Below, piece by piece: positions 1 through 64,000 of a stretch of 64,000 nt of DNA. Source of the DNA: Pseudomonadales bacterium (GTDB lineage: Bacteria > Pseudomonadota > Gammaproteobacteria > Pseudomonadales > DC-out160); the NCBI GenBank assembly GCA_019090455.1, contig JAHRWA010000074.1, positions 157,345 through 221,344 on the forward strand. The letters run 5' to 3'. The position numbers were made by a program, and so were the translations under genes. Within the stretch, counting starts at the first letter, position 1, and each line of letters begins with the position of its first letter. The notes below the pieces were generated by a model, which was not told the origin of the DNA, made no database searches, and saw nothing but the letters and a program-made list of their open reading frames with translations.

Positions 1-22
1 GGCTCATGAGACAGACCACTAA
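1..22 (+). CDS. atpB: ATP synthase F0 subunit a, C-terminal end (partial)
   Basis: Only the last codons lie in the window. Reading from base 2 gives Ala-His-Glu-Thr-Asp-His and a stop at 20-22. That ending resembles the His/Glu/Asp-rich C-terminus of gammaproteobacterial subunit a, and it lies directly upstream of atpE, as in the standard operon order. The assignment rests on position and six residues only. Confidence 0.7.
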
Positions 23-64
23 GAAAGTATTGGTCTCTAAATAAAACTTTAAATTAACTTTTAA

Positions 65-337
<273 letters not shown>

Positions 338-388
338 AGCTCGCTTAAAAGTCTGGACTTTCACTTTTAACGAGTAAGAGGAATAGGT

Positions 389-859
389 ATGAATATAAAC
401 GCTACCATCCTTGGACAAGCGATATCGTTTGCTATCTTTGTCTGGTTTTGTGTCAAATTTGTATGGCCTCCCGTCATTACGGCTATGCGAGAACGACAGG
501 ACAAAATTGCAGGTGGATTGCAAGATGCTGAGAAAGCAGAAAAGGATGTTCTTATTGCCCAAGATAAAGCTGAAGAAACTTTGCGAGAAGCAAAGCAGCA
601 AGCAGCTGAGCTGATCGAGCAAGCAAATAAACGATCTAGCCAACTTATCGAAGAAGCTAAAGGACAAGCTCGCGAAGAAGGTGAGCGATTAAAAACTGCT
701 GCTAAAAGCGAGATTGAACAAGAAGTCAATCGAGCTAAAGAAGGTTTAAGAACTCAAGTATCAGTTTTAGCAATTGCTGGTGCTGAGAAAATTCTTCAAG
801 CTTCAATTGATGAGAACGCTCATAGTAAAATGTTAGAGCAACTCGCAGCAGAACTATAA
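389..859 (+). CDS. atpF: ATP synthase F0 subunit b
   Basis: Peripheral stalk subunit. The 156-residue protein has one N-terminal membrane helix (about residues 5-27, containing [15 protein letters not shown]) followed by a long charged helix rich in Ala, Glu, Lys and Gln that should form the right-handed coiled coil holding the F1 head. Length equals the usual 156 of gammaproteobacterial b. AGAGGA at 377-382 precedes the ATG. It lies between atpE and atpH as expected. Confidence 0.97.
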
Positions 860-890
860 AGCTAAGTATAAAGTTAAAACGGTACCTGAT

Positions 891-1427
891 ATGGCAGAAC
901 TATTGACAGTTGCTCGGCCTTATGCAAAAGCAGCTTTTCAATTTGCTAATGAGACTAGCAGTTTAGATAAGTGGTCAAATATGCTCAATTTTGCTGCTTT
1001 GGTAGTTCAAGACCAAGTTATGGCTGACCTGCTGAGTAACCCAAAAGTAACTTCTAGCGAACTTGCTGAAGCGTTTAAGCAGATAGGTAGAGATAGCTTT
1101 GACGAAAGTGGTAATAACTTCATCACTTTGTTAGCGCGCAACAAACGTCTTTCTTCGATACCTGAAATTCGTGCTCTATACGAAGCATTGAAAGCTGAGA
1201 AATTGCAATCAGTGGATGTAGAAGTCACTTCAGCTTTTGCGCTATCTGATGCGCAAATTGAAAGACTTGCATCAGCGTTAAAGACAAATTTGAAGCGCGA
1301 AATAAATATTGAATCTAAAGTAGATCAATCCCTTATAGGCGGCCTAGTTATTCGCGCAGGTGACATGGTCATAGACGGTTCGGTACATGGCAAAATTGCC
1401 AAGTTAACCGAAACCTTGAATTCTTGA
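891..1427 (+). CDS. atpH: ATP synthase F1 subunit delta
   Basis: Connects the peripheral b-stalk to the top of the alpha3beta3 head. The protein is 178 residues, the normal length. It begins with the family pattern (A-x-P-Y-A-K-A-A-F) and ends with the conserved C-terminal region (GGLVIRAGDMVIDGSVHGK) near residues 150-170. It follows atpF by 31 nt and precedes atpA by 20 nt, so it is co-transcribed with them. Confidence 0.97.
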   Translation: MAELLTVARPYAKAAFQFANETSSLDKWSNMLNFAALVVQDQVMADLLSNPKVTSSELAEAFKQIGRDSFDESGNNFITLLARNKRLSSIPEIRALYEALKAEKLQSVDVEVTSAFALSDAQIERLASALKTNLKREINIESKVDQSLIGGLVIRAGDMVIDGSVHGKIAKLTETLNS

Positions 1428-1447
1428 GCATTGAGGATTAATAAAGT

Positions 1448-2992
1448 ATGCAGCAACTCAATCCATCAGAAATAAGCGAACTGATAAAAAAACGTATTGA
1501 AAATCTTGATACGTCATCAGAAGCTCGCAATGAAGGCACTATTGTCAGTGTTTCCGACGGTATTATTCGAATACATGGTCTCGCCGACGTAATGTACGGT
1601 GAGATGATCGAATTTGACGGCGGGGTTTACGGAATGGCGCTAAATCTAGAGCGTGACTCCGTGGGTGCTGTAGTACTAGGCGACTATCTCAGTTTGCAGG
1701 AAGGGCAAAAGGCAAAATGTACTGGCCGAGTTCTTGAAGTGCCTGTTGGTCCTGAGCTTTTGGGACGAGTCGTTAATGCTCTTGGTGTTGCACTTGATGG
1801 GCGCGGACCCATTGAAACTAAAATCACAGATTTTGTGGAAAAAGTGGCTCCTGGTGTAATTGATCGCCAATCTGTTGACCAACCAGTGCAGACAGGGTTG
1901 AAAGCTGTTGATGCTATGGTACCTATTGGTCGAGGCCAGAGAGAGTTGATTATAGGGGATAGACAGATAGGTAAAACTGCTGTTGCTATCGATGCCATTA
2001 TCAATCAGAAAAATACTGGCATTAAATGTATTTATGTTGCCATTGGTCAGAAGCAATCGACTATATCTAATATAGTTCGAAAGCTCGAAGAGCACGGTGC
2101 CATGGATCACACGATTGTGGTTGCCGCTTCAGCATCAGATCCCGCTGCAATGCAGTATCTTGCGCCTTTTGCTGGTTGCGCAATGGGCGAGTATTTTCGC
2201 GATCGTGGTGAAGACGCTTTGATTATTTATGATGATTTGACGAAGCAAGCTTGGGCATATCGACAGATATCATTATTATTACGTCGCCCACCTGGTCGAG
2301 AGGCTTATCCTGGTGACGTATTTTATCTCCATTCCCGTTTGTTAGAGAGAGCATCACGTGTTAATGCTGATTACGTAGAGAAATTCACTAAAGGTAAAGT
2401 GAAGGGGAAGACGGGTTCTTTAACCGCATTACCCATCATTGAAACTCAAGCTGGTGATGTTTCCGCATTTGTACCAACTAATGTTATTTCAATCACAGAT
2501 GGGCAGATCTTTCTTGAGTCAGATTTATTTAATGCGGGTATCCGTCCTGCAATGAATGCCGGCATATCTGTCTCTCGAGTAGGTGGAGCAGCTCAAACTA
2601 AAATCATCAAAAAGCTAGGTGGTGGTATTAGATTGGCTCTTGCGCGATACAGAGAATTAGCGGCTTTTGCTCAGTTTGCTTCAGATCTTGATGACGCAAC
2701 TCGTGAAGAATTAGAGCATGGGCAAGCTGTTACCGAGCTAATGAAGCAGCCACAATATTCACCAATGAGTGTTGCAGAGCTTGGATTAATTTTATATGTC
2801 GCGAACAATGGCTATCTAAAAGATGTAGGTGTACCGAAAATTGGTAGTTTCGAGGTGGCATTGCTAGCTTTCGCACGTTCTGAATTTTCTGATCTTATGG
2901 CTATGGTAGATGAGACAGCTGATTGGAATGGTGATATTGAAGCTAAATTTAAAGAGTGTGTTGAGAAATTCAAATCAACACAAACTTGGTAG
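1448..2992 (+). CDS. atpA: ATP synthase F1 subunit alpha
   Basis: Non-catalytic nucleotide-binding subunit of the F1 head. The 514-residue protein has the N-terminal beta-barrel, a P-loop GDRQIGKT at residues 170-177, and the conserved [10 protein letters not shown] stretch carrying the arginine finger that completes the neighbouring beta catalytic site. The C-terminal helical bundle is complete. Length and order are standard. Confidence 0.98.
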
Positions 2993-3027
2993 AACCTATT
3001 ATTTAAGAGTTTTAGCGTGGAAGACCT

Positions 3028-3888
3028 ATGTCAGGCACAAAAGAGATACGCACGAAAATTGCGAGCGTTAAGAATACGCAAAAGATAACCTCTGCGATGG
3101 AACTTGTTGCTGCGAGTAAAATGCGCAAAGCACAAGAAAGAATGGCGGCGTCCAAGCCCTATTCGGAAAAGATCCGTAACGTTATCAGCCACCTTGCTAA
3201 CGCAAATCCAGAGTATCGCCATATCTTCATGGGTGAGCGGGATGTAAAGCGTGTTGGAATCATTGTTATTTCCTCTGATCGTGGTTTGTGTGGCGGCTTG
3301 AATATAAATCTTTTTAAAAAATCTATCACACTTGCGAAAGAGTGGAGTGATCAGAATGCTGAAATCGATTTGTGCTTAATCGGTAAAAAAGCGGCTAGTT
3401 TTTTTAAGAGCACAGGCGGTAATGTGGTTGCGACAATTGCTGAATTGGGTGACGAACCGAGCATTGACGACTTGATTGGATCCATTAAGGTAATGTTGGA
3501 TTCTTTTGAAAAAGGCGATATCGATAAATTATTTATTGTCTATAACGAATTCGTTAATACAATGACTCAAAGCCCGTGTGCTCGACAGTTGTTACCTTTG
3601 AATGCAACAGAAGACGAGAGTCTTAAACATCATTGGGATTATATCTATGAGCCCGATGCTAAAGCTGTCCTTGATGTTTTACTTGAACGATTTATCGAGT
3701 CACAAGTGTACCAAGGTGTAGTTGAGAATAATTCTTGTGAGCAAGCAGCGCGAATGGTTGCAATGAAGGCTGCTACAGATAATGCTGGAGATCTTATTGA
3801 TGATCTTGAGTTGGTATATAACAAAGCGCGGCAGGCAGCGATCACACAAGAGCTATCCGAGATTGTTAGTGGCGCAGCTGCAGTTTAA
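3028..3888 (+). CDS. atpG: ATP synthase F1 subunit gamma
   Basis: Central rotor shaft. The 286-residue protein starts with the family sequence around [17 protein letters not shown] and ends with the conserved C-terminal helix ([18 protein letters not shown]). The [12 protein letters not shown] motif lies near residue 90. These N- and C-terminal helices form the coiled coil that rotates inside alpha3beta3. An 80-nt gap without an obvious terminator separates it from atpD. Confidence 0.98.
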
Positions 3889-3956
3889 AACTTTAAACGT
3901 GACGATTTGATTTTAGTTGAGGCCCCGTTTGGGTCATCAAAATAAAACATGGTTGA

Positions 3957-5345
<1,389 letters not shown>

Positions 5346-5405
5346 TTTCTAGATAAAGTATTGATGATTGATTAAGTGGCGTTAGTGGTCACTGGAGTAA
5401 GAGAT

Positions 5406-5831
5406 ATGACTTCAACGGTTCAGTGCGAAATCGTTAGCGCAGAAAGCTCGATCTTTTCTGGATCAGTGGAAATGATCATAGCCACTGGTATCATCGGAGA
5501 TTTAGGTATCGCTCCTGGTCACGCTCCGCTATTGACTCAATTGAGTCCTGGTCCTGTACGTGTTGTGACTAAAGATGGCGACGAAGAAGTCTTTTACGTT
5601 TCCGGTGGAATACTTGAGGTCCAACCTAAAATGGTTACGATACTAGCTGATACCGCCGTTAGAGCACATGATTTAGATGAGGCTGCAGCTGAAGAAGCAA
5701 GAAAGAATGCCGAAACTAATTTACATAATCAGCAATCTGAAATTGATTACTCTACCGCCGCTTCCCATTTAGCGGAAGCTGCAGCGCAGTTACGTGCTAT
5801 TCGACAATTAAAGAATAAGCTAGGTAGGTAA
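5406..5831 (+). CDS. atpC: ATP synthase F1 subunit epsilon
   Basis: Couples gamma to the c-ring and can inhibit ATP hydrolysis. An upstream in-frame GTG at 5376 exists, but the ATG at 5406 is preferred: it has GGAG at 5394-5397 with 8-nt spacing, and the protein then begins [19 protein letters not shown], as in the family. The resulting 141 residues contain the N-terminal beta-sandwich ([14 protein letters not shown]) and a C-terminal two-helix domain. Last gene of the operon; an intrinsic terminator follows. Confidence 0.96.
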
Positions 5832-5864
5832 GACTCTTATTTTTACCATAATTTAATTTTGAAT

Positions 5865-5895
5865 AAAAAAGGGTAGTATTTAACTACCCTTTTTT
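5865..5895 (+). terminator. Intrinsic terminator of the atp operon
   Basis: A stem with arms 5865-5877 and 5883-5895 (core GGGTAGT/ACTACCC) and a 5-nt loop is flanked by A-rich and T-rich tracts, so it ends in a run of six T. It lies 34 nt after atpC and 42 nt before glmU. The A-tract on the other side could also let it act on the minus strand. Confidence 0.9.
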
Positions 5896-5937
5896 ATTGG
5901 GCGTTTATAATTGAAAACCAACAAGGAGGTTTTTGTC

Positions 5938-7311
5938 ATGGCCATAAATGTAGTCATTCTAGCCGCGGGTAAAGGAACGCGGATGAAGTCGGCTAAGCCT
6001 AAAGTACTACATAAAATAGCGGGATTACCAATGCTAGAACACGTGGTTCGCACCGCGGAATCACTAGAGGCTAGGAAAATATCAATAGTTTTTGGACACG
6101 GCGGAGATCAAGTTAAAGCCTATTTCAAAGATCACACTAATGCAGAGATCATCGATTGGGTTGAGCAAAAGGAGCAATTGGGAACTGGTCACGCAGTTCA
6201 CCAAGCTATGCCTACCGTTGACGTACATGATCAAGTTCTTATTCTTTATGGTGACGTCCCTTTAATTAAGCAAGAAACATTAATGGAGTTGTTAGAAAAA
6301 AGCCTTGGAGGGGTGGGCTTATTAACTGTTGAGTTATCAAACCCCGCAGGTTATGGGCGAATTCTTCGAGACGATGAAGGTGCTGTAGTCGGCATTGTGG
6401 AACAAAAGGATGCGTCTGAGAAACAATTGAAAATAACTGAGGTCAACACGGGTATTTTAACAATGTCCGCTAGCCTATTAAATCAGTGGCTTCCTAAGTT
6501 GGGAAACAGCAATTCCCAAGGCGAATATTATCTCACCGATCTTATTGCCATGGCTTTCGAGGACGGAGTTGAAATTTTCACGTCGCAGCCTAAAGATGCT
6601 GTGGAAGTCGAAGGAGTTAACGATCGTCGGCAATTAGCGATTATTGAACGAGCATATCAAAGAGATGCAGTGGAATCTTTGTTGAAGCAAGGTGTCTCTT
6701 TTACAGATATAGATCGGGCTGATATTCGTGGAAAAATAGAGGTTGGCGAAGATATCGAAATCGATTTTAATATTCTGTTAGAAGGTAATGTTAGTTTGGG
6801 GTCTGGTGTCAATATTGGACCCAATTGTTGCATCAAAAATAGCACTATTGGTGATAATGTTATTATCAAAGCGAATAGCATAATTGAAGATGCATTGATT
6901 GCTGCTAATTGTGAGGTAGGCCCCTTTGCTCGAATTAGGCCAGGTACAGAAATGGCGAAAGGTGCAAAGGTAGGTAATTTTGTTGAAACCAAGAAATCGA
7001 TTATCGGCGAAGGTAGCAAGGTAAGTCATCTGACCTATATTGGTGATGCGATTATCGGAAAAAATGTCAATGTTGGTGCGGGTACGATTACTTGTAATTA
7101 TGATGGTGTGAATAAATCTCAAACGACAATTGGTGATGGTGCATTTATCGGGTCCAATAGCTCTTTAGTAGCACCAGTATCAATCGGACCAGGTGCGACT
7201 ATTGGCGCTGGGTCCACGATTGGTAAGAATACACCGGATAATAAATTGACCTTAACCCGGTCTAAGCAAGTTACCATTGAAGGATGGCAAAGGCCTACTA
7301 AGAAAAAATAG
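5938..7311 (+). CDS. glmU: Bifunctional GlmU: GlcN-1-P acetyltransferase and GlcNAc-1-P uridyltransferase
   Basis: Makes UDP-N-acetylglucosamine for peptidoglycan, lipid A and exopolysaccharide. The start is ATG 5938, with AAGGAGG at 5923-5929 (8-nt spacing), in preference to an upstream TTG at 5911; this gives 457 residues, typical length. The N-terminal nucleotidyltransferase domain has LAAGKGTRM and the UTP/sugar-binding YGDVPLI. The C-terminal half is a left-handed beta-helix of hexapeptide repeats, with the catalytic His in KVSHLTYIGD and the CNYDG motif. glmS follows, completing hexosamine supply. Confidence 0.98.
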   Translation: MAINVVILAAGKGTRMKSAKPKVLHKIAGLPMLEHVVRTAESLEARKISIVFGHGGDQVKAYFKDHTNAEIIDWVEQKEQLGTGHAVHQAMPTVDVHDQVLILYGDVPLIKQETLMELLEKSLGGVGLLTVELSNPAGYGRILRDDEGAVVGIVEQKDASEKQLKITEVNTGILTMSASLLNQWLPKLGNSNSQGEYYLTDLIAMAFEDGVEIFTSQPKDAVEVEGVNDRRQLAIIERAYQRDAVESLLKQGVSFTDIDRADIRGKIEVGEDIEIDFNILLEGNVSLGSGVNIGPNCCIKNSTIGDNVIIKANSIIEDALIAANCEVGPFARIRPGTEMAKGAKVGNFVETKKSIIGEGSKVSHLTYIGDAIIGKNVNVGAGTITCNYDGVNKSQTTIGDGAFIGSNSSLVAPVSIGPGATIGAGSTIGKNTPDNKLTLTRSKQVTIEGWQRPTKKK

Positions 7312-7351
7312 GTATAAAAAAAGATAGCGGATAAAGTAATTTCAGGGTTAG

Positions 7352-7385
7352 AGAGATGACCTATAATTTCACGCATCTCTTTTTA
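7352..7385 (+). terminator. Probable intrinsic terminator after glmU
   Basis: A 7-bp stem, AGAGATG at 7352-7358 and CATCTCT at 7374-7380, encloses a 15-nt loop and is followed by TTTT. It lies in the 112-nt gap between glmU and glmS. The long loop makes it a moderate candidate; it may only partly separate the two genes. Confidence 0.5.
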
Positions 7386-7423
7386 TGAATTAGACAGATG
7401 GATAAAACCTAGGGAAACCAAAT

Positions 7424-9259
7424 ATGTGTGGAATCGTTGGTGCTATTGCAGATCGTAATGTGACTCCTATATTGCTAGAAGGTTTAAGGCGTTTGGAATA
7501 CCGAGGATATGACTCCGCAGGTGTCGCTGTTATCGATTATAAAAGCGGTAGCATTGAGAGAACTCGCCGACTAGGGAAAGTAAAAGAGCTAGATAGTGCT
7601 TTATTAGAGAATCCGCACAATGGACATATCGGTATTGCCCATACGCGTTGGGCGACACACGGTGTACCAAGTGAGTCTAATGCTCATCCACATATGTCAG
7701 GGTCAAATTTAGCCATAGTTCACAATGGAATTATTGAGAATTTTGAGAGTCTACGGGAAGAATTAGCGACCCAAGGTTATGAGTTTCAATCAGAAACTGA
7801 TACCGAAGTCATCGTTCATTTATTACATCACAAGCTAAAATCAAATAAAAATTTGCTACTTGCCGTGAAAGATACAATGTCTGAGCTTGACGGCGCTTTT
7901 GCTTTGGGTGTTATCTCAAAGGACTTCCCTGATAAATTAATTACTAGTCGAAAAGGCAGCCCTCTAGTTATTGGTGTGGGCATTGGTGAGAATTATATTG
8001 GCTCCGACCAACTAGCGCTAATGCCAGTTACCAATCGGTTTATTTTTTTGGAAGAAGGTGACTTAGCAGAAATTACTAAGACTGCGATTACTATTTTTAA
8101 TGAAGACCATAAAGTAGTAACGAGAGAAATTACTGAATTTGATACGAGTCACGATCAAGCTGATAAAGGTGAATACCGACACTACATGCTCAAGGAAATA
8201 TACGAGCAGCCTAGTGCCGTTCAGTCCACTTTGGAGGGGCGTATTGCCCAAGATCACGTATTAGAGGACGCTTTCGGTCCTGGAGCCAGTGATTTATTCG
8301 ATAAAGTAAAATGTATTCAGATTATTGCCTGTGGCACTAGTTTTCATGCTGGTTTGACCGCGAGATACTGGTTTGAAGGGTTAGCTGGAGTTCCATGTAA
8401 TGTGGAAGTTGCCAGTGAATTCCGCTATCGCACTCATGTGGTTCAACCTGGTACTTTGTTTGTTACCATCTCGCAATCTGGAGAGACTGCAGATACTTTA
8501 GCCGCGTTGCGAGATATTAAGAGTCGAGGATATATCGGCACGCTGACGGTTTGTAATGTACCGGGTAGTTCATTGGTGAGAGAATCGGATTTGGCTTTAA
8601 TGACTAAGGCAGGTGCGGAAATTGGCGTTGCTTCCACTAAAGCATTTACTACGCAGTTAGTGGCTTTATTTATGTTAAATCTGGTGATTGGGCGTCGATT
8701 TAATGTGACAAAAGAGCAGGAAGCTAGGTCTGTACACGCTTTGAGATCGCTACCCTCTTGTATTGAATCTACCTTAGCTTTAGATAGTAAAATTGAAGTT
8801 CTATCAGAGCGTTTCGGTGATAAGCATCATGCTTTATTTTTGGGCCGAGGGGCTCAGTACCCCGTGGCTATGGAAGGCGCACTAAAACTCAAAGAAATTT
8901 CTTATATTCACGCTGAAGCCTACGCTGCTGGAGAGTTGAAGCACGGGCCGTTGGCATTAGTGGATGCCGATATGCCCGTCATTACCGTGGCACCGAATAA
9001 TGTACTCCTAGAGAAATTAAAATCTAATTTACAAGAAGTGCGAGCAAGAGGGGGAGAGTTATATATCTTTGCGGATAAACAAGCGGGAGTTTCAGAAGAG
9101 GAGGGTGTTCATGTTCTTGAAGTACCTCATGTCTGCGATGATTTAGCCCCGATAGTTTATACTATACCTTTACAATTACTTTCTTATCACGTTGCCCTTA
9201 TTAAGGGAACTGACGTGGATCAACCGCGTAACTTAGCAAAATCAGTGACGGTGGAATAA
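7424..9259 (+). CDS. glmS: Glutamine-fructose-6-phosphate aminotransferase (isomerizing)
   Basis: Makes glucosamine-6-phosphate from fructose-6-phosphate and glutamine, the first hexosamine step. The 611-residue protein starts MCGIVGAI, exposing the N-terminal Cys nucleophile of the class II glutaminase domain. Two SIS sugar-isomerase domains follow (CGTSFHAG near residue 303 and [10 protein letters not shown] near 348; second domain from about 450), and the C-terminus ends in the conserved [13 protein letters not shown]. It forms a pathway pair with glmU. Confidence 0.98.
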
Positions 9260-9337
9260 ATATTGATTTTAGCTAAACTAATTTGAGTGTGAGTGTAAAG
9301 CTGGCTTTCGTGACACTAAATCGAAATAAGAAAACTT

Positions 9338-10168
9338 TCACAAAGCTGTCATTCTCTTGGAATTATTATATGCCTTATGAATTGAACGACTAACCGAGGC
9401 TACTCGATAACCTAAGCTGTTGAATAAACGGCTGTAATACCAATCTTCCACCGCCACGTCGTTAATACCCTCACCTGTTGGAGGTAAACCGATTTCTGAT
9501 AACAATGACTTTTTGAAAAATACGAATGCGCCATTGAGGGATTTCTTAATTGAAACGGATTCACCTAAAACCTGAATAGTTTTTTCTGTAGGATGAATGC
9601 TTTCTTGCGTATCATCAGTTAGTAAATTAACGATTTTTACATCTAAGGCGTCTGGATGTTTTAATACTTGTTTGGAGAATTTCAAAAAAGGAGCGATTAC
9701 CTCTATATCATCATCAATCCAAGTTAAATACTCATACTCTTCTAGCTGAAGCATCCTAATACCTTGAGATAAAGCGAACGACTTTTGCCACTGGGGAACT
9801 TCCTCGTAATTATTAAGCAGAACTTTATTCACCAAGCCTTCATTCTTCCATTGGACTAATTTTGTGGGTGTGCTGTCTTCGCTGCCATTATCGATTACCA
9901 ATATTTTAATAAGAGGTTCATGTTCTTTAATGCTTTTTATGGTTTTTTCAAGGTAGCTTTCTCTATTGAATGTGCAAATAATTAGCCAGGTGGCATCCTT
10001 CCCGTTAGTTGTTGTGGAGAGCCCCTTTACTAGACGTTTCTCTATACTACCTAACATCAGAAACATGGTTTGAAAACTGGTCTTGAAATACCTCCGAATG
10101 GTTATTAAAGCAAAGGCATTTATTGTGATTAAGGATAGTATTGAAATAAGAAGAATAGTGTTGGTCAT
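9338..10168 (-). CDS. Membrane-anchored family 2 glycosyltransferase
   Basis: The 276-residue protein starts with one hydrophobic segment (about residues 3-25) followed by a GT-A fold. WLIICTFNRESYLEKTI is the nucleotide-sugar-binding strand, ILVIDNGSEDSTP follows, and WIDDDIE carries the DxD-type metal site. The acceptor and sugar are unknown. GGAG lies just upstream of the ATG. It is transcribed away from the O-antigen-ligase-like gene on its other side, and the surrounding DNA is noticeably AT-rich, which may reflect acquisition. Confidence 0.75.
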   Translation of the reverse strand: MTNTILLISILSLITINAFALITIRRYFKTSFQTMFLMLGSIEKRLVKGLSTTTNGKDATWLIICTFNRESYLEKTIKSIKEHEPLIKILVIDNGSEDSTPTKLVQWKNEGLVNKVLLNNYEEVPQWQKSFALSQGIRMLQLEEYEYLTWIDDDIEVIAPFLKFSKQVLKHPDALDVKIVNLLTDDTQESIHPTEKTIQVLGESVSIKKSLNGAFVFFKKSLLSEIGLPPTGEGINDVAVEDWYYSRLFNSLGYRVASVSRSIHKAYNNSKRMTAL

Positions 10169-10476
10169 TTCAGCTCCACAATATTTTGTATGATTTCGTT
10201 ATAAATAATGTGTTGAAACTTTATCGTAATTTAGAGATATCTGGCGAGTTAGCCTTTTAATTAAAGAGCATAAAAGATAAGTCGGGATGAGATTAAATTC
10301 TATCATAAATTAGCAATAAATCTTCAAGGCTTCACCCATTGAATTGATGATTTAGTTGTTTGGATATAGGTGGTTAGGCTGTATTCTCAATACTTTTATT
10401 ATTAATGGTTGGTCTGTTTTATGATAATATCAATGATATGAAGTTTATATGTAAACAGAAGTTTTAAAGTACCTAT
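10169..10476. other. AT-rich divergent intergenic region
   Basis: This 308-nt stretch separates the leftward GT2 gene from the rightward O-antigen-ligase-like gene and so must hold both promoters. It is very AT-rich, with several -10-like hexamers (for example ATAATAT near 10430 on the plus strand and TTTATAA near 10200 on the minus strand), none with a convincing -35. I see no open reading frame or strong hairpin in it. Confidence 0.4.
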
Positions 10477-11673
10477 ATGAATCAGTATAATTTAATAGCA
10501 AAAAGTAGAATATTAGATGGAATGTTTAATGGGTTTTATTGGCTTTTTATGTTCGGTCTCTTTTTTATACCAGTTAAGATTAACAATAATCTATTTTATT
10601 TATTTTTACTGATTCCATTTTATTTCTTTAAGTTGCCGAGTACTTTTAAGCGATTTAAAAAGTCACGCCTTCTTCAAGTCGCGTTCGTGTATTTAATTTA
10701 TATACTTACGTCTTCTTTTTGGACTAAGTTTGATACTAACCTCACCTTTGTAAAGGCGTGGATATATGGATTGTATATTGTCGGTTTTCTAGGGATCGTT
10801 GTTCATCTTTGGGACCGAGATACCAAAAGGATTTACAGTGAATACTATGGTTTAATCTATTTTGGATTAGCAGCAATTTCGGCTGTATTTAGCATATTTT
10901 ATTTCTACCAAGTGATGGGCAATGCTTTTCCGTTGGCTAGGTTGAGAACAGTTTTTAATGACACTTATCCTGTGTCATCGGGACACCTGTATGCGTTAGC
11001 TCTAATACTGGGAAGTTATTTTTATCAAAATAATAAGTCAGTTTTATACAAAGTTATGTATATATTTGGAATGTTTGCCTGTCTTTCTGCTTTGCTACTA
11101 ACTCATAGTAGAGGTCCTATGCTCGGTCTCGTTGTGGCAATAGGGGTTGCTTCTCTTTTTTCATTCCGTTGGTACTTTATACCGGTAGTATTTCTGATAA
11201 TTGGAGCTGTTCTTGGTTACGATTATATTACTGGTGGTGGCTTTGATGTCTTGGTGCATCGTGCTGATTCGGGGAGAATTAACATATACCAGGATTTAAT
11301 GAATAGGGTGGAAGGAAATGAGTGGTTTGGATTGGGCTTACTCTCAGACTCAAGCAGTCCTTTGGGTGATAGTGTGAGTATTTATTGCCACAGCACTCTT
11401 CTCTGCTCTTATTATCATGGTGGTTATGTTGGGGTTACCTTGCACGTAATTATGCTGCTTGCTGCCGCTTATGGTGCTTTAGTTCTGTACTGGCGGTCAG
11501 GTTCATCATTGTATCTAACGTTTTTGTCATTCGGTATTTTTTGCTATTCAATTGATGGTGGCAGGTTGCTTCATCATCCAGGCACAGAATGGTTATTAAT
11601 TTGGTGGCCGATAGCAATTATTGCGGTAAAGCTGAAGAAAACCCAACCCCTCAAAGCGGTGCTTGAACCGTAA
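10477..11673 (+). CDS. O-antigen ligase / Wzy-like polymerase family membrane protein
   Basis: The 398-residue protein is strongly hydrophobic, with about ten to twelve predicted membrane segments and one larger periplasmic loop (about residues 245-310, containing GGGFDVLVHRADSGRINIYQDLMNRV). That layout, with a conserved Arg-rich loop and a GLG motif, matches the WaaL/Wzy O-antigen ligase superfamily, which transfers or polymerises undecaprenyl-linked glycans in the periplasm. No strong ribosome site precedes the ATG. Ligase and polymerase cannot be told apart from sequence alone. Confidence 0.75.
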   Translation: MNQYNLIAKSRILDGMFNGFYWLFMFGLFFIPVKINNNLFYLFLLIPFYFFKLPSTFKRFKKSRLLQVAFVYLIYILTSSFWTKFDTNLTFVKAWIYGLYIVGFLGIVVHLWDRDTKRIYSEYYGLIYFGLAAISAVFSIFYFYQVMGNAFPLARLRTVFNDTYPVSSGHLYALALILGSYFYQNNKSVLYKVMYIFGMFACLSALLLTHSRGPMLGLVVAIGVASLFSFRWYFIPVVFLIIGAVLGYDYITGGGFDVLVHRADSGRINIYQDLMNRVEGNEWFGLGLLSDSSSPLGDSVSIYCHSTLLCSYYHGGYVGVTLHVIMLLAAAYGALVLYWRSGSSLYLTFLSFGIFCYSIDGGRLLHHPGTEWLLIWWPIAIIAVKLKKTQPLKAVLEP

Positions 11674-11711
11674 TTCTATATAAAGATAATGGTTACCGAG
11701 AAGATCTTATA

Positions 11712-12374
11712 TTTAGGTGACAAAACATTTCTTTGTTAGAATGTTTCGATGGATATCAGTCATATTATTTCTTCATTAAATGAGTTTCAGCGACAGGCCG
11801 TCACTTCCGAAGCGGATCGCTTATTAGTGCTTGCTGGTGCGGGTAGCGATAAAGCACGAGTCTTAGTTCATCGGATTGCCCGGTTAATTCAGGCGGGAGA
11901 TTATTCACCTTTCGAAATCTTGGCGGTTACCTTTACCAACAAACCCGCGGCAGAAATGCGTCATCGTATTGAGGGCTTGCTTAATATCCTTGTATCGGGG
12001 ATGTGGGTAGGTACATTTCACGGCTTGGCTCATAGAATGTTGCGAACTCATTGGCAAGTTGCAAAGTTACCTCAGAGTTTTCAAATAGTAGATTCTAATG
12101 ATCAGCTGCGATTGATTAAACAGATCATGAAAGAGCAAAGTATCGATGATACTCGTATACCGCCGAAGCAAGTTCAGTGGTATATCAATCATTGTAAAGA
12201 TGCGGGGCGTCGGGCGGATCATATCGAAGGATTTGATATGATTGCTAAATGGCTATTACAAATTTACCTTTCTTATGAAGATATCTGCCAGCGTGATGGA
12301 ATGGATGATTTTTTAGAACTCTTGTTAATAGCTCATGAATTGTGGTTCGATAAGCCAATAGACCTCAAGCATTA
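11712..12374 (+). repeat. Direct repeat, copy 1 (uvrD leader and 5' part)
   Basis: This segment aligns without gaps to 13492-14154. It includes about 37 nt upstream of the start codon and the first 208 codons. Homology fades abruptly after 12374, where the copy meets the GT4 gene. Confidence 0.9.
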
Positions 12375-12375
12375 A
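11749..12375 (+). pseudogene. Truncated, decayed 5' copy of uvrD
   Basis: A 208-codon frame is homologous to residues 1-208 of the complete UvrD at 13529. The alignment has a constant offset of 1780 nt from about 11712 to 12374, so there are no insertions or deletions and the upstream leader is copied too. Identity is about 90% in DNA and 84% in protein. The Walker A motif GAGSGKT of the intact copy reads GAGSDKA here, so ATP binding should be lost. The frame stops just before motif II (DEFQD, residues 219-223 of the intact copy). By hand count, about 33 codons carry replacements and about 18 silent changes, consistent with relaxed constraint. It cannot encode a helicase. Confidence 0.9.
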
Positions 12376-12389
12376 TGGGCTAACCCTAA

Positions 12390-13472
12390 ATGAAACCGAA
12401 AATATTAGTTGATCTCTCTAAGGTTAAAAACCTGTTTAATGGATTAGGCCAATACAGTTTGTCACTGGGTAATGCTTTGTTAGATGGTGAAGATCAATCA
12501 TTGGATTTGACTCTCCTTATTCCTAAAAACCGAGTCTCTCTTTTTCCCAACTGTAGATCCTTTCATTGGAAAAATAACTTTTACAGAGATACGACTCCGC
12601 AATGGATGAAAGCTGTAGTAGCACCGAAATGGCCATATGATTGGTGGCATGTGACTGCGCAAGACTCGGGATTTTGGCCAGTGAATAAAGACACTCCCGT
12701 AATTTTCACGATTCATGATTTAAATTTTTTGAGGGAATGTGATGATGAGATTCATATTGCTAAAAAAATAGCGCATCTACAGGACCGAATCGATCAGTCA
12801 AAAATAGTAACGGTAATATCTGAATTTGTAGCGGATGAAGTCCGTTCGGTAATGAATCTGGAAGATAAGCCCTTAGAGGTTATACATAACGGCGGTTGTT
12901 TGACGAATGTAGATGTTGATTGCAGCCTACGAAAACAATATAAGCCTGGCCCTTTTTTATTTTCCATTGGTGAATGCCTACAAAAAAAGAACTTTCATGT
13001 ATTACTCCCATTATTGGAAAAATTACCGCAATACAATTTGTTCATCGCGGGGAAAAATACAACTGAATATGCGGATAAAGTTAGGGCTGATATTGATAGG
13101 TTAGGATTATCAGAACGAGTGCATTTAATCGGTGTTATTTCTCAGGAGGAGAAGTATATGCTTTATGAAAATTGCGAGGCTTTTTTGTTTCCCTCTTTGA
13201 CAGAAGGTTTTGGTTTGCCTGTTATTGAGGCGATGAGCTTCGGTAAGCCGGTATTCCTATCTAACAGTTCAAGCCTGCCTGAGATAGGAGGATCGGAGGC
13301 ATTCTATTGGGATTCATATGAAGTCGATCATATGTTAAGTGTCTTTAATCACGGAATGAAAGCAAAGAACGATGGTGAATTTGCTGCCAAGGTTAAGTCC
13401 TGGGCCAATCACTTCACATGGGAAGCATCCGCAAGTAAATATCTAAACCTTTATAGTCGGCTATTGGATTGA
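12390..13472 (+). CDS. Family 4 glycosyltransferase (GT-B)
   Basis: The 360-residue protein has the glycosyltransferase group 1 pattern: FTIHDLNFLRE and VISEFVADEV in the N-terminal half, then FSIGECLQKKNFHVLLPLL opening the second Rossmann domain and the nucleotide-sugar-binding LFPSLTEGFGLPVIEAM near residue 275 with the E-x7-E motif. It probably transfers a sugar to a lipid-linked glycan or lipopolysaccharide; specificity is unknown. It sits between the decayed and intact uvrD copies, 15 nt after the pseudogene stop, and has no strong Shine-Dalgarno. Confidence 0.85.
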   Translation: MKPKILVDLSKVKNLFNGLGQYSLSLGNALLDGEDQSLDLTLLIPKNRVSLFPNCRSFHWKNNFYRDTTPQWMKAVVAPKWPYDWWHVTAQDSGFWPVNKDTPVIFTIHDLNFLRECDDEIHIAKKIAHLQDRIDQSKIVTVISEFVADEVRSVMNLEDKPLEVIHNGGCLTNVDVDCSLRKQYKPGPFLFSIGECLQKKNFHVLLPLLEKLPQYNLFIAGKNTTEYADKVRADIDRLGLSERVHLIGVISQEEKYMLYENCEAFLFPSLTEGFGLPVIEAMSFGKPVFLSNSSSLPEIGGSEAFYWDSYEVDHMLSVFNHGMKAKNDGEFAAKVKSWANHFTWEASASKYLNLYSRLLD

Positions 13473-13491
13473 TTTCATAAGTACCTGGTTG

Positions 13492-14154
13492 ATTAGGCGA
13501 CGAAACATTTTTTTGTTAGAATGTTTCGATGGATATCAGTCATATTATTTCTTCATTAAATGAGCCTCAGCGACTGGCCGTTACTTCCGAAGCGGATCGC
13601 TTATTAGTGCTTGCTGGTGCGGGTAGCGGTAAAACACGAGTCTTAGTTCATCGGATTGCCTGGTTAATTCAGGCGGAAAATCATTCACCTTTTGAAATCT
13701 TGGCCGTTACCTTTACCAACAAAGCCGCGGCAGAAATGCGTTATCGAATTGAAGACTTGCTCAATATCCCCGTATCGGGAATGTGGGTAGGTACATTTCA
13801 CGGCTTGGCGCATAGATTGTTGCGAACTCATTGGCAAGATGCAAAGTTACCTCAGAGTTTTCAAATATTAGATTCTGATGATCAGCTACGATTGATTAAA
13901 CGCATCATGAAAGAGCAAGGTATCGATGATGCTCGTATACCGCCGAAGCAAGTTCAGTGGTATATCAATCATTGTAAAGATGAGGGGCGTCGGGCGGATC
14001 ATATTGAAGAGTTTGATATGATTGCTAAATGGCAATTACAAATTTACCATTCTTATGAAGATGCCTGTCAACGTGGTGGCATGGTGGATTTTGCAGAGCT
14101 CTTGTTAAGAGCGCATGAATTATGGCTACATAATCCAAAACTCCTAAAGCATTA
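13492..14154 (+). repeat. Direct repeat, copy 2 (start of intact uvrD)
   Basis: Counterpart of 11712-12374, about 90% identical with no gaps. It forms the leader and first 208 codons of the complete helicase gene. The two copies flank the GT4 gene as direct repeats 1780 nt apart, so recombination between them could delete that gene. Confidence 0.9.
13501..13528 (+). promoter_or_regulatory. Perfect inverted repeat abutting the uvrD start codon
   Basis: CGAAACATT (13501-13509) and AATGTTTCG (13520-13528) form a 9-bp perfect stem with a 10-nt loop; the ATG is the next base. No Shine-Dalgarno is visible. It could be an operator or an mRNA hairpin limiting translation. It does not match the enterobacterial LexA box (CTGT-N8-ACAG). 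The decayed copy keeps AAACATT/AATGTTT but has CAAAACATT on the left, breaking one outer pair. Confidence 0.55.
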
Positions 14155-15706
14155 TCAAGAACGGTTTCGGCATATTCTGGTGGATGAATTTCAAGATACC
14201 AACACCATACAAAATGCCTGGCTGCAGTTACTGACCACTGGCACCACTAATAAAATGACAATTGTAGGAGATGACGACCAATCAATTTACGGTTGGCGTG
14301 GCGCCCGAATTGAGCATATACAGGAATTTGATCGTGATTTCCCAAACGCAGACATTATTCGCTTAGAGCAAAACTACCGCTCTACGGGGGTTATATTAGC
14401 CGCAGCAAACAGTGTAATTCGAAAAAACGAAAGTCGCCTGGGAAAGGAGTTGTGGACGGAGGCTTCTGATGGCGACCTCATCACTGTCTATGCCGCATTT
14501 AACGAGTTGGATGAAGCAAGGTTTGTAGCGGAACAAATTCAAAACTGGGTCGACGATGGAAATAGCCGTAGTGAAGTGGCTATTCTTTATCGTTCAAACG
14601 CACAGTCACGGGTCATGGAAGAAGCATTACTCAGATGTAGTATTCCTTATCGGATTTACGGTGGTTTGCGGTTTTTCGATCGAGCTGAAATTAAGAATGC
14701 GATGTCCTATCTTAGATTAGTTGAATACAGAAATGATGATACGGCCTTTGAGAGAGTGGTGAATGTACCGCCCAGAGGTATCGGCAATCGTACTGTTGAA
14801 AAAGTACGAGAAGTGGCTCGAGACGAAGGTAGTAGTCTTTGGAGTGCGGCAATGAAGGTGGCGGAGGAAAAATTATTGCCCGCCCGTGCTGCCAATGCCA
14901 TAAAGGATTTCGTAGCATTAATAAATCTGTTAGATGAAAGTACACAGGGATTGGCTTTGTCAGAACAAGCAGAACATGTGATTGAATCATCGACTTTGTT
15001 AGCTCATCATAAAAATGAAAAGGGTGAAAAAGGGCAGACTCGTGTTGAAAATTTAAAGGAGCTGGTGAGTGCTTGCCAACAATTTGGTAGTGAAGTGGAG
15101 TTAGAAGGCGATCAATCCTTATTGAGTGCATTTGTGGACCATGCGGTGTTGGAGTCAGGGGAAGGCCAGGCGGATGAATTTGAAGACTCAGTTCAGTTGA
15201 TGACATTGCATTCTGCCAAAGGATTGGAGTTCCCAACCGTTTTTATGGTGGGTGTGGAGCAAGGGTTATTTCCGTCAAGAATGTCCATCGAGAGTTTAGA
15301 TAAAATAGAAGAAGAAAGACGATTGTGTTACGTGGGAATAACAAGAGCGATGAAACACCTGACAATTTGCTATGCAGAAAGTCGGCGTTTATACGGAAAA
15401 GAAACGCTCAACAGGCCCTCACAATTTTTACGCGAAATCCCAAAAGAAACAATGCAAGAAGTACGAGTTAATACAAGTGTGGTTCGACCCACTACGTTTA
15501 CAGCCGGTGGAACTAATGAATCTTCGGTTACTGAACATGATGGCGTATTTTATGAGATAGGACAGCAAGTGAGGCACAGCACCTTTGGTGAGGGTTATAT
15601 TTTAAATTGTGAAGGTAGTGGCCCGCGTGCACGTATAGAGGTTAATTTTGATCTAGAAGGCAATAAATGGCTAATGGCGCAATATGCAAAGCTAGAGATA
15701 CTGTAA
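13529..15706 (+). CDS. uvrD: DNA helicase II (UvrD/Rep superfamily 1A)
   Basis: 3'-5' DNA helicase for nucleotide excision and mismatch repair. The 725-residue protein has Walker A GAGSGKT (residues 30-36), TFTNKAAAEMR, motif II VDEFQDT (Asp219/Glu220), motif III GDDDQSIYGWRGA, QNYRS, and motif VI YVGITRA. The C-terminal HSTFGEGYI segment is the UvrD Tudor-like tail. The N-terminus MDISHIISSLNEPQR matches UvrD rather than Rep. Its 5' third is duplicated upstream as a pseudogene. Confidence 0.96.
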   Translation: MDISHIISSLNEPQRLAVTSEADRLLVLAGAGSGKTRVLVHRIAWLIQAENHSPFEILAVTFTNKAAAEMRYRIEDLLNIPVSGMWVGTFHGLAHRLLRTHWQDAKLPQSFQILDSDDQLRLIKRIMKEQGIDDARIPPKQVQWYINHCKDEGRRADHIEEFDMIAKWQLQIYHSYEDACQRGGMVDFAELLLRAHELWLHNPKLLKHYQERFRHILVDEFQDTNTIQNAWLQLLTTGTTNKMTIVGDDDQSIYGWRGARIEHIQEFDRDFPNADIIRLEQNYRSTGVILAAANSVIRKNESRLGKELWTEASDGDLITVYAAFNELDEARFVAEQIQNWVDDGNSRSEVAILYRSNAQSRVMEEALLRCSIPYRIYGGLRFFDRAEIKNAMSYLRLVEYRNDDTAFERVVNVPPRGIGNRTVEKVREVARDEGSSLWSAAMKVAEEKLLPARAANAIKDFVALINLLDESTQGLALSEQAEHVIESSTLLAHHKNEKGEKGQTRVENLKELVSACQQFGSEVELEGDQSLLSAFVDHAVLESGEGQADEFEDSVQLMTLHSAKGLEFPTVFMVGVEQGLFPSRMSIESLDKIEEERRLCYVGITRAMKHLTICYAESRRLYGKETLNRPSQFLREIPKETMQEVRVNTSVVRPTTFTAGGTNESSVTEHDGVFYEIGQQVRHSTFGEGYILNCEGSGPRARIEVNFDLEGNKWLMAQYAKLEIL

Positions 15707-15731
15707 GTGATAAGTGATTAAGGAGAAATGG

Positions 15732-16871
15732 ATGAAACGGCGCGAATTTGTAACAGCACTAGGAGTTGGTGCGGCAGCGACTACATTGGTAGCTTGTGGT
15801 GATAAAGAGAGTGAACAACTTGGCCTGAATAGCGACAATGCAACTGATTCGTCAGCCGCTAAGAGCGTCAATAAAAAACAAAAAATAAAATGGAAACTCG
15901 TCACCTCTTGGCCTAAAAACTTTCCTGGTCTCGGTACTGCCCCTGAAAATATGGCAAAGCTAGTGGAGCAAATGACAGGCGGCAATTTCCAGATCAAGGT
16001 TTACGGTGCGGGTGAACTTGTGCCAGCTATGGAGGTTTTTGATGCTGTCTCTCAAGGTACTGCGGAAATGGGTCATTCTGGCGCTTACTATTGGAAGGGA
16101 AAAATTCCAGCTGCACCTTTTTTCACTGCTGTGCCGTTTGGTATGACAGCTCAAGAGATTAATGCTTGGGTACATTATGGCGGCGGCTTAGATTTATGGC
16201 GCGAACTTTATAAACCCTTTGGTATTTTACCCGTGGCCGGTGGTAATACCGGGGTGCAAATGGCGGGATGGTATAATAAAGAAATAAACAGTATTGATGA
16301 TATAAAGGGGCTGAAGATGCGTATCCCTGGATTAGCGGGGGAGGTATGGGAGAAGTTAGGCGGTACCGCTGTACGCTTACCGGGAGGAGAACTTTTTACC
16401 TCACTACAAGCGGGCGCGATAGATGCGACTGAATGGGTGGGACCGTATAATGATTTGGCGTTTGGACTGCATAAAGCCGCTAAGTTTTATTACTACCCAG
16501 GATGGCATGAGCCGGGTGGAATGTTAGAGTTTGATATTAATCAAAAAGCGTATGATCAGCTTCCGGAAGATTATAAGCATATTTTGACGACGGCCTGCCG
16601 TGCGATAAATCAGGATATGTTGGATGAGTATACTGCACGCAATAACACAGCATTGACGGATTTAGTGGAAAAGCACAACGTACAAGTTAGGCGATTACCC
16701 GATGATGTGTTAATGCAATTGCGGAAGATATCAGAAGAAGTGGTAGCGGATGTGGCCCACACGGATGATCTTTCTAAGCGTATTTACGAGTCTTATCTCA
16801 AGTTTAAAAATAGTTCTAATGCTTATCATCAATTGTCCGAAAAAGCATATTTGAATGCTAGGGATATTTAA
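15732..16871 (+). CDS. TRAP transporter solute-binding protein (DctP family), Tat lipoprotein-like
   Basis: Periplasmic binding component of a tripartite ATP-independent transporter for organic (often carboxylate) substrates. The ATG at 15732 has AGGAG at 15721-15725; an upstream GTG at 15714 is less likely. The 379-residue protein starts MKRREFVTAL, a twin-arginine signal (Arg3-Arg4), and LVAC at 19-22 is a plausible lipobox. VTSWPKNFPGLGTAPENMA and TSLQAGAIDATEWVGPYND are typical of the TAXI/DctP group that binds 2-oxo or aromatic acids. The permeases lie about 0.5 kb away on the opposite strand. Confidence 0.9.
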   Translation: MKRREFVTALGVGAAATTLVACGDKESEQLGLNSDNATDSSAAKSVNKKQKIKWKLVTSWPKNFPGLGTAPENMAKLVEQMTGGNFQIKVYGAGELVPAMEVFDAVSQGTAEMGHSGAYYWKGKIPAAPFFTAVPFGMTAQEINAWVHYGGGLDLWRELYKPFGILPVAGGNTGVQMAGWYNKEINSIDDIKGLKMRIPGLAGEVWEKLGGTAVRLPGGELFTSLQAGAIDATEWVGPYNDLAFGLHKAAKFYYYPGWHEPGGMLEFDINQKAYDQLPEDYKHILTTACRAINQDMLDEYTARNNTALTDLVEKHNVQVRRLPDDVLMQLRKISEEVVADVAHTDDLSKRIYESYLKFKNSSNAYHQLSEKAYLNARDI

Positions 16872-16886
16872 CGCGTTAGATATCAG

Positions 16887-17291
16887 TTAAGCCTGGGGCA
16901 CCGACTGTGGCACGGGTCGTGTCCTACGGTTTTTATCGATAGCGACAAACGTAAATAACCCCTCGGTAACTTTTTGTTTTTCAATTTCATCGGGTTCACT
17001 AGACCAGACTTCAACTTGAATTCTCATGGAACTTCTACCGATATTGATTACCTTGGTATAGCAGCTGATGATCGCACCGACACTCACTGGAGATAAAAAA
17101 ATCATACTATCAATCGCGACTGTGACGACGCGTCCTCTTGCGAGTCGATTTGCGGTGACACAGCCTGCAATATCCATTTGAGATACTAGCCACCCGCCAA
17201 AAATATCGCCATTAGCATTGGCATCGGCAGGCATTGCGATGATTTGTAGTGCCAGTTGGCCTATAGGTGTGGGAATTTCATCTACGGACAT
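16887..17291 (-). CDS. Acyl-CoA thioesterase, YciA-like hotdog protein
   Basis: Hydrolyses acyl-CoA thioesters in the cytoplasm. The start at 17291 (MSVDEIPTP) is chosen because the family begins near there; a longer frame from 17402 would add 37 unrelated residues and overlap dctM. The 134 residues contain the hotdog signature MPADANANGDIFGGWLVSQMD with the catalytic Asp, and the SMIFLSPVSVG strand. A GAGAAAG purine tract precedes the start. The tail RRTRPVPQ is also typical. Confidence 0.88.
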   Translation of the reverse strand: MSVDEIPTPIGQLALQIIAMPADANANGDIFGGWLVSQMDIAGCVTANRLARGRVVTVAIDSMIFLSPVSVGAIISCYTKVINIGRSSMRIQVEVWSSEPDEIEKQKVTEGLFTFVAIDKNRRTRPVPQSVPQA

Positions 17292-17350
17292 GACTTTCTC
17301 GGGATCAGATTTTATTGTTGGTGATATCGTTTGATAGGGACGATAAATAA

Positions 17351-18748
17351 TTAAGGTGTACCGTAAACTATAGCAGGTAACCAAGTTGCCAGAGATGGCC
17401 ATAAAGATAACATCAATAGTAGCAATAACTGTATTCCGATAAAGGGAATGACTCCTCTGTAGATATCACCTGTGGACACCTCTTTGGGTGCGACGCCTCT
17501 TAAATAGAAAAGAGCAAACCCGAAGGGCGGTGTGAGAAAGGATGTTTGTAAATTAATTGCGATCATGATTCCTAGCCATACAGGATCAAGCCCCATGGTT
17601 AACAATATTGGTCCGACAATCGGCACGACTACAAAGGTGATTTCAATAAAGTCCAGAATAAATCCCAACAAGAAAATCACTAACATAACGACAAGAGTGG
17701 CTCCCACAACTCCACCAGGCATTTGCTCGAACGCGCTTTGAATGAGCTCATCCCCACCAAAGCCCCTAAAGACGAGAGAGAAAAATGTTGCACCGATTAA
17801 TATAAGAAATACCATGCTGGTGATTTGAGTGGTTGAGCGAGTGATTTCTTTGAGTGCATTTAAAGAGAGCTTCTTCTGGCTAAGTGCCAGTAATGTTGCA
17901 CCTACTGCTCCGACACCTGCTGCTTCTGTGGGGGTCGCTTTCCCTGTCAAGATGGAGCCCAATACGATTAGCATTAGTGAAATGGGTGGTACTAAGCCTT
18001 TTAAGAGTTGCTGTGCGAGGGATTGTGAGTGCTCGATATCGCTCTCATCGTAGGCAGGGGCGAGATTGGGTTTAAACCAGGAGAACAAGAATAGATAAAC
18101 TAGATACAAAAATACCAGCAACAAACCTGGAATGATGGCACCTAAAAAGAGATCACCAACGGAAATTGTTTTAGGTGAGAAGATTCCCATATCTAATTGG
18201 GCTTGCTGGTAAGCGCTGGATAGAACATCCCCGAGTAGAACTAAGGCGATTGATGGGGGTATGATTTGTCCTAATGTTCCTGTGGCGCAGATAGTGCCGG
18301 TGGCAAGAGAAGGATGGTAGCCTCGTTTTAGCATGGTGGGTAAAGAGAGTAGACCCATAGTCACTACAGTGGCGCCGACAATACCCGTGCTAGCCGCCAT
18401 TAGCATACCGACTAATGTCACGCTGATACCGAGTCCGCCCTTTACTCCACTAAATAAGCGAGCCATGGCTTCCAGTAAATTTTCCGCGAGTTTAGATTTC
18501 TCTAGCATCACGCCCATAAGGACGAAGAGTGGCACAGCGATTAGTGTCTGATTATTGATAATGCCAGATAATCGATTGGGTAGAGCCGATAAAAATGCGA
18601 TATCAAAGGTGTCAGTCAATATACCTATTACGGCACAAATGAGTGCAGTTCCACCCAATGATAATGCGACGGGATATCCCAGTAACAGCACTAGACAGAC
18701 GGCGAAGAACATCAATAGAGCGGCGTATTCTGACAATATCTCAACCAC
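17351..18748 (-). CDS. dctM: TRAP transporter large permease (DctM)
   Basis: The 465-residue protein has about twelve hydrophobic segments and belongs to the ion-transporter superfamily. It is the sodium/proton-coupled translocation subunit. Recognisable features include GYPVALSLGG near the N-terminus, ATGTLGQIIPPSIALVLLG and TPPFGFALFYLRGVAP. Its GTG start overlaps the dctQ stop codon by one base (TAGTG), indicating translational coupling. Confidence 0.93.
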   Translation of the reverse strand: MVEILSEYAALLMFFAVCLVLLLGYPVALSLGGTALICAVIGILTDTFDIAFLSALPNRLSGIINNQTLIAVPLFVLMGVMLEKSKLAENLLEAMARLFSGVKGGLGISVTLVGMLMAASTGIVGATVVTMGLLSLPTMLKRGYHPSLATGTICATGTLGQIIPPSIALVLLGDVLSSAYQQAQLDMGIFSPKTISVGDLFLGAIIPGLLLVFLYLVYLFLFSWFKPNLAPAYDESDIEHSQSLAQQLLKGLVPPISLMLIVLGSILTGKATPTEAAGVGAVGATLLALSQKKLSLNALKEITRSTTQITSMVFLILIGATFFSLVFRGFGGDELIQSAFEQMPGGVVGATLVVMLVIFLLGFILDFIEITFVVVPIVGPILLTMGLDPVWLGIMIAINLQTSFLTPPFGFALFYLRGVAPKEVSTGDIYRGVIPFIGIQLLLLLMLSLWPSLATWLPAIVYGTP

Positions 18749-19281
18749 TATAAATGTTGCTCCGGTTTTTCAGATGAAAATTCAATTTTATTGAGAAGAA
18801 ACATTAAGTTCTTAACAGACTCGGCGATACCTTGAAAAAGTAGTACCGAGCTTAAGATAATGATTAATGATTTTAATAGGTAGACGTAAGGCAATCCGCC
18901 GGCGTCAGAGGAACTCTCTCCCACGCTCCAGGATGCAGCAACATAGTCCCAACTAAACCAAAAGATGGCACAACATACGGGAATTAATAAAAACACGCCG
19001 CCTAACAGGTCCACTAGAGCTTGGCGTTTGGGTGAGAAATTACGATAAAAAATATCCACCCTGACGTGACCATTGTGTTTTAGGGTATAGCCGCTGGCTG
19101 TCATAAAGATAATGGCATGTAAGTAAGTGACAGATTCTTGTAAGGCGATAGAGCCTACATTGAAAATGTAGCGTAGTACCACGATTGAGAACATGGCCAC
19201 CATCATCAGCAGTGTCAACCAGGCAATTGATCGGCCTAGAAACTCAGACACAGTATCCATCAACTCGATAAGTTTTTTCAA
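18748..19281 (-). CDS. dctQ: TRAP transporter small permease (DctQ)
   Basis: The 177-residue protein has four predicted membrane helices and the family features LQESVTYLHAIIFMTASGYTL and the periplasm-facing HVRVDIFY segment. It pairs with DctM as the membrane unit of the transporter. It is the first gene of the leftward pair; the binding protein is on the opposite strand, which is unusual since P, Q and M are often in one operon. Confidence 0.92.
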   Translation of the reverse strand: MKKLIELMDTVSEFLGRSIAWLTLLMMVAMFSIVVLRYIFNVGSIALQESVTYLHAIIFMTASGYTLKHNGHVRVDIFYRNFSPKRQALVDLLGGVFLLIPVCCAIFWFSWDYVAASWSVGESSSDAGGLPYVYLLKSLIIILSSVLLFQGIAESVKNLMFLLNKIEFSSEKPEQHL

Positions 19282-19401
19282 AATTCAGCCCATTGTATGC
19301 GAGGCGGGGATTATATCACTGGTTTAAGAGAGGCGAAAAAATATTATGTGGGAAGAGTTTGGTGGATAACTCTTGTGATGGGATTATTGAATTAATTCTA
19401 G

Positions 19402-19977
19402 TTAATTAAATAATTTTGACCAAAAGCCAGCTTCTTTTTTCTTGTCCTTGTTCGTGCCGGGTTCGCTGTCCTTATCGCTTTCTTCTGCAGCAGCTTTCTT
19501 TTTCATTTCTGTCTGATAGTTTGTGATAGCTTCCCTAGTATGATCGTTCAAAATTGCCCAATATCGTTTGTGTCGCTCTTTGGCTGGGGTATCTCTAAGA
19601 GCCTGGACGTCGGGTTTGAAGTCTTCTTGATTGATTTTTTTTAGTAGTTTTCCACAAGCCACAACTAAACAATATTCCAGTAGTTTTTCTTCCGCAGCAT
19701 ATTTGCGGTCAGAAGCTTCAGCGGTATTCACCTCTTTTTTGTAGTACAGAGGATCATAGGGAGATATCTCTGTTTCGAGATCATTTTTTAGATGCTTTAA
19801 AATAGATTGCCGTTTTGCAATTTGGGTTATAGGATGATTTTTGCCATTTTCATCCAACATTTTTTTAACTGAACGACTACCAGCTATTAAGCCTTTGATA
19901 CCAATAAGATCGGCATGCTTATCAATGTCAAAATTCTCTTGGTCTAGCGGCAAACCAAATAGTTTTTGGATATCCAA
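19402..19977 (-). CDS. Hypothetical protein, charged, 191 residues
   Basis: I do not recognise a family. The protein is soluble, with no signal peptide or membrane segment. It has a mostly helical, Lys/Glu/Asp-rich composition, one conserved-looking hydrophobic stretch (LLEYCLVVACGKLLKKI, about residues 108-124), and a low-complexity charged linker before the C-terminal tail GFWSKLFN. An aromatic C-terminal tail after a flexible linker resembles a short peptide motif for docking on a partner; this is inference. GGGAGGATC upstream provides a ribosome site. Confidence 0.6.
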   Translation of the reverse strand: MDIQKLFGLPLDQENFDIDKHADLIGIKGLIAGSRSVKKMLDENGKNHPITQIAKRQSILKHLKNDLETEISPYDPLYYKKEVNTAEASDRKYAAEEKLLEYCLVVACGKLLKKINQEDFKPDVQALRDTPAKERHKRYWAILNDHTREAITNYQTEMKKKAAAEESDKDSEPGTNKDKKKEAGFWSKLFN

Positions 19978-20327
19978 TGGGATCCTCCCTAATACCTCGA
20001 ACTACTAAAGCGTATCCATTTGCTAATTTCAAAACACCAAAAAAATAAAGGACACGCCATTACTGTTAAGAATAGACTGTTAACAGGTGAATTCTAGGCA
20101 TATTGTGGATTGTTTTATTTATCACTGGGTTACAAGTGGGAATTAGTTACGTGTTAGAATGTATGATTTGGCTAATTTCTAGTTTTACTTTCGGGTAATA
20201 GTAAAAAGGTTGAGGGGCCGAGTAGTAGGGTTTACTCGGCTGAATTAATTGAAGGGGGATTGATGTCACCTTATTTATATTTTTGTCATTGCCTCATCTT
20301 AGCGTTAGTGAAGGTGACGTTTTTAAT
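19978..20327. other. 350-nt intergenic region with hairpins, no gene seen
   Basis: No open frame is convincing. It contains GCCGAGTA/TACTCGGC (20217-20224 and 20233-20240), a perfect 8-bp stem with an 8-nt loop; TTTTACT/AGTAAAA (20183-20189 and 20200-20206); a direct repeat of ACTGTTAA near 20060-20080; and GTCACCT/AGGTGAC (20265-20271 and 20312-20318) followed on the plus strand by GTTTTT. Together these could be the 3' part of an unannotated plus-strand small RNA, but no good promoter was found. Confidence 0.35.
20265..20324 (+). terminator. Possible plus-strand terminator without an upstream gene
   Basis: GTCACCT at 20265-20271 pairs with AGGTGAC at 20312-20318 across a 40-nt internal segment, followed by GTTTTT. 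The loop is long, so this is weak. No plus-strand protein gene precedes it within 3 kb, so if real it would terminate a small RNA or antisense transcript. Confidence 0.2.
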
Positions 20328-20546
20328 TTATTCGCAGTTGATTAATTCTGTTTTCAAGCATTCCAATGCGCCTATCATTTCTAGAGATGAAAAGTCAGGA
20401 GCTTGAATTTCAAAATCAGTCTCACTATTTCTTAAAACGACAGCTGCAATAGAGGTTAAAGTACCTGCTTTTGCTTCCATCATTAGAGTTTCAAGCATGT
20501 CAATTAGCTCGGAATTAGGTTTGCCAATGCCAACAACTTCGCCCAT
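20328..20546 (-). CDS. Small hypothetical protein
   Basis: The start at 20546 (MGEVVGIGKPN, 72 residues) is preferred because GAGG lies nine bases upstream; a start six codons earlier at 20564 has no ribosome site. Composition is amphipathic and helical, with no membrane segment or known motif: SELIDMLETLMMEAKAG followed by a short beta-like AAVVLRN. I do not recognise a family. Length and the purine-rich leader make it a plausible real gene. Confidence 0.5.
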   Translation of the reverse strand: MGEVVGIGKPNSELIDMLETLMMEAKAGTLTSIAAVVLRNSETDFEIQAPDFSSLEMIGALECLKTELINCE

Positions 20547-20990
20547 TTTTCTATACCTCTGCATAGATTTAGAGTGTGTTATTTATAGTTTATAGTTATT
20601 AAAAAATCGTTTTATAGACTCATGATGTCGTTATTTTAGAGTGTTCAATTTGACGTCATGTGCCCTATTCTAACAGATAGAGGGGGTGAATGATGTAATG
20701 TGAATTGTGTGCTATTTGTGCATTTCTCGTGGTCGGAGAGACTTTATTGTAGAATTACAACTTGGTTGTACTTGGTGTTTAAGTTAAATCTAGATAACGT
20801 ATTTATGACTATGAATTGCATGAAGTTAGTGAGTTAGTTGCTAAATTAATTACAATAAAAAAGGAAATTCGTTTTTTATCCTTCCGGTTACATTGTAATC
20901 CAAGAGCTACATTGGCAATCGCAATTGTAATACCCTTGATTAATGAAGGGACTTGGGGTGGGGTAAGAGCGTCTATAAGAGACTAAAGTG
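20547..20990. other. 444-nt intergenic region with palindromes, no gene seen
   Basis: AT-rich, no convincing gene. CATGATGTC (20621-20629) and GACGTCATG (20652-20660) form an inverted repeat with one mismatch, upstream of the leftward small gene. TTGTAGAATTACAA at 20747-20760 is a short palindrome. A-rich/T-rich hairpins lie near 20857-20886, where the minus strand reads AAGGA...TCCTTTTTT, a weak terminator for the leftward gene at 20991. CCCTT/AAGGG at 20935-20952 is another small stem. Confidence 0.35.
20857..20886 (-). terminator. Weak terminator-like hairpin after the NinX-like gene
   Basis: On the minus strand a 5-bp stem AAGGA/TCCTT is followed by a run of T (TTTTTT). It lies about 105 nt beyond the stop of the leftward gene at 20991. 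The stem is short, so confidence is low. Confidence 0.25.
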
Positions 20991-21296
20991 CTACTCTTTT
21001 ACTTCACTACCAAATGAACGTGCTACAACTAGGCGGCATGCAGCCTCCAAGGGTGTTTCACCATAGAAGCTGCTATTAGTGGTCGATGCTAGCCATTCGT
21101 CTGCCAGTAACTGAACCCGAATTTGGTAAGTTGTTGTTAAGTCGTATAGTAATGGCTTGTCCGTGGAGAATTGAAATTTGCCTTCGCTATATCCTTTATT
21201 GAAATCCTCGCGAGTTTCCGTTGTCCCCCTAACCTTGCAGGCGTGTTGGTGCATCCAATAATCTAATTCTACGCCGGACAAGTCTGCTACTTTCAT
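20991..21296 (-). CDS. NinX/DUF2591-like protein
   Basis: The 101-residue protein begins MKVADLSGVELDYWM and ends with a segment (ETPLEAACRLVVARSFGSEV) that matches the layout of DUF2591 proteins, which are phage NinX-like: an N-terminal leucine/tryptophan stretch, a middle part with aromatic residues, and a C-terminal P-L-x-A-A-x-R helix. Function of the family is unknown. No other phage gene is visible nearby. Recognition is by pattern only. Confidence 0.6.
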   Translation of the reverse strand: MKVADLSGVELDYWMHQHACKVRGTTETREDFNKGYSEGKFQFSTDKPLLYDLTTTYQIRVQLLADEWLASTTNSSFYGETPLEAACRLVVARSFGSEVKE

Positions 21297-21410
21297 TGGA
21301 ACATCCCATTTTATTTATGGTTAAGCGGCGCAATGTAGATAATAACTGGGGTGCAAGTCAACTATTAGATAAATTCACATCCATAGATTTAATCTGAATT
21401 AGGTTTTTGC

Positions 21411-21932
21411 TCAGAGATCTTTCAGCTGTTCAGTTCGTTGATTCATCATATCCTGTACTGATTTGGCGTTGTTGATGAGTTCAGGAATTTTATCGAGGGG
21501 AACTGTCGTGGGGAATAGGCCAGATTCCATATCATCCAGCGGGTTCTTAGGTGGTTTGATCGCATTGTTACTTATCTCAGCGACAGGTCGCCCTAACGCG
21601 CTATCGATTTTATCCTTAGATAGCGATTGAATAATATTGGCGTCGGGATAAACGTCCACCACTTTATTTTGAATTTCTTCGGGGGGAGGAGTTTCAGAAA
21701 ATTGCCATACCCCATTCTTATCTTTCCATTTGTAGAATCGTTGTTTACCTAACATGTTGTTGGCATCAGTGGGTTCAGAAAAGTTATCAACTCCGGGTAG
21801 TTTAGATGTGTCAAATGAAGGTATGAGATCACTCAACTTCATCAGTGGCTGCCCGTTGGGCCCCTTCATTATAAAAGGGCCGGCCATTGCGACTACAACA
21901 GAAAGAATCATGAATTTAATAAAGAATTTCAC
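21411..21932 (-). CDS. DUF4124-type exported protein
   Basis: The 173-residue protein starts with a hydrophobic signal or anchor (KFFIKFMILSVVVAMAGPF). Near residue 65 it has FYKWKDKNGVWQFSETPPP, which fits the DUF4124 pattern (YKW-D-NG-hSDTPP) found in many gammaproteobacterial envelope proteins of unknown role. A C-terminal helical region follows. AGGTAAGCCTCTG upstream supplies a ribosome site. Probably periplasmic or inner-membrane anchored. Confidence 0.7.
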   Translation of the reverse strand: MKFFIKFMILSVVVAMAGPFIMKGPNGQPLMKLSDLIPSFDTSKLPGVDNFSEPTDANNMLGKQRFYKWKDKNGVWQFSETPPPEEIQNKVVDVYPDANIIQSLSKDKIDSALGRPVAEISNNAIKPPKNPLDDMESGLFPTTVPLDKIPELINNAKSVQDMMNQRTEQLKDL

Positions 21933-22213
21933 AGAGGCTTACCTCCTATTGGTACTCAGTAATAGTGTCGTGTAATGACTATAGCTTAACCGTCTGCATT
22001 TACTCTACCTGTAGATAAAGCCTTTTCTACGAGAAAAAACTTTTTAATCAATGAATAGTGCAATGAAATTGGTCTCTATACCCAGCCTGCGGTTGACCAC
22101 TATCGGTGTTTTTCAAGATAATGGATACTCAATTATTCATTTAGCTAATTCGTGCTTTGTGGCGATTATTATTGAGCTGAGCCTGTTCAACCCGCAGATA
22201 AGGAGAATTTATA

Positions 22214-22696
22214 ATGCCGTCATTTGATGTCGTGTCTGAATTTGAAAAACAAGAACTCACTAATGCTGTTGACCAAGCCAACCGTGAATTAGATACGCGA
22301 TTTGATTTTAAGAAAATTAAAGCAAAATTCGAGCAGCAAGAGTTGAATGTATTGATGAGTGCTGAAGTTGATTTCCAGCTAAAGCAGATGCAAGATATTT
22401 TAGAGAATAAGTTGATCAAGCGAGGAATTGATATCATGTGCATGGATGTGGGTGATGTGGAGTCCAATGTAGCAGAGGCTCGAGTGACAATATCAATGCG
22501 CCAAGGTTTAGACCAAGAGTTAGCGAAGAAAGTGGTTAAATTGGTTAAAGAGAGTAAAACGAAAGTTCAGTCTGCTATACAGGGGGATAAGGTTCGGATT
22601 ACGGGCAAAAAACGGGACGATTTACAAAAAGCCATTGCGCTGCTCAAGGAAGCGGATCTTAGCATGCCATTACAGTTTAATAATTTTAGAGACTAA
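22214..22696 (+). CDS. yajQ: YajQ family nucleotide-binding protein
   Basis: The 160-residue protein starts MPSFDVVSEFEKQEL and has the TRFDFK segment and VRITGKKRDDLQ near the C-terminus, hallmarks of the YajQ/UPF0234 family. Members bind nucleotides and in Xanthomonas/Pseudomonas relatives bind cyclic di-GMP. A cyclic di-GMP link would fit a genome with a large exopolysaccharide operon, but that is inference. AAGGAG precedes the ATG. It converges with ubiA. Confidence 0.95.
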   Translation: MPSFDVVSEFEKQELTNAVDQANRELDTRFDFKKIKAKFEQQELNVLMSAEVDFQLKQMQDILENKLIKRGIDIMCMDVGDVESNVAEARVTISMRQGLDQELAKKVVKLVKESKTKVQSAIQGDKVRITGKKRDDLQKAIALLKEADLSMPLQFNNFRD

Positions 22697-22709
22697 CAGA
22701 TGGCCCGAT

Positions 22710-23609
22710 TCAAGAGAAAAAGTAATGTAAGGCGAATCCCAGAAAAATAACGATACCGACCCAGTTATTATTGAGAAAAGCATTGAAACACTGCTCTTTA
22801 TCACGGTCTTTAATGAGATATTGCTGGTAAATAAACAAACCACCGGCGGCAAGCAACCCCAAATAGAACCAAAAACTTAACTGTAATTGGTGGCCCAATA
22901 GCAGGAGTGTTAACAGAGTCGCCACCTGCAGCAAGCCAATAATTATCTTGTCCGCATCGCCAAATAGTATCGCGGTTGATTTGATGCCAATCTTAATATC
23001 ATCATCTCTGTCTACCATGGCATATTGTGTATCGTAGGCAACGATCCATAACAAAGTACTGGTGTAAAGAAGCCAAGTTGCGTTTGAAAGTTCATTAATT
23101 TGGGCAGCAAACGCCATGGGTATAGACCAGGCGAACGCCGCGCCTAGCACTATTTGAGGTAAGTAAGTATAACGTTTCATAAAGGGATAGGCGGCAGCTA
23201 AGGCGACGGCACCGATGGATAGTGTAATGGTGAAAGGGTTGGTGAACAGTACTAAAATAAATGCCAAAATGGTGATCACCAAGGCTAAAACAAGAGCTTC
23301 CTTTGAACTTATTTCACCCGTCACCAGCGGCCGCTTTTTAGTGCGTTCTACGTACCCATCCAAATTTCGGTCTGCATAATCATTAATGATACAGCCGGCG
23401 GTTCGCATTAATACCGTTCCGAGTATGAATATGACGGCTAGATGTGGTTTTGGAAACCCTTCCGCTGCTACCCAAAGTGCCCATAAGGTTGGCCACAGTA
23501 ATAATAAAATTCCGATGGGTCTATTTAATCGGGTCAGTTGGATAAAAGAGGAGAATCTTTCTCTTGAAAAGTAACTAGGAGAGGGAATCGGGTTCATGTT
23601 GAGCGCCAT
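22710..23609 (-). CDS. ubiA: 4-hydroxybenzoate octaprenyltransferase
   Basis: Prenylates 4-hydroxybenzoate in ubiquinone synthesis, in the inner membrane. The 299-residue protein has about eight to nine helices and both Asp-rich prenyl-diphosphate motifs: NDYADRNLDG (residues 76-85) and YDTQYAMVDRDDD near residue 190. The N-terminal LTRLNRPIGILLLLWPTLW is typical. ubiC lies 36 nt upstream on the same strand, so the two first steps of ubiquinone synthesis are coupled. Confidence 0.96.
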   Translation of the reverse strand: MALNMNPIPSPSYFSRERFSSFIQLTRLNRPIGILLLLWPTLWALWVAAEGFPKPHLAVIFILGTVLMRTAGCIINDYADRNLDGYVERTKKRPLVTGEISSKEALVLALVITILAFILVLFTNPFTITLSIGAVALAAAYPFMKRYTYLPQIVLGAAFAWSIPMAFAAQINELSNATWLLYTSTLLWIVAYDTQYAMVDRDDDIKIGIKSTAILFGDADKIIIGLLQVATLLTLLLLGHQLQLSFWFYLGLLAAGGLFIYQQYLIKDRDKEQCFNAFLNNNWVGIVIFLGFALHYFFS

Positions 23610-23645
23610 TAAGAGATAGAGTTCATTGTATATTTAAAAGCGGTG

Positions 23646-24305
23646 TTAGCAAATGAGTTGTCTTTTTACAGGGTGTCTAATGGCTCTGCTAGACAGCACT
23701 TCAGGTAAGAAGATCTCAGCGACTAACAATCCTTTACCTCCAACAGTAAACAATGATCGTCGAGCCCAGGCGGTTTCATGATGCTTAATGAGCGAAATAT
23801 CTTTTGCACTAATTTTTGCGATGTCCACGACTTTACGGCGTAATGATGGATCTTTGAATAACTCGGCCCCTAGGGGGCGTGACCCCATTCCTCTTAAGTG
23901 TTGAGTGCTCCCCACCATTGTCGTTCTTGGAATGACACTGCGAGCAAAAACCCAAGGTTCACCGAAACACATTAGAACAACTTCTCTAATGAGCGCCCAT
24001 TCTCCTTGTTTAAGGCTGAGACGACGGCTCTCGCTCAACTTGGGTTTGCCTAACGATTGTTGTAAAACCTGTACTCGAAAATTGCCATCACTAGCGTCGA
24101 GAAGGCGACGAGTTAATGAGCCATTATCGAGTAACCAATCTTTCACATTTGGCGACAATTCAAAATTAAGATTTCGATGATATGCCTTCCATCGGGGTTC
24201 CTTTGGAATTCGTAGAGGAAGAAATTGACTCAAATTAGTACCCCGGGGCAAGTAAGAGTGGCAGATAATGACCTGACTTTCGTGACTTAGCAATATACTG
24301 ATCAC
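23646..24305 (-). CDS. ubiC: Chorismate pyruvate-lyase
   Basis: Converts chorismate to 4-hydroxybenzoate plus pyruvate. WLLDNGSLTRRL, EVVLMCFGEPWVFARSVIP, RPLGAELF and LLVAEIFLPEVL are the family landmarks, with the active-site Arg in ARSVIP. At 219 residues from the GTG at 24305 it is longer than the usual 165-190. About 30 N-terminal residues precede the alignable part and no ribosome site is seen, so a TTG start further in is possible. Forms an operon with ubiA. Confidence 0.9.
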   Translation of the reverse strand: MISILLSHESQVIICHSYLPRGTNLSQFLPLRIPKEPRWKAYHRNLNFELSPNVKDWLLDNGSLTRRLLDASDGNFRVQVLQQSLGKPKLSESRRLSLKQGEWALIREVVLMCFGEPWVFARSVIPRTTMVGSTQHLRGMGSRPLGAELFKDPSLRRKVVDIAKISAKDISLIKHHETAWARRSLFTVGGKGLLVAEIFLPEVLSSRAIRHPVKRQLIC

Positions 24306-24386
24306 TTACAACATGATTTTTAGTTGATTGTAGCTAGAATGTAGGTGTTAAATTTTAATGTTAATACTAAACAGGAATGAACAGAG

Positions 24387-24677
24387 ATGCACAGGCCCGA
24401 ATTGGCAGCTGCTATCAGTGAAAAGGTCGACCTCAGTGTAGAAGCAGGCCAAGAATTACTGAATATCATTGTGGATGAAATTACCTTAGCGCTTAGTCGA
24501 AATCAGAATGTAAGTTTAATAGGCTTTGGGTCTTTTTCGTGTCAGCATCGAGCCGCTCGGCAAGGTCGCCATCCTTCTACTGGTCAAACTATTGATATAG
24601 ATGCCTGCAAAGCCGTTGTATTTAGGCCTGGTAAAAAACTGAAGGAGTGCGTTAATCATCGGGCAGAGTACGAATAA
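24387..24677 (+). CDS. HU/IHF family DNA-binding protein
   Basis: The 96-residue protein follows the histone-like HU fold: an N-terminal helix pair (LAAAISEKVDLSVEAGQELLN), then VSLIGFGSFSCQHRAARQGRHPSTGQTIDI, which carries the beta-arm with the conserved G-F-G-x-F and R-x-G-R-x-P segment. It is more divergent than the major HU and is transcribed away from ubiC. In Pseudomonas a similar divergent HU gene lies beside ubiC. Confidence 0.9.
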   Translation: MHRPELAAAISEKVDLSVEAGQELLNIIVDEITLALSRNQNVSLIGFGSFSCQHRAARQGRHPSTGQTIDIDACKAVVFRPGKKLKECVNHRAEYE

Positions 24678-24712
24678 TGGGTCAGGTGTTTTCTAGAAAG
24701 CGTTAAAGCATC

Positions 24713-24721
24713 TGATACAAT
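24713..24721 (+). promoter_or_regulatory. Candidate extended -10 promoter of the symporter gene
   Basis: TGATACAAT at 24713-24721 fits an extended -10 (TGnTAtAAT). No good -35 lies 17 nt upstream. It is 66 nt ahead of the symporter start. Confidence 0.35.
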
Positions 24722-24786
24722 AGCGGCTTATTATTCTTTATATAGTTAAACCTCAATGTAATGGCTTTAATCAAAAGGAAGTGAAA

Positions 24787-26103
24787 GTGGAAAATCAAGA
24801 ACAGCCGCATAAAATAGATCTCACCGTCAAAATCCTGATTGCTATGGTAATGGGTTTAGTGGTGGGTTGGGGTATATTTGAATTCTTAGAGGCGAGCACT
24901 GTTGGTGACAGTTCCCAAAATAATTTGGCGACGTGGATCGATGAGTATGTAGTGGGTGGGTTATTTTTCGTGGGCGGTAAATTGTTTATCGCCAGTCTTA
25001 AAATGATGGTAGTGCCTTTGGTTTTTGTTTCTTTAGTCTGTGGTGTCTGTGCCACGGATAGTGGTAAAGATCTCGGACGATTAGGGGGTAAATCATTCGG
25101 TTTATATTTTTTGACCACTGCTGTAGCAATTACCTTGGCCCTGTTTGTTGCCCAAATGGTAGATCCAGGAGCCGGAGCAGAGCTTGGGGAAACAGCTACC
25201 TATGCTCCGAAAGAGCGACCTACATTGGTACAAGTCATTGTTGATATTGTGCCGAAGAATCCTGTTCAGGCAATGGCGAATGCCAATATGTTACAGATTA
25301 TGGTATTCGCTATTTTGGTAGGGTTGGGCATTCATCAAGCCGGGGAAAGCGGAGCCCGAATTGCTTCTCTTTTTAGGGATTTAAATGATGTCGTATTGAA
25401 GATGGTAACGCTGGTAATGCACTTAGCACCTGCGGGAGTGTTTTGCCTAGTGGCGGGGGTGTTTGCTGAAAAAGGGGTGGATTTTATCTTCTCATTGGCG
25501 AGTTACTTCTTCACCGTGGTTTTTGTTCTTTTGCTACATGGGGTGGGTACGTTTACCGTGCTACTGACGATGCTGGCGCGCGTTAACCCTATTATATTTT
25601 ATAAAAAAATGTGGCCTGCTGCTGTTTTCGGATTTAGCACCGCAAGCAGTGCTGCCACTATGCCGGTGACATTACGGTTGGTTGAAAAAGCGCTCGGCGT
25701 TAGAAATTCAGTTTCATCATTTACGATTCCAATGGGAACGACTATTAATATGGATGGCACGGCCATTATGCAGGGAGTCGCAACGGTCTTCATTGCCAAT
25801 GCTTACGGAATTGATCTCGGTTTGACGGAGTATTTAACAGTGATATTGACAGCGACGATGGCATCTGTAGGAACCGCAGCGGTGCCAGGTGCAGGGATGA
25901 TTACCTTAGCGATGGTGTTATTGCAAGTGGGCTTGCCGGCTGAGGCTATCGGCTTAATTATCGGTGTGGATCGGTTGTTGGATATGATGAGGACAGCGGT
26001 CAATATCATAGGAGATGCGACGGTGACTTGTGTGGTAGCCCAGAGCGAAAACAAGTTAGAAATGGCGGTATTTAATGATCTTGAAGAACGAGGGCAAGTG
26101 TGA
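24787..26103 (+). CDS. Dicarboxylate/amino acid:cation symporter (DAACS)
   Basis: Sodium- or proton-coupled uptake of dicarboxylates or acidic amino acids (GltP/DctA/GltT superfamily). The GTG at 24787 is chosen over GTG 24781 because AAGGA at 24775-24779 is correctly spaced only for the former, giving 438 residues. STASSAATMP (HP1, near residue 282) and PMGTTINMDGTA (TM7, near residue 317) carry substrate and sodium ligands. VPGAGMITLAMV matches HP2. The exact substrate is unknown. Confidence 0.92.
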   Translation: MENQEQPHKIDLTVKILIAMVMGLVVGWGIFEFLEASTVGDSSQNNLATWIDEYVVGGLFFVGGKLFIASLKMMVVPLVFVSLVCGVCATDSGKDLGRLGGKSFGLYFLTTAVAITLALFVAQMVDPGAGAELGETATYAPKERPTLVQVIVDIVPKNPVQAMANANMLQIMVFAILVGLGIHQAGESGARIASLFRDLNDVVLKMVTLVMHLAPAGVFCLVAGVFAEKGVDFIFSLASYFFTVVFVLLLHGVGTFTVLLTMLARVNPIIFYKKMWPAAVFGFSTASSAATMPVTLRLVEKALGVRNSVSSFTIPMGTTINMDGTAIMQGVATVFIANAYGIDLGLTEYLTVILTATMASVGTAAVPGAGMITLAMVLLQVGLPAEAIGLIIGVDRLLDMMRTAVNIIGDATVTCVVAQSENKLEMAVFNDLEERGQV

Positions 26104-26136
26104 TCAAGCCTACTCTATGAGGGTGTTTTTCGATAT

Positions 26137-27036
26137 ATGACGATCTTAAGAGTAATGGCTCAGTCTGTATTAGTTTGGTTTCCAGTAGGTAAGAGGGCGA
26201 TGATTACTGTTGTTTTTGCTGCTCACTTTCTTTTGTCTATGGCTGTTGCTAAGCCAGCAGTGGCGGAGGATCAGAAGCAGCCATTAGTTAAATCGGTAAT
26301 GATTGAGTCGGGAATGCTCGCTAGTGTGGAAACGGCTGCTGTCATTCGTGATGAGGAGATGAAGAGGCTGTCGGCGACACGAGGGCCTATTACAGCTCGT
26401 GAATTAGCGGCAGTACGGGCTAGAATGATGGCGTCGATCAGAGTTAAGCACTTATTGGGTCAAATTGAACTTCACCTAAACTCGAAATTTTCGACCTCTC
26501 AATTACAAACTGTATTAGATAGATTGAGGGTACCCACCATTGAAAAAGCAAAATTGATCAAAGGGAGAGTGTCCGATGCGCACTTTGACGAACAGATTCA
26601 GGCTTATCACTTAAAGCTGATAGATAAACCACCGAGGGAATCTAGAGTCGAACTTATGAGAAAGTTGGCGACAGTGGAGCGGATCAATGGTTTGAATACG
26701 ATTGTAAAAGTGGAAGTCAGAAAGAGCCTATTAACAGCCATAACTCACGTGAAAGATAATTTGATTCCTACAGAGCAAGAGTTAGATCGACAGTTAACTC
26801 GATTTCGAAAACAAGTGGATGATAAATCAGGAAAAGAAAAGCTGGAAAAATATCTCTATTTATTTAGAACGATCCCGAGTCCTGAGCTGAATAAAATGAT
26901 CAATGATTATCGTAATTCAGGTTTAGAGAGCGTATTGAGTAGCTGTGAAACGCGATTGGAAAAAGAGTTTTCTGCTGCTCGTCAGCAACATAACCGTGCC
27001 CTGTCAGCCAAAGATTCGGCGCTAGTTAGCCGTTAG
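26137..27036 (+). CDS. Exported helical protein of unknown function
   Basis: The 299-residue frame has an N-terminal signal-like hydrophobic stretch (MITVVFAAHFLLSMAVAKPAVA, about residues 22-43) with a likely AVA cleavage site; the real start may be the ATG at 26200 rather than 26137. The mature part is helical and charged, has no Cys motif except one Cys near residue 273, and no recognised domain. The layout (helical repeats, TREL, MRKLATVERINGL) is loosely like DUF2059-type periplasmic proteins, without certainty. Follows the symporter by 33 nt, so it may be co-transcribed. Confidence 0.65.
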   Translation: MTILRVMAQSVLVWFPVGKRAMITVVFAAHFLLSMAVAKPAVAEDQKQPLVKSVMIESGMLASVETAAVIRDEEMKRLSATRGPITARELAAVRARMMASIRVKHLLGQIELHLNSKFSTSQLQTVLDRLRVPTIEKAKLIKGRVSDAHFDEQIQAYHLKLIDKPPRESRVELMRKLATVERINGLNTIVKVEVRKSLLTAITHVKDNLIPTEQELDRQLTRFRKQVDDKSGKEKLEKYLYLFRTIPSPELNKMINDYRNSGLESVLSSCETRLEKEFSAARQQHNRALSAKDSALVSR

Positions 27037-27074
27037 CTGACATTTATTTTTCTTTCGAACATTGAACTTCCTTT

Positions 27075-28478
27075 CTAATTTGCCAAATTACGCGCAATAG
27101 ATAGAAGGTGATCAGAATTACTGACTGTTTTCTGTATGACGTCTGCAGCCTGTTCAGGATCTAGATGCAAGCGTTCATAAAGTGCATCAGGTATGGGCTG
27201 GGCGGTACAGTCTCCAATACCATGTTGGCGTAAAAGTTGATTAGCGAGAAATAGTAAATTGGGGTATGGGGAAAAATCATCGCTATAGTTGCCGTCTTGT
27301 TGCCAGCGTAAAGCCGTTACGATTTCATCAGGCATTTGCCATACTTTCATGAGCCATGCGCTAATCTGCTCTCTTGTTAATCCCAATAAATATTCATCAA
27401 TAATAGAGGGACAGATATGACTATTGGCTTCACTGTATCGGCTAATGAGTGATAAATGCGGCGGGAAAACAAAACCAAGCACCATATAACCAAAATTATG
27501 CAAAAGGCCTGCTAGATAAGCCATGCCGATAGAGGGGCGGTTTTCACTGGGCATGGCTTTCACCAGCTGCTCTGTTGCCGAGGCAGTGAAAACAGCCTGT
27601 TGCCAGTAGGGTGTGATGCCTCTTGGGCCATCTGTCGGTAACGCTAAGCTTTTGCCCAAGGCTAAACCCAAGGCCAGATTGATGACAAGATCAAAACCTA
27701 ATACTCTGACGACGGCATCTTGTACTGAAGTGATTTTGCCAGGAGCGGCATAATAAGGAGAGGCCGCCCAGCTGACAACTTGTGCTGCAAGGCTGGGATC
27801 TGTTTCCACAACAGCAGCCAGTTCCCCGACTCCGGCATCGGGATCGACTCTGAGCTTAATAATGCGTTCAGCGGTATCCGGCATGGGAGGTAATTCTAGC
27901 GTATTCTTCAGGCGCTGTTTTATTCTCAAAGAGGTGAACTGTTCTACCGCTTTCGTAATTTGGGCCTCATCATCAGAAAATTTATTATTGGACTGATCGA
28001 TATAAGGCGCGATTAAAGTTGAAAAGCTACCTAAATCAGATTCAGCGACTGCTCGTTTGAATTGATCTTGAGCCAGTTTCACGTAGATACCCGGTACACC
28101 GGATTCTAAAAAAACATAAGGTTTTTCAAATAAACAATGATCAGCAATCGTGGAGAAGTCTGTTAACTTCGGAACGGCAGCTAAAAGCTCTAGGCCGTGT
28201 CTCTGTGTTATTTTGTCTGTTTCTTCCGCCGGAGCGGCTTGGAGGTTACGTCCCAATAATTCGCACAGAGGACTCAAATCTAAAAGGCAGTTGTTAGGAA
28301 TGAGTACTTGAACCATGCCTAAACTGTCTTGTAGCAATATCATTTTAACAATGGCACTGGCGTCAACTTCATCACCTATTGAAGTCGTTTCAGCTGTATG
28401 GATCGCTTTATCTGCTGCAAGCGCGTAGCTGATGTTTTGTAAGTCGAGGCACTTTTGTACCGAAGTAGGGATAGCCAT
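27075..28478 (-). CDS. YbaK-like deacylase domain fused to an HDOD domain
   Basis: Start at 28478 (MAIPTSVQ), with AGGAGG a few bases upstream; an earlier start at 28514 lacks one. The 467-residue protein has an N-terminal domain resembling the YbaK/ProX tRNA-editing fold (about residues 1-150, VKMILLQDS and the VPKLTDF segment). An HDOD domain follows (from about 180: LPPMPDTAERIIKLRVDPDAGVGELAAVVETDPSLAAQV; the text is family-typical). HDOD proteins lack HD phosphohydrolase residues and usually act as signalling scaffolds. A similar gene lies near recG in Pseudomonas. Confidence 0.85.
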   Translation of the reverse strand: MAIPTSVQKCLDLQNISYALAADKAIHTAETTSIGDEVDASAIVKMILLQDSLGMVQVLIPNNCLLDLSPLCELLGRNLQAAPAEETDKITQRHGLELLAAVPKLTDFSTIADHCLFEKPYVFLESGVPGIYVKLAQDQFKRAVAESDLGSFSTLIAPYIDQSNNKFSDDEAQITKAVEQFTSLRIKQRLKNTLELPPMPDTAERIIKLRVDPDAGVGELAAVVETDPSLAAQVVSWAASPYYAAPGKITSVQDAVVRVLGFDLVINLALGLALGKSLALPTDGPRGITPYWQQAVFTASATEQLVKAMPSENRPSIGMAYLAGLLHNFGYMVLGFVFPPHLSLISRYSEANSHICPSIIDEYLLGLTREQISAWLMKVWQMPDEIVTALRWQQDGNYSDDFSPYPNLLFLANQLLRQHGIGDCTAQPIPDALYERLHLDPEQAADVIQKTVSNSDHLLSIARNLAN

Positions 28479-28701
28479 TTCTTTACCTCCTGGATTTTTG
28501 CACTTTGAAGTCAACAGTTTGGCCTACTAACTCATGGGAGAGTTTACTGAAATAGAGTGGCGATTATGAGTTGCCGTATTTTCAGTATAGACAGGATTCC
28601 TGTGGCTCAAAGGAACAAAAATGAGAAAAACATGGGGCAAAGCAATCGAGAAATACGAGTAAAATTAGCTATTTCTATTTCCTCTATCAACGGGAATTGA
28701 A

Positions 28702-30816
28702 TTAGACTTGTCCGTATTGCTCTTTATGTCCAAGCCAACGGCCCACTAAGGGTTCGATTGCATCTGGATAATTTTGAATAATATCTTGAGCGGCTAACTT
28801 CGTTTTTTCGAGCAGTGCCTCGTCCCGAATGAGATCCGCAATACGAAATTGAAGCTCTCCTGTTTGGCGAGTTCCTAGTACTTCACCCGGTCCTCGTAAC
28901 TCAAGGTCTTTTTCTGCTATGACGAAGCCATCGCTGCTTTCGCGCATAATGTTGAGTCGAGATTTTCCGTGAGGAGATAACGGTGATTGATAGAGTAGAA
29001 CACAATAGCTTTGAATTTCACCCCGACCGACTCGGCCACGTAACTGATGCAATTGAGCAAGTCCGAGACGTTCGGGGTTTTCGATGACCATAACACTGGC
29101 ATTGGGCACATCGACACCGACCTCGATTACCGTTGTGGCAACCAAAAGGTCCACATCTCCTTTTTTGAATCTTGCCATGACTGCCGCTTTTTCCGCTGAC
29201 TTGAGTCGTCCATGAACCAGCGCGATTCTAAACTCAGGTAATGCCGCCGATAACTGTGTCGCTGTATCCTCAGCCGCCTGGCACTGTAATGCCTCCGATT
29301 CATCGATCAGTGTACAGACCCAATAGCATTGCTTTTTTTCTTGGCAAGCGTTTCGCACCCGTTCGATCACCTGCTGTCGTCGGGTGTTTTCTATTACAAC
29401 GGTATTAACGGGAGATCTGCCGGGTGGCAATTCATCAATAACCGAGGTATCCAAATCGGCATAAGCACTCATGGCTAAAGTACGTGGAATGGGAGTGGCA
29501 GTCATGATCAGCTGATGGGGGGTATAGCCGGTTAAACGTGCCTTATCTTTTAATGCCAATCGTTGATGCACACCAAATCGATGTTGCTCATCGATAGTCA
29601 CCATTGCAAGATCATGAAATATGACATCCTTTTGGAACAATGCATGGGTTCCCACAATCGCTTTTGCATCGCCACTCGCGATGAGATCGAGCTGTTCCTG
29701 ACGTTTTTTTCCTTTTAACTTGCCAGATAGCCAGGCGACTTTGATTCCGAGAGGTTCAAACCAAGATTTGAAGTTTTCATAGTGTTGCTCTGCTAATATT
29801 TCAGTCGGGGCCATAATCGCAGCTTGCTTATCACTATCAACAGCGATGAGCGTGGCGATGGCGGCAATGATAGTTTTACCCGAACCCACATCCCCTTGAA
29901 CCAGTCGCAACATAGGGGCTTCTTCCGCCATATCGTTTTTAATTTCCGTCATGACGCGTTGTTGTGCGTCGGTGAGTGTGAAGGATAAATTGGCGATGAA
30001 CTGGTTTAGTCGATGGGGTTGAGATTTTAGAGCGGGCGCACCTTGCTGACGAATTTGATAACGTAAACGCAATAAGCTGAGGTGGTGGGTGAGTAATTCT
30101 TCGAACGCGAGGCGCTGTAAACTGGGATGACTGCCAGATTGAATGTCTTCTTGCCTAATGTTGGGCGGGGGCCTGTGAATAAACTGAATCGCGTCCGCCA
30201 AGTCGCTGAGTTTGAATTGCTCTCGTATAGATTGGGGTAAATACTCCGCCAGTACTTTTTCTTTGATTAACTGCGCTAGGGCTTGATCCGTTAAATCTCT
30301 CAAACGATGCTGTGTTACACCCTCCGTGGTGGGATAGAAAGGAGTCAGAGTATCGTCGAGTGGCGGCATGATTTCTTTATAGGTCTTGTATTCCGGATGG
30401 ACCATCTCCAGTCCATTGGCACCTAATCGCACTTCGCCATAACAAAGAACGTGACGGTCTTGATCCAGTTTTTCTTTTTGTGAGGCGCTAAAGTGAAAAA
30501 AGCGTAAGCCCAAGGTGCCGGAACCATCTTGAATTTTACAGACGAGGCTGCGGCGTTTACCAAATAGAATTGTGCTTGTCACCACCTCACCGGCTATTAC
30601 AGCCTCGGCGCTGGGGTACAGTGATCCAATGCGACTGAGTCGTGTTCTATCTTGGTATCGAGCGGGTAAATGAAACAGCAGATCTTCAACACTGGTTAAA
30701 TGCAACTTTGCTAGTTTTTCGGCTAGCTTGACACCCACGCCGCGCAATTTAATGAGCTTGCGGCGGGCTAATGGATTCTCTGTAGAGGAAGGTTTTTTAG
30801 TAATCGAGGCACACAT
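28702..30816 (-). CDS. recG: ATP-dependent DNA helicase RecG
   Basis: Regresses stalled forks and processes Holliday junctions. The 704-residue protein has the N-terminal wedge OB-fold domain (about 65-160), Walker A GDVGSGKT near residue 310, motif II DEQHRFGVHQR, motif III TATPIPRTLA, and the C-terminal QLRGRVGRG motif plus the TRG-type region. All helicase motifs are intact. Last gene in the leftward gmk-rpoZ-spoT-ridA-recG grouping, although an opposite-strand PPOX-like gene now lies between ridA and recG. Confidence 0.97.
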   Translation of the reverse strand: MCASITKKPSSTENPLARRKLIKLRGVGVKLAEKLAKLHLTSVEDLLFHLPARYQDRTRLSRIGSLYPSAEAVIAGEVVTSTILFGKRRSLVCKIQDGSGTLGLRFFHFSASQKEKLDQDRHVLCYGEVRLGANGLEMVHPEYKTYKEIMPPLDDTLTPFYPTTEGVTQHRLRDLTDQALAQLIKEKVLAEYLPQSIREQFKLSDLADAIQFIHRPPPNIRQEDIQSGSHPSLQRLAFEELLTHHLSLLRLRYQIRQQGAPALKSQPHRLNQFIANLSFTLTDAQQRVMTEIKNDMAEEAPMLRLVQGDVGSGKTIIAAIATLIAVDSDKQAAIMAPTEILAEQHYENFKSWFEPLGIKVAWLSGKLKGKKRQEQLDLIASGDAKAIVGTHALFQKDVIFHDLAMVTIDEQHRFGVHQRLALKDKARLTGYTPHQLIMTATPIPRTLAMSAYADLDTSVIDELPPGRSPVNTVVIENTRRQQVIERVRNACQEKKQCYWVCTLIDESEALQCQAAEDTATQLSAALPEFRIALVHGRLKSAEKAAVMARFKKGDVDLLVATTVIEVGVDVPNASVMVIENPERLGLAQLHQLRGRVGRGEIQSYCVLLYQSPLSPHGKSRLNIMRESSDGFVIAEKDLELRGPGEVLGTRQTGELQFRIADLIRDEALLEKTKLAAQDIIQNYPDAIEPLVGRWLGHKEQYGQV

Positions 30817-30840
30817 GTTAAATTCTTAATATATAAAGGC

Positions 30841-30890
30841 TTCTTGTCCAATGATACTCTTGTTCAATGAAGCGCTTGTTCAATGAAGCT
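30841..30890. repeat. Degenerate 16-17-nt tandem repeat upstream of recG
   Basis: Three head-to-tail units: TTCTTGTCCAATGATAC (30841-30857), TCTTGTTCAATGAAGCG (30858-30874) and CTTGTTCAATGAAGCT (30875-30890). Units two and three are almost identical. The first contains CCAATGATACT, which also appears in the repeat at 37445. Sits between recG and the PPOX-like gene. Confidence 0.7.
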
Positions 30891-30997
30891 AAGGTATTCG
30901 GTATTCTAATAGAGTTGGGCGATGTCGAGTAGAAAAATATTATTAGGTTTTTGAGCTTTCTGTTTCAAACGAGAATAATCAGTAAACGGGGAACACT

Positions 30998-31543
30998 GTG
31001 GCAAAACAATATGAAGTGATTAATGATGAGTTAAAACGATTTATTCAGCAACAAAAGATCTTCTTTGTCGGTACTGCGGGAGCAGAGGGGAAGGTGAATG
31101 TCTCTCCAAAGGGAATGGATACGCTTCGCGTGATAGATGAAAAGCAAGTGATTTGGTTAAACCATACGGGTAGCGGCAATGAATCGGCAGCGCATGTCTT
31201 AGAAAATTCTCGCATGACAATCATGTTCTGTGCGTTTGAAGGCAAGCCATTGATTTTGAGGTTGTATGGGAAGGCCACTGCAATACACGAAAGAGATGAA
31301 TTATGGGATTCTCTTATTACGCAGTTTGATAATACAACGGGGGCTAGGCAGATATTTAATCTAGAGATTGAAATGGTCCAAACTTCCTGCGGTTATGCGG
31401 TGCCTAATTTTGACTATGTTGAGGAAAGAGAAATACTATTAAATTGGGCTGAGGTAAAAGGCAGGGATGGGGTGGTTCAATATTGGCGTGATAATAATAT
31501 GAATAGTTTAGATGGGAAGCCCACTAAACTATTCGAAGATTAA
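30998..31543 (+). CDS. Pyridoxamine 5'-phosphate oxidase-like flavin-binding protein
   Basis: The 181-residue protein has the PPOX split-barrel pattern: FFVGTAGAEGKVNVSPKG near residue 25, VIWLNHTGSGNESAAHVLENSRMTIMF (family-typical), and LRLYGKATAI. It likely binds FMN or F420-like cofactors; substrate is unknown. The start is GTG 30998 with GGGGAA upstream. It interrupts the otherwise leftward ridA-recG gene order. Confidence 0.85.
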   Translation: MAKQYEVINDELKRFIQQQKIFFVGTAGAEGKVNVSPKGMDTLRVIDEKQVIWLNHTGSGNESAAHVLENSRMTIMFCAFEGKPLILRLYGKATAIHERDELWDSLITQFDNTTGARQIFNLEIEMVQTSCGYAVPNFDYVEEREILLNWAEVKGRDGVVQYWRDNNMNSLDGKPTKLFED

Positions 31544-31573
31544 ACGGCGGTTAATTTAGACTGTGGTTATTGA

Positions 31574-31966
31574 CTAAGACGGGTCATCCAAACAAAGAAT
31601 GGCATCCATTTCCACTGCCGCATTTTTGGGTAGTGACGCAACGCCAATGGCGGCTCTTGCAGGATAAGGTTGTTCGAAATAGCGTGCCATCGCCTCGTTA
31701 ACCAAAGCAAAGTGGCTTAGGTCGGTTAAGAAAATATTAAGCTTCGCTATATCATTGAGTGTTCCGCCCGCTGCAACAGCGACAGCTTGTAAGTTATCAA
31801 GAACCCTTGTGATTTGATCTTCCATACCGCCATCGACCATTTCCATAGTCGCCGGGTCCAGAGGAATTTGGCCTGACATGTACACAGTATTACCCACTTT
31901 GACGGCCTGGGAATAAGTGCCGATGGCTTGCGGTGCTTTATCTGTGTGGATGATTTCTCTCGCCAT
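31574..31966 (-). CDS. ridA: RidA family enamine/imine deaminase
   Basis: Hydrolyses reactive 2-aminoacrylate and related enamines released by PLP enzymes. The 130-residue protein has the [22 protein letters not shown]-terminal block, the catalytic Arg in [13 protein letters not shown] (about residue 105), and VEMDAI at the C-terminus. It follows spoT in the same direction by about 90 nt, the arrangement seen in many gammaproteobacteria. Confidence 0.96.
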
Positions 31967-32053
31967 ATCGATTTTCTCTCTTGGTGTTTTTAATTTACGG
32001 GTGTATTCAACTTGTGCATTGAATCTGTCCGTGAAACTGAGTTAAGACTGTGC

Positions 32054-34171
32054 CTAGCCTTTTATCCGTGTAATCTTGCTAACCACTTTGGAATTTCTTA
32101 GCCGTTTGATGATGCCTGCAAGATGGACTCGATTCTTTACAATGATACCTAAATTAACGGTGCTGAGGCTGCCATCCTTATCACCCATATTGATGGTTTC
32201 AATATTGGAATCACCATCTGCAATAATGGTTGCGATGGCGGCAAGTACGCCTCTATTGTTTTCGAGTTCTACGCGTAGCTCTACGGTAAAGTCTCGATCT
32301 AAACGCTCGTCCCAGGCGACAGGTAGGCATTTTTCTGGATTGTCTTTAATGGCTTCTCTTACATTGCGACAGGTGTTGACGTGGATAACCATGCCTCGAC
32401 CGGAACTTAAAAACCCGATAACTTGATCACCTGGGATGGGTCGACAACAGCGACCGAAATTGACCAGCATGCCTTCCGTACCCCGAATAGCCAAGGGTTT
32501 TACGGACTGTTTATTAGTAAATTCGGAGACTTCTTTTGCCGGAAGTAGCCTGTGTGCCACGATGGGAGCGATGCGGTTGCCCAATCCCACATCTTCCAAT
32601 AGATCGTCTAACTGATCAAAACCGGATTCCGTTAAAGTGAGTTGTATTTGTTCTTCGGTGATATCGTCCAGTGACTTGGAGTAAGTGGCTAGGGCTTTAT
32701 CAAGCAGTCGACGGCCGAGAGAAACTGATTCAGAGAAACGTTGGTTCTTTAAAAAGTGACGAATATTGCTGCGGGCTTTACCCGTAATAATAAAGCTTAG
32801 CCATGCGGGGTTAGGGCTAGCACCGGGGGCGGTAATAATCTCTACAGTTTGACCACTTTGAATCGGTGCGCTTAAAGGGGCAAGACGGTTGTCGACGCGT
32901 GCGGCGACGCAACTATTACCCACGTCAGTATGTACTGCGTAAGCAAAATCCACCGGCGTCGCACCGGTGGGTAGCTCTAGAATATTGCCTTTAGGTGTGA
33001 AGACGTACACCTCATCAGGGAACAAATCAATTTTAACGTTTTCAATAAATTCTAAGGAATTGCCTGCGTGTTGCTGTAACTCCAGTAATTCTCTTAGCCA
33101 TTCCCTAGTGCGTAACTGTGTGCCTGACCCAATACCGTCTTTTGTTTTATAAAGCGAATGAGCGGCAATACCATCATTGGCCATAGCATCCATATCTTCT
33201 GTGCGGATTTGTATTTCTATGGGTAAGCCGGTATTTCCTTTTAGGGTAGTGTGTAGAGATTGGTATCCGTTGGCTTTTGGGATCGCAATATAATCTTTAA
33301 ATCGTCCGGGTATGGGTTTGTAGAGGTTGTGTACGGCTCCTAATGTACGATAACAATCGTCGACATTGTTGACGACAATGCGAAATCCATTGATATCCAT
33401 TATTTGTGAAAAGGATTTGCTTTGCGATTTCATCTTTGTATAGATGCTGTAGAGGTGCTTTTCGCGTCCTACAACACGTGCTGAAATTTTGTCTTGCTTG
33501 AGGCGTTCGTCAATGGAGTCTTGAATGCCACTCATGATCTCTTTGCGATTACCACGAGATTTCTTTATCGCTTTTTTGATGAGCGTTGACCGCATGGGGT
33601 ACATTGCGCAAAAGCTAAGGTCTTCGAATTCAATTCTTATATTATTCATGCCAAGGCGGTTGGCAATGGGGGCATATATTTCTAGGGTTTCCGTGGCAAT
33701 GCGATTTCGTTTGGCGGGTTGTAAGGAACCTAAGGTGCGCATGTTGTGTAGGCGGTCGGCAAGTTTGACTAAGATGACTCGGATATCTCGAGTCATGGCG
33801 AGCATCATTTTACGAAAGTTCTCAGCTTGTGCGACGGCTCGGTTTTCGACTTTAATTGCTGAAATTTTGCTGACACCATCCACCAGGTTTGCCACTTCAT
33901 CACTAAATAGCTCGGCGATGGTGTCTTTGCTAACGTCAGTGTCTTCAATCACATCATGTAACAATGCAGCCATTAAACTCTGATGGTCCATGTGCATGTC
34001 AGCCAAAATACCAGCAACAGCGACAGGGTGTGTGATATAGGGATCACCGCTACGTCGATACTGACCTTCATGGGCCTCTTCAGCGAAATCCAGTGAGTTT
34101 TTGATGGACTCAATTTGACTAGGATCTAGATAATCCAGTTTTTTCTGAATGGTGTCGAAGTACGGTACCAA
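32054..34171 (-). CDS. spoT: Bifunctional (p)ppGpp synthetase/hydrolase
   Basis: Stringent-response enzyme that degrades and makes (p)ppGpp. The 705-residue protein has the hydrolase HD domain with LLHDVIEDT (His72/Asp73, Glu76/Asp77), intact as in SpoT. The synthetase domain has RFKDYIAIPKANGYQSLHT. A TGS domain (VYVFTPKGNILELPTGATPVDFAY) and a C-terminal ACT domain (VELENNRGVLAAIATIIAD) follow. Both active sites look intact, so this may be the main degrader. Operon-like with rpoZ and gmk. Confidence 0.97.
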   Translation of the reverse strand: MVPYFDTIQKKLDYLDPSQIESIKNSLDFAEEAHEGQYRRSGDPYITHPVAVAGILADMHMDHQSLMAALLHDVIEDTDVSKDTIAELFSDEVANLVDGVSKISAIKVENRAVAQAENFRKMMLAMTRDIRVILVKLADRLHNMRTLGSLQPAKRNRIATETLEIYAPIANRLGMNNIRIEFEDLSFCAMYPMRSTLIKKAIKKSRGNRKEIMSGIQDSIDERLKQDKISARVVGREKHLYSIYTKMKSQSKSFSQIMDINGFRIVVNNVDDCYRTLGAVHNLYKPIPGRFKDYIAIPKANGYQSLHTTLKGNTGLPIEIQIRTEDMDAMANDGIAAHSLYKTKDGIGSGTQLRTREWLRELLELQQHAGNSLEFIENVKIDLFPDEVYVFTPKGNILELPTGATPVDFAYAVHTDVGNSCVAARVDNRLAPLSAPIQSGQTVEIITAPGASPNPAWLSFIITGKARSNIRHFLKNQRFSESVSLGRRLLDKALATYSKSLDDITEEQIQLTLTESGFDQLDDLLEDVGLGNRIAPIVAHRLLPAKEVSEFTNKQSVKPLAIRGTEGMLVNFGRCCRPIPGDQVIGFLSSGRGMVIHVNTCRNVREAIKDNPEKCLPVAWDERLDRDFTVELRVELENNRGVLAAIATIIADGDSNIETINMGDKDGSLSTVNLGIIVKNRVHLAGIIKRLRNSKVVSKITRIKG

Positions 34172-34349
34172 TTGAATTCCCTGTAGTGTGTCGATCAGCC
34201 TAGGGCTTGGATTGATTAATGTGATACAGCGGCATTAATTTAGTGTACGTCATTTTCGAGCAGGCCAACAGTCGCATCACTGGGAATGAAGTAGAGTTCG
34301 GGGGGCGTTTGGGGTTTAGCTTAGAAAAAGGGATGTTTTGCAGAAGATG

Positions 34350-34399
34350 TTGAGCCTATTCTGTGGACTTAAATATAATGATTTAGTGAATAGGCTCAA
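34350..34399. repeat. Perfect 12-bp inverted repeat between rpoZ and spoT
   Basis: TTGAGCCTATTC (34350-34361) and GAATAGGCTCAA (34388-34399) are exact complements separated by 26 nt. It lies in the 297-nt gap between the rpoZ stop and the spoT start. On the transcript it would form a stable hairpin; no T-run follows on the minus strand. It may attenuate or protect the mRNA, or be a protein-binding site. Confidence 0.6.
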
Positions 34400-34404
34400 A
34401 ATTG

Positions 34405-34438
34405 AAAAATCTAAATGGAGTAAAGCGCGTTCCATTTA
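34405..34438 (-). terminator. Possible terminator after rpoZ
   Basis: TAAATGGA/TCCATTTA (34412-34419 and 34431-34438) is a perfect 8-bp stem with an 11-nt loop; on the minus strand it is followed by GATTTTTC. It lies 31 nt after the rpoZ stop, so it could partly uncouple rpoZ from spoT. Confidence 0.5.
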
Positions 34439-34468
34439 TTAGGGCTTAATTTTTATAAGAACGCATGT

Positions 34469-34804
34469 TTAAAAGAAAGAAGGAGGCTTGGGTATCTCTC
34501 CTAAAGAAGTCGATGCGGATTCAGGCTCTTGTCGAATGACGACCGGCGCTTCTGGCTGTTCTTCTTGAGTAATAGCGGTTTCGAAAGTAGTTTCTGGTTC
34601 AGGCTTAGGATCAAGTATGCTGCGACCAACATGGCCTTCAGCAATTTCACGGAGTGCCATAACCGTAGGCTTATCGTTTTCCCATTCTAAATAAGCGTCT
34701 TTACCACCAGTTGCTAATTGTCTGGCTCGCTTGGAGGCGACTAACACTAGGTCGAAACGGTTGTCCAATTCATGTAAACAATCTTCTACAGTTACTCGAG
34801 CCAT
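34469..34804 (-). CDS. rpoZ: RNA polymerase omega subunit
   Basis: Small subunit that chaperones beta' and forms part of the ppGpp site in proteobacterial RNA polymerase. The 111-residue protein begins [31 protein letters not shown], strictly conserved, with [11 protein letters not shown] ahead of an acidic, Pro-rich C-terminal tail (about residues 70-111) that is longer than in E. coli (91 residues). Located between gmk and spoT, the classical order. Confidence 0.96.
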
Positions 34805-34896
34805 GTTTTACCTCAATATAATATTAACGTTAGTGTAATGCTTTAATAGGGTTTCTTACGATCGAAAAACGGCCAATTATAAACCAGAGCTATTCC

Positions 34897-36406
<1,510 letters not shown>

Positions 36407-36619
36407 AAAGTGATCCTTAGGTTGCTCAAGCTTATTAATTAAAGTGGTTTAAATAAAAGCGGCGCTAGGTGGGGGTGATAACGACTAGGGCCTAATGTCG
36501 GAGAGTATAAGAAAATTACAAAGCTAACTGCAATGCCAACAATCATGTTAAATCCATTTAGCTAGCCGAAAGCATAGGCAACGTGTGTAGTTATATTCCT
36601 ATACCCTAATGGTTGCGGG

Positions 36620-36625
36620 TATAAT
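36620..36625 (+). promoter_or_regulatory. Candidate -10 of rph
   Basis: A perfect TATAAT at 36620-36625 lies 35 nt before the rph ATG in the divergent rph/yicC region. No good -35 lies 16-18 nt upstream, so it is a partial candidate only. Confidence 0.35.
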
Positions 36626-36660
36626 GCACTTTCAGATAAAACGTACGAGGATGTCATGTT

Positions 36661-37377
36661 ATGCGCCCAAGTGGACGTAGTCTCGATCAGATGCGAGAAG
36701 TCAAAATAACCCGAAATTTTACCAATCAAGCAGAAGGATCAGTGTTGGTAGAGTTCGGTAATACAAAGGTGATATGCACCGCCAGTGTTGAAGAGTCGGT
36801 TCCACGATTTCTCCGAGGAAAAGGTAAGGGATGGATTACCGCAGAATATGGCATGCTACCCCGTTCAACGGATTCCCGCATGGCTAGGGAAGCGGCGAAA
36901 GGCAAGCAAAGTGGTCGAACCCAGGAAATTCAGCGTCTCATCGCGCGTTCACTACGTGCCGCCGTGGATCTCAAAAAGCTCGGCGAAAACACAATTACGA
37001 TAGATTGTGATGTGATTCAAGCTGATGGTGGAACGCGCACCGCTGCTATTACCGGTGGTTGTGTGGCAATGGTAGACGCATTGACCCATTTATTAGATAA
37101 AAAGCGAATTAAAGATGACCCATTATTGCGTTTAGTGGCATCTGTATCTGTGGGTATTTATAAAGGTAAGCCAGTATTAGACTTGGATTATCCTGAAGAC
37201 TCTAATGCAGGAACCGACATGAATGTCGTGATGACACAGCATGGTGGGTTTGTGGAAGTGCAGGGCACTGCGGAAGGCGATACGTTTAGTCGTCAAGAAT
37301 CCGATGCGTTATTGGATATTGCAGAAAAAGGGATTAAAGAACTCATTATTAAGCAGCAAGAAGCGTTGGGTTGGTAA
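36661..37377 (+). CDS. rph: Ribonuclease PH
   Basis: 3'-5' phosphorolytic exoribonuclease that trims tRNA 3' ends. The 238-residue protein starts [14 protein letters not shown], typical for RNase PH. It has [31 protein letters not shown] (phosphate binding), [18 protein letters not shown] and [17 protein letters not shown]. All catalytic regions are intact, unlike the frameshifted rph of E. coli K-12. It is followed by xth/crc-like and pyrE, the Pseudomonas order. Confidence 0.97.
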
Positions 37378-37393
37378 GTTTGGGTTTTATGTA

Positions 37394-37446
37394 AACTACT
37401 GTTTATTGATGTTCTAGTTCATTGTTCAACTCAATAAACAGTAGTT
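37394..37446. repeat. Perfect 16-bp inverted repeat after rph
   Basis: AACTACTGTTTATTGA (37394-37409) and TCAATAAACAGTAGTT (37431-37446) are exact complements with a 21-nt spacer. The right arm runs into the tandem repeat that starts at 37445. It lies between two convergent genes (rph and the exonuclease gene). No run of T follows on either strand, so it is not a classical terminator. Confidence 0.75.
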
Positions 37447-37524
37447 CCCAAAGAAACTATTTTCCAAAGAAACCCTTTCCCAATGATACTATTTTCCAAA
37501 GAAACTATGGCTTCCAAATAAACA
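37445..37524. repeat. Four to five tandem 16-nt degenerate repeats
   Basis: Units are TTCCCAAAGAAACTAT (37445-37460), TTTCCAAAGAAACCCT (37461-37476), TTCCCAATGATACTAT (37477-37492), TTTCCAAAGAAACTAT (37493-37508) and a weak fifth, GGCTTCCAAATAAACA (37509-37524). The period is exactly 16 nt. They fill the gap to the convergent exonuclease gene, which ends at 37543. Confidence 0.85.
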
Positions 37525-37542
37525 ACGGCCTCCTGTTTCCTT

Positions 37543-38316
37543 TTAGACCTCTAGATCGTATTCCATAATTAACGGCGAATGATCAGAGAAACGCTCGTCT
37601 TTGTAGATAGTCGTTGATGTTGCCTTGCCTTTTAATCGCGGGCTAAGAATTTGATAATCGATTCGCCAACCCACATTATTTGCCCAGGCTTGTCCTCTAT
37701 TGGACCACCAGGTGTATTGATCCGGTTCTTGGTTTATTTCGCGAAACGCATCGATATAGCCTAGATCATCGAATAAATAATCAAGCCACGCCCTTTCTTC
37801 GGGTAAAAAGCCGGAATTTTTCCGATTACCTTTCCAGTTTTTTAAATCTTCATTCTTATGGGCAATATTCCAATCGCCGCAAATAATGTAGTCGCGACGT
37901 TTTCTTTTGAGGTTTTTCAGGTGTTCTCCGTATTGTTCAAGAAAATCATTTTTCTTAAGTTGTTTGTCTTCACCGCTAGAACCTGAGGGTAAGTAAAGTG
38001 AAGCTACGCTCAGTTTTTCAAAGTCAGCTTGGATATAGCGCCCTTCTTGGTCAGCTGAAGCCCAGCCCAACCCAGTAGTCACTTTTGTGGGCTTTTCTTT
38101 ACAGTAGATTGCGACACCGCTGTAGCCTTTCTTTTCTGCGTCAAAGTAGTAGCAGTGGTAGCCTTTTGGGTGGAATATTTCGTCCTCTAATTGATGCAGT
38201 TGCGCTTTGGTTTCCTGAATGCAAACAAAGTCTGGGGATTCAGATTGTAGCCATTGGAAAAAGGATTTTTTTGCGGCGGCACGGATGCCATTGACGTTCG
38301 CGGTAATTACTTTCAT
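37543..38316 (-). CDS. Exonuclease III family protein at the crc locus
   Basis: The 257-residue protein belongs to the AP endonuclease/exonuclease III fold: MKVITANVNGIRAA, CIQETKAQ (metal-binding Glu), the YLPSG segment, CGDWNIAH (catalytic Asp/Asn), DYQILSP and FSDHSPL (Asp-His pair). Between rph and pyrE Pseudomonas carries crc, a catabolite-repression protein of this fold that has lost these residues. Here they are all present, so nuclease activity on abasic DNA is expected. A regulatory role remains possible. Confidence 0.88.
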   Translation of the reverse strand: MKVITANVNGIRAAAKKSFFQWLQSESPDFVCIQETKAQLHQLEDEIFHPKGYHCYYFDAEKKGYSGVAIYCKEKPTKVTTGLGWASADQEGRYIQADFEKLSVASLYLPSGSSGEDKQLKKNDFLEQYGEHLKNLKRKRRDYIICGDWNIAHKNEDLKNWKGNRKNSGFLPEERAWLDYLFDDLGYIDAFREINQEPDQYTWWSNRGQAWANNVGWRIDYQILSPRLKGKATSTTIYKDERFSDHSPLIMEYDLEV

Positions 38317-38447
38317 GAAGGTGACCTAACGGGGTGGAGATGAAGAAAATCTGCGATTGAGAAACCGAAGTCGTGTATCATATGCCAGTATCATGCACCG
38401 AGAGAGACAGTGGATTCTGTTAGATTGAGAGACAAATCTCAAGCCTA

Positions 38448-38519
38448 TTTATTGTCTTAAACTTAATTAGTATCTTAAGCTTATCTCTTGTCCTAAGCTT
38501 ATTTTTTGTTATAAAGCGT
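38448..38519. repeat. 18-nt degenerate tandem repeat upstream of pyrE
   Basis: Units of 18 nt: TTTATTGTCTTAAACTTA (38448-38465), ATTAGTATCTTAAGCTTA (38466-38483), TCTCTTGTCCTAAGCTTA (38484-38501) and a degenerate TTTTTTGTTATAAAGCGT (38502-38519). The core is TAAgCTTA. The last unit contributes the candidate -10 of pyrE. Confidence 0.7.
38488..38515 (+). promoter_or_regulatory. Candidate pyrE promoter
   Basis: TTGTCC (38488-38493), 16-nt spacer, TATAAA (38510-38515). The pyrE ATG at 38529 is only 13 nt beyond the -10, so the transcript would have a leader of roughly 5-8 nt. No Shine-Dalgarno is present, which would fit a near-leaderless mRNA. Confidence 0.4.
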
Positions 38520-38528
38520 TTGTAGCGA

Positions 38529-39170
38529 ATGAAACCTTATCAGAAAGCGTTTATTGAATTTGCCTTGGATCAAGGTGTTCTCAAGTTTGGTCAGTTTACA
38601 TTAAAGTCTGGGCGAGTTAGCCCCTACTTTTTCAATGCGGGTTTATTCTCCTCTGGTGTTGCATTATCCAAGCTGGGGGAGTTTTACGCGTCAGCTATAA
38701 TAGATCAGGCTGCGCCTTTCGATATATTATTTGGCCCTGCCTACAAAGGGATACCGATAGCGGCGACTACGGTTATCGCTTTAGCGACTCAACACCAAAA
38801 AGATATCCCTTATGCGTTTAATCGCAAGGAAAAAAAGGATCACGGTGAAGGCGGGCAAATAGTCGGGGCTGAATTAACGGGAGACGTACTGATTATTGAT
38901 GATGTGATCACTGCGGGTACCGCAATCAGAGAAGTGATGACATTGTTCGACAGCTATCCCGCTAAACCCAGTGGCGTCATTGTCGCGCTGGACAGGCAGG
39001 AGAAAGGCAATAGCCAATTGTCGGCCATTCAAGAGGTAGAAAAGGATTTTAATATTCCTGTTTTTAGCATTGTGAATTTAGATCAGCTAATCGCTTACTT
39101 GTCAGGTAATCCTGAATACGCAAAAGAGTTGGCGGATGTGTCAGATTACCGGCAACGCTTTGGCTGTTAA
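38529..39170 (+). CDS. pyrE: Orotate phosphoribosyltransferase
   Basis: Makes orotidine-5'-phosphate in pyrimidine synthesis. The 213-residue protein begins [21 protein letters not shown], as in E. coli PyrE, so the start is secure even though no ribosome site is seen. The PRPP-binding motif [14 protein letters not shown] lies near residue 120, and [12 protein letters not shown] is the flexible catalytic loop. Adjacent to the crc-locus gene as in Pseudomonas. Confidence 0.97.
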
Positions 39171-39256
39171 CTATTTGGCTTAATTGAACGATATAGCTAA
39201 ATTGAGATTAAGAATATGATTTTAACAATTTACAATGGTCTTGCTAGTATTAAGAG

Positions 39257-39919
39257 ATGAAGATTAGATCTAAACACACTACTTGTGGTAATCCCCAATT
39301 TGCTATTAATGCGCTGAGTCTAATCTTGGCTATTTGTGTCGCTGTGATTTCAGTAGAAAGTGTGGCGGGTGATTATCTTTATCGGTATAAAGATATAAAA
39401 GGTACGGTTGTTATTGATCAGTCTATTCCGCCTGATAAAGTCAGCCTTGGTTACACCATACTCAATCAGAATGGAACCGTTTACAAAGTGATTCCAGCTG
39501 CAATGACGATAGAGGAACGAGCGCAGCGAGATTTAGTTGAAGCAGAAAACGCAGACATACGTGCGGAAGAAAAAAGACGTACCACTAATGATGAGCAGTT
39601 ACTGAGATCATTTAGCCGAGCTGAAGATGCCGAGCGTGCTAGAGAGCGAAAGATAGCGGCTTTGGATGTCATCATTGATATCACCAACGGCAATATGATT
39701 CGATTAAGAAGTAAATATGAGAATGATGAAAGTCGTGCTGCAGCTTTAGAGCGTACAGGAATAGCCGTTCCGCCCACGGTTCTGGAGAATCTATCCAGTT
39801 TAAATCGACAAATTGAAGAGTCAGAGCAGTTTGTAAAAGAGAAAGAAATCGAAAAAATCGAAGTACATAAAGTCTTCGATCAGTATGTGGTTCGGTTGCG
39901 AGAATTGACCGGCCATTAG
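39257..39919 (+). CDS. Exported coiled-coil protein with a DUF4124-like start
   Basis: The 220-residue protein has a signal peptide (FAINALSLILAICVAVISVESVAG, cleavage probably after VAG near residue 43). The mature part begins DYLYRYKDIKGTVVIDQSIPPD, resembling the DUF4124 Y-x-D-x-G-x-hh-x-D-x-x-P pattern, and continues as long charged helices (about residues 90-215) likely to form coiled coils. Role unknown; probably periplasmic. Convergent with slmA. Confidence 0.75.
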   Translation: MKIRSKHTTCGNPQFAINALSLILAICVAVISVESVAGDYLYRYKDIKGTVVIDQSIPPDKVSLGYTILNQNGTVYKVIPAAMTIEERAQRDLVEAENADIRAEEKRRTTNDEQLLRSFSRAEDAERARERKIAALDVIIDITNGNMIRLRSKYENDESRAAALERTGIAVPPTVLENLSSLNRQIEESEQFVKEKEIEKIEVHKVFDQYVVRLRELTGH

Positions 39920-39978
39920 TTTCAGCCGAAACTTTGATCAAAAAAAGTCATTAAATCCGCGTCATCAAAACAAAGAAT

Positions 39979-40626
39979 CTATCTAAACAAGCTTGCTCCT
40001 AAAAGGCCCCATTGTTCTTGCCAATACTCTGTTGGCTTGTTCTTAAATTCAGATCGCACGAATTGGCTGATTTTACCGTCAGCAAATGCCAATAATAAAT
40101 TTGCTGTTTGAGAGGCAGAGAGTACGGTACGCAGTCCCTCCCGTAATTCGGCTTCCCGCAAAATTTGCTTTAATTGAGTTTCTAAGCGATCAAAGAGCAG
40201 TGCGATTCTTTGTCTGAGTCTGTCGGTTTCACCTGCCAAGGCATCGCCGGTTAACAAGCGTGTGATACCTGGGTTTCTTTCTGAAAAGGTGAGTAGCAAT
40301 CCAAGGATATTTTCGCATTGTTTTAGCGCGGGGGTTTCTTCATTTACGATTAAAGATATTCGAGTAAAAAGTGTTTCCTCGATGAACTCGATTAATCCTT
40401 CAAACATTTTGGCCTTAGAAGGGAAGTGTCGATAAAGTGCCGCTTCAGAAACCCCCACCTGTTTAGCCAAGTTTGATGTTGTAATGCGACCGCCGGGGTT
40501 TGCCTCGAGCATAAGCGCCAAAGCTTGCAGGATTTGATCTCGTCGAGAAGGCTTAGGTTCTGGGGCTTGCTTTTGTTCTGAGCTTGTCCCTGGTTCGTTA
40601 GTTGGCATGGACTCGTGGTCTACCAT
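39979..40626 (-). CDS. slmA: Nucleoid occlusion factor SlmA
   Basis: TetR-type DNA-binding protein that blocks FtsZ assembly over the nucleoid. The 215-residue protein has the helix-turn-helix [31 protein letters not shown] (HTH near residues 45-75) and a C-terminal dimer domain ending [16 protein letters not shown] short disordered N-terminus (about 25 residues) precedes it. It lies before argB, as in Pseudomonas, which supports SlmA over other TetR proteins. Confidence 0.93.
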
Positions 40627-40706
40627 AGAACTTTCCTGTTATTAATGTTACCCGTATGGACCTCACTGTCGCTAATTCTTGATTGGGCCTCAACTCTTTA
40701 TCGGTG

Positions 40707-41654
<948 letters not shown>

Positions 41655-41742
41655 TTAGATGAAATCGTTAGTAAGTCATTTGGTTATGACTAAAATACAA
41701 ATTGGGGTTATTAGTGATGTTTGTAGTGGTCAAGTTTCCAGT

Positions 41743-44433
41743 TTAAAAGGGTAATTCTAAACTGGAATCGACGTTAAGTAAGTTGTTCCGAAACAGAGTT
41801 TTAATCGTTTCCAACTTCTCTTCATCGTTGGCTTCGAATCTGGCCACTAAAACTGGTGTCGTGTTGGATGCTCTCACGAGTCCCCAGCAATCAGGGAAAT
41901 CTACTCGCACGCCGTCTATATTGTTTATCCGACCCTCTCCAAAATCACCAAAACGCTGTAAGTCTTCGACAATCTTAAATTTACTCTCGTCAGTCACAGT
42001 GATATTGATTTCAGGAGTGGTGGGCTTTTCTGGGAATTCTGCGAACACACTATCGGCGTCGATAGTTTCCATGGACAGAATTTCAAGTAGTCGTGCTGCA
42101 CTGTATAAGGCATCGTCAAACCCATACCAACGGTCATTAAAGAAAATGTGACCACTCATTTCGCCTGCAATGACGGCCCCCGTTTCTTTTAATTTCCCTT
42201 TGATAAAAGAGTGCCCGGTTTTCCACATGATGGCGCGGCCCCCGAGAGAAGAAATAAGATCGACTAAATCCCGAGTACATTTCACGTCAAATATGATATC
42301 GGCACCGGGGTTTCTGGAGAGTAGATCGCGGGCATAAAGCATGAGTAGTCTGTCAGAAAAAATGATTTTCCCTTGAGGTGTCACCACGCCTATACGATCT
42401 CCGTCGCCATCAAAAGCGAGTCCGATGTCCGCACCGATATCTTTCACTTTAGCGATTAAATCCTGAAGGTTTTCCGGTTTGCTGGGGTCTGGGTGGTGGT
42501 TGGGGAATTCCCCATCTACCTCACAGTACAAAGGCGTTACATCGCAGCCTAAGGCAGTAAAGAGTGTTGGAGCCACTGCGCCGGGCACACCGTTGCCACA
42601 ATCGATGACTATTTTCATCGGGCGCGCCAAAATCACATCATTGGTGATGCGTTCAATATAACTATCCCTTACATCTACCTGTTCTACATTGCCGCTGCCT
42701 TCAGCAAATTCGCTGTCGATAATGCGTTGTTTTAGGCTTAGTATATCATCGCCAGATAATGTGTGGCCGGCAATGACTACCTTGAGGCCATTGTAATTGG
42801 CAGGGTTATGACTGCCAGTGAGCATGACGCCTGAGCGGGTATCCAAGGTATTAGCGGCGTAATAGAGTACCGGTGTTGGCTCCATTCCTATATTGATAAC
42901 GTTGCAGCCTGTGCTTGCTAATCCCTTAATTAAATAATCGCTTAATTCTGGGCCGGATAATCGTCCGTCTCTGGCGACGGCAATACTGCTTTCACCTTGG
43001 GCAAGTGCTTCACTGCCGATGGCTTTTCCAATGAGATACACAAGGTCTGTTGTTAATGTTTCACCCACAATGCCGCGTATATCGTAAGCTCTGAATATGC
43101 TATGGGGGACTTGTGTTGCTTTGGTTGTCATAGTCTCTTTCTCGTCTGATAAATTCACGTTTAATAGATTCTCATCTTCTTCATTCATGTCGATGTCGAG
43201 AGCATCCTGATTTTGGAACAAGGGGTCGAGCATGATATCGTCCTCTTGATTTTCAGTATTCGTTTCCTGCGTCTCTACATTATTTCCTGTTAGCGTGTTG
43301 TTGCCTGAGGGATCGGCCGTTCCGGATTTATTGCCGGAGAACACATCGTCCACTCCTGCTTGACTAACCAAGCGCGTTCGAGCGTGGCTGATGTTTTCGC
43401 TAAGAGTAGAACTCATCTGTGTAAAAATATCTAAATCGTATGTTGGTTCGGGGTTGGATCCACGTGTTATCAAACGATTAATATAGTTAAAAAAGGCTTG
43501 GCTATCTCTGTTTAAGAGTCGACTCAGCAGTAAATGTCCCAACAGGGATAGTGCCGCGGACAGTATAAGGAATACGCCGACGATCCCGAAGAAAAATGTT
43601 TGATCATATGCGCCATCTTCCAGTTCTTTCGTGGCGATGAAATGTAGTTTCCATAAGTTGTTATTATCAATATATGAAAATTGCGAAGAGTCGCTTTTAC
43701 TTAATCCCGCATCACCTTGTTGCCATATCGTTGTGGCGCTACCGGTTGCGAATTGTTGGGTGAGACGAAGTTGGCCTAACTTATCCTCTAAAGGGGGCAT
43801 ATTCGACATGTATTGATCAAATTCGAAATTGACTAATAGCACACCTAAGGCCTTCGATTCGCTACCGCCTATGGGAGAAGCAAACCGAAGTATCCATCTT
43901 TCATCGATCAGGTGAGCTTCTGCGTAGACTTTGTCTTGGCGCATAGTGCGGCGAACAAGATCAATAGCAGCGAAATTAATCGGTGGGGAAGTGCTTAAGT
44001 CGGGCTTCATATTTTTGTCGGTAAAGAGATTAACGCTAAGTGCACCGGGTATTGTTGCTTGCAGTCTGATTTCTTCCGTTGGTATGAGGGCGGTATCAGA
44101 TAAAGCGTCTAGGATGGTGTTCTGTTTGCTAAAGCTGAGCCTCAATTTATTCAGCTCACTTAGTTTTAGCGCGACGAGATTAGCGTAAAAATCGGTGTAG
44201 AGTTTGGTAACGGTCGCTTTACGCTCTTTGACAACAGGGTCAGTGGATATAAAGTAGATGCCCACCGCCATCAATAAAACCACTAGGAAACTAGTAGTAA
44301 TAAAAGGCAGGCTTAATTTAAGAAGCGAGTTTTTGCTGGATTTACTTTCTTTTTCCGGTTCCAACTCATTCTTGCGCTTGTTGGCTTCTGGTGGTGTCTT
44401 GGCTTTTTCTTTGTTTTTTGAAAACAATTTCAC
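41743..44433 (-). CDS. algC: Phosphomannomutase/phosphoglucomutase with membrane-anchored N-terminal domain
   Basis: Interconverts mannose-6-P/mannose-1-P and glucose-6-P/glucose-1-P for exopolysaccharide and LPS. The 896-residue protein is a fusion: TM1 (about 41-63), a periplasmic domain (about 65-270), TM2 (about 275-302), a cytoplasmic linker rich in Asn/Asp/Glu (about 340-440), then a complete mutase. The catalytic Ser is in TGSHNPANYNG near residue 538; the Mg loop DGDGDR is near 674. Pseudomonas AlgC has a similar long form. dut, its usual neighbour, is missing. Confidence 0.95.
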   Translation of the reverse strand: MKLFSKNKEKAKTPPEANKRKNELEPEKESKSSKNSLLKLSLPFITTSFLVVLLMAVGIYFISTDPVVKERKATVTKLYTDFYANLVALKLSELNKLRLSFSKQNTILDALSDTALIPTEEIRLQATIPGALSVNLFTDKNMKPDLSTSPPINFAAIDLVRRTMRQDKVYAEAHLIDERWILRFASPIGGSESKALGVLLVNFEFDQYMSNMPPLEDKLGQLRLTQQFATGSATTIWQQGDAGLSKSDSSQFSYIDNNNLWKLHFIATKELEDGAYDQTFFFGIVGVFLILSAALSLLGHLLLSRLLNRDSQAFFNYINRLITRGSNPEPTYDLDIFTQMSSTLSENISHARTRLVSQAGVDDVFSGNKSGTADPSGNNTLTGNNVETQETNTENQEDDIMLDPLFQNQDALDIDMNEEDENLLNVNLSDEKETMTTKATQVPHSIFRAYDIRGIVGETLTTDLVYLIGKAIGSEALAQGESSIAVARDGRLSGPELSDYLIKGLASTGCNVINIGMEPTPVLYYAANTLDTRSGVMLTGSHNPANYNGLKVVIAGHTLSGDDILSLKQRIIDSEFAEGSGNVEQVDVRDSYIERITNDVILARPMKIVIDCGNGVPGAVAPTLFTALGCDVTPLYCEVDGEFPNHHPDPSKPENLQDLIAKVKDIGADIGLAFDGDGDRIGVVTPQGKIIFSDRLLMLYARDLLSRNPGADIIFDVKCTRDLVDLISSLGGRAIMWKTGHSFIKGKLKETGAVIAGEMSGHIFFNDRWYGFDDALYSAARLLEILSMETIDADSVFAEFPEKPTTPEINITVTDESKFKIVEDLQRFGDFGEGRINNIDGVRVDFPDCWGLVRASNTTPVLVARFEANDEEKLETIKTLFRNNLLNVDSSLELPF

Positions 44434-44458
44434 CGTCTGTTTCCCTGTTGGGTATTTA

Positions 44459-44536
44459 CAAGTTCTCTATTTTTAAGGTCTATGCTTTTCAGTTCGAAGT
44501 TTTCAAGTTCTATGTTTTTCCAGTTCAAGGTTAGCT
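44459..44536. repeat. 14-17-nt degenerate tandem repeat between algC and coaBC
   Basis: About five units: ACAAGTTCTCTATTTTT (44459-44475), AAGGTCTATGCTTTT (44476-44490), CAGTTCGAAGTTTT (44491-44504), CAAGTTCTATGTTTTT (44505-44520) and CCAGTTCAAGGTTA (44521-44534). The core is cAgTTC followed by a T-run. Located in the 143-nt gap between algC and coaBC, upstream of algC. Confidence 0.6.
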
Positions 44537-44576
44537 GTGCTCCAAAAAAATGCAGTAGGGGAGAGCGAGCAGCATG

Positions 44577-45791
44577 TTATAGTGCTAACCGACTGGCAAT
44601 TAACGCGATAATCTTTTGTGCGATATTCATTTTACTATCAATATCCAATGTTATTTGTTGATCTGCGCTAATTAAGGTAACGGCATTTTTATCGCTGTTA
44701 AAACCAATATCACTGCGACTAACATCATTGGCCACTATCATGTCTAAGTTCTTTTTCTTTAACTTATCTTGAGCATAGCTGATTACATCTTGAGTTTCGG
44801 CGGCAAATCCCACGGTGAAAGGTCGGTGTTTCGAGTTGCCTACTGCAGCGACAATATCGGGGTTTTTGGTCAGAGAGAGAGTAAGTTCATTTGTTGATTT
44901 TTTTATTTTTTGATCGGCTATCTCTAGGGCTTTGTAATCCGCCACCGCAGCTGTTGCGATGAAAATATCGGCCTTTTTGGCATTCAAAATGGCGGCTTCG
45001 AACATATCATCCGCGCTAGTAACATCTATCCGTTTGCAACCCCATGGAGTGTCCAGTTGTACCGGCCCTGCAATGAGAGTGACCTCTGCTCCGGCTAACC
45101 GTGCCTGTTGAGCCAATGCAAAACCCATTTTTCCGGAACTATTGTTACTGATATATCGGATCGGATCTAACGCTTCGCGAGTGGGGCCGGCAGTAATGAC
45201 TAGGTGCTTACCACTCAAGGTCTTCTTTGCAAAAAGGGGGCTACATAATGCGACCAATTCTGTGGCTTCTAGCATGCGCCCTTCACCGATATCGCCACAG
45301 GCTTGAGATCCGGCTCCCGGTCCAAATTGATGAATACCCCGATTAATCAAAACCTCTTTGTTGGCTTGAGTTGCTGCGTTAGACCACATGGCCTGATTCA
45401 TTGCGGGTGCAATCGCAATAGGTGCGGTGGTGGCCAGACAAACAGTCGCTAATAAGTTAGCCCCCATTCCGTGTGCGAGTTGTGCCATAAAATCTGCACT
45501 TGCTGGTGCGATGAGAAGTAAATCAGCCCATTTAGCTAATTCAATGTGTCCCATTCCGGCTTCAGCGCCAGGGTCTAGTAATTCTGTGTGAACGGGATTA
45601 CCCGACAATGCCTGAAAAGTTAGTGGTGCAACAAACTGGGTCGCTCCATGAGTCATGGCGACGCGAACGTTGGCACCTGCATCTTGAAGGCGTCGTACTA
45701 GATCGGCACTTTTATAGGCCGCAATGCCCCCCGTCACCCCTAATAATATATTTCGATTTGCTAAATGCGACATAACATCCTGTCCTATCAA
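44577..45791 (-). CDS. coaBC: Bifunctional phosphopantothenoylcysteine decarboxylase/synthetase
   Basis: Two steps of coenzyme A synthesis. The 404-residue protein has the CoaC flavodomain (GVTGGIAAYKSADLVRRL; PAMN motif in APAMNQAMW; the ACGDIGEGRM segment with the active Cys) and a C-terminal CoaB domain (ITAGPTREALDPIRYISNNSSGKMG and FAAETQ). The two catalytic halves are intact. It is divergent from radC and lies upstream of algC, as in Pseudomonas but without the usual dut gene. Confidence 0.96.
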   Translation of the reverse strand: MIGQDVMSHLANRNILLGVTGGIAAYKSADLVRRLQDAGANVRVAMTHGATQFVAPLTFQALSGNPVHTELLDPGAEAGMGHIELAKWADLLLIAPASADFMAQLAHGMGANLLATVCLATTAPIAIAPAMNQAMWSNAATQANKEVLINRGIHQFGPGAGSQACGDIGEGRMLEATELVALCSPLFAKKTLSGKHLVITAGPTREALDPIRYISNNSSGKMGFALAQQARLAGAEVTLIAGPVQLDTPWGCKRIDVTSADDMFEAAILNAKKADIFIATAAVADYKALEIADQKIKKSTNELTLSLTKNPDIVAAVGNSKHRPFTVGFAAETQDVISYAQDKLKKKNLDMIVANDVSRSDIGFNSDKNAVTLISADQQITLDIDSKMNIAQKIIALIASRLAL

Positions 45792-45952
45792 AGATCTGTC
45801 GTTGGTAAGTGTTCACAATAGGGCGCTGAGGATATCATTATAGAGTAAAAATCTAGAGGGTTTATTTTTGAGGAAAAAAGCGCTTCTTTTTTTCCATTCC
45901 GGTCTTTGTAACGATATTCATTGATGCAAAGAGATTGGGTGAAGGGAAAGGT

Positions 45953-46627
45953 ATGGCGATAAATGATTGGCCTGAATTGGAAAGGCCCAGAGAGAAGCTA
46001 CAGAAATTTGGTGCGTCCGTATTGTCCGATGCTGAGTTGTTAGCAATATTCTTAAGAACGGGTGTAGCAGGAAAAACGGCTGTTGATATTGCTCGAGACC
46101 TCATTGGTGCCTCGGGTGGGCTACGTCAACTCATGGACTGGGAGTTAGAAGAGTTTTGCCAACACAAAGGCTTGGGACCCGCCAAATTTGTACAGTTACA
46201 AGCGACGTTAGAGCTGGGAAAACGTTATCTAGCAGAAACATTGGTAAAAGAATGTAGCTTGGGCTCACCAACGGACACTATTCGATATTTTACCGCCCGA
46301 TTGAGAGGCTATTCCTATGAGGTTTTTGCTGCCTTATTTTTGGATAATCAACATCAGGTGCTGCAATACGAAGAGATTTTTCGAGGTACCATAGATGGCG
46401 CAAGTGTTCATCCGAGGGAGGTGGTAAAACTCGCCTTGAAGACCAATGCTGCTGCTGTGATATTTGCGCACAATCATCCATCTGGATTAGCTGAGCCGAG
46501 TCAATCTGATCGTGATATCACAGAGCGTTTAGTTGATGCCTTGTCGTTAGTCGATATTCGGGTTATTGATCATATTGTTATCGGTGATGGGGAGGCTGTG
46601 TCGTTTGCTCAGCGAGGTTTTCTGTAA
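45953..46627 (+). CDS. radC: RadC-like JAB domain protein
   Basis: The ATG at 45953 is preferred over TTG 45935 because AAGG lies at 45942-45945, giving 224 residues. An N-terminal helix-hairpin-helix-like part (LPREKL-type start, here [29 protein letters not shown]; typical) precedes the JAB1/MPN metalloprotease-like domain with HNHPSG and a downstream Asp (SQSDRDIT). The molecular role is unclear despite the RadC name. Upstream of rpmB, the usual gammaproteobacterial location. Confidence 0.93.
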
Positions 46628-46761
46628 AGAGGTTTATCCCTTTAGGAGAATATTGATCTACCTTCCTGTATTTATTAATAAAAAAATCAATCTAGGTAAA
46701 TTTCTTATACGATTGATCACCAAAAAGTAGAAAGAGTTTCTGTGGGTAATCTGGAATATTC

Positions 46762-46790
46762 TTGTGATTTGACTAGAATTTTGGTATAAA
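46762..46790 (+). promoter_or_regulatory. Candidate rpmBG promoter with GC-rich discriminator
   Basis: TTGTGA (46762-46767), 17-nt spacer, TATAAA (46785-46790), then GCGCCTCCCC. A GC-rich discriminator is typical of stringently controlled ribosomal promoters. The start of rpmB lies about 124 nt downstream. Confidence 0.5.
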
Positions 46791-46913
46791 GCGCCTCCCC
46801 ACGCAGCTCAGCAGCGGGGAAACGTATTCTGTAGTTGATTCCTAGAATGAATTGAAAGTGAAATACCCGTCGGGATGGTCTCCCAGGGTGATTTAGTCTG
46901 TTGGAGATTTACG

Positions 46914-47150
46914 ATGTCAAAGGTATGTGTAGTCACTGGAAAACGCCCTGTTGCGGGAAACAATGTTTCTCACGCTCATAACAAAACCCGTCGCCGTTTT
47001 GAGCCAAATTTACATTATCATCGTTTTTGGGTAGAAGCCGAAAAGCGTTTTGTTCGTTTACGTGTTTCTGCCAAAGGCATGCGTATTATCGATAAAAAAG
47101 GCATCGAAACTGTCTTGGTTGATATGCGTAGACGCGGATTCAAAGTTTAA
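46914..47150 (+). CDS. rpmB: 50S ribosomal protein L28
   Basis: Large-subunit ribosomal protein. The start is ATG 46914 with GGAG upstream; a longer frame from 46875 adds 13 residues with no support. The 78-residue protein begins [29 protein letters not shown] (conserved) and ends [18 protein letters not shown]. It has the cysteine-poor form. Co-transcribed with rpmG, 112 nt downstream. Confidence 0.97.
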
Positions 47151-47262
47151 GGTAAAGCTATACTGAGCGTGGATGTTAGCTATCACGTATTCGAGTTATA
47201 GAGAAAAGAATCAATAGGCTGAATTCCACTGTACTGGGTTCGCGCCGAAATAGGTGATGAAA

Positions 47263-47418
47263 ATGAGAGATAAAATTAAGTTAGTTTCAACGGCTGGTAC
47301 AGGTTATTTCTACACTACCACGAAAAATAAGCGAACCATGCCAGAGAAAATGGAAATCAAAAAGTTTGATCCAAAAATTCGACAGCATGTCATGTTTAAA
47401 GAAACTAAAATTAAGTAA
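47263..47418 (+). CDS. rpmG: 50S ribosomal protein L33
   Basis: A 51-residue protein too short for a standard ORF list. ATG 47263 ([20 protein letters not shown]) has AGG eight bases upstream; ATG 47257 is in frame two codons earlier but badly spaced. The sequence continues [22 protein letters not shown] and ends FKETKIK, the zinc-free L33 form (no CxxC). Follows rpmB, as in almost all gammaproteobacteria. Confidence 0.95.
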
Positions 47419-47472
47419 GTAATTAAGCTCTGATCTATTGAGTTCCGTTAGTACTTAGATTTAGCTAATATG

Positions 47473-47504
47473 AAAAACCCCAGCTTTTAGGTTGGGGTTT
47501 TTTT
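47473..47504 (+). terminator. Intrinsic terminator after rpmBG
   Basis: AAAAACCCCA (47473-47482) pairs with TGGGGTTTTT (47493-47502), extended by G-C and G-T pairs around a 6-nt loop, and is followed by further T (to 47504). The arms with A-tract and T-tract also let it work on the minus strand for the end of the exopolysaccharide operon at 47520. Confidence 0.9.
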
Positions 47505-47519
47505 GTGCGTGATTATTTG

Positions 47520-49547
47520 TTATAGGGTCGCGTTAATCGTAAATATATCTTCCCCCTCCAGTTCAATTTTGACAGTACCCCCAGAGGTTTGTTGAAATTT
47601 GAGATCTTCAATTGTTAAGTCTTTATTAAGTTTCTGAGCGATGCCGCCAGAAAAGCGCAATGACTCGGGTAACGTTAGGGTCAGAGTCTGCTTTCTCTTG
47701 GATTTATTCACGCCAATAATACTAATTTGATCCTTCTCACCTTCACTAGATCTATTCTTTGTCGAGATCGCAATATCAACCTCAACTGAGGGATTGGTGA
47801 TGCTCACGCTTTTGTCTAGCATGCTTTCACTTAGGAATGACATTGCGAGCCCAACGGGCTTAAGTTGAAATTGGCCGCGTTTTTTAGTCACCAGGCCTTT
47901 GTTGTAAGTACCGTCATCGGCGGCCTTAAACCAAACCAGCTGCGCCAGATCTCCCGATCGAATGCTTTGGCAAATGACGGAGGTCCACCACAATGCAGCA
48001 AAAAAGGTATCTTGTTCATAGGGGCTAAGGGATTGCCCGCTGGATATATTAGTCTGACTGATGATGAGCGGTCGCGCTACGCCATCGGATTTAGGGTATT
48101 TTTGCGAGAGTTTTCGCGCCTCGATAATCGAGTCGTAAAACCATTCGGTGGCAATCAAATCTCGCACCAGCCATTCATGCCAGCTCAATGCATCCACTAA
48201 GTCCGGATGGTGTTGTAATAATTGTTCCGCCCATTGATATCCGCTGCGGTGATCTGCACCTTGGCGCGTCGGACCATTCAAGAAACGGGATGCTTGCGGT
48301 GCTGCAAAAAGTGTCTTGGCTATGAGCGGGTTGCGACTCGCTTTGATTGCACCCACGATGGTGAGGTAATCATTTTCAAATTCAGAGTAGCTGCTGTAAT
48401 TTAGGTTGGGCTCATCGGCAATGGCAATATAATAGTCCGTTAACAATCCTTCCTTGTGGCGTGATTCTAAATATTGCATAAGAAAATGTCGCGTTTTGAC
48501 GGCATTGTTGATAGTGGCTATTCGTCCTGTTTTGGCGCGTATGGAGACACCTTGTTTTATGTTAAATCGCTGTTCGTATAATTCAAGGAAGCGGGAATCA
48601 AAGCCTCTTTTTTTAATTAGAACGTCTTCAAAGAAATACAAGTTAGAGGCTTTCAAATGTAATTGGTCGATGAGAGGGTAGGTGCTCTCTGGTGGAATGG
48701 AGAAAGGTAAAGCCGCACCTAGTAACGGCGTCTGACCCTTAGTAGATTGTCCGCCTTTAATGGGATTGCTGACAGACACGGAAACTTGGCCTGGCGCTAG
48801 CTTGGGTATAAATAAGTGTTCGGCTCGTTGCGCAAACAAATTATTGACTCCATCGAGCCAAAAACTGACTTTTCCGCTACCACCAAAGATGAGAGTCCAG
48901 GTGATCTCTTGATCTTGTGCCGGTATGGCGAGAGATTGGAAATCACTGTACAGACCTCGTTGGCTTTTCTTGAGTGCGAGTCGGTATTTGTTTTTTGAGT
49001 TTTCCGAGTCCGCTATGGAAAGTGACGAAACGCCTTTATAGTATTTGCCGTTAAGGCTGAAGGCCGTGTTGGCAGGTACTTTAAAAAATAGCTGAGTGCC
49101 GCTCGCAATGGAGACTGACTTATGCACCTTCACGGGTTCAAATACGATGGCAGTATCACGATCGACGGAAAGAGTATAATTACGAAAGCTAGCGCCCGGA
49201 ATTTCTAAACGGTAGTCGCCTAATGTTTCAATCACGTTGAAGGTATGAGTTCCACTGATCTTTGAGTGGGGGATGGTGAGGCGTTGTATTAGCCTACCCG
49301 TAGGCGATTGCCAATAAATTCTCTCTTCTTGGCTATTAGCAATCCATGCGTCGTTCCAGCGAAGATCGACTTTGGGTTCGTTTGGGTGACTGACTTGATG
49401 CCTGATATAAAAAACACCGTCACGAATGTTGGGCCAGACTTGGCTGGTGCGAGGCGATGCATCGCAGGCAGTTATAACGACGCAGGGTATAAGTAGAAGA
49501 AAAACGCTGCAATAGGATATGAGGCGTAACAAATTTTTTGGGATCAT
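47520..49547 (-). CDS. Secreted glycosidase-like lipoprotein of the exopolysaccharide operon
   Basis: The 675-residue protein has an N-terminal signal with a lipobox-like VITAC (Cys about residue 28), so it is probably a periplasmic or outer-membrane lipoprotein. The first 300 residues look like beta-rich carbohydrate-binding modules. The central part (about 310-560) resembles a TIM-barrel glycoside hydrolase of clan A: IADEPNLNYSS is a candidate acid/base strand, SWHEWLVRD and LIISQTN follow, and VWFKAADDGTYNKG lies late. A beta-sandwich ends it. It may cut or edit the polymer; family not certain. Last gene of the operon. Confidence 0.6.
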   Translation of the reverse strand: MIPKNLLRLISYCSVFLLLIPCVVITACDASPRTSQVWPNIRDGVFYIRHQVSHPNEPKVDLRWNDAWIANSQEERIYWQSPTGRLIQRLTIPHSKISGTHTFNVIETLGDYRLEIPGASFRNYTLSVDRDTAIVFEPVKVHKSVSIASGTQLFFKVPANTAFSLNGKYYKGVSSLSIADSENSKNKYRLALKKSQRGLYSDFQSLAIPAQDQEITWTLIFGGSGKVSFWLDGVNNLFAQRAEHLFIPKLAPGQVSVSVSNPIKGGQSTKGQTPLLGAALPFSIPPESTYPLIDQLHLKASNLYFFEDVLIKKRGFDSRFLELYEQRFNIKQGVSIRAKTGRIATINNAVKTRHFLMQYLESRHKEGLLTDYYIAIADEPNLNYSSYSEFENDYLTIVGAIKASRNPLIAKTLFAAPQASRFLNGPTRQGADHRSGYQWAEQLLQHHPDLVDALSWHEWLVRDLIATEWFYDSIIEARKLSQKYPKSDGVARPLIISQTNISSGQSLSPYEQDTFFAALWWTSVICQSIRSGDLAQLVWFKAADDGTYNKGLVTKKRGQFQLKPVGLAMSFLSESMLDKSVSITNPSVEVDIAISTKNRSSEGEKDQISIIGVNKSKRKQTLTLTLPESLRFSGGIAQKLNKDLTIEDLKFQQTSGGTVKIELEGEDIFTINATL

Positions 49548-49565
49548 TACCGTTTTAGTCTTCCT

Positions 49566-50975
49566 TTATGATTGAGCTTTTTTCTTATTAATATAATCCT
49601 TGCTTATCGTCACTATCCAGCGGATGTCCTGTGGTGTGACTAAGCAAGTGACCAGGGCGGATGTTCCGGTGATCTGGCGATATTCTCTAAACAGAAATAC
49701 GGCCGCTATTCCGTAGCAAATACTCGATGCGATGGCGGTACCATTGATTCCCCAGATAGGAATGAAGATAACGTTGAGTATCATGTTAAGAAAGAAGGCG
49801 CTGCCGGAAATAATTGAGACCGTACCAGGACGGTTTTTACCGAGCATATCAAGACGAATTAAACTCGCATAGCTTAAAAAGACGATCCCAGGCAGTAGGC
49901 ATACTAAAGGTTCGTAGGCGGGTAGGTAGTCGCGGCCGAACAAGATGAGAATAAGCCACTGGCCTAAGATAGCCATGCCAATCGAGCAAACAATCATAAT
50001 GTTGACGATTAATCTTAATACCAATGGTGTGACCTTCTCCTTCTCTTGGTCGTTGTCTCCCATAAGAAAGGAAAATAACGGTAAGGTGATAGAGGTGGGA
50101 ATCGTCAATAGCAGTTCTGCGGCGGCCGTTGCCATAGCGTAATAACCGAGAGCTTCCGTGCCCAACATGGCACCCACAAAAACAAAATCCACTCGCAACA
50201 ATAGTTTTTGAAATAAGGTATCAAAATGACCTCGAACGCCATAGTGGGCCAGTTGCTTTTGTGTCGCCCATTCGAATCGAGGAGGGAAGAAGGGGCGCAT
50301 CCAAAAAAGGCTGACAATGACAATGGCCGTCATGGTTCCGAAAAGAGAATAAACGGCGGCGTTAATGCCGGGCATATCGAATACCCACCACAATAGTAAA
50401 AATAAAATTAAGGGGAGCCCCGATTCCATAAGGGATAGAGTGTTGACTTTCCCTACCCAGTTTTGAGAGGTGAGTAAATTAATGTTAATAAATTTAAAAA
50501 GTAAAATGGGCACAAGAAATACGATGAGCCACGTGAAGGGAATTAACGCTTGGTCTTGGCCTTTCACCAACCAAGGAGTATGAATCACGAGATAAGCTAC
50601 AAAGGCTAGAAAACTGCCCATAGACAAACAAAATAAAAGGGTGGAGCCGACTAAAGCCCCCATTTTGTTTTTGTTTCTTGAGCCATAATAAGCGACTGAA
50701 TTGCTATAACCCATATTGCCGATAGACATAATCAAATCCGGTATTGCCCCGATTAAGGCAAACAACCCACGATCGGCAGGGCCTAATACTCTGGCAAGTA
50801 TCGCGTTGCGTACCAATCGTAGAAGGATCATCAGAATCTTGGTAACAAAGCTCTGACCGATTTGTGATATGAGTTTATCAGCATCGATTGTGGAAGATCT
50901 ATTATCGGTGGAAGATGCTATTGTGTTTGGATCAACGATTTTGTCCTGGGATGCCTTCTCTTTTTTATCAGGCAT
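49566..50975 (-). CDS. Wzx-like polysaccharide flippase (MATE/PST superfamily)
   Basis: The 469-residue protein has about 12-14 hydrophobic segments after a hydrophilic N-terminus (about 40 residues). NAILARVLGPADRGLFALI near residue 60 is the typical polysaccharide transporter segment. It would flip undecaprenyl-diphosphate-linked repeat units to the periplasm. Overlaps the upstream deacetylase gene by 8 nt, indicating coupled translation. Confidence 0.88.
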   Translation of the reverse strand: MPDKKEKASQDKIVDPNTIASSTDNRSSTIDADKLISQIGQSFVTKILMILLRLVRNAILARVLGPADRGLFALIGAIPDLIMSIGNMGYSNSVAYYGSRNKNKMGALVGSTLLFCLSMGSFLAFVAYLVIHTPWLVKGQDQALIPFTWLIVFLVPILLFKFININLLTSQNWVGKVNTLSLMESGLPLILFLLLWWVFDMPGINAAVYSLFGTMTAIVIVSLFWMRPFFPPRFEWATQKQLAHYGVRGHFDTLFQKLLLRVDFVFVGAMLGTEALGYYAMATAAAELLLTIPTSITLPLFSFLMGDNDQEKEKVTPLVLRLIVNIMIVCSIGMAILGQWLILILFGRDYLPAYEPLVCLLPGIVFLSYASLIRLDMLGKNRPGTVSIISGSAFFLNMILNVIFIPIWGINGTAIASSICYGIAAVFLFREYRQITGTSALVTCLVTPQDIRWIVTISKDYINKKKAQS

Positions 50976-51957
50976 GAGGTCGTCTCTTCAAATCATGAAT
51001 GCTCGCTTTGAAGAGACGATACTGAAACAAGCTATTACTCTCAGCAACGTCATAGGGAATATTGATACGAGGCAATTGATATCGTCTCTGGTCGTTGAAA
51101 TGCGTTAAACCACAATCCACTGAAACGGCAGCGTCGAATCCTTGTTGCTTAACAATTTCTCGAGTCTCTTCATTACTATTGCCGTTTGGAAAACTGAAGA
51201 CATTACAGTAGTTAATGTTATCGCGATTCCGCAGTACCGCTTGTGAATCGATGATTTCTTTTTTGGCATCGTTGGTGGGGAGCGTCGTTAATATTGTGTG
51301 GTTTGCTGTGTGCGGGCCAAACTCGATGCCATGCTTCGACATCTCTTCCACTTGCGTCCAATTCATAGCATGTGGTCTGTCTTGTTGCGTGGATAATTTG
51401 AGTAGTTCCATCACAATATGCTCAATGTCATCTTGTGGTTTGCTCTTTAGCTTTGTGATGACTTTATCAATAAGAAGAGAATCAAATGAAGGTGAATTAT
51501 GAATGCCAGCGTCAAGCAAGCCATAAGTCATCAAGCAATTTATCATGGGCGCTTGTTGATTCGCGTCAGGGGCACTTAAAATGTCACCTACTGTCTGCCA
51601 CCAAAACCCTTTGCTGCTACCTATAAAGGCGGTAGCAAGAAAAATAGTGGCAGGTAATTTCAATTCTTTTAACAGGGGGTAAGCGTATTCGTAATTATCA
51701 CACCAACCGTCATCTAGGGTAATAATGGCATAGCGTTCTTTTTTGTTATGACTCGCTTCCTGACTTATCGTTAAATACTCCGTGAGTGAAATGACGGAAT
51801 AATTGGCTCTAAGAAAAAGTAAGTTTTCTCTAAAGCCTTCCGCGCTAGCGATCAGTGCCTTTTGAAATTGACTGGGAGCGATGAGATCTCGAGGTATGAT
51901 TCTGTGGTACATGAGCATTATGCTTTTGCTTTGTTGGCAATACTGATTGAAACCCAC
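50968..51957 (-). CDS. Polysaccharide deacetylase (NodB domain)
   Basis: The 329-residue protein has MYHRI near residue 17, ITLDDGWCDNYEYAYPLL (NodB motif 1 with Asp-Asp) and FGPHTANH (motif 2 His-x3-His), so metal binding is intact. Members remove N- or O-acetyl groups from glycans. Start is a GTG at 51957; an ATG 13 codons in is an alternative. No clear signal peptide, which suggests a cytoplasmic or ill-defined location. Lies inside the exopolysaccharide operon. Confidence 0.88.
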   Translation of the reverse strand: MGFNQYCQQSKSIMLMYHRIIPRDLIAPSQFQKALIASAEGFRENLLFLRANYSVISLTEYLTISQEASHNKKERYAIITLDDGWCDNYEYAYPLLKELKLPATIFLATAFIGSSKGFWWQTVGDILSAPDANQQAPMINCLMTYGLLDAGIHNSPSFDSLLIDKVITKLKSKPQDDIEHIVMELLKLSTQQDRPHAMNWTQVEEMSKHGIEFGPHTANHTILTTLPTNDAKKEIIDSQAVLRNRDNINYCNVFSFPNGNSNEETREIVKQQGFDAAVSVDCGLTHFNDQRRYQLPRINIPYDVAESNSLFQYRLFKASIHDLKRRPHA

Positions 51958-52021
51958 TAGCGATGCAGACTGGCCGACTATTTTCTTAAAGGAAGTGAGA
52001 GCGATGTTAGCGATTTTTGAA

Positions 52022-53263
52022 TTACCTGTTGGATTGAGGGGACCATTGTGTAAAACGCTCCCCTATTAGAAAACGAAAAACACCCATTCCCAAGGCAAAA
52101 CTGCTGAGTAAGAGAAATCCCGCCATTGTAAAAGGCTTAGGTAAGCGTTTCCCTGCATCGACAAGTCCCGCAATGGCACTGAGATAAAAAACGATTTGAC
52201 TGATTAAAGTAACGCTATAAAAAACAGAAAAACCGGATTCCATCGTATGGCTAGTCACAATCGCGATATTGAGTGGAAGCAATAGCATGGCAAAGAAAGG
52301 CACGAATCGTCTAATTAACTTATGGCTGATGAGACAGATTGCATAGATACCGTATTGAAAAGGATTCAACAGCCGGCGTCTGCGCCAGAGGCTGCGCATA
52401 CCACGGACAGTCACGCGTATTCTTCTACGATATTGGCTACCGGCAGTTTCAACTCCTTGGTCAAAGGCTAAAGCGGAGCTTTGATAAACTAGCGAAAAGC
52501 CTTTTTCTACTGCCCCTGTGCTAATAAAAAAATCATCTGTCACGTCGGGTGGAACGGGATCGAATAGTGCTTTTCGAATGGCAAAGATACCGCCATCGGC
52601 AGACACAGCACTACCCAATTGAGTTTCGCAGGAACGAATGTAGGCTTCATAGTTCCGGTAAAGGCGGTCGCCTAATCCAAGGTTCTGATATTCCCCCTCA
52701 ATAGTGAGGCGTCCCGAGACAGCGCCCACCTGATTTACCGAAAATGGCGCGAGCAATTGAGTGAGCGTATCGGCTTGCCAATGATTGTCGGCGTCGCTAA
52801 AGACTAATATATCGTGTTGTGCTGCGTCAGCTCCGGCATTGAGTGCTGCGGCTTTACCGCCACGCGGTAAATCGAGCAGGCGTATTGAGGGGGCGTCTAT
52901 TGAGCTGGGCTGATCGCATTGTGCTGCAATATACGATGTAACGAGGTTGGCAGTGTTGTCATCGGAGCCATCGTTTAGAACAAGAATTTCAATATTATTT
53001 AGTTGATAGTGCTGATTGCAGAGAGAGTCCAATTTCGCCGTTATATTGTCTTCTTCATTGTAGGCTGCCACTAGAATACTGACGTTGGATGCACCCATAC
53101 TGTTGGCGTCGTTTGTACTGCTTGCGTTTTGCGTAGGCAACATGGGATCGGAGCGAATGAACCAACTGAGAACACTCACCAACATGGGATAGCCTAGATA
53201 GCCGTAAAACCCAAGAGCCGCGATGAACCAAAAACTAAAACATGCCAAATCATTGAGTGTCAT
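52022..53263 (-). CDS. Membrane family 2 glycosyltransferase
   Basis: The 413-residue protein has N-terminal membrane segments (FWFIAALGFYGYLGYPMLVSVLSWF, about 11-35), a GT-A domain with VSILVAAYNEEDNI, LNDGSDDNTA, the metal-binding DAD in LVFSDADNH, and TDDFFIS (catalytic-base region), then a Q-x-x-R-like SQYRRRIRVTVRG and three or four C-terminal helices. This is the processive/hyaluronan-synthase-like type (BcsA/NodC subfamily). Overlaps the upstream GT2 gene by 14 nt. Confidence 0.9.
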   Translation of the reverse strand: MTLNDLACFSFWFIAALGFYGYLGYPMLVSVLSWFIRSDPMLPTQNASSTNDANSMGASNVSILVAAYNEEDNITAKLDSLCNQHYQLNNIEILVLNDGSDDNTANLVTSYIAAQCDQPSSIDAPSIRLLDLPRGGKAAALNAGADAAQHDILVFSDADNHWQADTLTQLLAPFSVNQVGAVSGRLTIEGEYQNLGLGDRLYRNYEAYIRSCETQLGSAVSADGGIFAIRKALFDPVPPDVTDDFFISTGAVEKGFSLVYQSSALAFDQGVETAGSQYRRRIRVTVRGMRSLWRRRRLLNPFQYGIYAICLISHKLIRRFVPFFAMLLLPLNIAIVTSHTMESGFSVFYSVTLISQIVFYLSAIAGLVDAGKRLPKPFTMAGFLLLSSFALGMGVFRFLIGERFTQWSPQSNR

Positions 53264-54242
53264 TTATTTTCCCCTTAACGACTTCAATACACTTTTCAAC
53301 GAAAGCCATCGCAACTGAATATCCGGCAATGTAAAATCGCAACCAATATAAAAGACTAAATGACAAAATGCTGTATCCATTCTTTCGACTATAGGGGTAG
53401 CGTAGTGTAAGAGCTAAGCTGGGTATCCAAGTTAGGATGAATAGAAGTGGCGCTATGTAGGTTGTTTCAATCATTACAATTGCGATACACAGAGCGATCC
53501 CAATACAGTGGGCCACGCTCAACAAAGGAAACCGAAGTAGGCGCAAGGATAGGCCTTGGTGTAACAGTAGATCTAAGTGAGAATGCTGACGCCAATATTC
53601 CTTTCGACACCATTCATAAAATGTGCGTTCGTAACCTAAATGTATCATCTCTAAGCTAGGGTCTGAGATGACCTTGGCCCCTGCTTTAGACAGTCGCATA
53701 GTGAAGTCCTTGTCTTCACCCGTTTTCAGTTCTGTATTAAAACCTGATATCCGCTGAAACCATTTTTTGGTGACGGCTATATTTCTGCCAGGAAGACTAT
53801 CTATCTCTCTCAATGTACTGCGTCTGGCGGTGGCTCTGAGAGACCAGGTTTTCGCATACCAAGATGCTTCTTCTGGTGCTTTATCCACAAAACCAATAGC
53901 ATCGGTATTGGGTTGATCCGGATTCTCACCGTAAAATCGGTCTTCAAGGGTATCGAGCCAGAGTGGATCGACTTGGATGTCAGAATCGAGGAATAAAAGC
54001 ACATCGCCGCGAGCCATTTCTGCTCCGAGATTACGTAGTGTTGCAATTGAAACTTGGGCTTGAACCTGTACACGTGCTCCAAAACTGCGGGCAATCTCAG
54101 GTGAATTGTCAGACGATCCATTATCCATTAATAAGATTTCAACGCCGGATCGACTGCCTATTGCGACGACGATGCTTTCTAGGCATCGGCTAAGGACGTG
54201 AGATTCATTGTAGCAAGGGATAATGATAGAGAAACTAGTCAT
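53250..54242 (-). CDS. Family 2 glycosyltransferase with C-terminal membrane segments
   Basis: The 330-residue protein starts TSFSIIIPCYNESHVLSRCLESI, a standard GT2 opening, followed by LLMDNGSSDNSPEIA, the metal site LLFLDSDIQV, and LKTGEDKDFTMRLSKAG (ED catalytic base). Two hydrophobic segments (about 235-290) lie near the C-terminus. Overlaps both neighbours (14 nt with the downstream GT2, 8 nt with the Wzy-like gene). Confidence 0.9.
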   Translation of the reverse strand: MTSFSIIIPCYNESHVLSRCLESIVVAIGSRSGVEILLMDNGSSDNSPEIARSFGARVQVQAQVSIATLRNLGAEMARGDVLLFLDSDIQVDPLWLDTLEDRFYGENPDQPNTDAIGFVDKAPEEASWYAKTWSLRATARRSTLREIDSLPGRNIAVTKKWFQRISGFNTELKTGEDKDFTMRLSKAGAKVISDPSLEMIHLGYERTFYEWCRKEYWRQHSHLDLLLHQGLSLRLLRFPLLSVAHCIGIALCIAIVMIETTYIAPLLFILTWIPSLALTLRYPYSRKNGYSILSFSLLYWLRFYIAGYSVAMAFVEKCIEVVKGKINDTQ

Positions 54243-55635
54243 GAGTAGTCTCCGGTTTCAGAATGGGTTTCTTCATGTGCGCATACCCCAGTAGGATATG
54301 AGAGCAGGCTAGCAGAAACCAAAAGTACTTGTGATTGGTGCCACTGAGAAAGAGTAAAAATAAGATAACACTCAAGTAGGCTAGGCCTATATGGGTCACA
54401 AGGTCTGCGCTGGCAATGTCTTTATTTCTGATGAAAATGATTCTGGCTCGGGAATAGTTATTGGCTCCCAAACCAACCGCAGCGAGAAAACACCCGATTC
54501 CAAACAATCCTGTTTCGGCTGCGACTTCAAGATAAGTATTGTGGGCGCGCCGAAAAATATCCGGGTTCTTTTCACTGAGATTAAAGGCAATAGAGTAGCC
54601 ACTTTTCGCGTAAAGGGTAGGGAATGTACCCGGACCCGCACCAAAGAATGGATGCTCCTTTAGGGCATTTGCGCCGACGATGATATAAGAGGTTCGACGT
54701 CCCAGTGAGCGGTCATCAACTGATTTAATGCCGGAGGTAATCCCAGCCAGTGACTTGATTCTATCGACGTATTTTTCCGGCATCACGATGGAGACCACTA
54801 TTAAACCGAAGACACCTGCGATAAAGAACAACACTAATTGACGAGGATGAATTCTGGGTATGCGCTTTTGATGGTGCCAACCCATGGTTGCGATGACTAA
54901 CGCTAACACCACCAGACCTGAGCGCGAGAATGTTTTGACAAATGCCACTAGCAATACCGCCAAAGAACCCGCCCAAAAAATCCGAAGTAACGATGTACGA
55001 CTTTGAAAAATTAAGAAAATAGCGAGAGGAATTGCGGTGGTGAGTAGCAAGGCAAAGTAGTTTGGGTCTGACAATAGCCCCGTACTTCTTTCATCACCAG
55101 TATCTGAGGCGGTTAGAATCGCCAGTCCTGAAGTGGCCGCCACACTGATGACCAGGGCTCTCATTACCCAGAGAAAATCAATACGTTCTTTTACCGTTAG
55201 TGTAATGACAAAGAGAATGATGGCGATGACAAGTTGGCGTAGGGTATTGTAGGAGAGACCGATATAAGGTGTTTCAAAACTACTGACAATGGAGACAATA
55301 AAGAGTCCCCCTACTCCCCACCAAAGGGGCGTAGACAAGTTGTTGAGAGCGCTGCTTCGAAAAACGATGCGTAGCGCGAGAACACCGATTAATGCCATCC
55401 CAATTAACTTTGATCCCGATAGAAATGAGCTACCGGCAAAGAAACCCTCAAAGGGTACGAGGAAGATAAGTCCCAACAGTCCCCACTCCGGTCGAGCAAA
55501 AAGGACAAAAGCGCCGATGATGGCAACAGCAAGTCCTGGGGCTAAAAAATAATAGGGCGTCAGTAGTAGTACCCCAGAGATGGCCATCAATACGATTGCG
55601 GCGAAGTAGTATCGTGCATCAGGGTATCTCGCCAT
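54235..55635 (-). CDS. Wzy-like polysaccharide polymerase (O-antigen ligase family)
   Basis: The 466-residue protein has about twelve membrane segments and the O-antigen ligase domain: a periplasmic loop with SVDDRSLGRRTSYIIVGANALKEHPFFGAGPGTFPTLYAKSG, RRAHNTYLEVAAETGLFGIG (H-N-x-Y-L-E, conserved). In this Wzx/Wzy-type operon it is most likely the polymerase that joins repeat units in the periplasm. It is only one base from the GT4 gene. Confidence 0.88.
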   Translation of the reverse strand: MARYPDARYYFAAIVLMAISGVLLLTPYYFLAPGLAVAIIGAFVLFARPEWGLLGLIFLVPFEGFFAGSSFLSGSKLIGMALIGVLALRIVFRSSALNNLSTPLWWGVGGLFIVSIVSSFETPYIGLSYNTLRQLVIAIILFVITLTVKERIDFLWVMRALVISVAATSGLAILTASDTGDERSTGLLSDPNYFALLLTTAIPLAIFLIFQSRTSLLRIFWAGSLAVLLVAFVKTFSRSGLVVLALVIATMGWHHQKRIPRIHPRQLVLFFIAGVFGLIVVSIVMPEKYVDRIKSLAGITSGIKSVDDRSLGRRTSYIIVGANALKEHPFFGAGPGTFPTLYAKSGYSIAFNLSEKNPDIFRRAHNTYLEVAAETGLFGIGCFLAAVGLGANNYSRARIIFIRNKDIASADLVTHIGLAYLSVILFLLFLSGTNHKYFWFLLACSHILLGYAHMKKPILKPETTHD

Positions 55636-55636
55636 A

Positions 55637-56809
55637 TCAGACGCAGGCCTCTTGATAATAATTCGTCAGCTTCATCGATTGGGTATTCATGCAATGGTGT
55701 TCGTTGACCTTATCGAATGCCCCCTTGAGAATATCGTTGCGCAGTTTATCCTCGGTTATTAAGTTAAGGCACGCGCGGCAGAAGTCTTCATGATGGCCGG
55801 TGTCCACTAGCATCCCAGTGACGGTGTTTTCGATAAGGTTGGGCATGCCGCCTACATTGGTACTAACGATGGCGGTTTTAAGTGCCATCGCCTCCAGTGC
55901 GACTAGTGGTGTACCTTCTGTTTTTGATGTGATCGCAAGCAGCGTGCTCGCTTCGAGTAGCGCTGCAGCATCCTTTCTGTAACCCGCCAGTTTTATATGC
56001 TGTTGAAGCTGGTGTTGAATAATATAGTTTTCTAGTTGTTCCTTCTGGGGACCGGAACCAATGATGAGACCTCGGATGTTATTGTCTTTCTTAATTAATA
56101 ATGAGAGGACTTCAAGGAAAAAAAGTGGGTTTTTTTCATCGCTAAGACGCCCCAGGAAACTAATGACGTTATTGTTATAATTCCAACCAAATTCTTTAAA
56201 CGGGTTGACATCCTCTGACCTCCTATCTTGTTTAGGGGGTATAGGAATCGCGTTTTTAACAATAACTAATTTTTTCGGTTGTACACCAAAATGTTGGTAT
56301 GTTTTAAGAATGGTATCTGTGACGCAGATAATTTTCTTGACGGAATAGAATCGGCAGATCGTTTTCCCAATTAAATTGTAGAGTTTTGATTTCGAATTGC
56401 GTGCCGTAAATCCGTGTTGCGTAACTAACATAGGAAGGCGGAAATAGAGACTGGCCAACATGGCAATCACCAGCGCTTTATATCCGTGTGCGTGTAAAAC
56501 GCATTGTTTCGGAACGCTAGATCGCGATTTTACTAAGTGTCGCAATTGTTGTAGCGCAGGGGCGAGTTGATTCGCGGTGGTATAAAATTGTGTATTCGTC
56601 GTGTCGTTGACCGCCGCCGCGAAATCTTGAACAGAGGTTACGTCATTGCAGAGACATAGAACATCGAAACGATGGCGAGCCATACTCTTGCATTGATTGG
56701 CGACAACGTGCTCTGCACCAAAAAAGCCAGAGGAACTAATAATGTGGATGACGGAAGGTAAGTCATCGTCTAGTTCATTAGCCACTTCACTATTCCATTC
56801 ACTGACCAT
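55637..56809 (-). CDS. Family 4 glycosyltransferase
   Basis: The 390-residue protein has VIHIISSSGFFGAEHVV near the N-terminus, HAHGYKALVIAMLA, VTQHGFTAR, and the C-terminal domain FLGRLSDEKNPLFFLEVL, IGSGPQKEQLE and TSKTEGTPLVALEAMALKTAIVSTNVGGMP with the E-x7-E pair. It resembles PelF/EpsD-type GT4 enzymes that add a sugar to the lipid-linked chain. Its proposed start overlaps the co-polymerase gene by 40 nt; a slightly later start is possible. Confidence 0.9.
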   Translation of the reverse strand: MVSEWNSEVANELDDDLPSVIHIISSSGFFGAEHVVANQCKSMARHRFDVLCLCNDVTSVQDFAAAVNDTTNTQFYTTANQLAPALQQLRHLVKSRSSVPKQCVLHAHGYKALVIAMLASLYFRLPMLVTQHGFTARNSKSKLYNLIGKTICRFYSVKKIICVTDTILKTYQHFGVQPKKLVIVKNAIPIPPKQDRRSEDVNPFKEFGWNYNNNVISFLGRLSDEKNPLFFLEVLSLLIKKDNNIRGLIIGSGPQKEQLENYIIQHQLQQHIKLAGYRKDAAALLEASTLLAITSKTEGTPLVALEAMALKTAIVSTNVGGMPNLIENTVTGMLVDTGHHEDFCRACLNLITEDKLRNDILKGAFDKVNEHHCMNTQSMKLTNYYQEACV

Positions 56810-58365
56810 TCAAAAGGTTCAATATCCTCAACCACATCCATATCGTCGAAACAGGCAATTAAAGGAATACCCAGTTGCTCTTCAATTTGATCAGGAAATT
56901 TAAATCGGTGATCAAAAAATTCTTTGAGTAGCCCTAAGGTAATGGAGATGAGTAAGCCGGCCACCAGTCCAATCAAAACAACGAGGAGAGGTTTCGGAGA
57001 GCTAGGTTGCTTGGGTATGATGGGTCGAGTGAGAATTCGAACGTTGGTCAGTTGATCCATGTCAGAAAATTCTTCTGATCGTTTCTCTTCGTATTGTTGA
57101 CTGTATTTGAAATAGGCATCATTGACTGCTTCCAATTCGGTGGACAGTTCTGATTCTGCTGCAGCGACTGTTTTTAATACTCTCGTGCGCTCGCCAAATC
57201 GGCGTATTCTTTCGAGTTTCGATGTGGATAGGGATTCAATAACTTGTAATGCTTTATAACGCTCCGTAATTCTGTTTTGAATTAGCGTAATGAGTCTCTC
57301 TTTTTGTAGTTTTATTCGGCGAATTAATTTCGTCACCTTTGGGCTATCGACTCTAAACGAAAGTCGTGCATTCGCATATTCGCTGTGGAGTCTGGCTATT
57401 TCTCGACTCTCTTCTTTCATCTCTGTGTCGATGTAGACATCACGACCTGTGCCGCTACTGCCACCAAAAGAGAAGGGGAAAGTACTTTTGGTGACATCGG
57501 CTTTTTTCAAACTGGCAAGCTGTTCTTCCAAATAGATAAGCCATTGGGTATTTTCAAGATGCTTATCCTGGAGTTGATCCAGTGCTCGACGTTCAGCGTT
57601 AATGTTTCCTAATGTTAGGCTTAATTCTTCTCGAGGATGAGATACATTATTATCGTTGAACAGCACCAATTTTTGTTGTTCTATTTCATTTAGCCGTTTT
57701 CGGTAACTCTTTTTCTTTTGTAGCAGAAATTCATTCGGCGCATCATTCAGCAAAAGCTCATGGCGTTTAATCAAGTATTGGTCCATGAGTTCGTTGACAA
57801 TTATTTGTGCAAGGGTAGGGTCTTCACTTTCATAGCTGAGGCTAATCACGTTTGAACCTGGAATGGTAGCAATGGTTAAGCTACTGAGGACCATGTCAGT
57901 GTATTGGTCGATAGCGTCGCCATGGGGGTCAGATTCCGATTCAGTCATCATTGATCTCAGCGGTGCTGTGATGTGGGTTTCAATTGGCAGACTAATCCAT
58001 TCATTTATCCATTCATCGATGAATGACACTTCTTCTGTGAATACGCCTTTTTCATAGAGTGCTGCAACAGAACTACGAATAAGGGGAATTGAGCGGATAA
58101 TATTATTTTCAGTTTCCATGTCTGATAGGCTGACGGGAATATAGCGAGCACTACTTTGTGCCAGAGCGCCTTGGGGGCCTTGCTGAATTTTTTTGGAAAG
58201 TACGATTATTTCCCCCGTCACAGTGAAAGTGTCAGTTAATGCTAATGGGACGAGAAAAGAGATAACCGCGAAACCAATAAATATTCTTTTAATAAAAAGA
58301 GTATTGGCAAAAAACATACCGAGAAACTCTCGGATATAGCCACTCTGAATGTTCGAACTGCTCAT
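56770..58365 (-). CDS. Wzz/GumC-like polysaccharide co-polymerase
   Basis: The 531-residue protein has two membrane helices (about 25-47 and 470-492) flanking a long periplasmic part with several coiled-coil heptads (about 200-440), the architecture of PCP-2a proteins that set chain length and pair with an OPX exporter. It lacks a fused kinase domain; the separate CpsD-like protein at 59481 would fill that place. PKQPSSPKPLLVVLIGLVAGLLISI is the Pro-rich TM2 segment. Confidence 0.92.
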   Translation of the reverse strand: MSSSNIQSGYIREFLGMFFANTLFIKRIFIGFAVISFLVPLALTDTFTVTGEIIVLSKKIQQGPQGALAQSSARYIPVSLSDMETENNIIRSIPLIRSSVAALYEKGVFTEEVSFIDEWINEWISLPIETHITAPLRSMMTESESDPHGDAIDQYTDMVLSSLTIATIPGSNVISLSYESEDPTLAQIIVNELMDQYLIKRHELLLNDAPNEFLLQKKKSYRKRLNEIEQQKLVLFNDNNVSHPREELSLTLGNINAERRALDQLQDKHLENTQWLIYLEEQLASLKKADVTKSTFPFSFGGSSGTGRDVYIDTEMKEESREIARLHSEYANARLSFRVDSPKVTKLIRRIKLQKERLITLIQNRITERYKALQVIESLSTSKLERIRRFGERTRVLKTVAAAESELSTELEAVNDAYFKYSQQYEEKRSEEFSDMDQLTNVRILTRPIIPKQPSSPKPLLVVLIGLVAGLLISITLGLLKEFFDHRFKFPDQIEEQLGIPLIACFDDMDVVEDIEPFEWSVNGIVKWLMN

Positions 58366-58395
58366 CTGTTGTACCTATTGTTTTCTTTATCGGAA

Positions 58396-59484
58396 TTACT
58401 CGTTGGTATCGCTGGTGGTAATTCTTCCTTTGTCATCGACTCGATAGGAAAAGCCCATACCAAATCCATTAAACAGCATGGCTGAACTGACTTGTCGTGC
58501 TACGTTAGCAGTGGATGCCAATTTTGTTCTCGGTAAAAAGATGACATCGTCGGCTTGTAGAACGCCGAGTGATCCAAACTTGTTAGCTTTTAAGGCGGCC
58601 TTGAGATTGTAAACTTTCGCCTCCACTTGTGTTCCTTGACGACGTAACAAGAGCACGGACTCGAGTTTGGCTTGTCGGCTAGCACCACCCGCCATGGCAA
58701 GGGCTTCGAATAAGGTAATTGAGCGCGTGATGAGGTGGGAGCCTGGACTATTCACTTCACCCATCACATAGAAATAACGAGGATGAGTCTTGTGGACAAA
58801 GAGATTGACTTTGAGATTGGGATTGACAGTTTGGTAGTGTGTGTTTGCGATGGATTGGATTTCCCGCAGAGACTTGCTTTTGACATCAATTTCTCCAATG
58901 AGAGGAAAGGAGACGCGGTAATCGCTACGCACGGTTAACAGTCGCGATCGTCCGTAGTTGGGGTGGTCCAAAGACCGTTGCAATTGCTTGAGGTGTACCT
59001 GGTATTCTTTTATGGATACGTAAAAGTTAGGCTCTTTTAATATGGGTTGGTAGAGCTTAGTGAGAAGATCCTTGATTTGAGTGGTGGTTCGGTCGCTTAC
59101 CTTAACGTCACCGACAAAGGGCAGCGAGATATAGCCATCAGGTCGTACTTGATGAATGTCATTGTATTCGGAAGCGGTTAAAAATTTAATCTCAATTAAG
59201 TCGTGGGGTGCAGTTCGGTATATTTCATTCGATAAGGTATCAAATTGGAAGAACACATCAATTACGTCCTCTGGATGCAGTGTGTGTTGTGTCGGAGGAC
59301 GTAATCCTTTTCCTGAAACTTGGCCGTCGGTAGCGGTACTGGTACTCCCAGCTTCTTTCGTACCATCAATGTTTTTAGCGCTTTCAATATTAAGGAAGTA
59401 TTGTTTTTCAGTTGGGACCACGCCGCAGGATAGCAATAAGCAGCTGGCTAATACGATAAGACCGAGTTTCATTCTGTTTTTCAT
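58396..59484 (-). CDS. Wza-like polysaccharide export lipoprotein (OPX)
   Basis: The 362-residue protein is an outer-membrane lipoprotein by its signal (LIVLASCLLLSC, lipidated Cys20). It contains the poly-export domain (LHPEDVIDVFF, IHQVRPDGYISLPFVGDVKV) followed by one or two SLBB beta-grasp repeats (YFYVMGEVNSPGSHLI), then a C-terminal tail. It should form the periplasm-to-surface channel with the Wzz-like protein. Overlaps the CpsD-like gene by 4 nt. Confidence 0.92.
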   Translation of the reverse strand: MKNRMKLGLIVLASCLLLSCGVVPTEKQYFLNIESAKNIDGTKEAGSTSTATDGQVSGKGLRPPTQHTLHPEDVIDVFFQFDTLSNEIYRTAPHDLIEIKFLTASEYNDIHQVRPDGYISLPFVGDVKVSDRTTTQIKDLLTKLYQPILKEPNFYVSIKEYQVHLKQLQRSLDHPNYGRSRLLTVRSDYRVSFPLIGEIDVKSKSLREIQSIANTHYQTVNPNLKVNLFVHKTHPRYFYVMGEVNSPGSHLITRSITLFEALAMAGGASRQAKLESVLLLRRQGTQVEAKVYNLKAALKANKFGSLGVLQADDVIFLPRTKLASTANVARQVSSAMLFNGFGMGFSYRVDDKGRITTSDTNE

Positions 59485-60104
59485 AACCAGTTATAGACCC
59501 ATTGCGGTACATAATATTTACGTTTGTTGAATATGGCGCCGATGAGTGTGGCACCCGCTTGGCTCAGTTTCCGTTGCGCGGCTCTTGCCACTTCCCAGCG
59601 TGTATCTTCGCCGGCAATGACTAAAACGACACCGTCGAAGGCGGAGGCAAGTGCCAGCCCTTTAGCCGATTCGTGTATAGGGGGGGCATCAAAGAGGATG
59701 TAATCATAATCCAATAACAGCTTGTCGAGCATGTTTTGCAAAATCTCTCTGTCCTTCACTTGGCTAGTATCCTGATCCAATTTGCCGTACGCCAGGACGT
59801 CGAAGTGGTAGGGATAAGGGTGATCTATCCAGCTACCAACATGCTCAATATTGTCTTTGCTATCCACATTGACATAGCCCCATTCCTCTTGGAGATCAAA
59901 ATGGGTGCTAATTCTGTTGGCGTGGTAGTTGCCGTCAATGAGAAGAATCTTCTCCGAGACATTCGTGGCCAATGCTTCGGCTAGCGAGATGGCTATGGTT
60001 GAGGTGCCCATATCCCGTGATGGCGCCGTAATATAGAGCGTTTTGACTTTTTTATCTAAAATAGTTGAAGTCAAATTCAATCGGGTGGGGTTGATCGTCC
60101 GCAT
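59481..60104 (-). CDS. CpsD/CapB-like ATPase with degenerate Walker A
   Basis: The 207-residue protein is related to bacterial tyrosine-kinase/ParA-like partners of polysaccharide co-polymerases. Walker A' (KILLIDGNYHANRIS, Asp57) and Walker B (YDYILFDAPPI) are present. The P-loop reads SRDMGTST (residues 29-36); the family has PGEGKST, so the ATP-binding Lys is Thr34. The tail contains a Tyr cluster (KRKYYVPQWVYNW), the usual autophosphorylation zone. Loss of the Lys suggests a pseudokinase or a regulatory protein. Confidence 0.88.
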   Translation of the reverse strand: MRTINPTRLNLTSTILDKKVKTLYITAPSRDMGTSTIAISLAEALATNVSEKILLIDGNYHANRISTHFDLQEEWGYVNVDSKDNIEHVGSWIDHPYPYHFDVLAYGKLDQDTSQVKDREILQNMLDKLLLDYDYILFDAPPIHESAKGLALASAFDGVVLVIAGEDTRWEVARAAQRKLSQAGATLIGAIFNKRKYYVPQWVYNWL

Positions 60105-60252
60105 AACTTCCTTGAATAAGTGGGGTACATGTTATTAACGATAGAAGGTTACACCACATGCAGGGGGAAAAGTGCTCAAGATATTGATTTTTTATATATT
60201 GTTAGCTAACAATATCGAAGAGAGGGGGTTGTCAAAAAAGAGAGACGCCAAT

Positions 60253-61140
60253 TTAGTAGGCGCCATCCCCTCTGATCACAGTTAAAGGTGTTTTTAATAG
60301 GATAATGAGATCGGATAGTGGGCCTTGCTTCGCGATGTATTCCTCATCCAATTTGACTCTCCCGTCAAATCCGATATTGCTACGACCCGATATCTGCCAA
60401 ATTCCGGTTAATCCTGGGTAAGCGGCTAAGCGTGTCAGATGGTGTGGTTCGTAAGTGCTGGCGCAAAAAGAAGTGGGGCGTGGGCCGACCAAACGCATGT
60501 CCCCATTCAATACATTAAGGAACTGTGGTAATTCATCTAAACTGTATTTTCGAAGGAAAGCGCCAATTTTCGTGATTCTGGGATCATTCTTGGCTTTGAA
60601 ATCGGGTGAGCTGTCCTCATGTTGATTTAAATGCGCTATTTCAGCTTTTAATGCTTCGGCGTTATTGACCATGGTTCTGAATTTGAACATGTTAAAGCGT
60701 CGCCCCATATACCCAGTGCGTTTTTGGTAGAAGAACACGGGACCTTTACTGGTTAATTTAATTAAGATGGCGATGCAAAGCATTAAAGGCGAAATGAGAG
60801 CTAGTGCGATTGCGGCAATCGAGGAGTCGATCAGTCTTTTGGTCAAAGAGAGATTCCAGCTGCTTCCTTTGTTCTTGCGTCCAGTCAACCAGCAGTTATA
60901 TTCACTCTGGCGAGCATCTTGAATTCTATTACGCAATTGTCTGTTCGAGCGTTTGCAAGTGCCAGTCGTCTCAGTAGTCTCTCTAAGGTGAGCATTTCCC
61001 ATGTGAATTTGTTGTCCGTTTACTGCAGGTATTGAATGAAGGCTGATGCCAGATGTAGCGAATGGAGTCGCATTAGTGTCAGAAAAATTGACACTTTTTC
61101 TATTCAACATGGGTGTAAAATCTAATGAGCTATGAGGCAC
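60253..61140 (-). CDS. Undecaprenyl-phosphate sugar-1-phosphate transferase
   Basis: Starts repeat-unit assembly by putting a sugar-1-phosphate on undecaprenyl phosphate. The 295-residue protein has one membrane helix (about 104-130) and the catalytic sugar-transferase domain: GPVFFYQKRTGYMGRRFNMFKFRTM, KYSLDELPQFLNVLNGDMRLVGPRP, YPGLTGIWQISGRSN (family-typical). It lacks the four extra N-terminal helices of WbaP/WcaJ; instead about 100 hydrophilic residues precede the helix. GTG start; GGGAG nearby. First gene of the leftward operon. Confidence 0.92.
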   Translation of the reverse strand: MPHSSLDFTPMLNRKSVNFSDTNATPFATSGISLHSIPAVNGQQIHMGNAHLRETTETTGTCKRSNRQLRNRIQDARQSEYNCWLTGRKNKGSSWNLSLTKRLIDSSIAAIALALISPLMLCIAILIKLTSKGPVFFYQKRTGYMGRRFNMFKFRTMVNNAEALKAEIAHLNQHEDSSPDFKAKNDPRITKIGAFLRKYSLDELPQFLNVLNGDMRLVGPRPTSFCASTYEPHHLTRLAAYPGLTGIWQISGRSNIGFDGRVKLDEEYIAKQGPLSDLIILLKTPLTVIRGDGAY

Positions 61141-61541
61141 TATTTCGTTCTCCCGATATGACGTAGAATTACTGGGAGCATTTCGATCCGTGAATGCTTC
61201 TGGATGATACTAATCTTTTGCTTATTAGCTATTGGTTATAAAAAACGATTATTATTATGTGAACAGAGTCTCATTGTATTGGCGTGAGTGTTTAAAAACA
61301 ATCGTTTGGACTGATCTTTACAACTCTGAACAGTCAGTAACATCATTTTGTGAGGCAACCGTCTTTCTTTGCTTGATATTGAAATTTAATAAGCTACGTC
61401 CGGCTGCCAATGTAACCATAAACCTTTATATGTAAGTCAATTTGTAACATTTGGGTGTTGCTGATTTACAGTCCATAATTAAGTCTAAAATGTTGATAAA
61501 ATTGAGTGGTAAAGCCACGTTTAGGGTTTGGTGATCTGTAT
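61141..61541. other. 401-nt divergent control region of the exopolysaccharide operon
   Basis: No gene is seen. CTCCC (61150-61154) and GGGAG (61174-61178) form a short inverted repeat next to the sugar-transferase start. It must carry the operon promoter (leftward) and that of the acyltransferase gene (rightward). Composition is AT-rich. No long palindrome or obvious riboswitch was found. Confidence 0.45.
61273..61301 (-). promoter_or_regulatory. Candidate promoter of the exopolysaccharide operon
   Basis: On the minus strand TTGTTT (61296-61301), a 17-nt spacer and TACAAT (61273-61278) give a sigma70-like pair. It is about 130 nt ahead of the sugar-transferase start, leaving a leader long enough for regulation. 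Confidence 0.35.
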
Positions 61542-62684
61542 ATGAGTGGTTTTGATGTCAGCTGGTTCGACAATGTAAGCTCTGCAGTGACGCCCGTCGA
61601 ATACGATGGTTTGATAGAGAGAGTGCCTGGTGCAACCGTTTTCAACTCTTGGCCCTGGGTGACTGCTTGCAGCGACCACCTATTATCAAATGAGGCCATT
61701 AGCGTGTTAACGATTCGTTCGAGGGACGAGACGTTGATCGCGATAGCACTAACAGTGGTAAAAATCGAGAATTTGTATGGCATAAGGACTAAAGTCGCTC
61801 GTTTTGTTGGCGTGCCTTATGGGGATCGTTTTTCGCTGTTAGTCGATCCTAAAATCGATAAATTGATGCCTGTTTTTTTAGACAATCTCATCAACCATGC
61901 TCCGGATTCTTGGGACTATTTTGTTTGGAACGAGTATTTGGAAGATGCAGAGATTGATCCGAAAATTGAATCTTGGGCCAAGGGTTCTCACCCGCGATTT
62001 TATAAAATCGCAACCTCTCATTGCCCTGTGTTACCACTGTCGACTCTGACTCGGGAGGAGATGGAAAAATCGTATTCTAAAAATATGAAAACAAGATTGC
62101 GTCGTGGTAGAAAGAAGTTGCAAGCAGCGGGTGATGTGGAGATTACTCATTATCGACCGGATGAAAATAAAGTCGCCGCACTTCTAGATGAAATTAGAGC
62201 CGTTGAGGAACGAAGTTGGAAGGGTGAGGATGGTGTCGGTATTTTTTCTCGTGGGAGTTTTGCATTTTTCAAAGATGTGTCTCAGCGTTTAGCGAAACGC
62301 CAATTATTGGATGTGGCTGAAATCAGGATTAATGGTGAGTTGGCTACCTATCGATATGGGTTTTGTTATAGAGGGGTGTTTCTCGATTATAACTTAGCGT
62401 TTCTGCCAGAGTATAAAAAAATTGGCTTAGGTCGGATTTTATTGGATGAAATAATCCTGAGTGCTTTAGATAATGGGTATTCTGCTTTGGATGGATCTCG
62501 AGTCGGGGTGAACTCAAGACACTTACTTTTTGAACGCACGGAAAAAACCGTGAGGCATTTGAGATGGTATTGGTATAGCAATAGCTTTAAGGGTTTATGT
62601 ATCCAATTCATTATAGAATTTGCCAAGCCTATGGGGAGAAAATGGCGGGATAAAATCAATGCCCTTTTAAATGATAAAAATTAG
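61542..62684 (+). CDS. FemAB/CelD-like GNAT acyltransferase
   Basis: The ATG at 61542 (MSGFDVSWFD) is preferred over a start at 61506; GGTGA lies 7 nt upstream, giving 380 residues. The protein has the BcsL/CelD acetyltransferase pattern: NSWPWVTACSDHLL near the N-terminus, KNMKTRLRRGRKKLQAAG, and FLDYNLAFLPEYKKIGLGRILLDEI near the C-terminus. Relatives occur in exopolysaccharide loci and may acylate a sugar or protein. It is transcribed opposite to the operon. Confidence 0.85.
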   Translation: MSGFDVSWFDNVSSAVTPVEYDGLIERVPGATVFNSWPWVTACSDHLLSNEAISVLTIRSRDETLIAIALTVVKIENLYGIRTKVARFVGVPYGDRFSLLVDPKIDKLMPVFLDNLINHAPDSWDYFVWNEYLEDAEIDPKIESWAKGSHPRFYKIATSHCPVLPLSTLTREEMEKSYSKNMKTRLRRGRKKLQAAGDVEITHYRPDENKVAALLDEIRAVEERSWKGEDGVGIFSRGSFAFFKDVSQRLAKRQLLDVAEIRINGELATYRYGFCYRGVFLDYNLAFLPEYKKIGLGRILLDEIILSALDNGYSALDGSRVGVNSRHLLFERTEKTVRHLRWYWYSNSFKGLCIQFIIEFAKPMGRKWRDKINALLNDKN

Positions 62685-63427
62685 CGATCCCTTTTTTGAC
62701 GTTGTTTATGTTTGTTGAAATCGTCGTATCGATTTTTGCTGTACTTTTCAGACTGGAACCAACGCATATTGAATAATTGATGCATATAGAGAACTTCCCC
62801 CATTTCTTCAAAGCCCAAGTGAAATTGGATACGCAATGAGGGTATATTTGTTGCTTCCACGGTACAGTAGTTGGTAGTCATTCCCTTTTCTTGCCATTCG
62901 TTCCATGCGGTGTGGCATAAATCAACGCTGACGTGCTTGTTACGAAATGGTTTACACACCTCAGCTGCAAATTGAAATGTTTGGTGTGGTTTTACCTTGA
63001 AGTTATATTGATAGTGGTGAACGTCATCATAGTCTGTGTTTGAAAACCACAGAATGGCAATGACGTCACCGGTTTTGGTGCAGAAAGAGGCGTAGCCTGT
63101 CTTCCCTAACGTTAAAAGCTTTTTGTAGACTTCGATGTGTTGCTCAAAGTGGGTGCGGCAAGCGGGTAGATCGGCTTCGGAAAGCTGCCGGCTTTGCCAC
63201 AGTGAGGAGTCTTTGTATTTTTTTCTGGGCTTACTCAAACCTAATTCGAGTAACACCAAAGTCCTTCTGCGGTAAATGAGTTTGGCAAATATTTTTTTTA
63301 GAATGCCGCTGAAACCGACCTCTTGTATGCCTTGTGATAACTTGTTTATTAAAGTGCTGTCAGTCACCGGAATGCTTTCTCCCCAATTATTGGAATGTGT
63401 TTTTTTTCCAAAAGTGTTAGTTGTCAA
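62681..63427 (-). CDS. GNAT-like acetyltransferase, 248 residues
   Basis: The protein shows a GNAT-like acetyl-CoA-binding layout: VIAILWFSNTD (strand 4), QFAAEVCKPFRNKHVSVDL in place of the usual R/Q-x-x-G-x-G/A P-loop, and VEATNIPSLRIQFHLGFEEMGEV, the N-x-x-S-x-x-h-x-x-x-GF motif typical of GNAT C-termini. The N-terminal 70 residues are not recognised. It overlaps the convergent gene by 4 nt. A sugar acyltransferase role in the exopolysaccharide locus is possible but unproven. Confidence 0.6.
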   Translation of the reverse strand: MTTNTFGKKTHSNNWGESIPVTDSTLINKLSQGIQEVGFSGILKKIFAKLIYRRRTLVLLELGLSKPRKKYKDSSLWQSRQLSEADLPACRTHFEQHIEVYKKLLTLGKTGYASFCTKTGDVIAILWFSNTDYDDVHHYQYNFKVKPHQTFQFAAEVCKPFRNKHVSVDLCHTAWNEWQEKGMTTNYCTVEATNIPSLRIQFHLGFEEMGEVLYMHQLFNMRWFQSEKYSKNRYDDFNKHKQRQKRDR

Positions 63428-63628
63428 AATTCGACACCCAATTTAACCTAATCTACATTACAAAGCAGAGCAAGCTTCGGGATTCTTTACTCTCCTAACG
63501 TTTTATTTTGACATCATTGCGTTTATTCCAATGCGAATTACAATGTTTGCTGAGTCAGCGTTTTTTGTACAAATGTCTCTTGCAACACATTCTGGAATAG
63601 GCTCCATCCAAGGGGGGTAGGAAGCAAT

Positions 63629-63748
63629 ATGTTGACGATATTAAGTGTATTTGCTTGTCTTTCTATAGGTACTATTTTCGGTGTTTTATTGATGTGTTTA
63701 ATTCGTGTGGCCGATGACGAGGATGATGAGCAACAAACTTCGGATTAG
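63629..63748 (+). CDS. 39-residue single-span membrane protein
   Basis: A short frame with AGGA at 63619-63622, six bases before the ATG. It encodes a hydrophobic helix (LTILSVFACLSIGTIFGVLLMCLI, about 2-26) and an acidic tail (VADDEDDEQQTSD). The shape resembles DUF3789-type small phage/membrane proteins. No function can be assigned. Two Cys residues lie in the helix. Confidence 0.5.
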   Translation: MLTILSVFACLSIGTIFGVLLMCLIRVADDEDDEQQTSD

Positions 63749-63772
63749 TCATTTGAAGTAGGGCTTGTCGTT

Positions 63773-64000
63773 TTAAACTGATTCTTTATATTTTAATTTT
63801 TGTTTTTCTGTTGTCTTTTTTTCTAGTAAAAGGTTTCCCCATTTATCCACTGTGGCCCACCAGTGAGGTTCTATTAAGGTTGTTGATACGGTCTCTGCTA
63901 CTAGTGCGGGTCCCTTAATGATGTGGCCAGGCTCAAGATGATCTCGTTGATAAATTGGAGTTTCCAATAAGGTGGCCTTCTCTTGAGGGGGGCCTTGATT
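63773..64000 (-). CDS. Hydantoinase/oxoprolinase family protein (C-terminal part)
   Basis: The frame continues open to the window edge, so the start is missing. The visible 75 residues include TPIYQRDHLEPGHIIKGPALVAETVSTTLIEPHWWATVDKWGNLLLE (pattern T-P-h-Y-x-R-x-x-h-x-x-G-x-x-h-x-G-P-A), which matches the C-terminus of HyuA-type N-methylhydantoinase/5-oxoprolinase subunits, ATP-dependent amidohydrolases. It ends with a Lys-rich tail. Its partner hyuB is not in the window. Confidence 0.85.
   Translation of the reverse strand, partial: NQGPPQEKATLLETPIYQRDHLEPGHIIKGPALVAETVSTTLIEPHWWATVDKWGNLLLEKKTTEKQKLKYKESV

Follow-up and report, generated by a model that had tools for sequence, protein, structure and literature searches.

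A Pap-type Wzx/Wzy polysaccharide operon outside Pseudomonas, with a conserved glycosidase-fold protein of unusual predicted active site

A 64,000-nucleotide stretch of DNA from a Pseudomonadales bacterium (hereafter the window) contains a complete Wzx/Wzy-type polysaccharide operon of eleven genes. Judged by sequence and gene order, these correspond as syntenic orthologs to papC-papM in the Pap (Pseudomonas acidic polysaccharide) cluster, a little-studied set of biofilm-polysaccharide genes reported from soil Pseudomonas. It is an already known kind of system, present here outside Pseudomonas. Two further genes, papO and papN (61506-63427), are part of the locus, so that the unit extends past 61140. 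The evidence consists of homology, gene order, conserved motifs, predicted fold and genome context, and we consider it very likely that papC-papM with papN and papO form a Pap-type Wzx/Wzy-dependent operon, a variable island flanked by rpmG and the hydantoinase-mutM genes, which works as proposed below. The genes, in window coordinates, are:

papC, 60253..61140, minus strand: initiating sugar-1-phosphate transferase (PF02397, 5e-60)
papD, 59481..60104, minus strand: small CpsD/CapB-type tyrosine-kinase-like protein (Pfam AAA_31)
papE, 58396..59484, minus strand: Wza-type outer-membrane export lipoprotein (Poly_export, SLBB; lipobox LLSC from the sequence)
papF, 56770..58365, minus strand: Wzz/PCP chain-length protein (GNVR; two membrane segments)
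papG, 55637..56809, minus strand: GT4 glycosyltransferase (Pfam)
papH, 54235..55635, minus strand: Wzy polymerase (Wzy_C; ~10 hydrophobic segments)
papI, 53250..54242, minus strand: GT2 glycosyltransferase (Pfam)
papJ, 52022..53263, minus strand: GT2 glycosyltransferase with membrane segments at the C-terminus
papK, 50968..51957, minus strand: CE4/NodB-type de-N-acetylase (Polysacc_deac_1, 5e-22)
papL, 49566..50975, minus strand: Wzx-type flippase (Polysacc_synt_3)
papM, 47520..49547, minus strand: exported glycosidase-fold protein, 675 aa (predicted structure)
papO, 61506..62684, plus strand: GNAT/FemX-like acyltransferase (PF13480), divergent from papC
papN, 62681..63427, minus strand: GNAT-fold acyltransferase, overlapping papO tail-to-tail by 4 bp

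The eleven minus-strand open-reading frames run from 61140 down to 47520, the same outer limits as those drawn in the earlier note, whose description of eleven packed or overlapping genes is borne out by the open-reading frame list and Pfam: neighbours mostly overlap or lie no more than ~30 bp apart, with larger gaps of 64 bp between papK and papJ and 148 bp between papD and papC. Those limits hold for the eleven genes, whilst the unit itself continues with papO and papN to 63427. Pfam also agrees with the note's reading of a Wzx/Wzy-type operon with a NodB-type deacetylase (Polysacc_synt, Wzy_C and Polysacc_deac_1). Its statement that the locus is not of PEP-CTERM, alginate, Psl or Pel type stands as well, as the large open-reading frames of the locus are all assigned and include no exosortase, cellulose or alginate genes; XrtA/PEP-CTERM was rejected since the locus proteins scored far under the curated cut-offs of the XrtA-system models. 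A promoter and terminator scan gave a result no better than shuffled sequence.

The Pap cluster (papA-P) was described in silico from F113 (PMC7716237) and corresponds to PSF113_1955-1970 in P. ogarae F113 and PFL_3078-3093 in P. protegens Pf-5 (PMC7716237, PMC8370652, PMC10850567). In Pf-5 the cluster was selected via promoter mutations (PMC8370652), and a papA mutant of F113 showed altered biofilm stability (PMC10850567). Scanning named genomes with a three-sequence PapM alignment as the query returned 80 loci, nearly all of them in Pseudomonas, which share the order kinase-exporter-PCP-GT4-Wzy-GT2-GT2-deacetylase-flippase-glycosidase. The order papC-D-E-F-G-H-I-J-K-L-M is common to the window, gamma proteobacterium HdN1 (without papK) and dozens of Pseudomonas loci, and its conservation across so many genomes rules out chance. 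In P. corrugata, papA (UDP-sugar dehydrogenase) and papB (epimerase) lie directly before papC, which identifies the cluster as the published papA-P. The window and Pseudomonas loci have the same papC-to-papM order and the same domain in each gene, papN and papO are present in both, and PapM and PapN are orthologous to the Pseudomonas Pap proteins even though they have no Pfam match in the window. They differ in that papO is divergent and papN inverted in the window, and in that papA, papB and papP are missing from the window locus. PapC shares ~59-60% identity with the HdN1 gene and 55-59% with Pseudomonas papC. The P. putida Pea cluster (PP_3132-3142) was rejected, its published gene list lacking this order. 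Comparison of gene content with known loci, which the earlier note had called for, thus shows that the locus is an ortholog of a published cluster and not an undescribed type. The note had also named, as grounds for giving up its view, a near-identical operon with a solved polysaccharide in a described species: the operon order does occur in described Pseudomonas species, yet with only ~26-59% protein identity to the window, and the literature searched gave no polymer structure or chemistry for any Pap locus.

From these assignments we infer the enzymatic steps and the composition of the polymer. PapC would start the repeat on undecaprenyl phosphate and PapG, PapI and PapJ would add further sugars, so the repeat would comprise about four sugars. 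On the cytoplasmic side PapK would take the N-acetyl group off an amino sugar, and PapN and/or PapO would place another acyl group onto the freed amine. The repeat would be flipped by PapL and polymerised by PapH, with chain length set by PapF together with a degenerate PapD and export via PapE, whilst PapM, exported to the periplasm or envelope, would handle the growing chain. It would do so by binding the glycan as an assembly factor, or else by cleaving at an N-acetyl sugar with substrate assistance.

The suggestion that PapD is degenerate comes from its P-loop. CapB/Wzc kinases have the P-loop consensus GK(S/T), and the window PapD has GTST, without the lysine, so it is probably a degenerate kinase that lacks ordinary kinase activity. 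The P-loop read GTST or GTTT in all eight loci in which the N-terminus was recognised, these representing six genomes as three of the loci (L005, L013 and L113) are one HdN1 gene; most loci gave no P-loop match and were excluded, and in the cases examined this was because the retrieved sequence ended within papD. Orthologs of PapD (window 59481-60104) carry a conserved W-x-Y-x-x-L tail, not a tyrosine cluster.

PapM (675 aa) had no family match in Pfam or NCBIfam. Its N-terminus in the window is a hydrophobic segment followed by a lipobox-like ITAC|D, and by the E. coli rule, under which Asp at +2 favours inner-membrane retention of a lipoprotein, this sequence would favour retention in the inner membrane. 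A simple motif scan found no such lipobox in most PapM orthologs, HdN1 included, so being a lipoprotein is not general to the family. In the AlphaFold model (28 sequences, pLDDT 87, pTM 0.89) a (beta/alpha)8 barrel stands between an N-terminal and a C-terminal beta domain, the modelled arrangement being that of a clan GH-A barrel with a side beta domain. Residues ~254-675 match GH30, GH79 and GH51 structures with Z 27-32, the best match being 1nof (VIA-align Z 32.0, rmsd 3.1 over 351 residues), tied with others; in the structural match lists for PapM and PapN, a family missing from the list is uninformative. The lipoprotein glycosidase-like enzyme of the earlier note agrees with the modelled glycosidase-type barrel and the ITAC|D motif, but not with the predicted active site, where the usual nucleophile would be missing.

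The residues D378, E379, Q498 and N500 are identical in 83 of 83 aligned PapM sequences. E379 follows barrel strand 4 (DSSP on the model) in the motif DEPN, so that the acid/base Glu position is filled; PslG-like proteins of the same order have NEPN at this site. Residue 498 lies at the end of strand 7, where PapM has QTN versus TEW in PslG-like proteins. Clan GH-A keeps its catalytic nucleophile Glu at the end of barrel strand 7, a position taken in PapM by Gln498 throughout the alignment; the position was assigned by strand order only, as comparison of the PapM and PslG/GH39 profiles yielded no useful alignment and no sequence homology. By clan-A rules, the modelled PapM would thus lack the usual catalytic nucleophile; it would then either bind glycan without hydrolysing it or work as an enzyme by some other mechanism.

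The Psl system of Pseudomonas aeruginosa resembles the window locus in its Wzx/Wzy-type logic and in having an envelope glycosidase, PslG, within the locus, whilst the psl gene set and order differ from those in the window; PslG has two catalytic Glu residues, whereas PapM has Gln at the second. PapM could be an ordinary retaining endo-glycosidase, trimming the polymer in the manner of PslG in the Psl system, for which the clan GH-A-like fold and the invariant E379 after strand 4 would speak, as would the finding that Psl synthesis needs PslG and its activity (PMC6813494). We regard this as unlikely, because the strand-7 nucleophile position is Gln in every PapM sequence, because changing both catalytic residues of PslG (E165Q+E276Q) abolishes Psl production (PMC6813494), and because the PapM and PslG profiles do not align. 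A further reading, which we would call possible rather than probable, is that in this family invariant residues have taken over two sites, Gln that of the nucleophile Glu and Asp that of the Asn which usually precedes the acid/base residue, and that PapM is either a dedicated pseudo-glycosidase needed for polymer assembly or a GH20-like enzyme with a clan-A barrel turned to substrate-assisted catalysis on N-acetyl sugars. GH20 enzymes use an Asp-Glu pair and substrate assistance, without a covalent enzyme nucleophile (PMC4752478). A mechanism of this kind in PapM would fit an N-acetyl sugar, but a binding role is no less compatible with what is seen.

PapK keeps the CE4 motifs D82-D83, H216/H220 and P257-x-G259, the metal and catalytic motifs being conserved in an alignment of 79 sequences, and it matches solved polysaccharide and PNAG deacetylases. 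No signal peptide or membrane segment was found in PapK, so it should act before the flip and is probably cytoplasmic. In two relatives a second polysaccharide deacetylase gene lies beside papO (L103 6536-7276 and L104 6414-7304), the former with an apparent signal peptide. The predicted structure of PapN (pLDDT 87) is a GNAT fold, with Z 15.4 to a tandem GNAT and, tied behind it, Z 14.8 to a glucosamine N-acetyltransferase. With two acyltransferases adjoining the locus, the freed amine may well receive a new acyl group, and there is a parallel in the Caulobacter holdfast polysaccharide, on which the deacetylase HfsH and the FemX-like GNAT HfsK act, HfsK having been proposed to acylate the amines that HfsH exposes (PMC5362036). 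By analogy, PapN and PapO may re-acylate the amine freed by PapK; as a counterpoint, HdN1 retains papN and papO without papK in its locus, although its genome has deacetylase homologs at other places. A polymer with a partly deacetylated amino sugar is plausible.

The same parallel could be taken further, to the window locus being a holdfast-like adhesin locus in which the deacetylase and FemX-like GNAT act as HfsH and HfsK do in Caulobacter. Both systems have this pairing (papK with papO in the window; PMC5362036) and a lipid-linked, flipped and polymerised polysaccharide, but the Caulobacter hfs genes lie in separate operons and come with polar anchors, and the anchor genes hfaA/B/D are not among the assigned genes of the window locus. 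The HfsH/HfsK pairing is a functional analogy, and we find a holdfast-like adhesin improbable.

In a tree of six concatenated proteins, the window groups with HdN1 and two other gammaproteobacteria, 42_54_T18 and 45_16_T64 (support 1.0), apart from the Pseudomonas group. papO is divergent from papC in all four genomes of this clade, the PapO proteins of the other three sharing 40-42% identity with that of the window, and the papC/papO/papN layout of the window is that of HdN1. That the window holds a separate, unrelated exopolysaccharide locus, resembling Pap only in functions common to Wzx/Wzy operons, draws on each of PHPT, OPX, PCP, Wzy, Wzx and glycosyltransferases being common and on the missing accessory genes papA, papB and papP, but is highly improbable, being refuted by the identical linear order that HdN1 and dozens of Pseudomonas loci show, with PapM, which has no family match, in its place, by PapM orthology and by the strongly supported joint tree.

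A phylum-wide draw yielded only one PapM genome besides that of the window, so the Pap-type locus is rare. Within the order, PapM is carried by 8 of 391 genomes, counting that of the window. A plasmid search found no PapM. According to a published statement, the complete Pap pathway is confined to Pseudomonas; this should be limited to the form containing papA and papB, and even that is broken by Azotobacter beijerinckii, in which this form is also present.

The position of the locus points to a variable island. The window has the order radC, rpmB, rpmG, pap locus, hydantoinase gene and mutM, whilst another genome in this genus, with a mutM 83% identical to that of the window, has radC, rpmB, an EAL/HDOD gene, the hydantoinase gene and mutM on one contig, with no pap genes at the corresponding site. 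The EAL-HDOD gene in place of the island there spans L116 6246-7457. Elsewhere in the window, a second small glycan cluster (GT2, Wzy-like and GT4; 9338-13472) lies between glmS and a full-length 725-aa helicase gene (13529-15706). The N-terminal part of this UvrD/Rep-type helicase is present again as a partial copy of 208 aa (11749-12375), which sits 1.2 kb before the full gene with the GT4 gene between them, an arrangement of duplication around a small glycosyltransferase insertion. A phosphomannomutase/phosphoglucomutase (41743-44433) follows an N-terminal region of ~440 residues with a membrane segment, the long AlgC-like form.

The genes missing from the window locus bear on its product. 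The open-reading frame list shows no papA UDP-glucose/GDP-mannose dehydrogenase before papC and no papB epimerase, which P. corrugata has, and the whole genome (98% complete) has no PF04794 match for the YdjC-like papP. Of the four PF03721 matches in the genome, two exceed the family cut-off and lie on other contigs (C103 and C14), whilst two are weak and fall below it. Nor is papA close to papC in HdN1, 42_54_T18 or 45_16_T64. The product may therefore differ from that of Pseudomonas Pap, and as the name 'acidic' rests on papA and papB, the polymer of a Pap-type cluster need not be acidic.

The conserved core (papC-M, N and O) can now be separated from the precursor genes papA and papB. Within this core, PapM raises an enzyme question, that of a strictly conserved glycosidase fold without the normal nucleophile inside a polymer-making operon, which is open to test in the genetically tractable P. 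protegens or P. ogarae. Pseudo-glycosidase or substrate-assisted enzyme, PapM would, if either alternative is true, found a new family related to glycoside hydrolases and tied to a specific step of biosynthesis.
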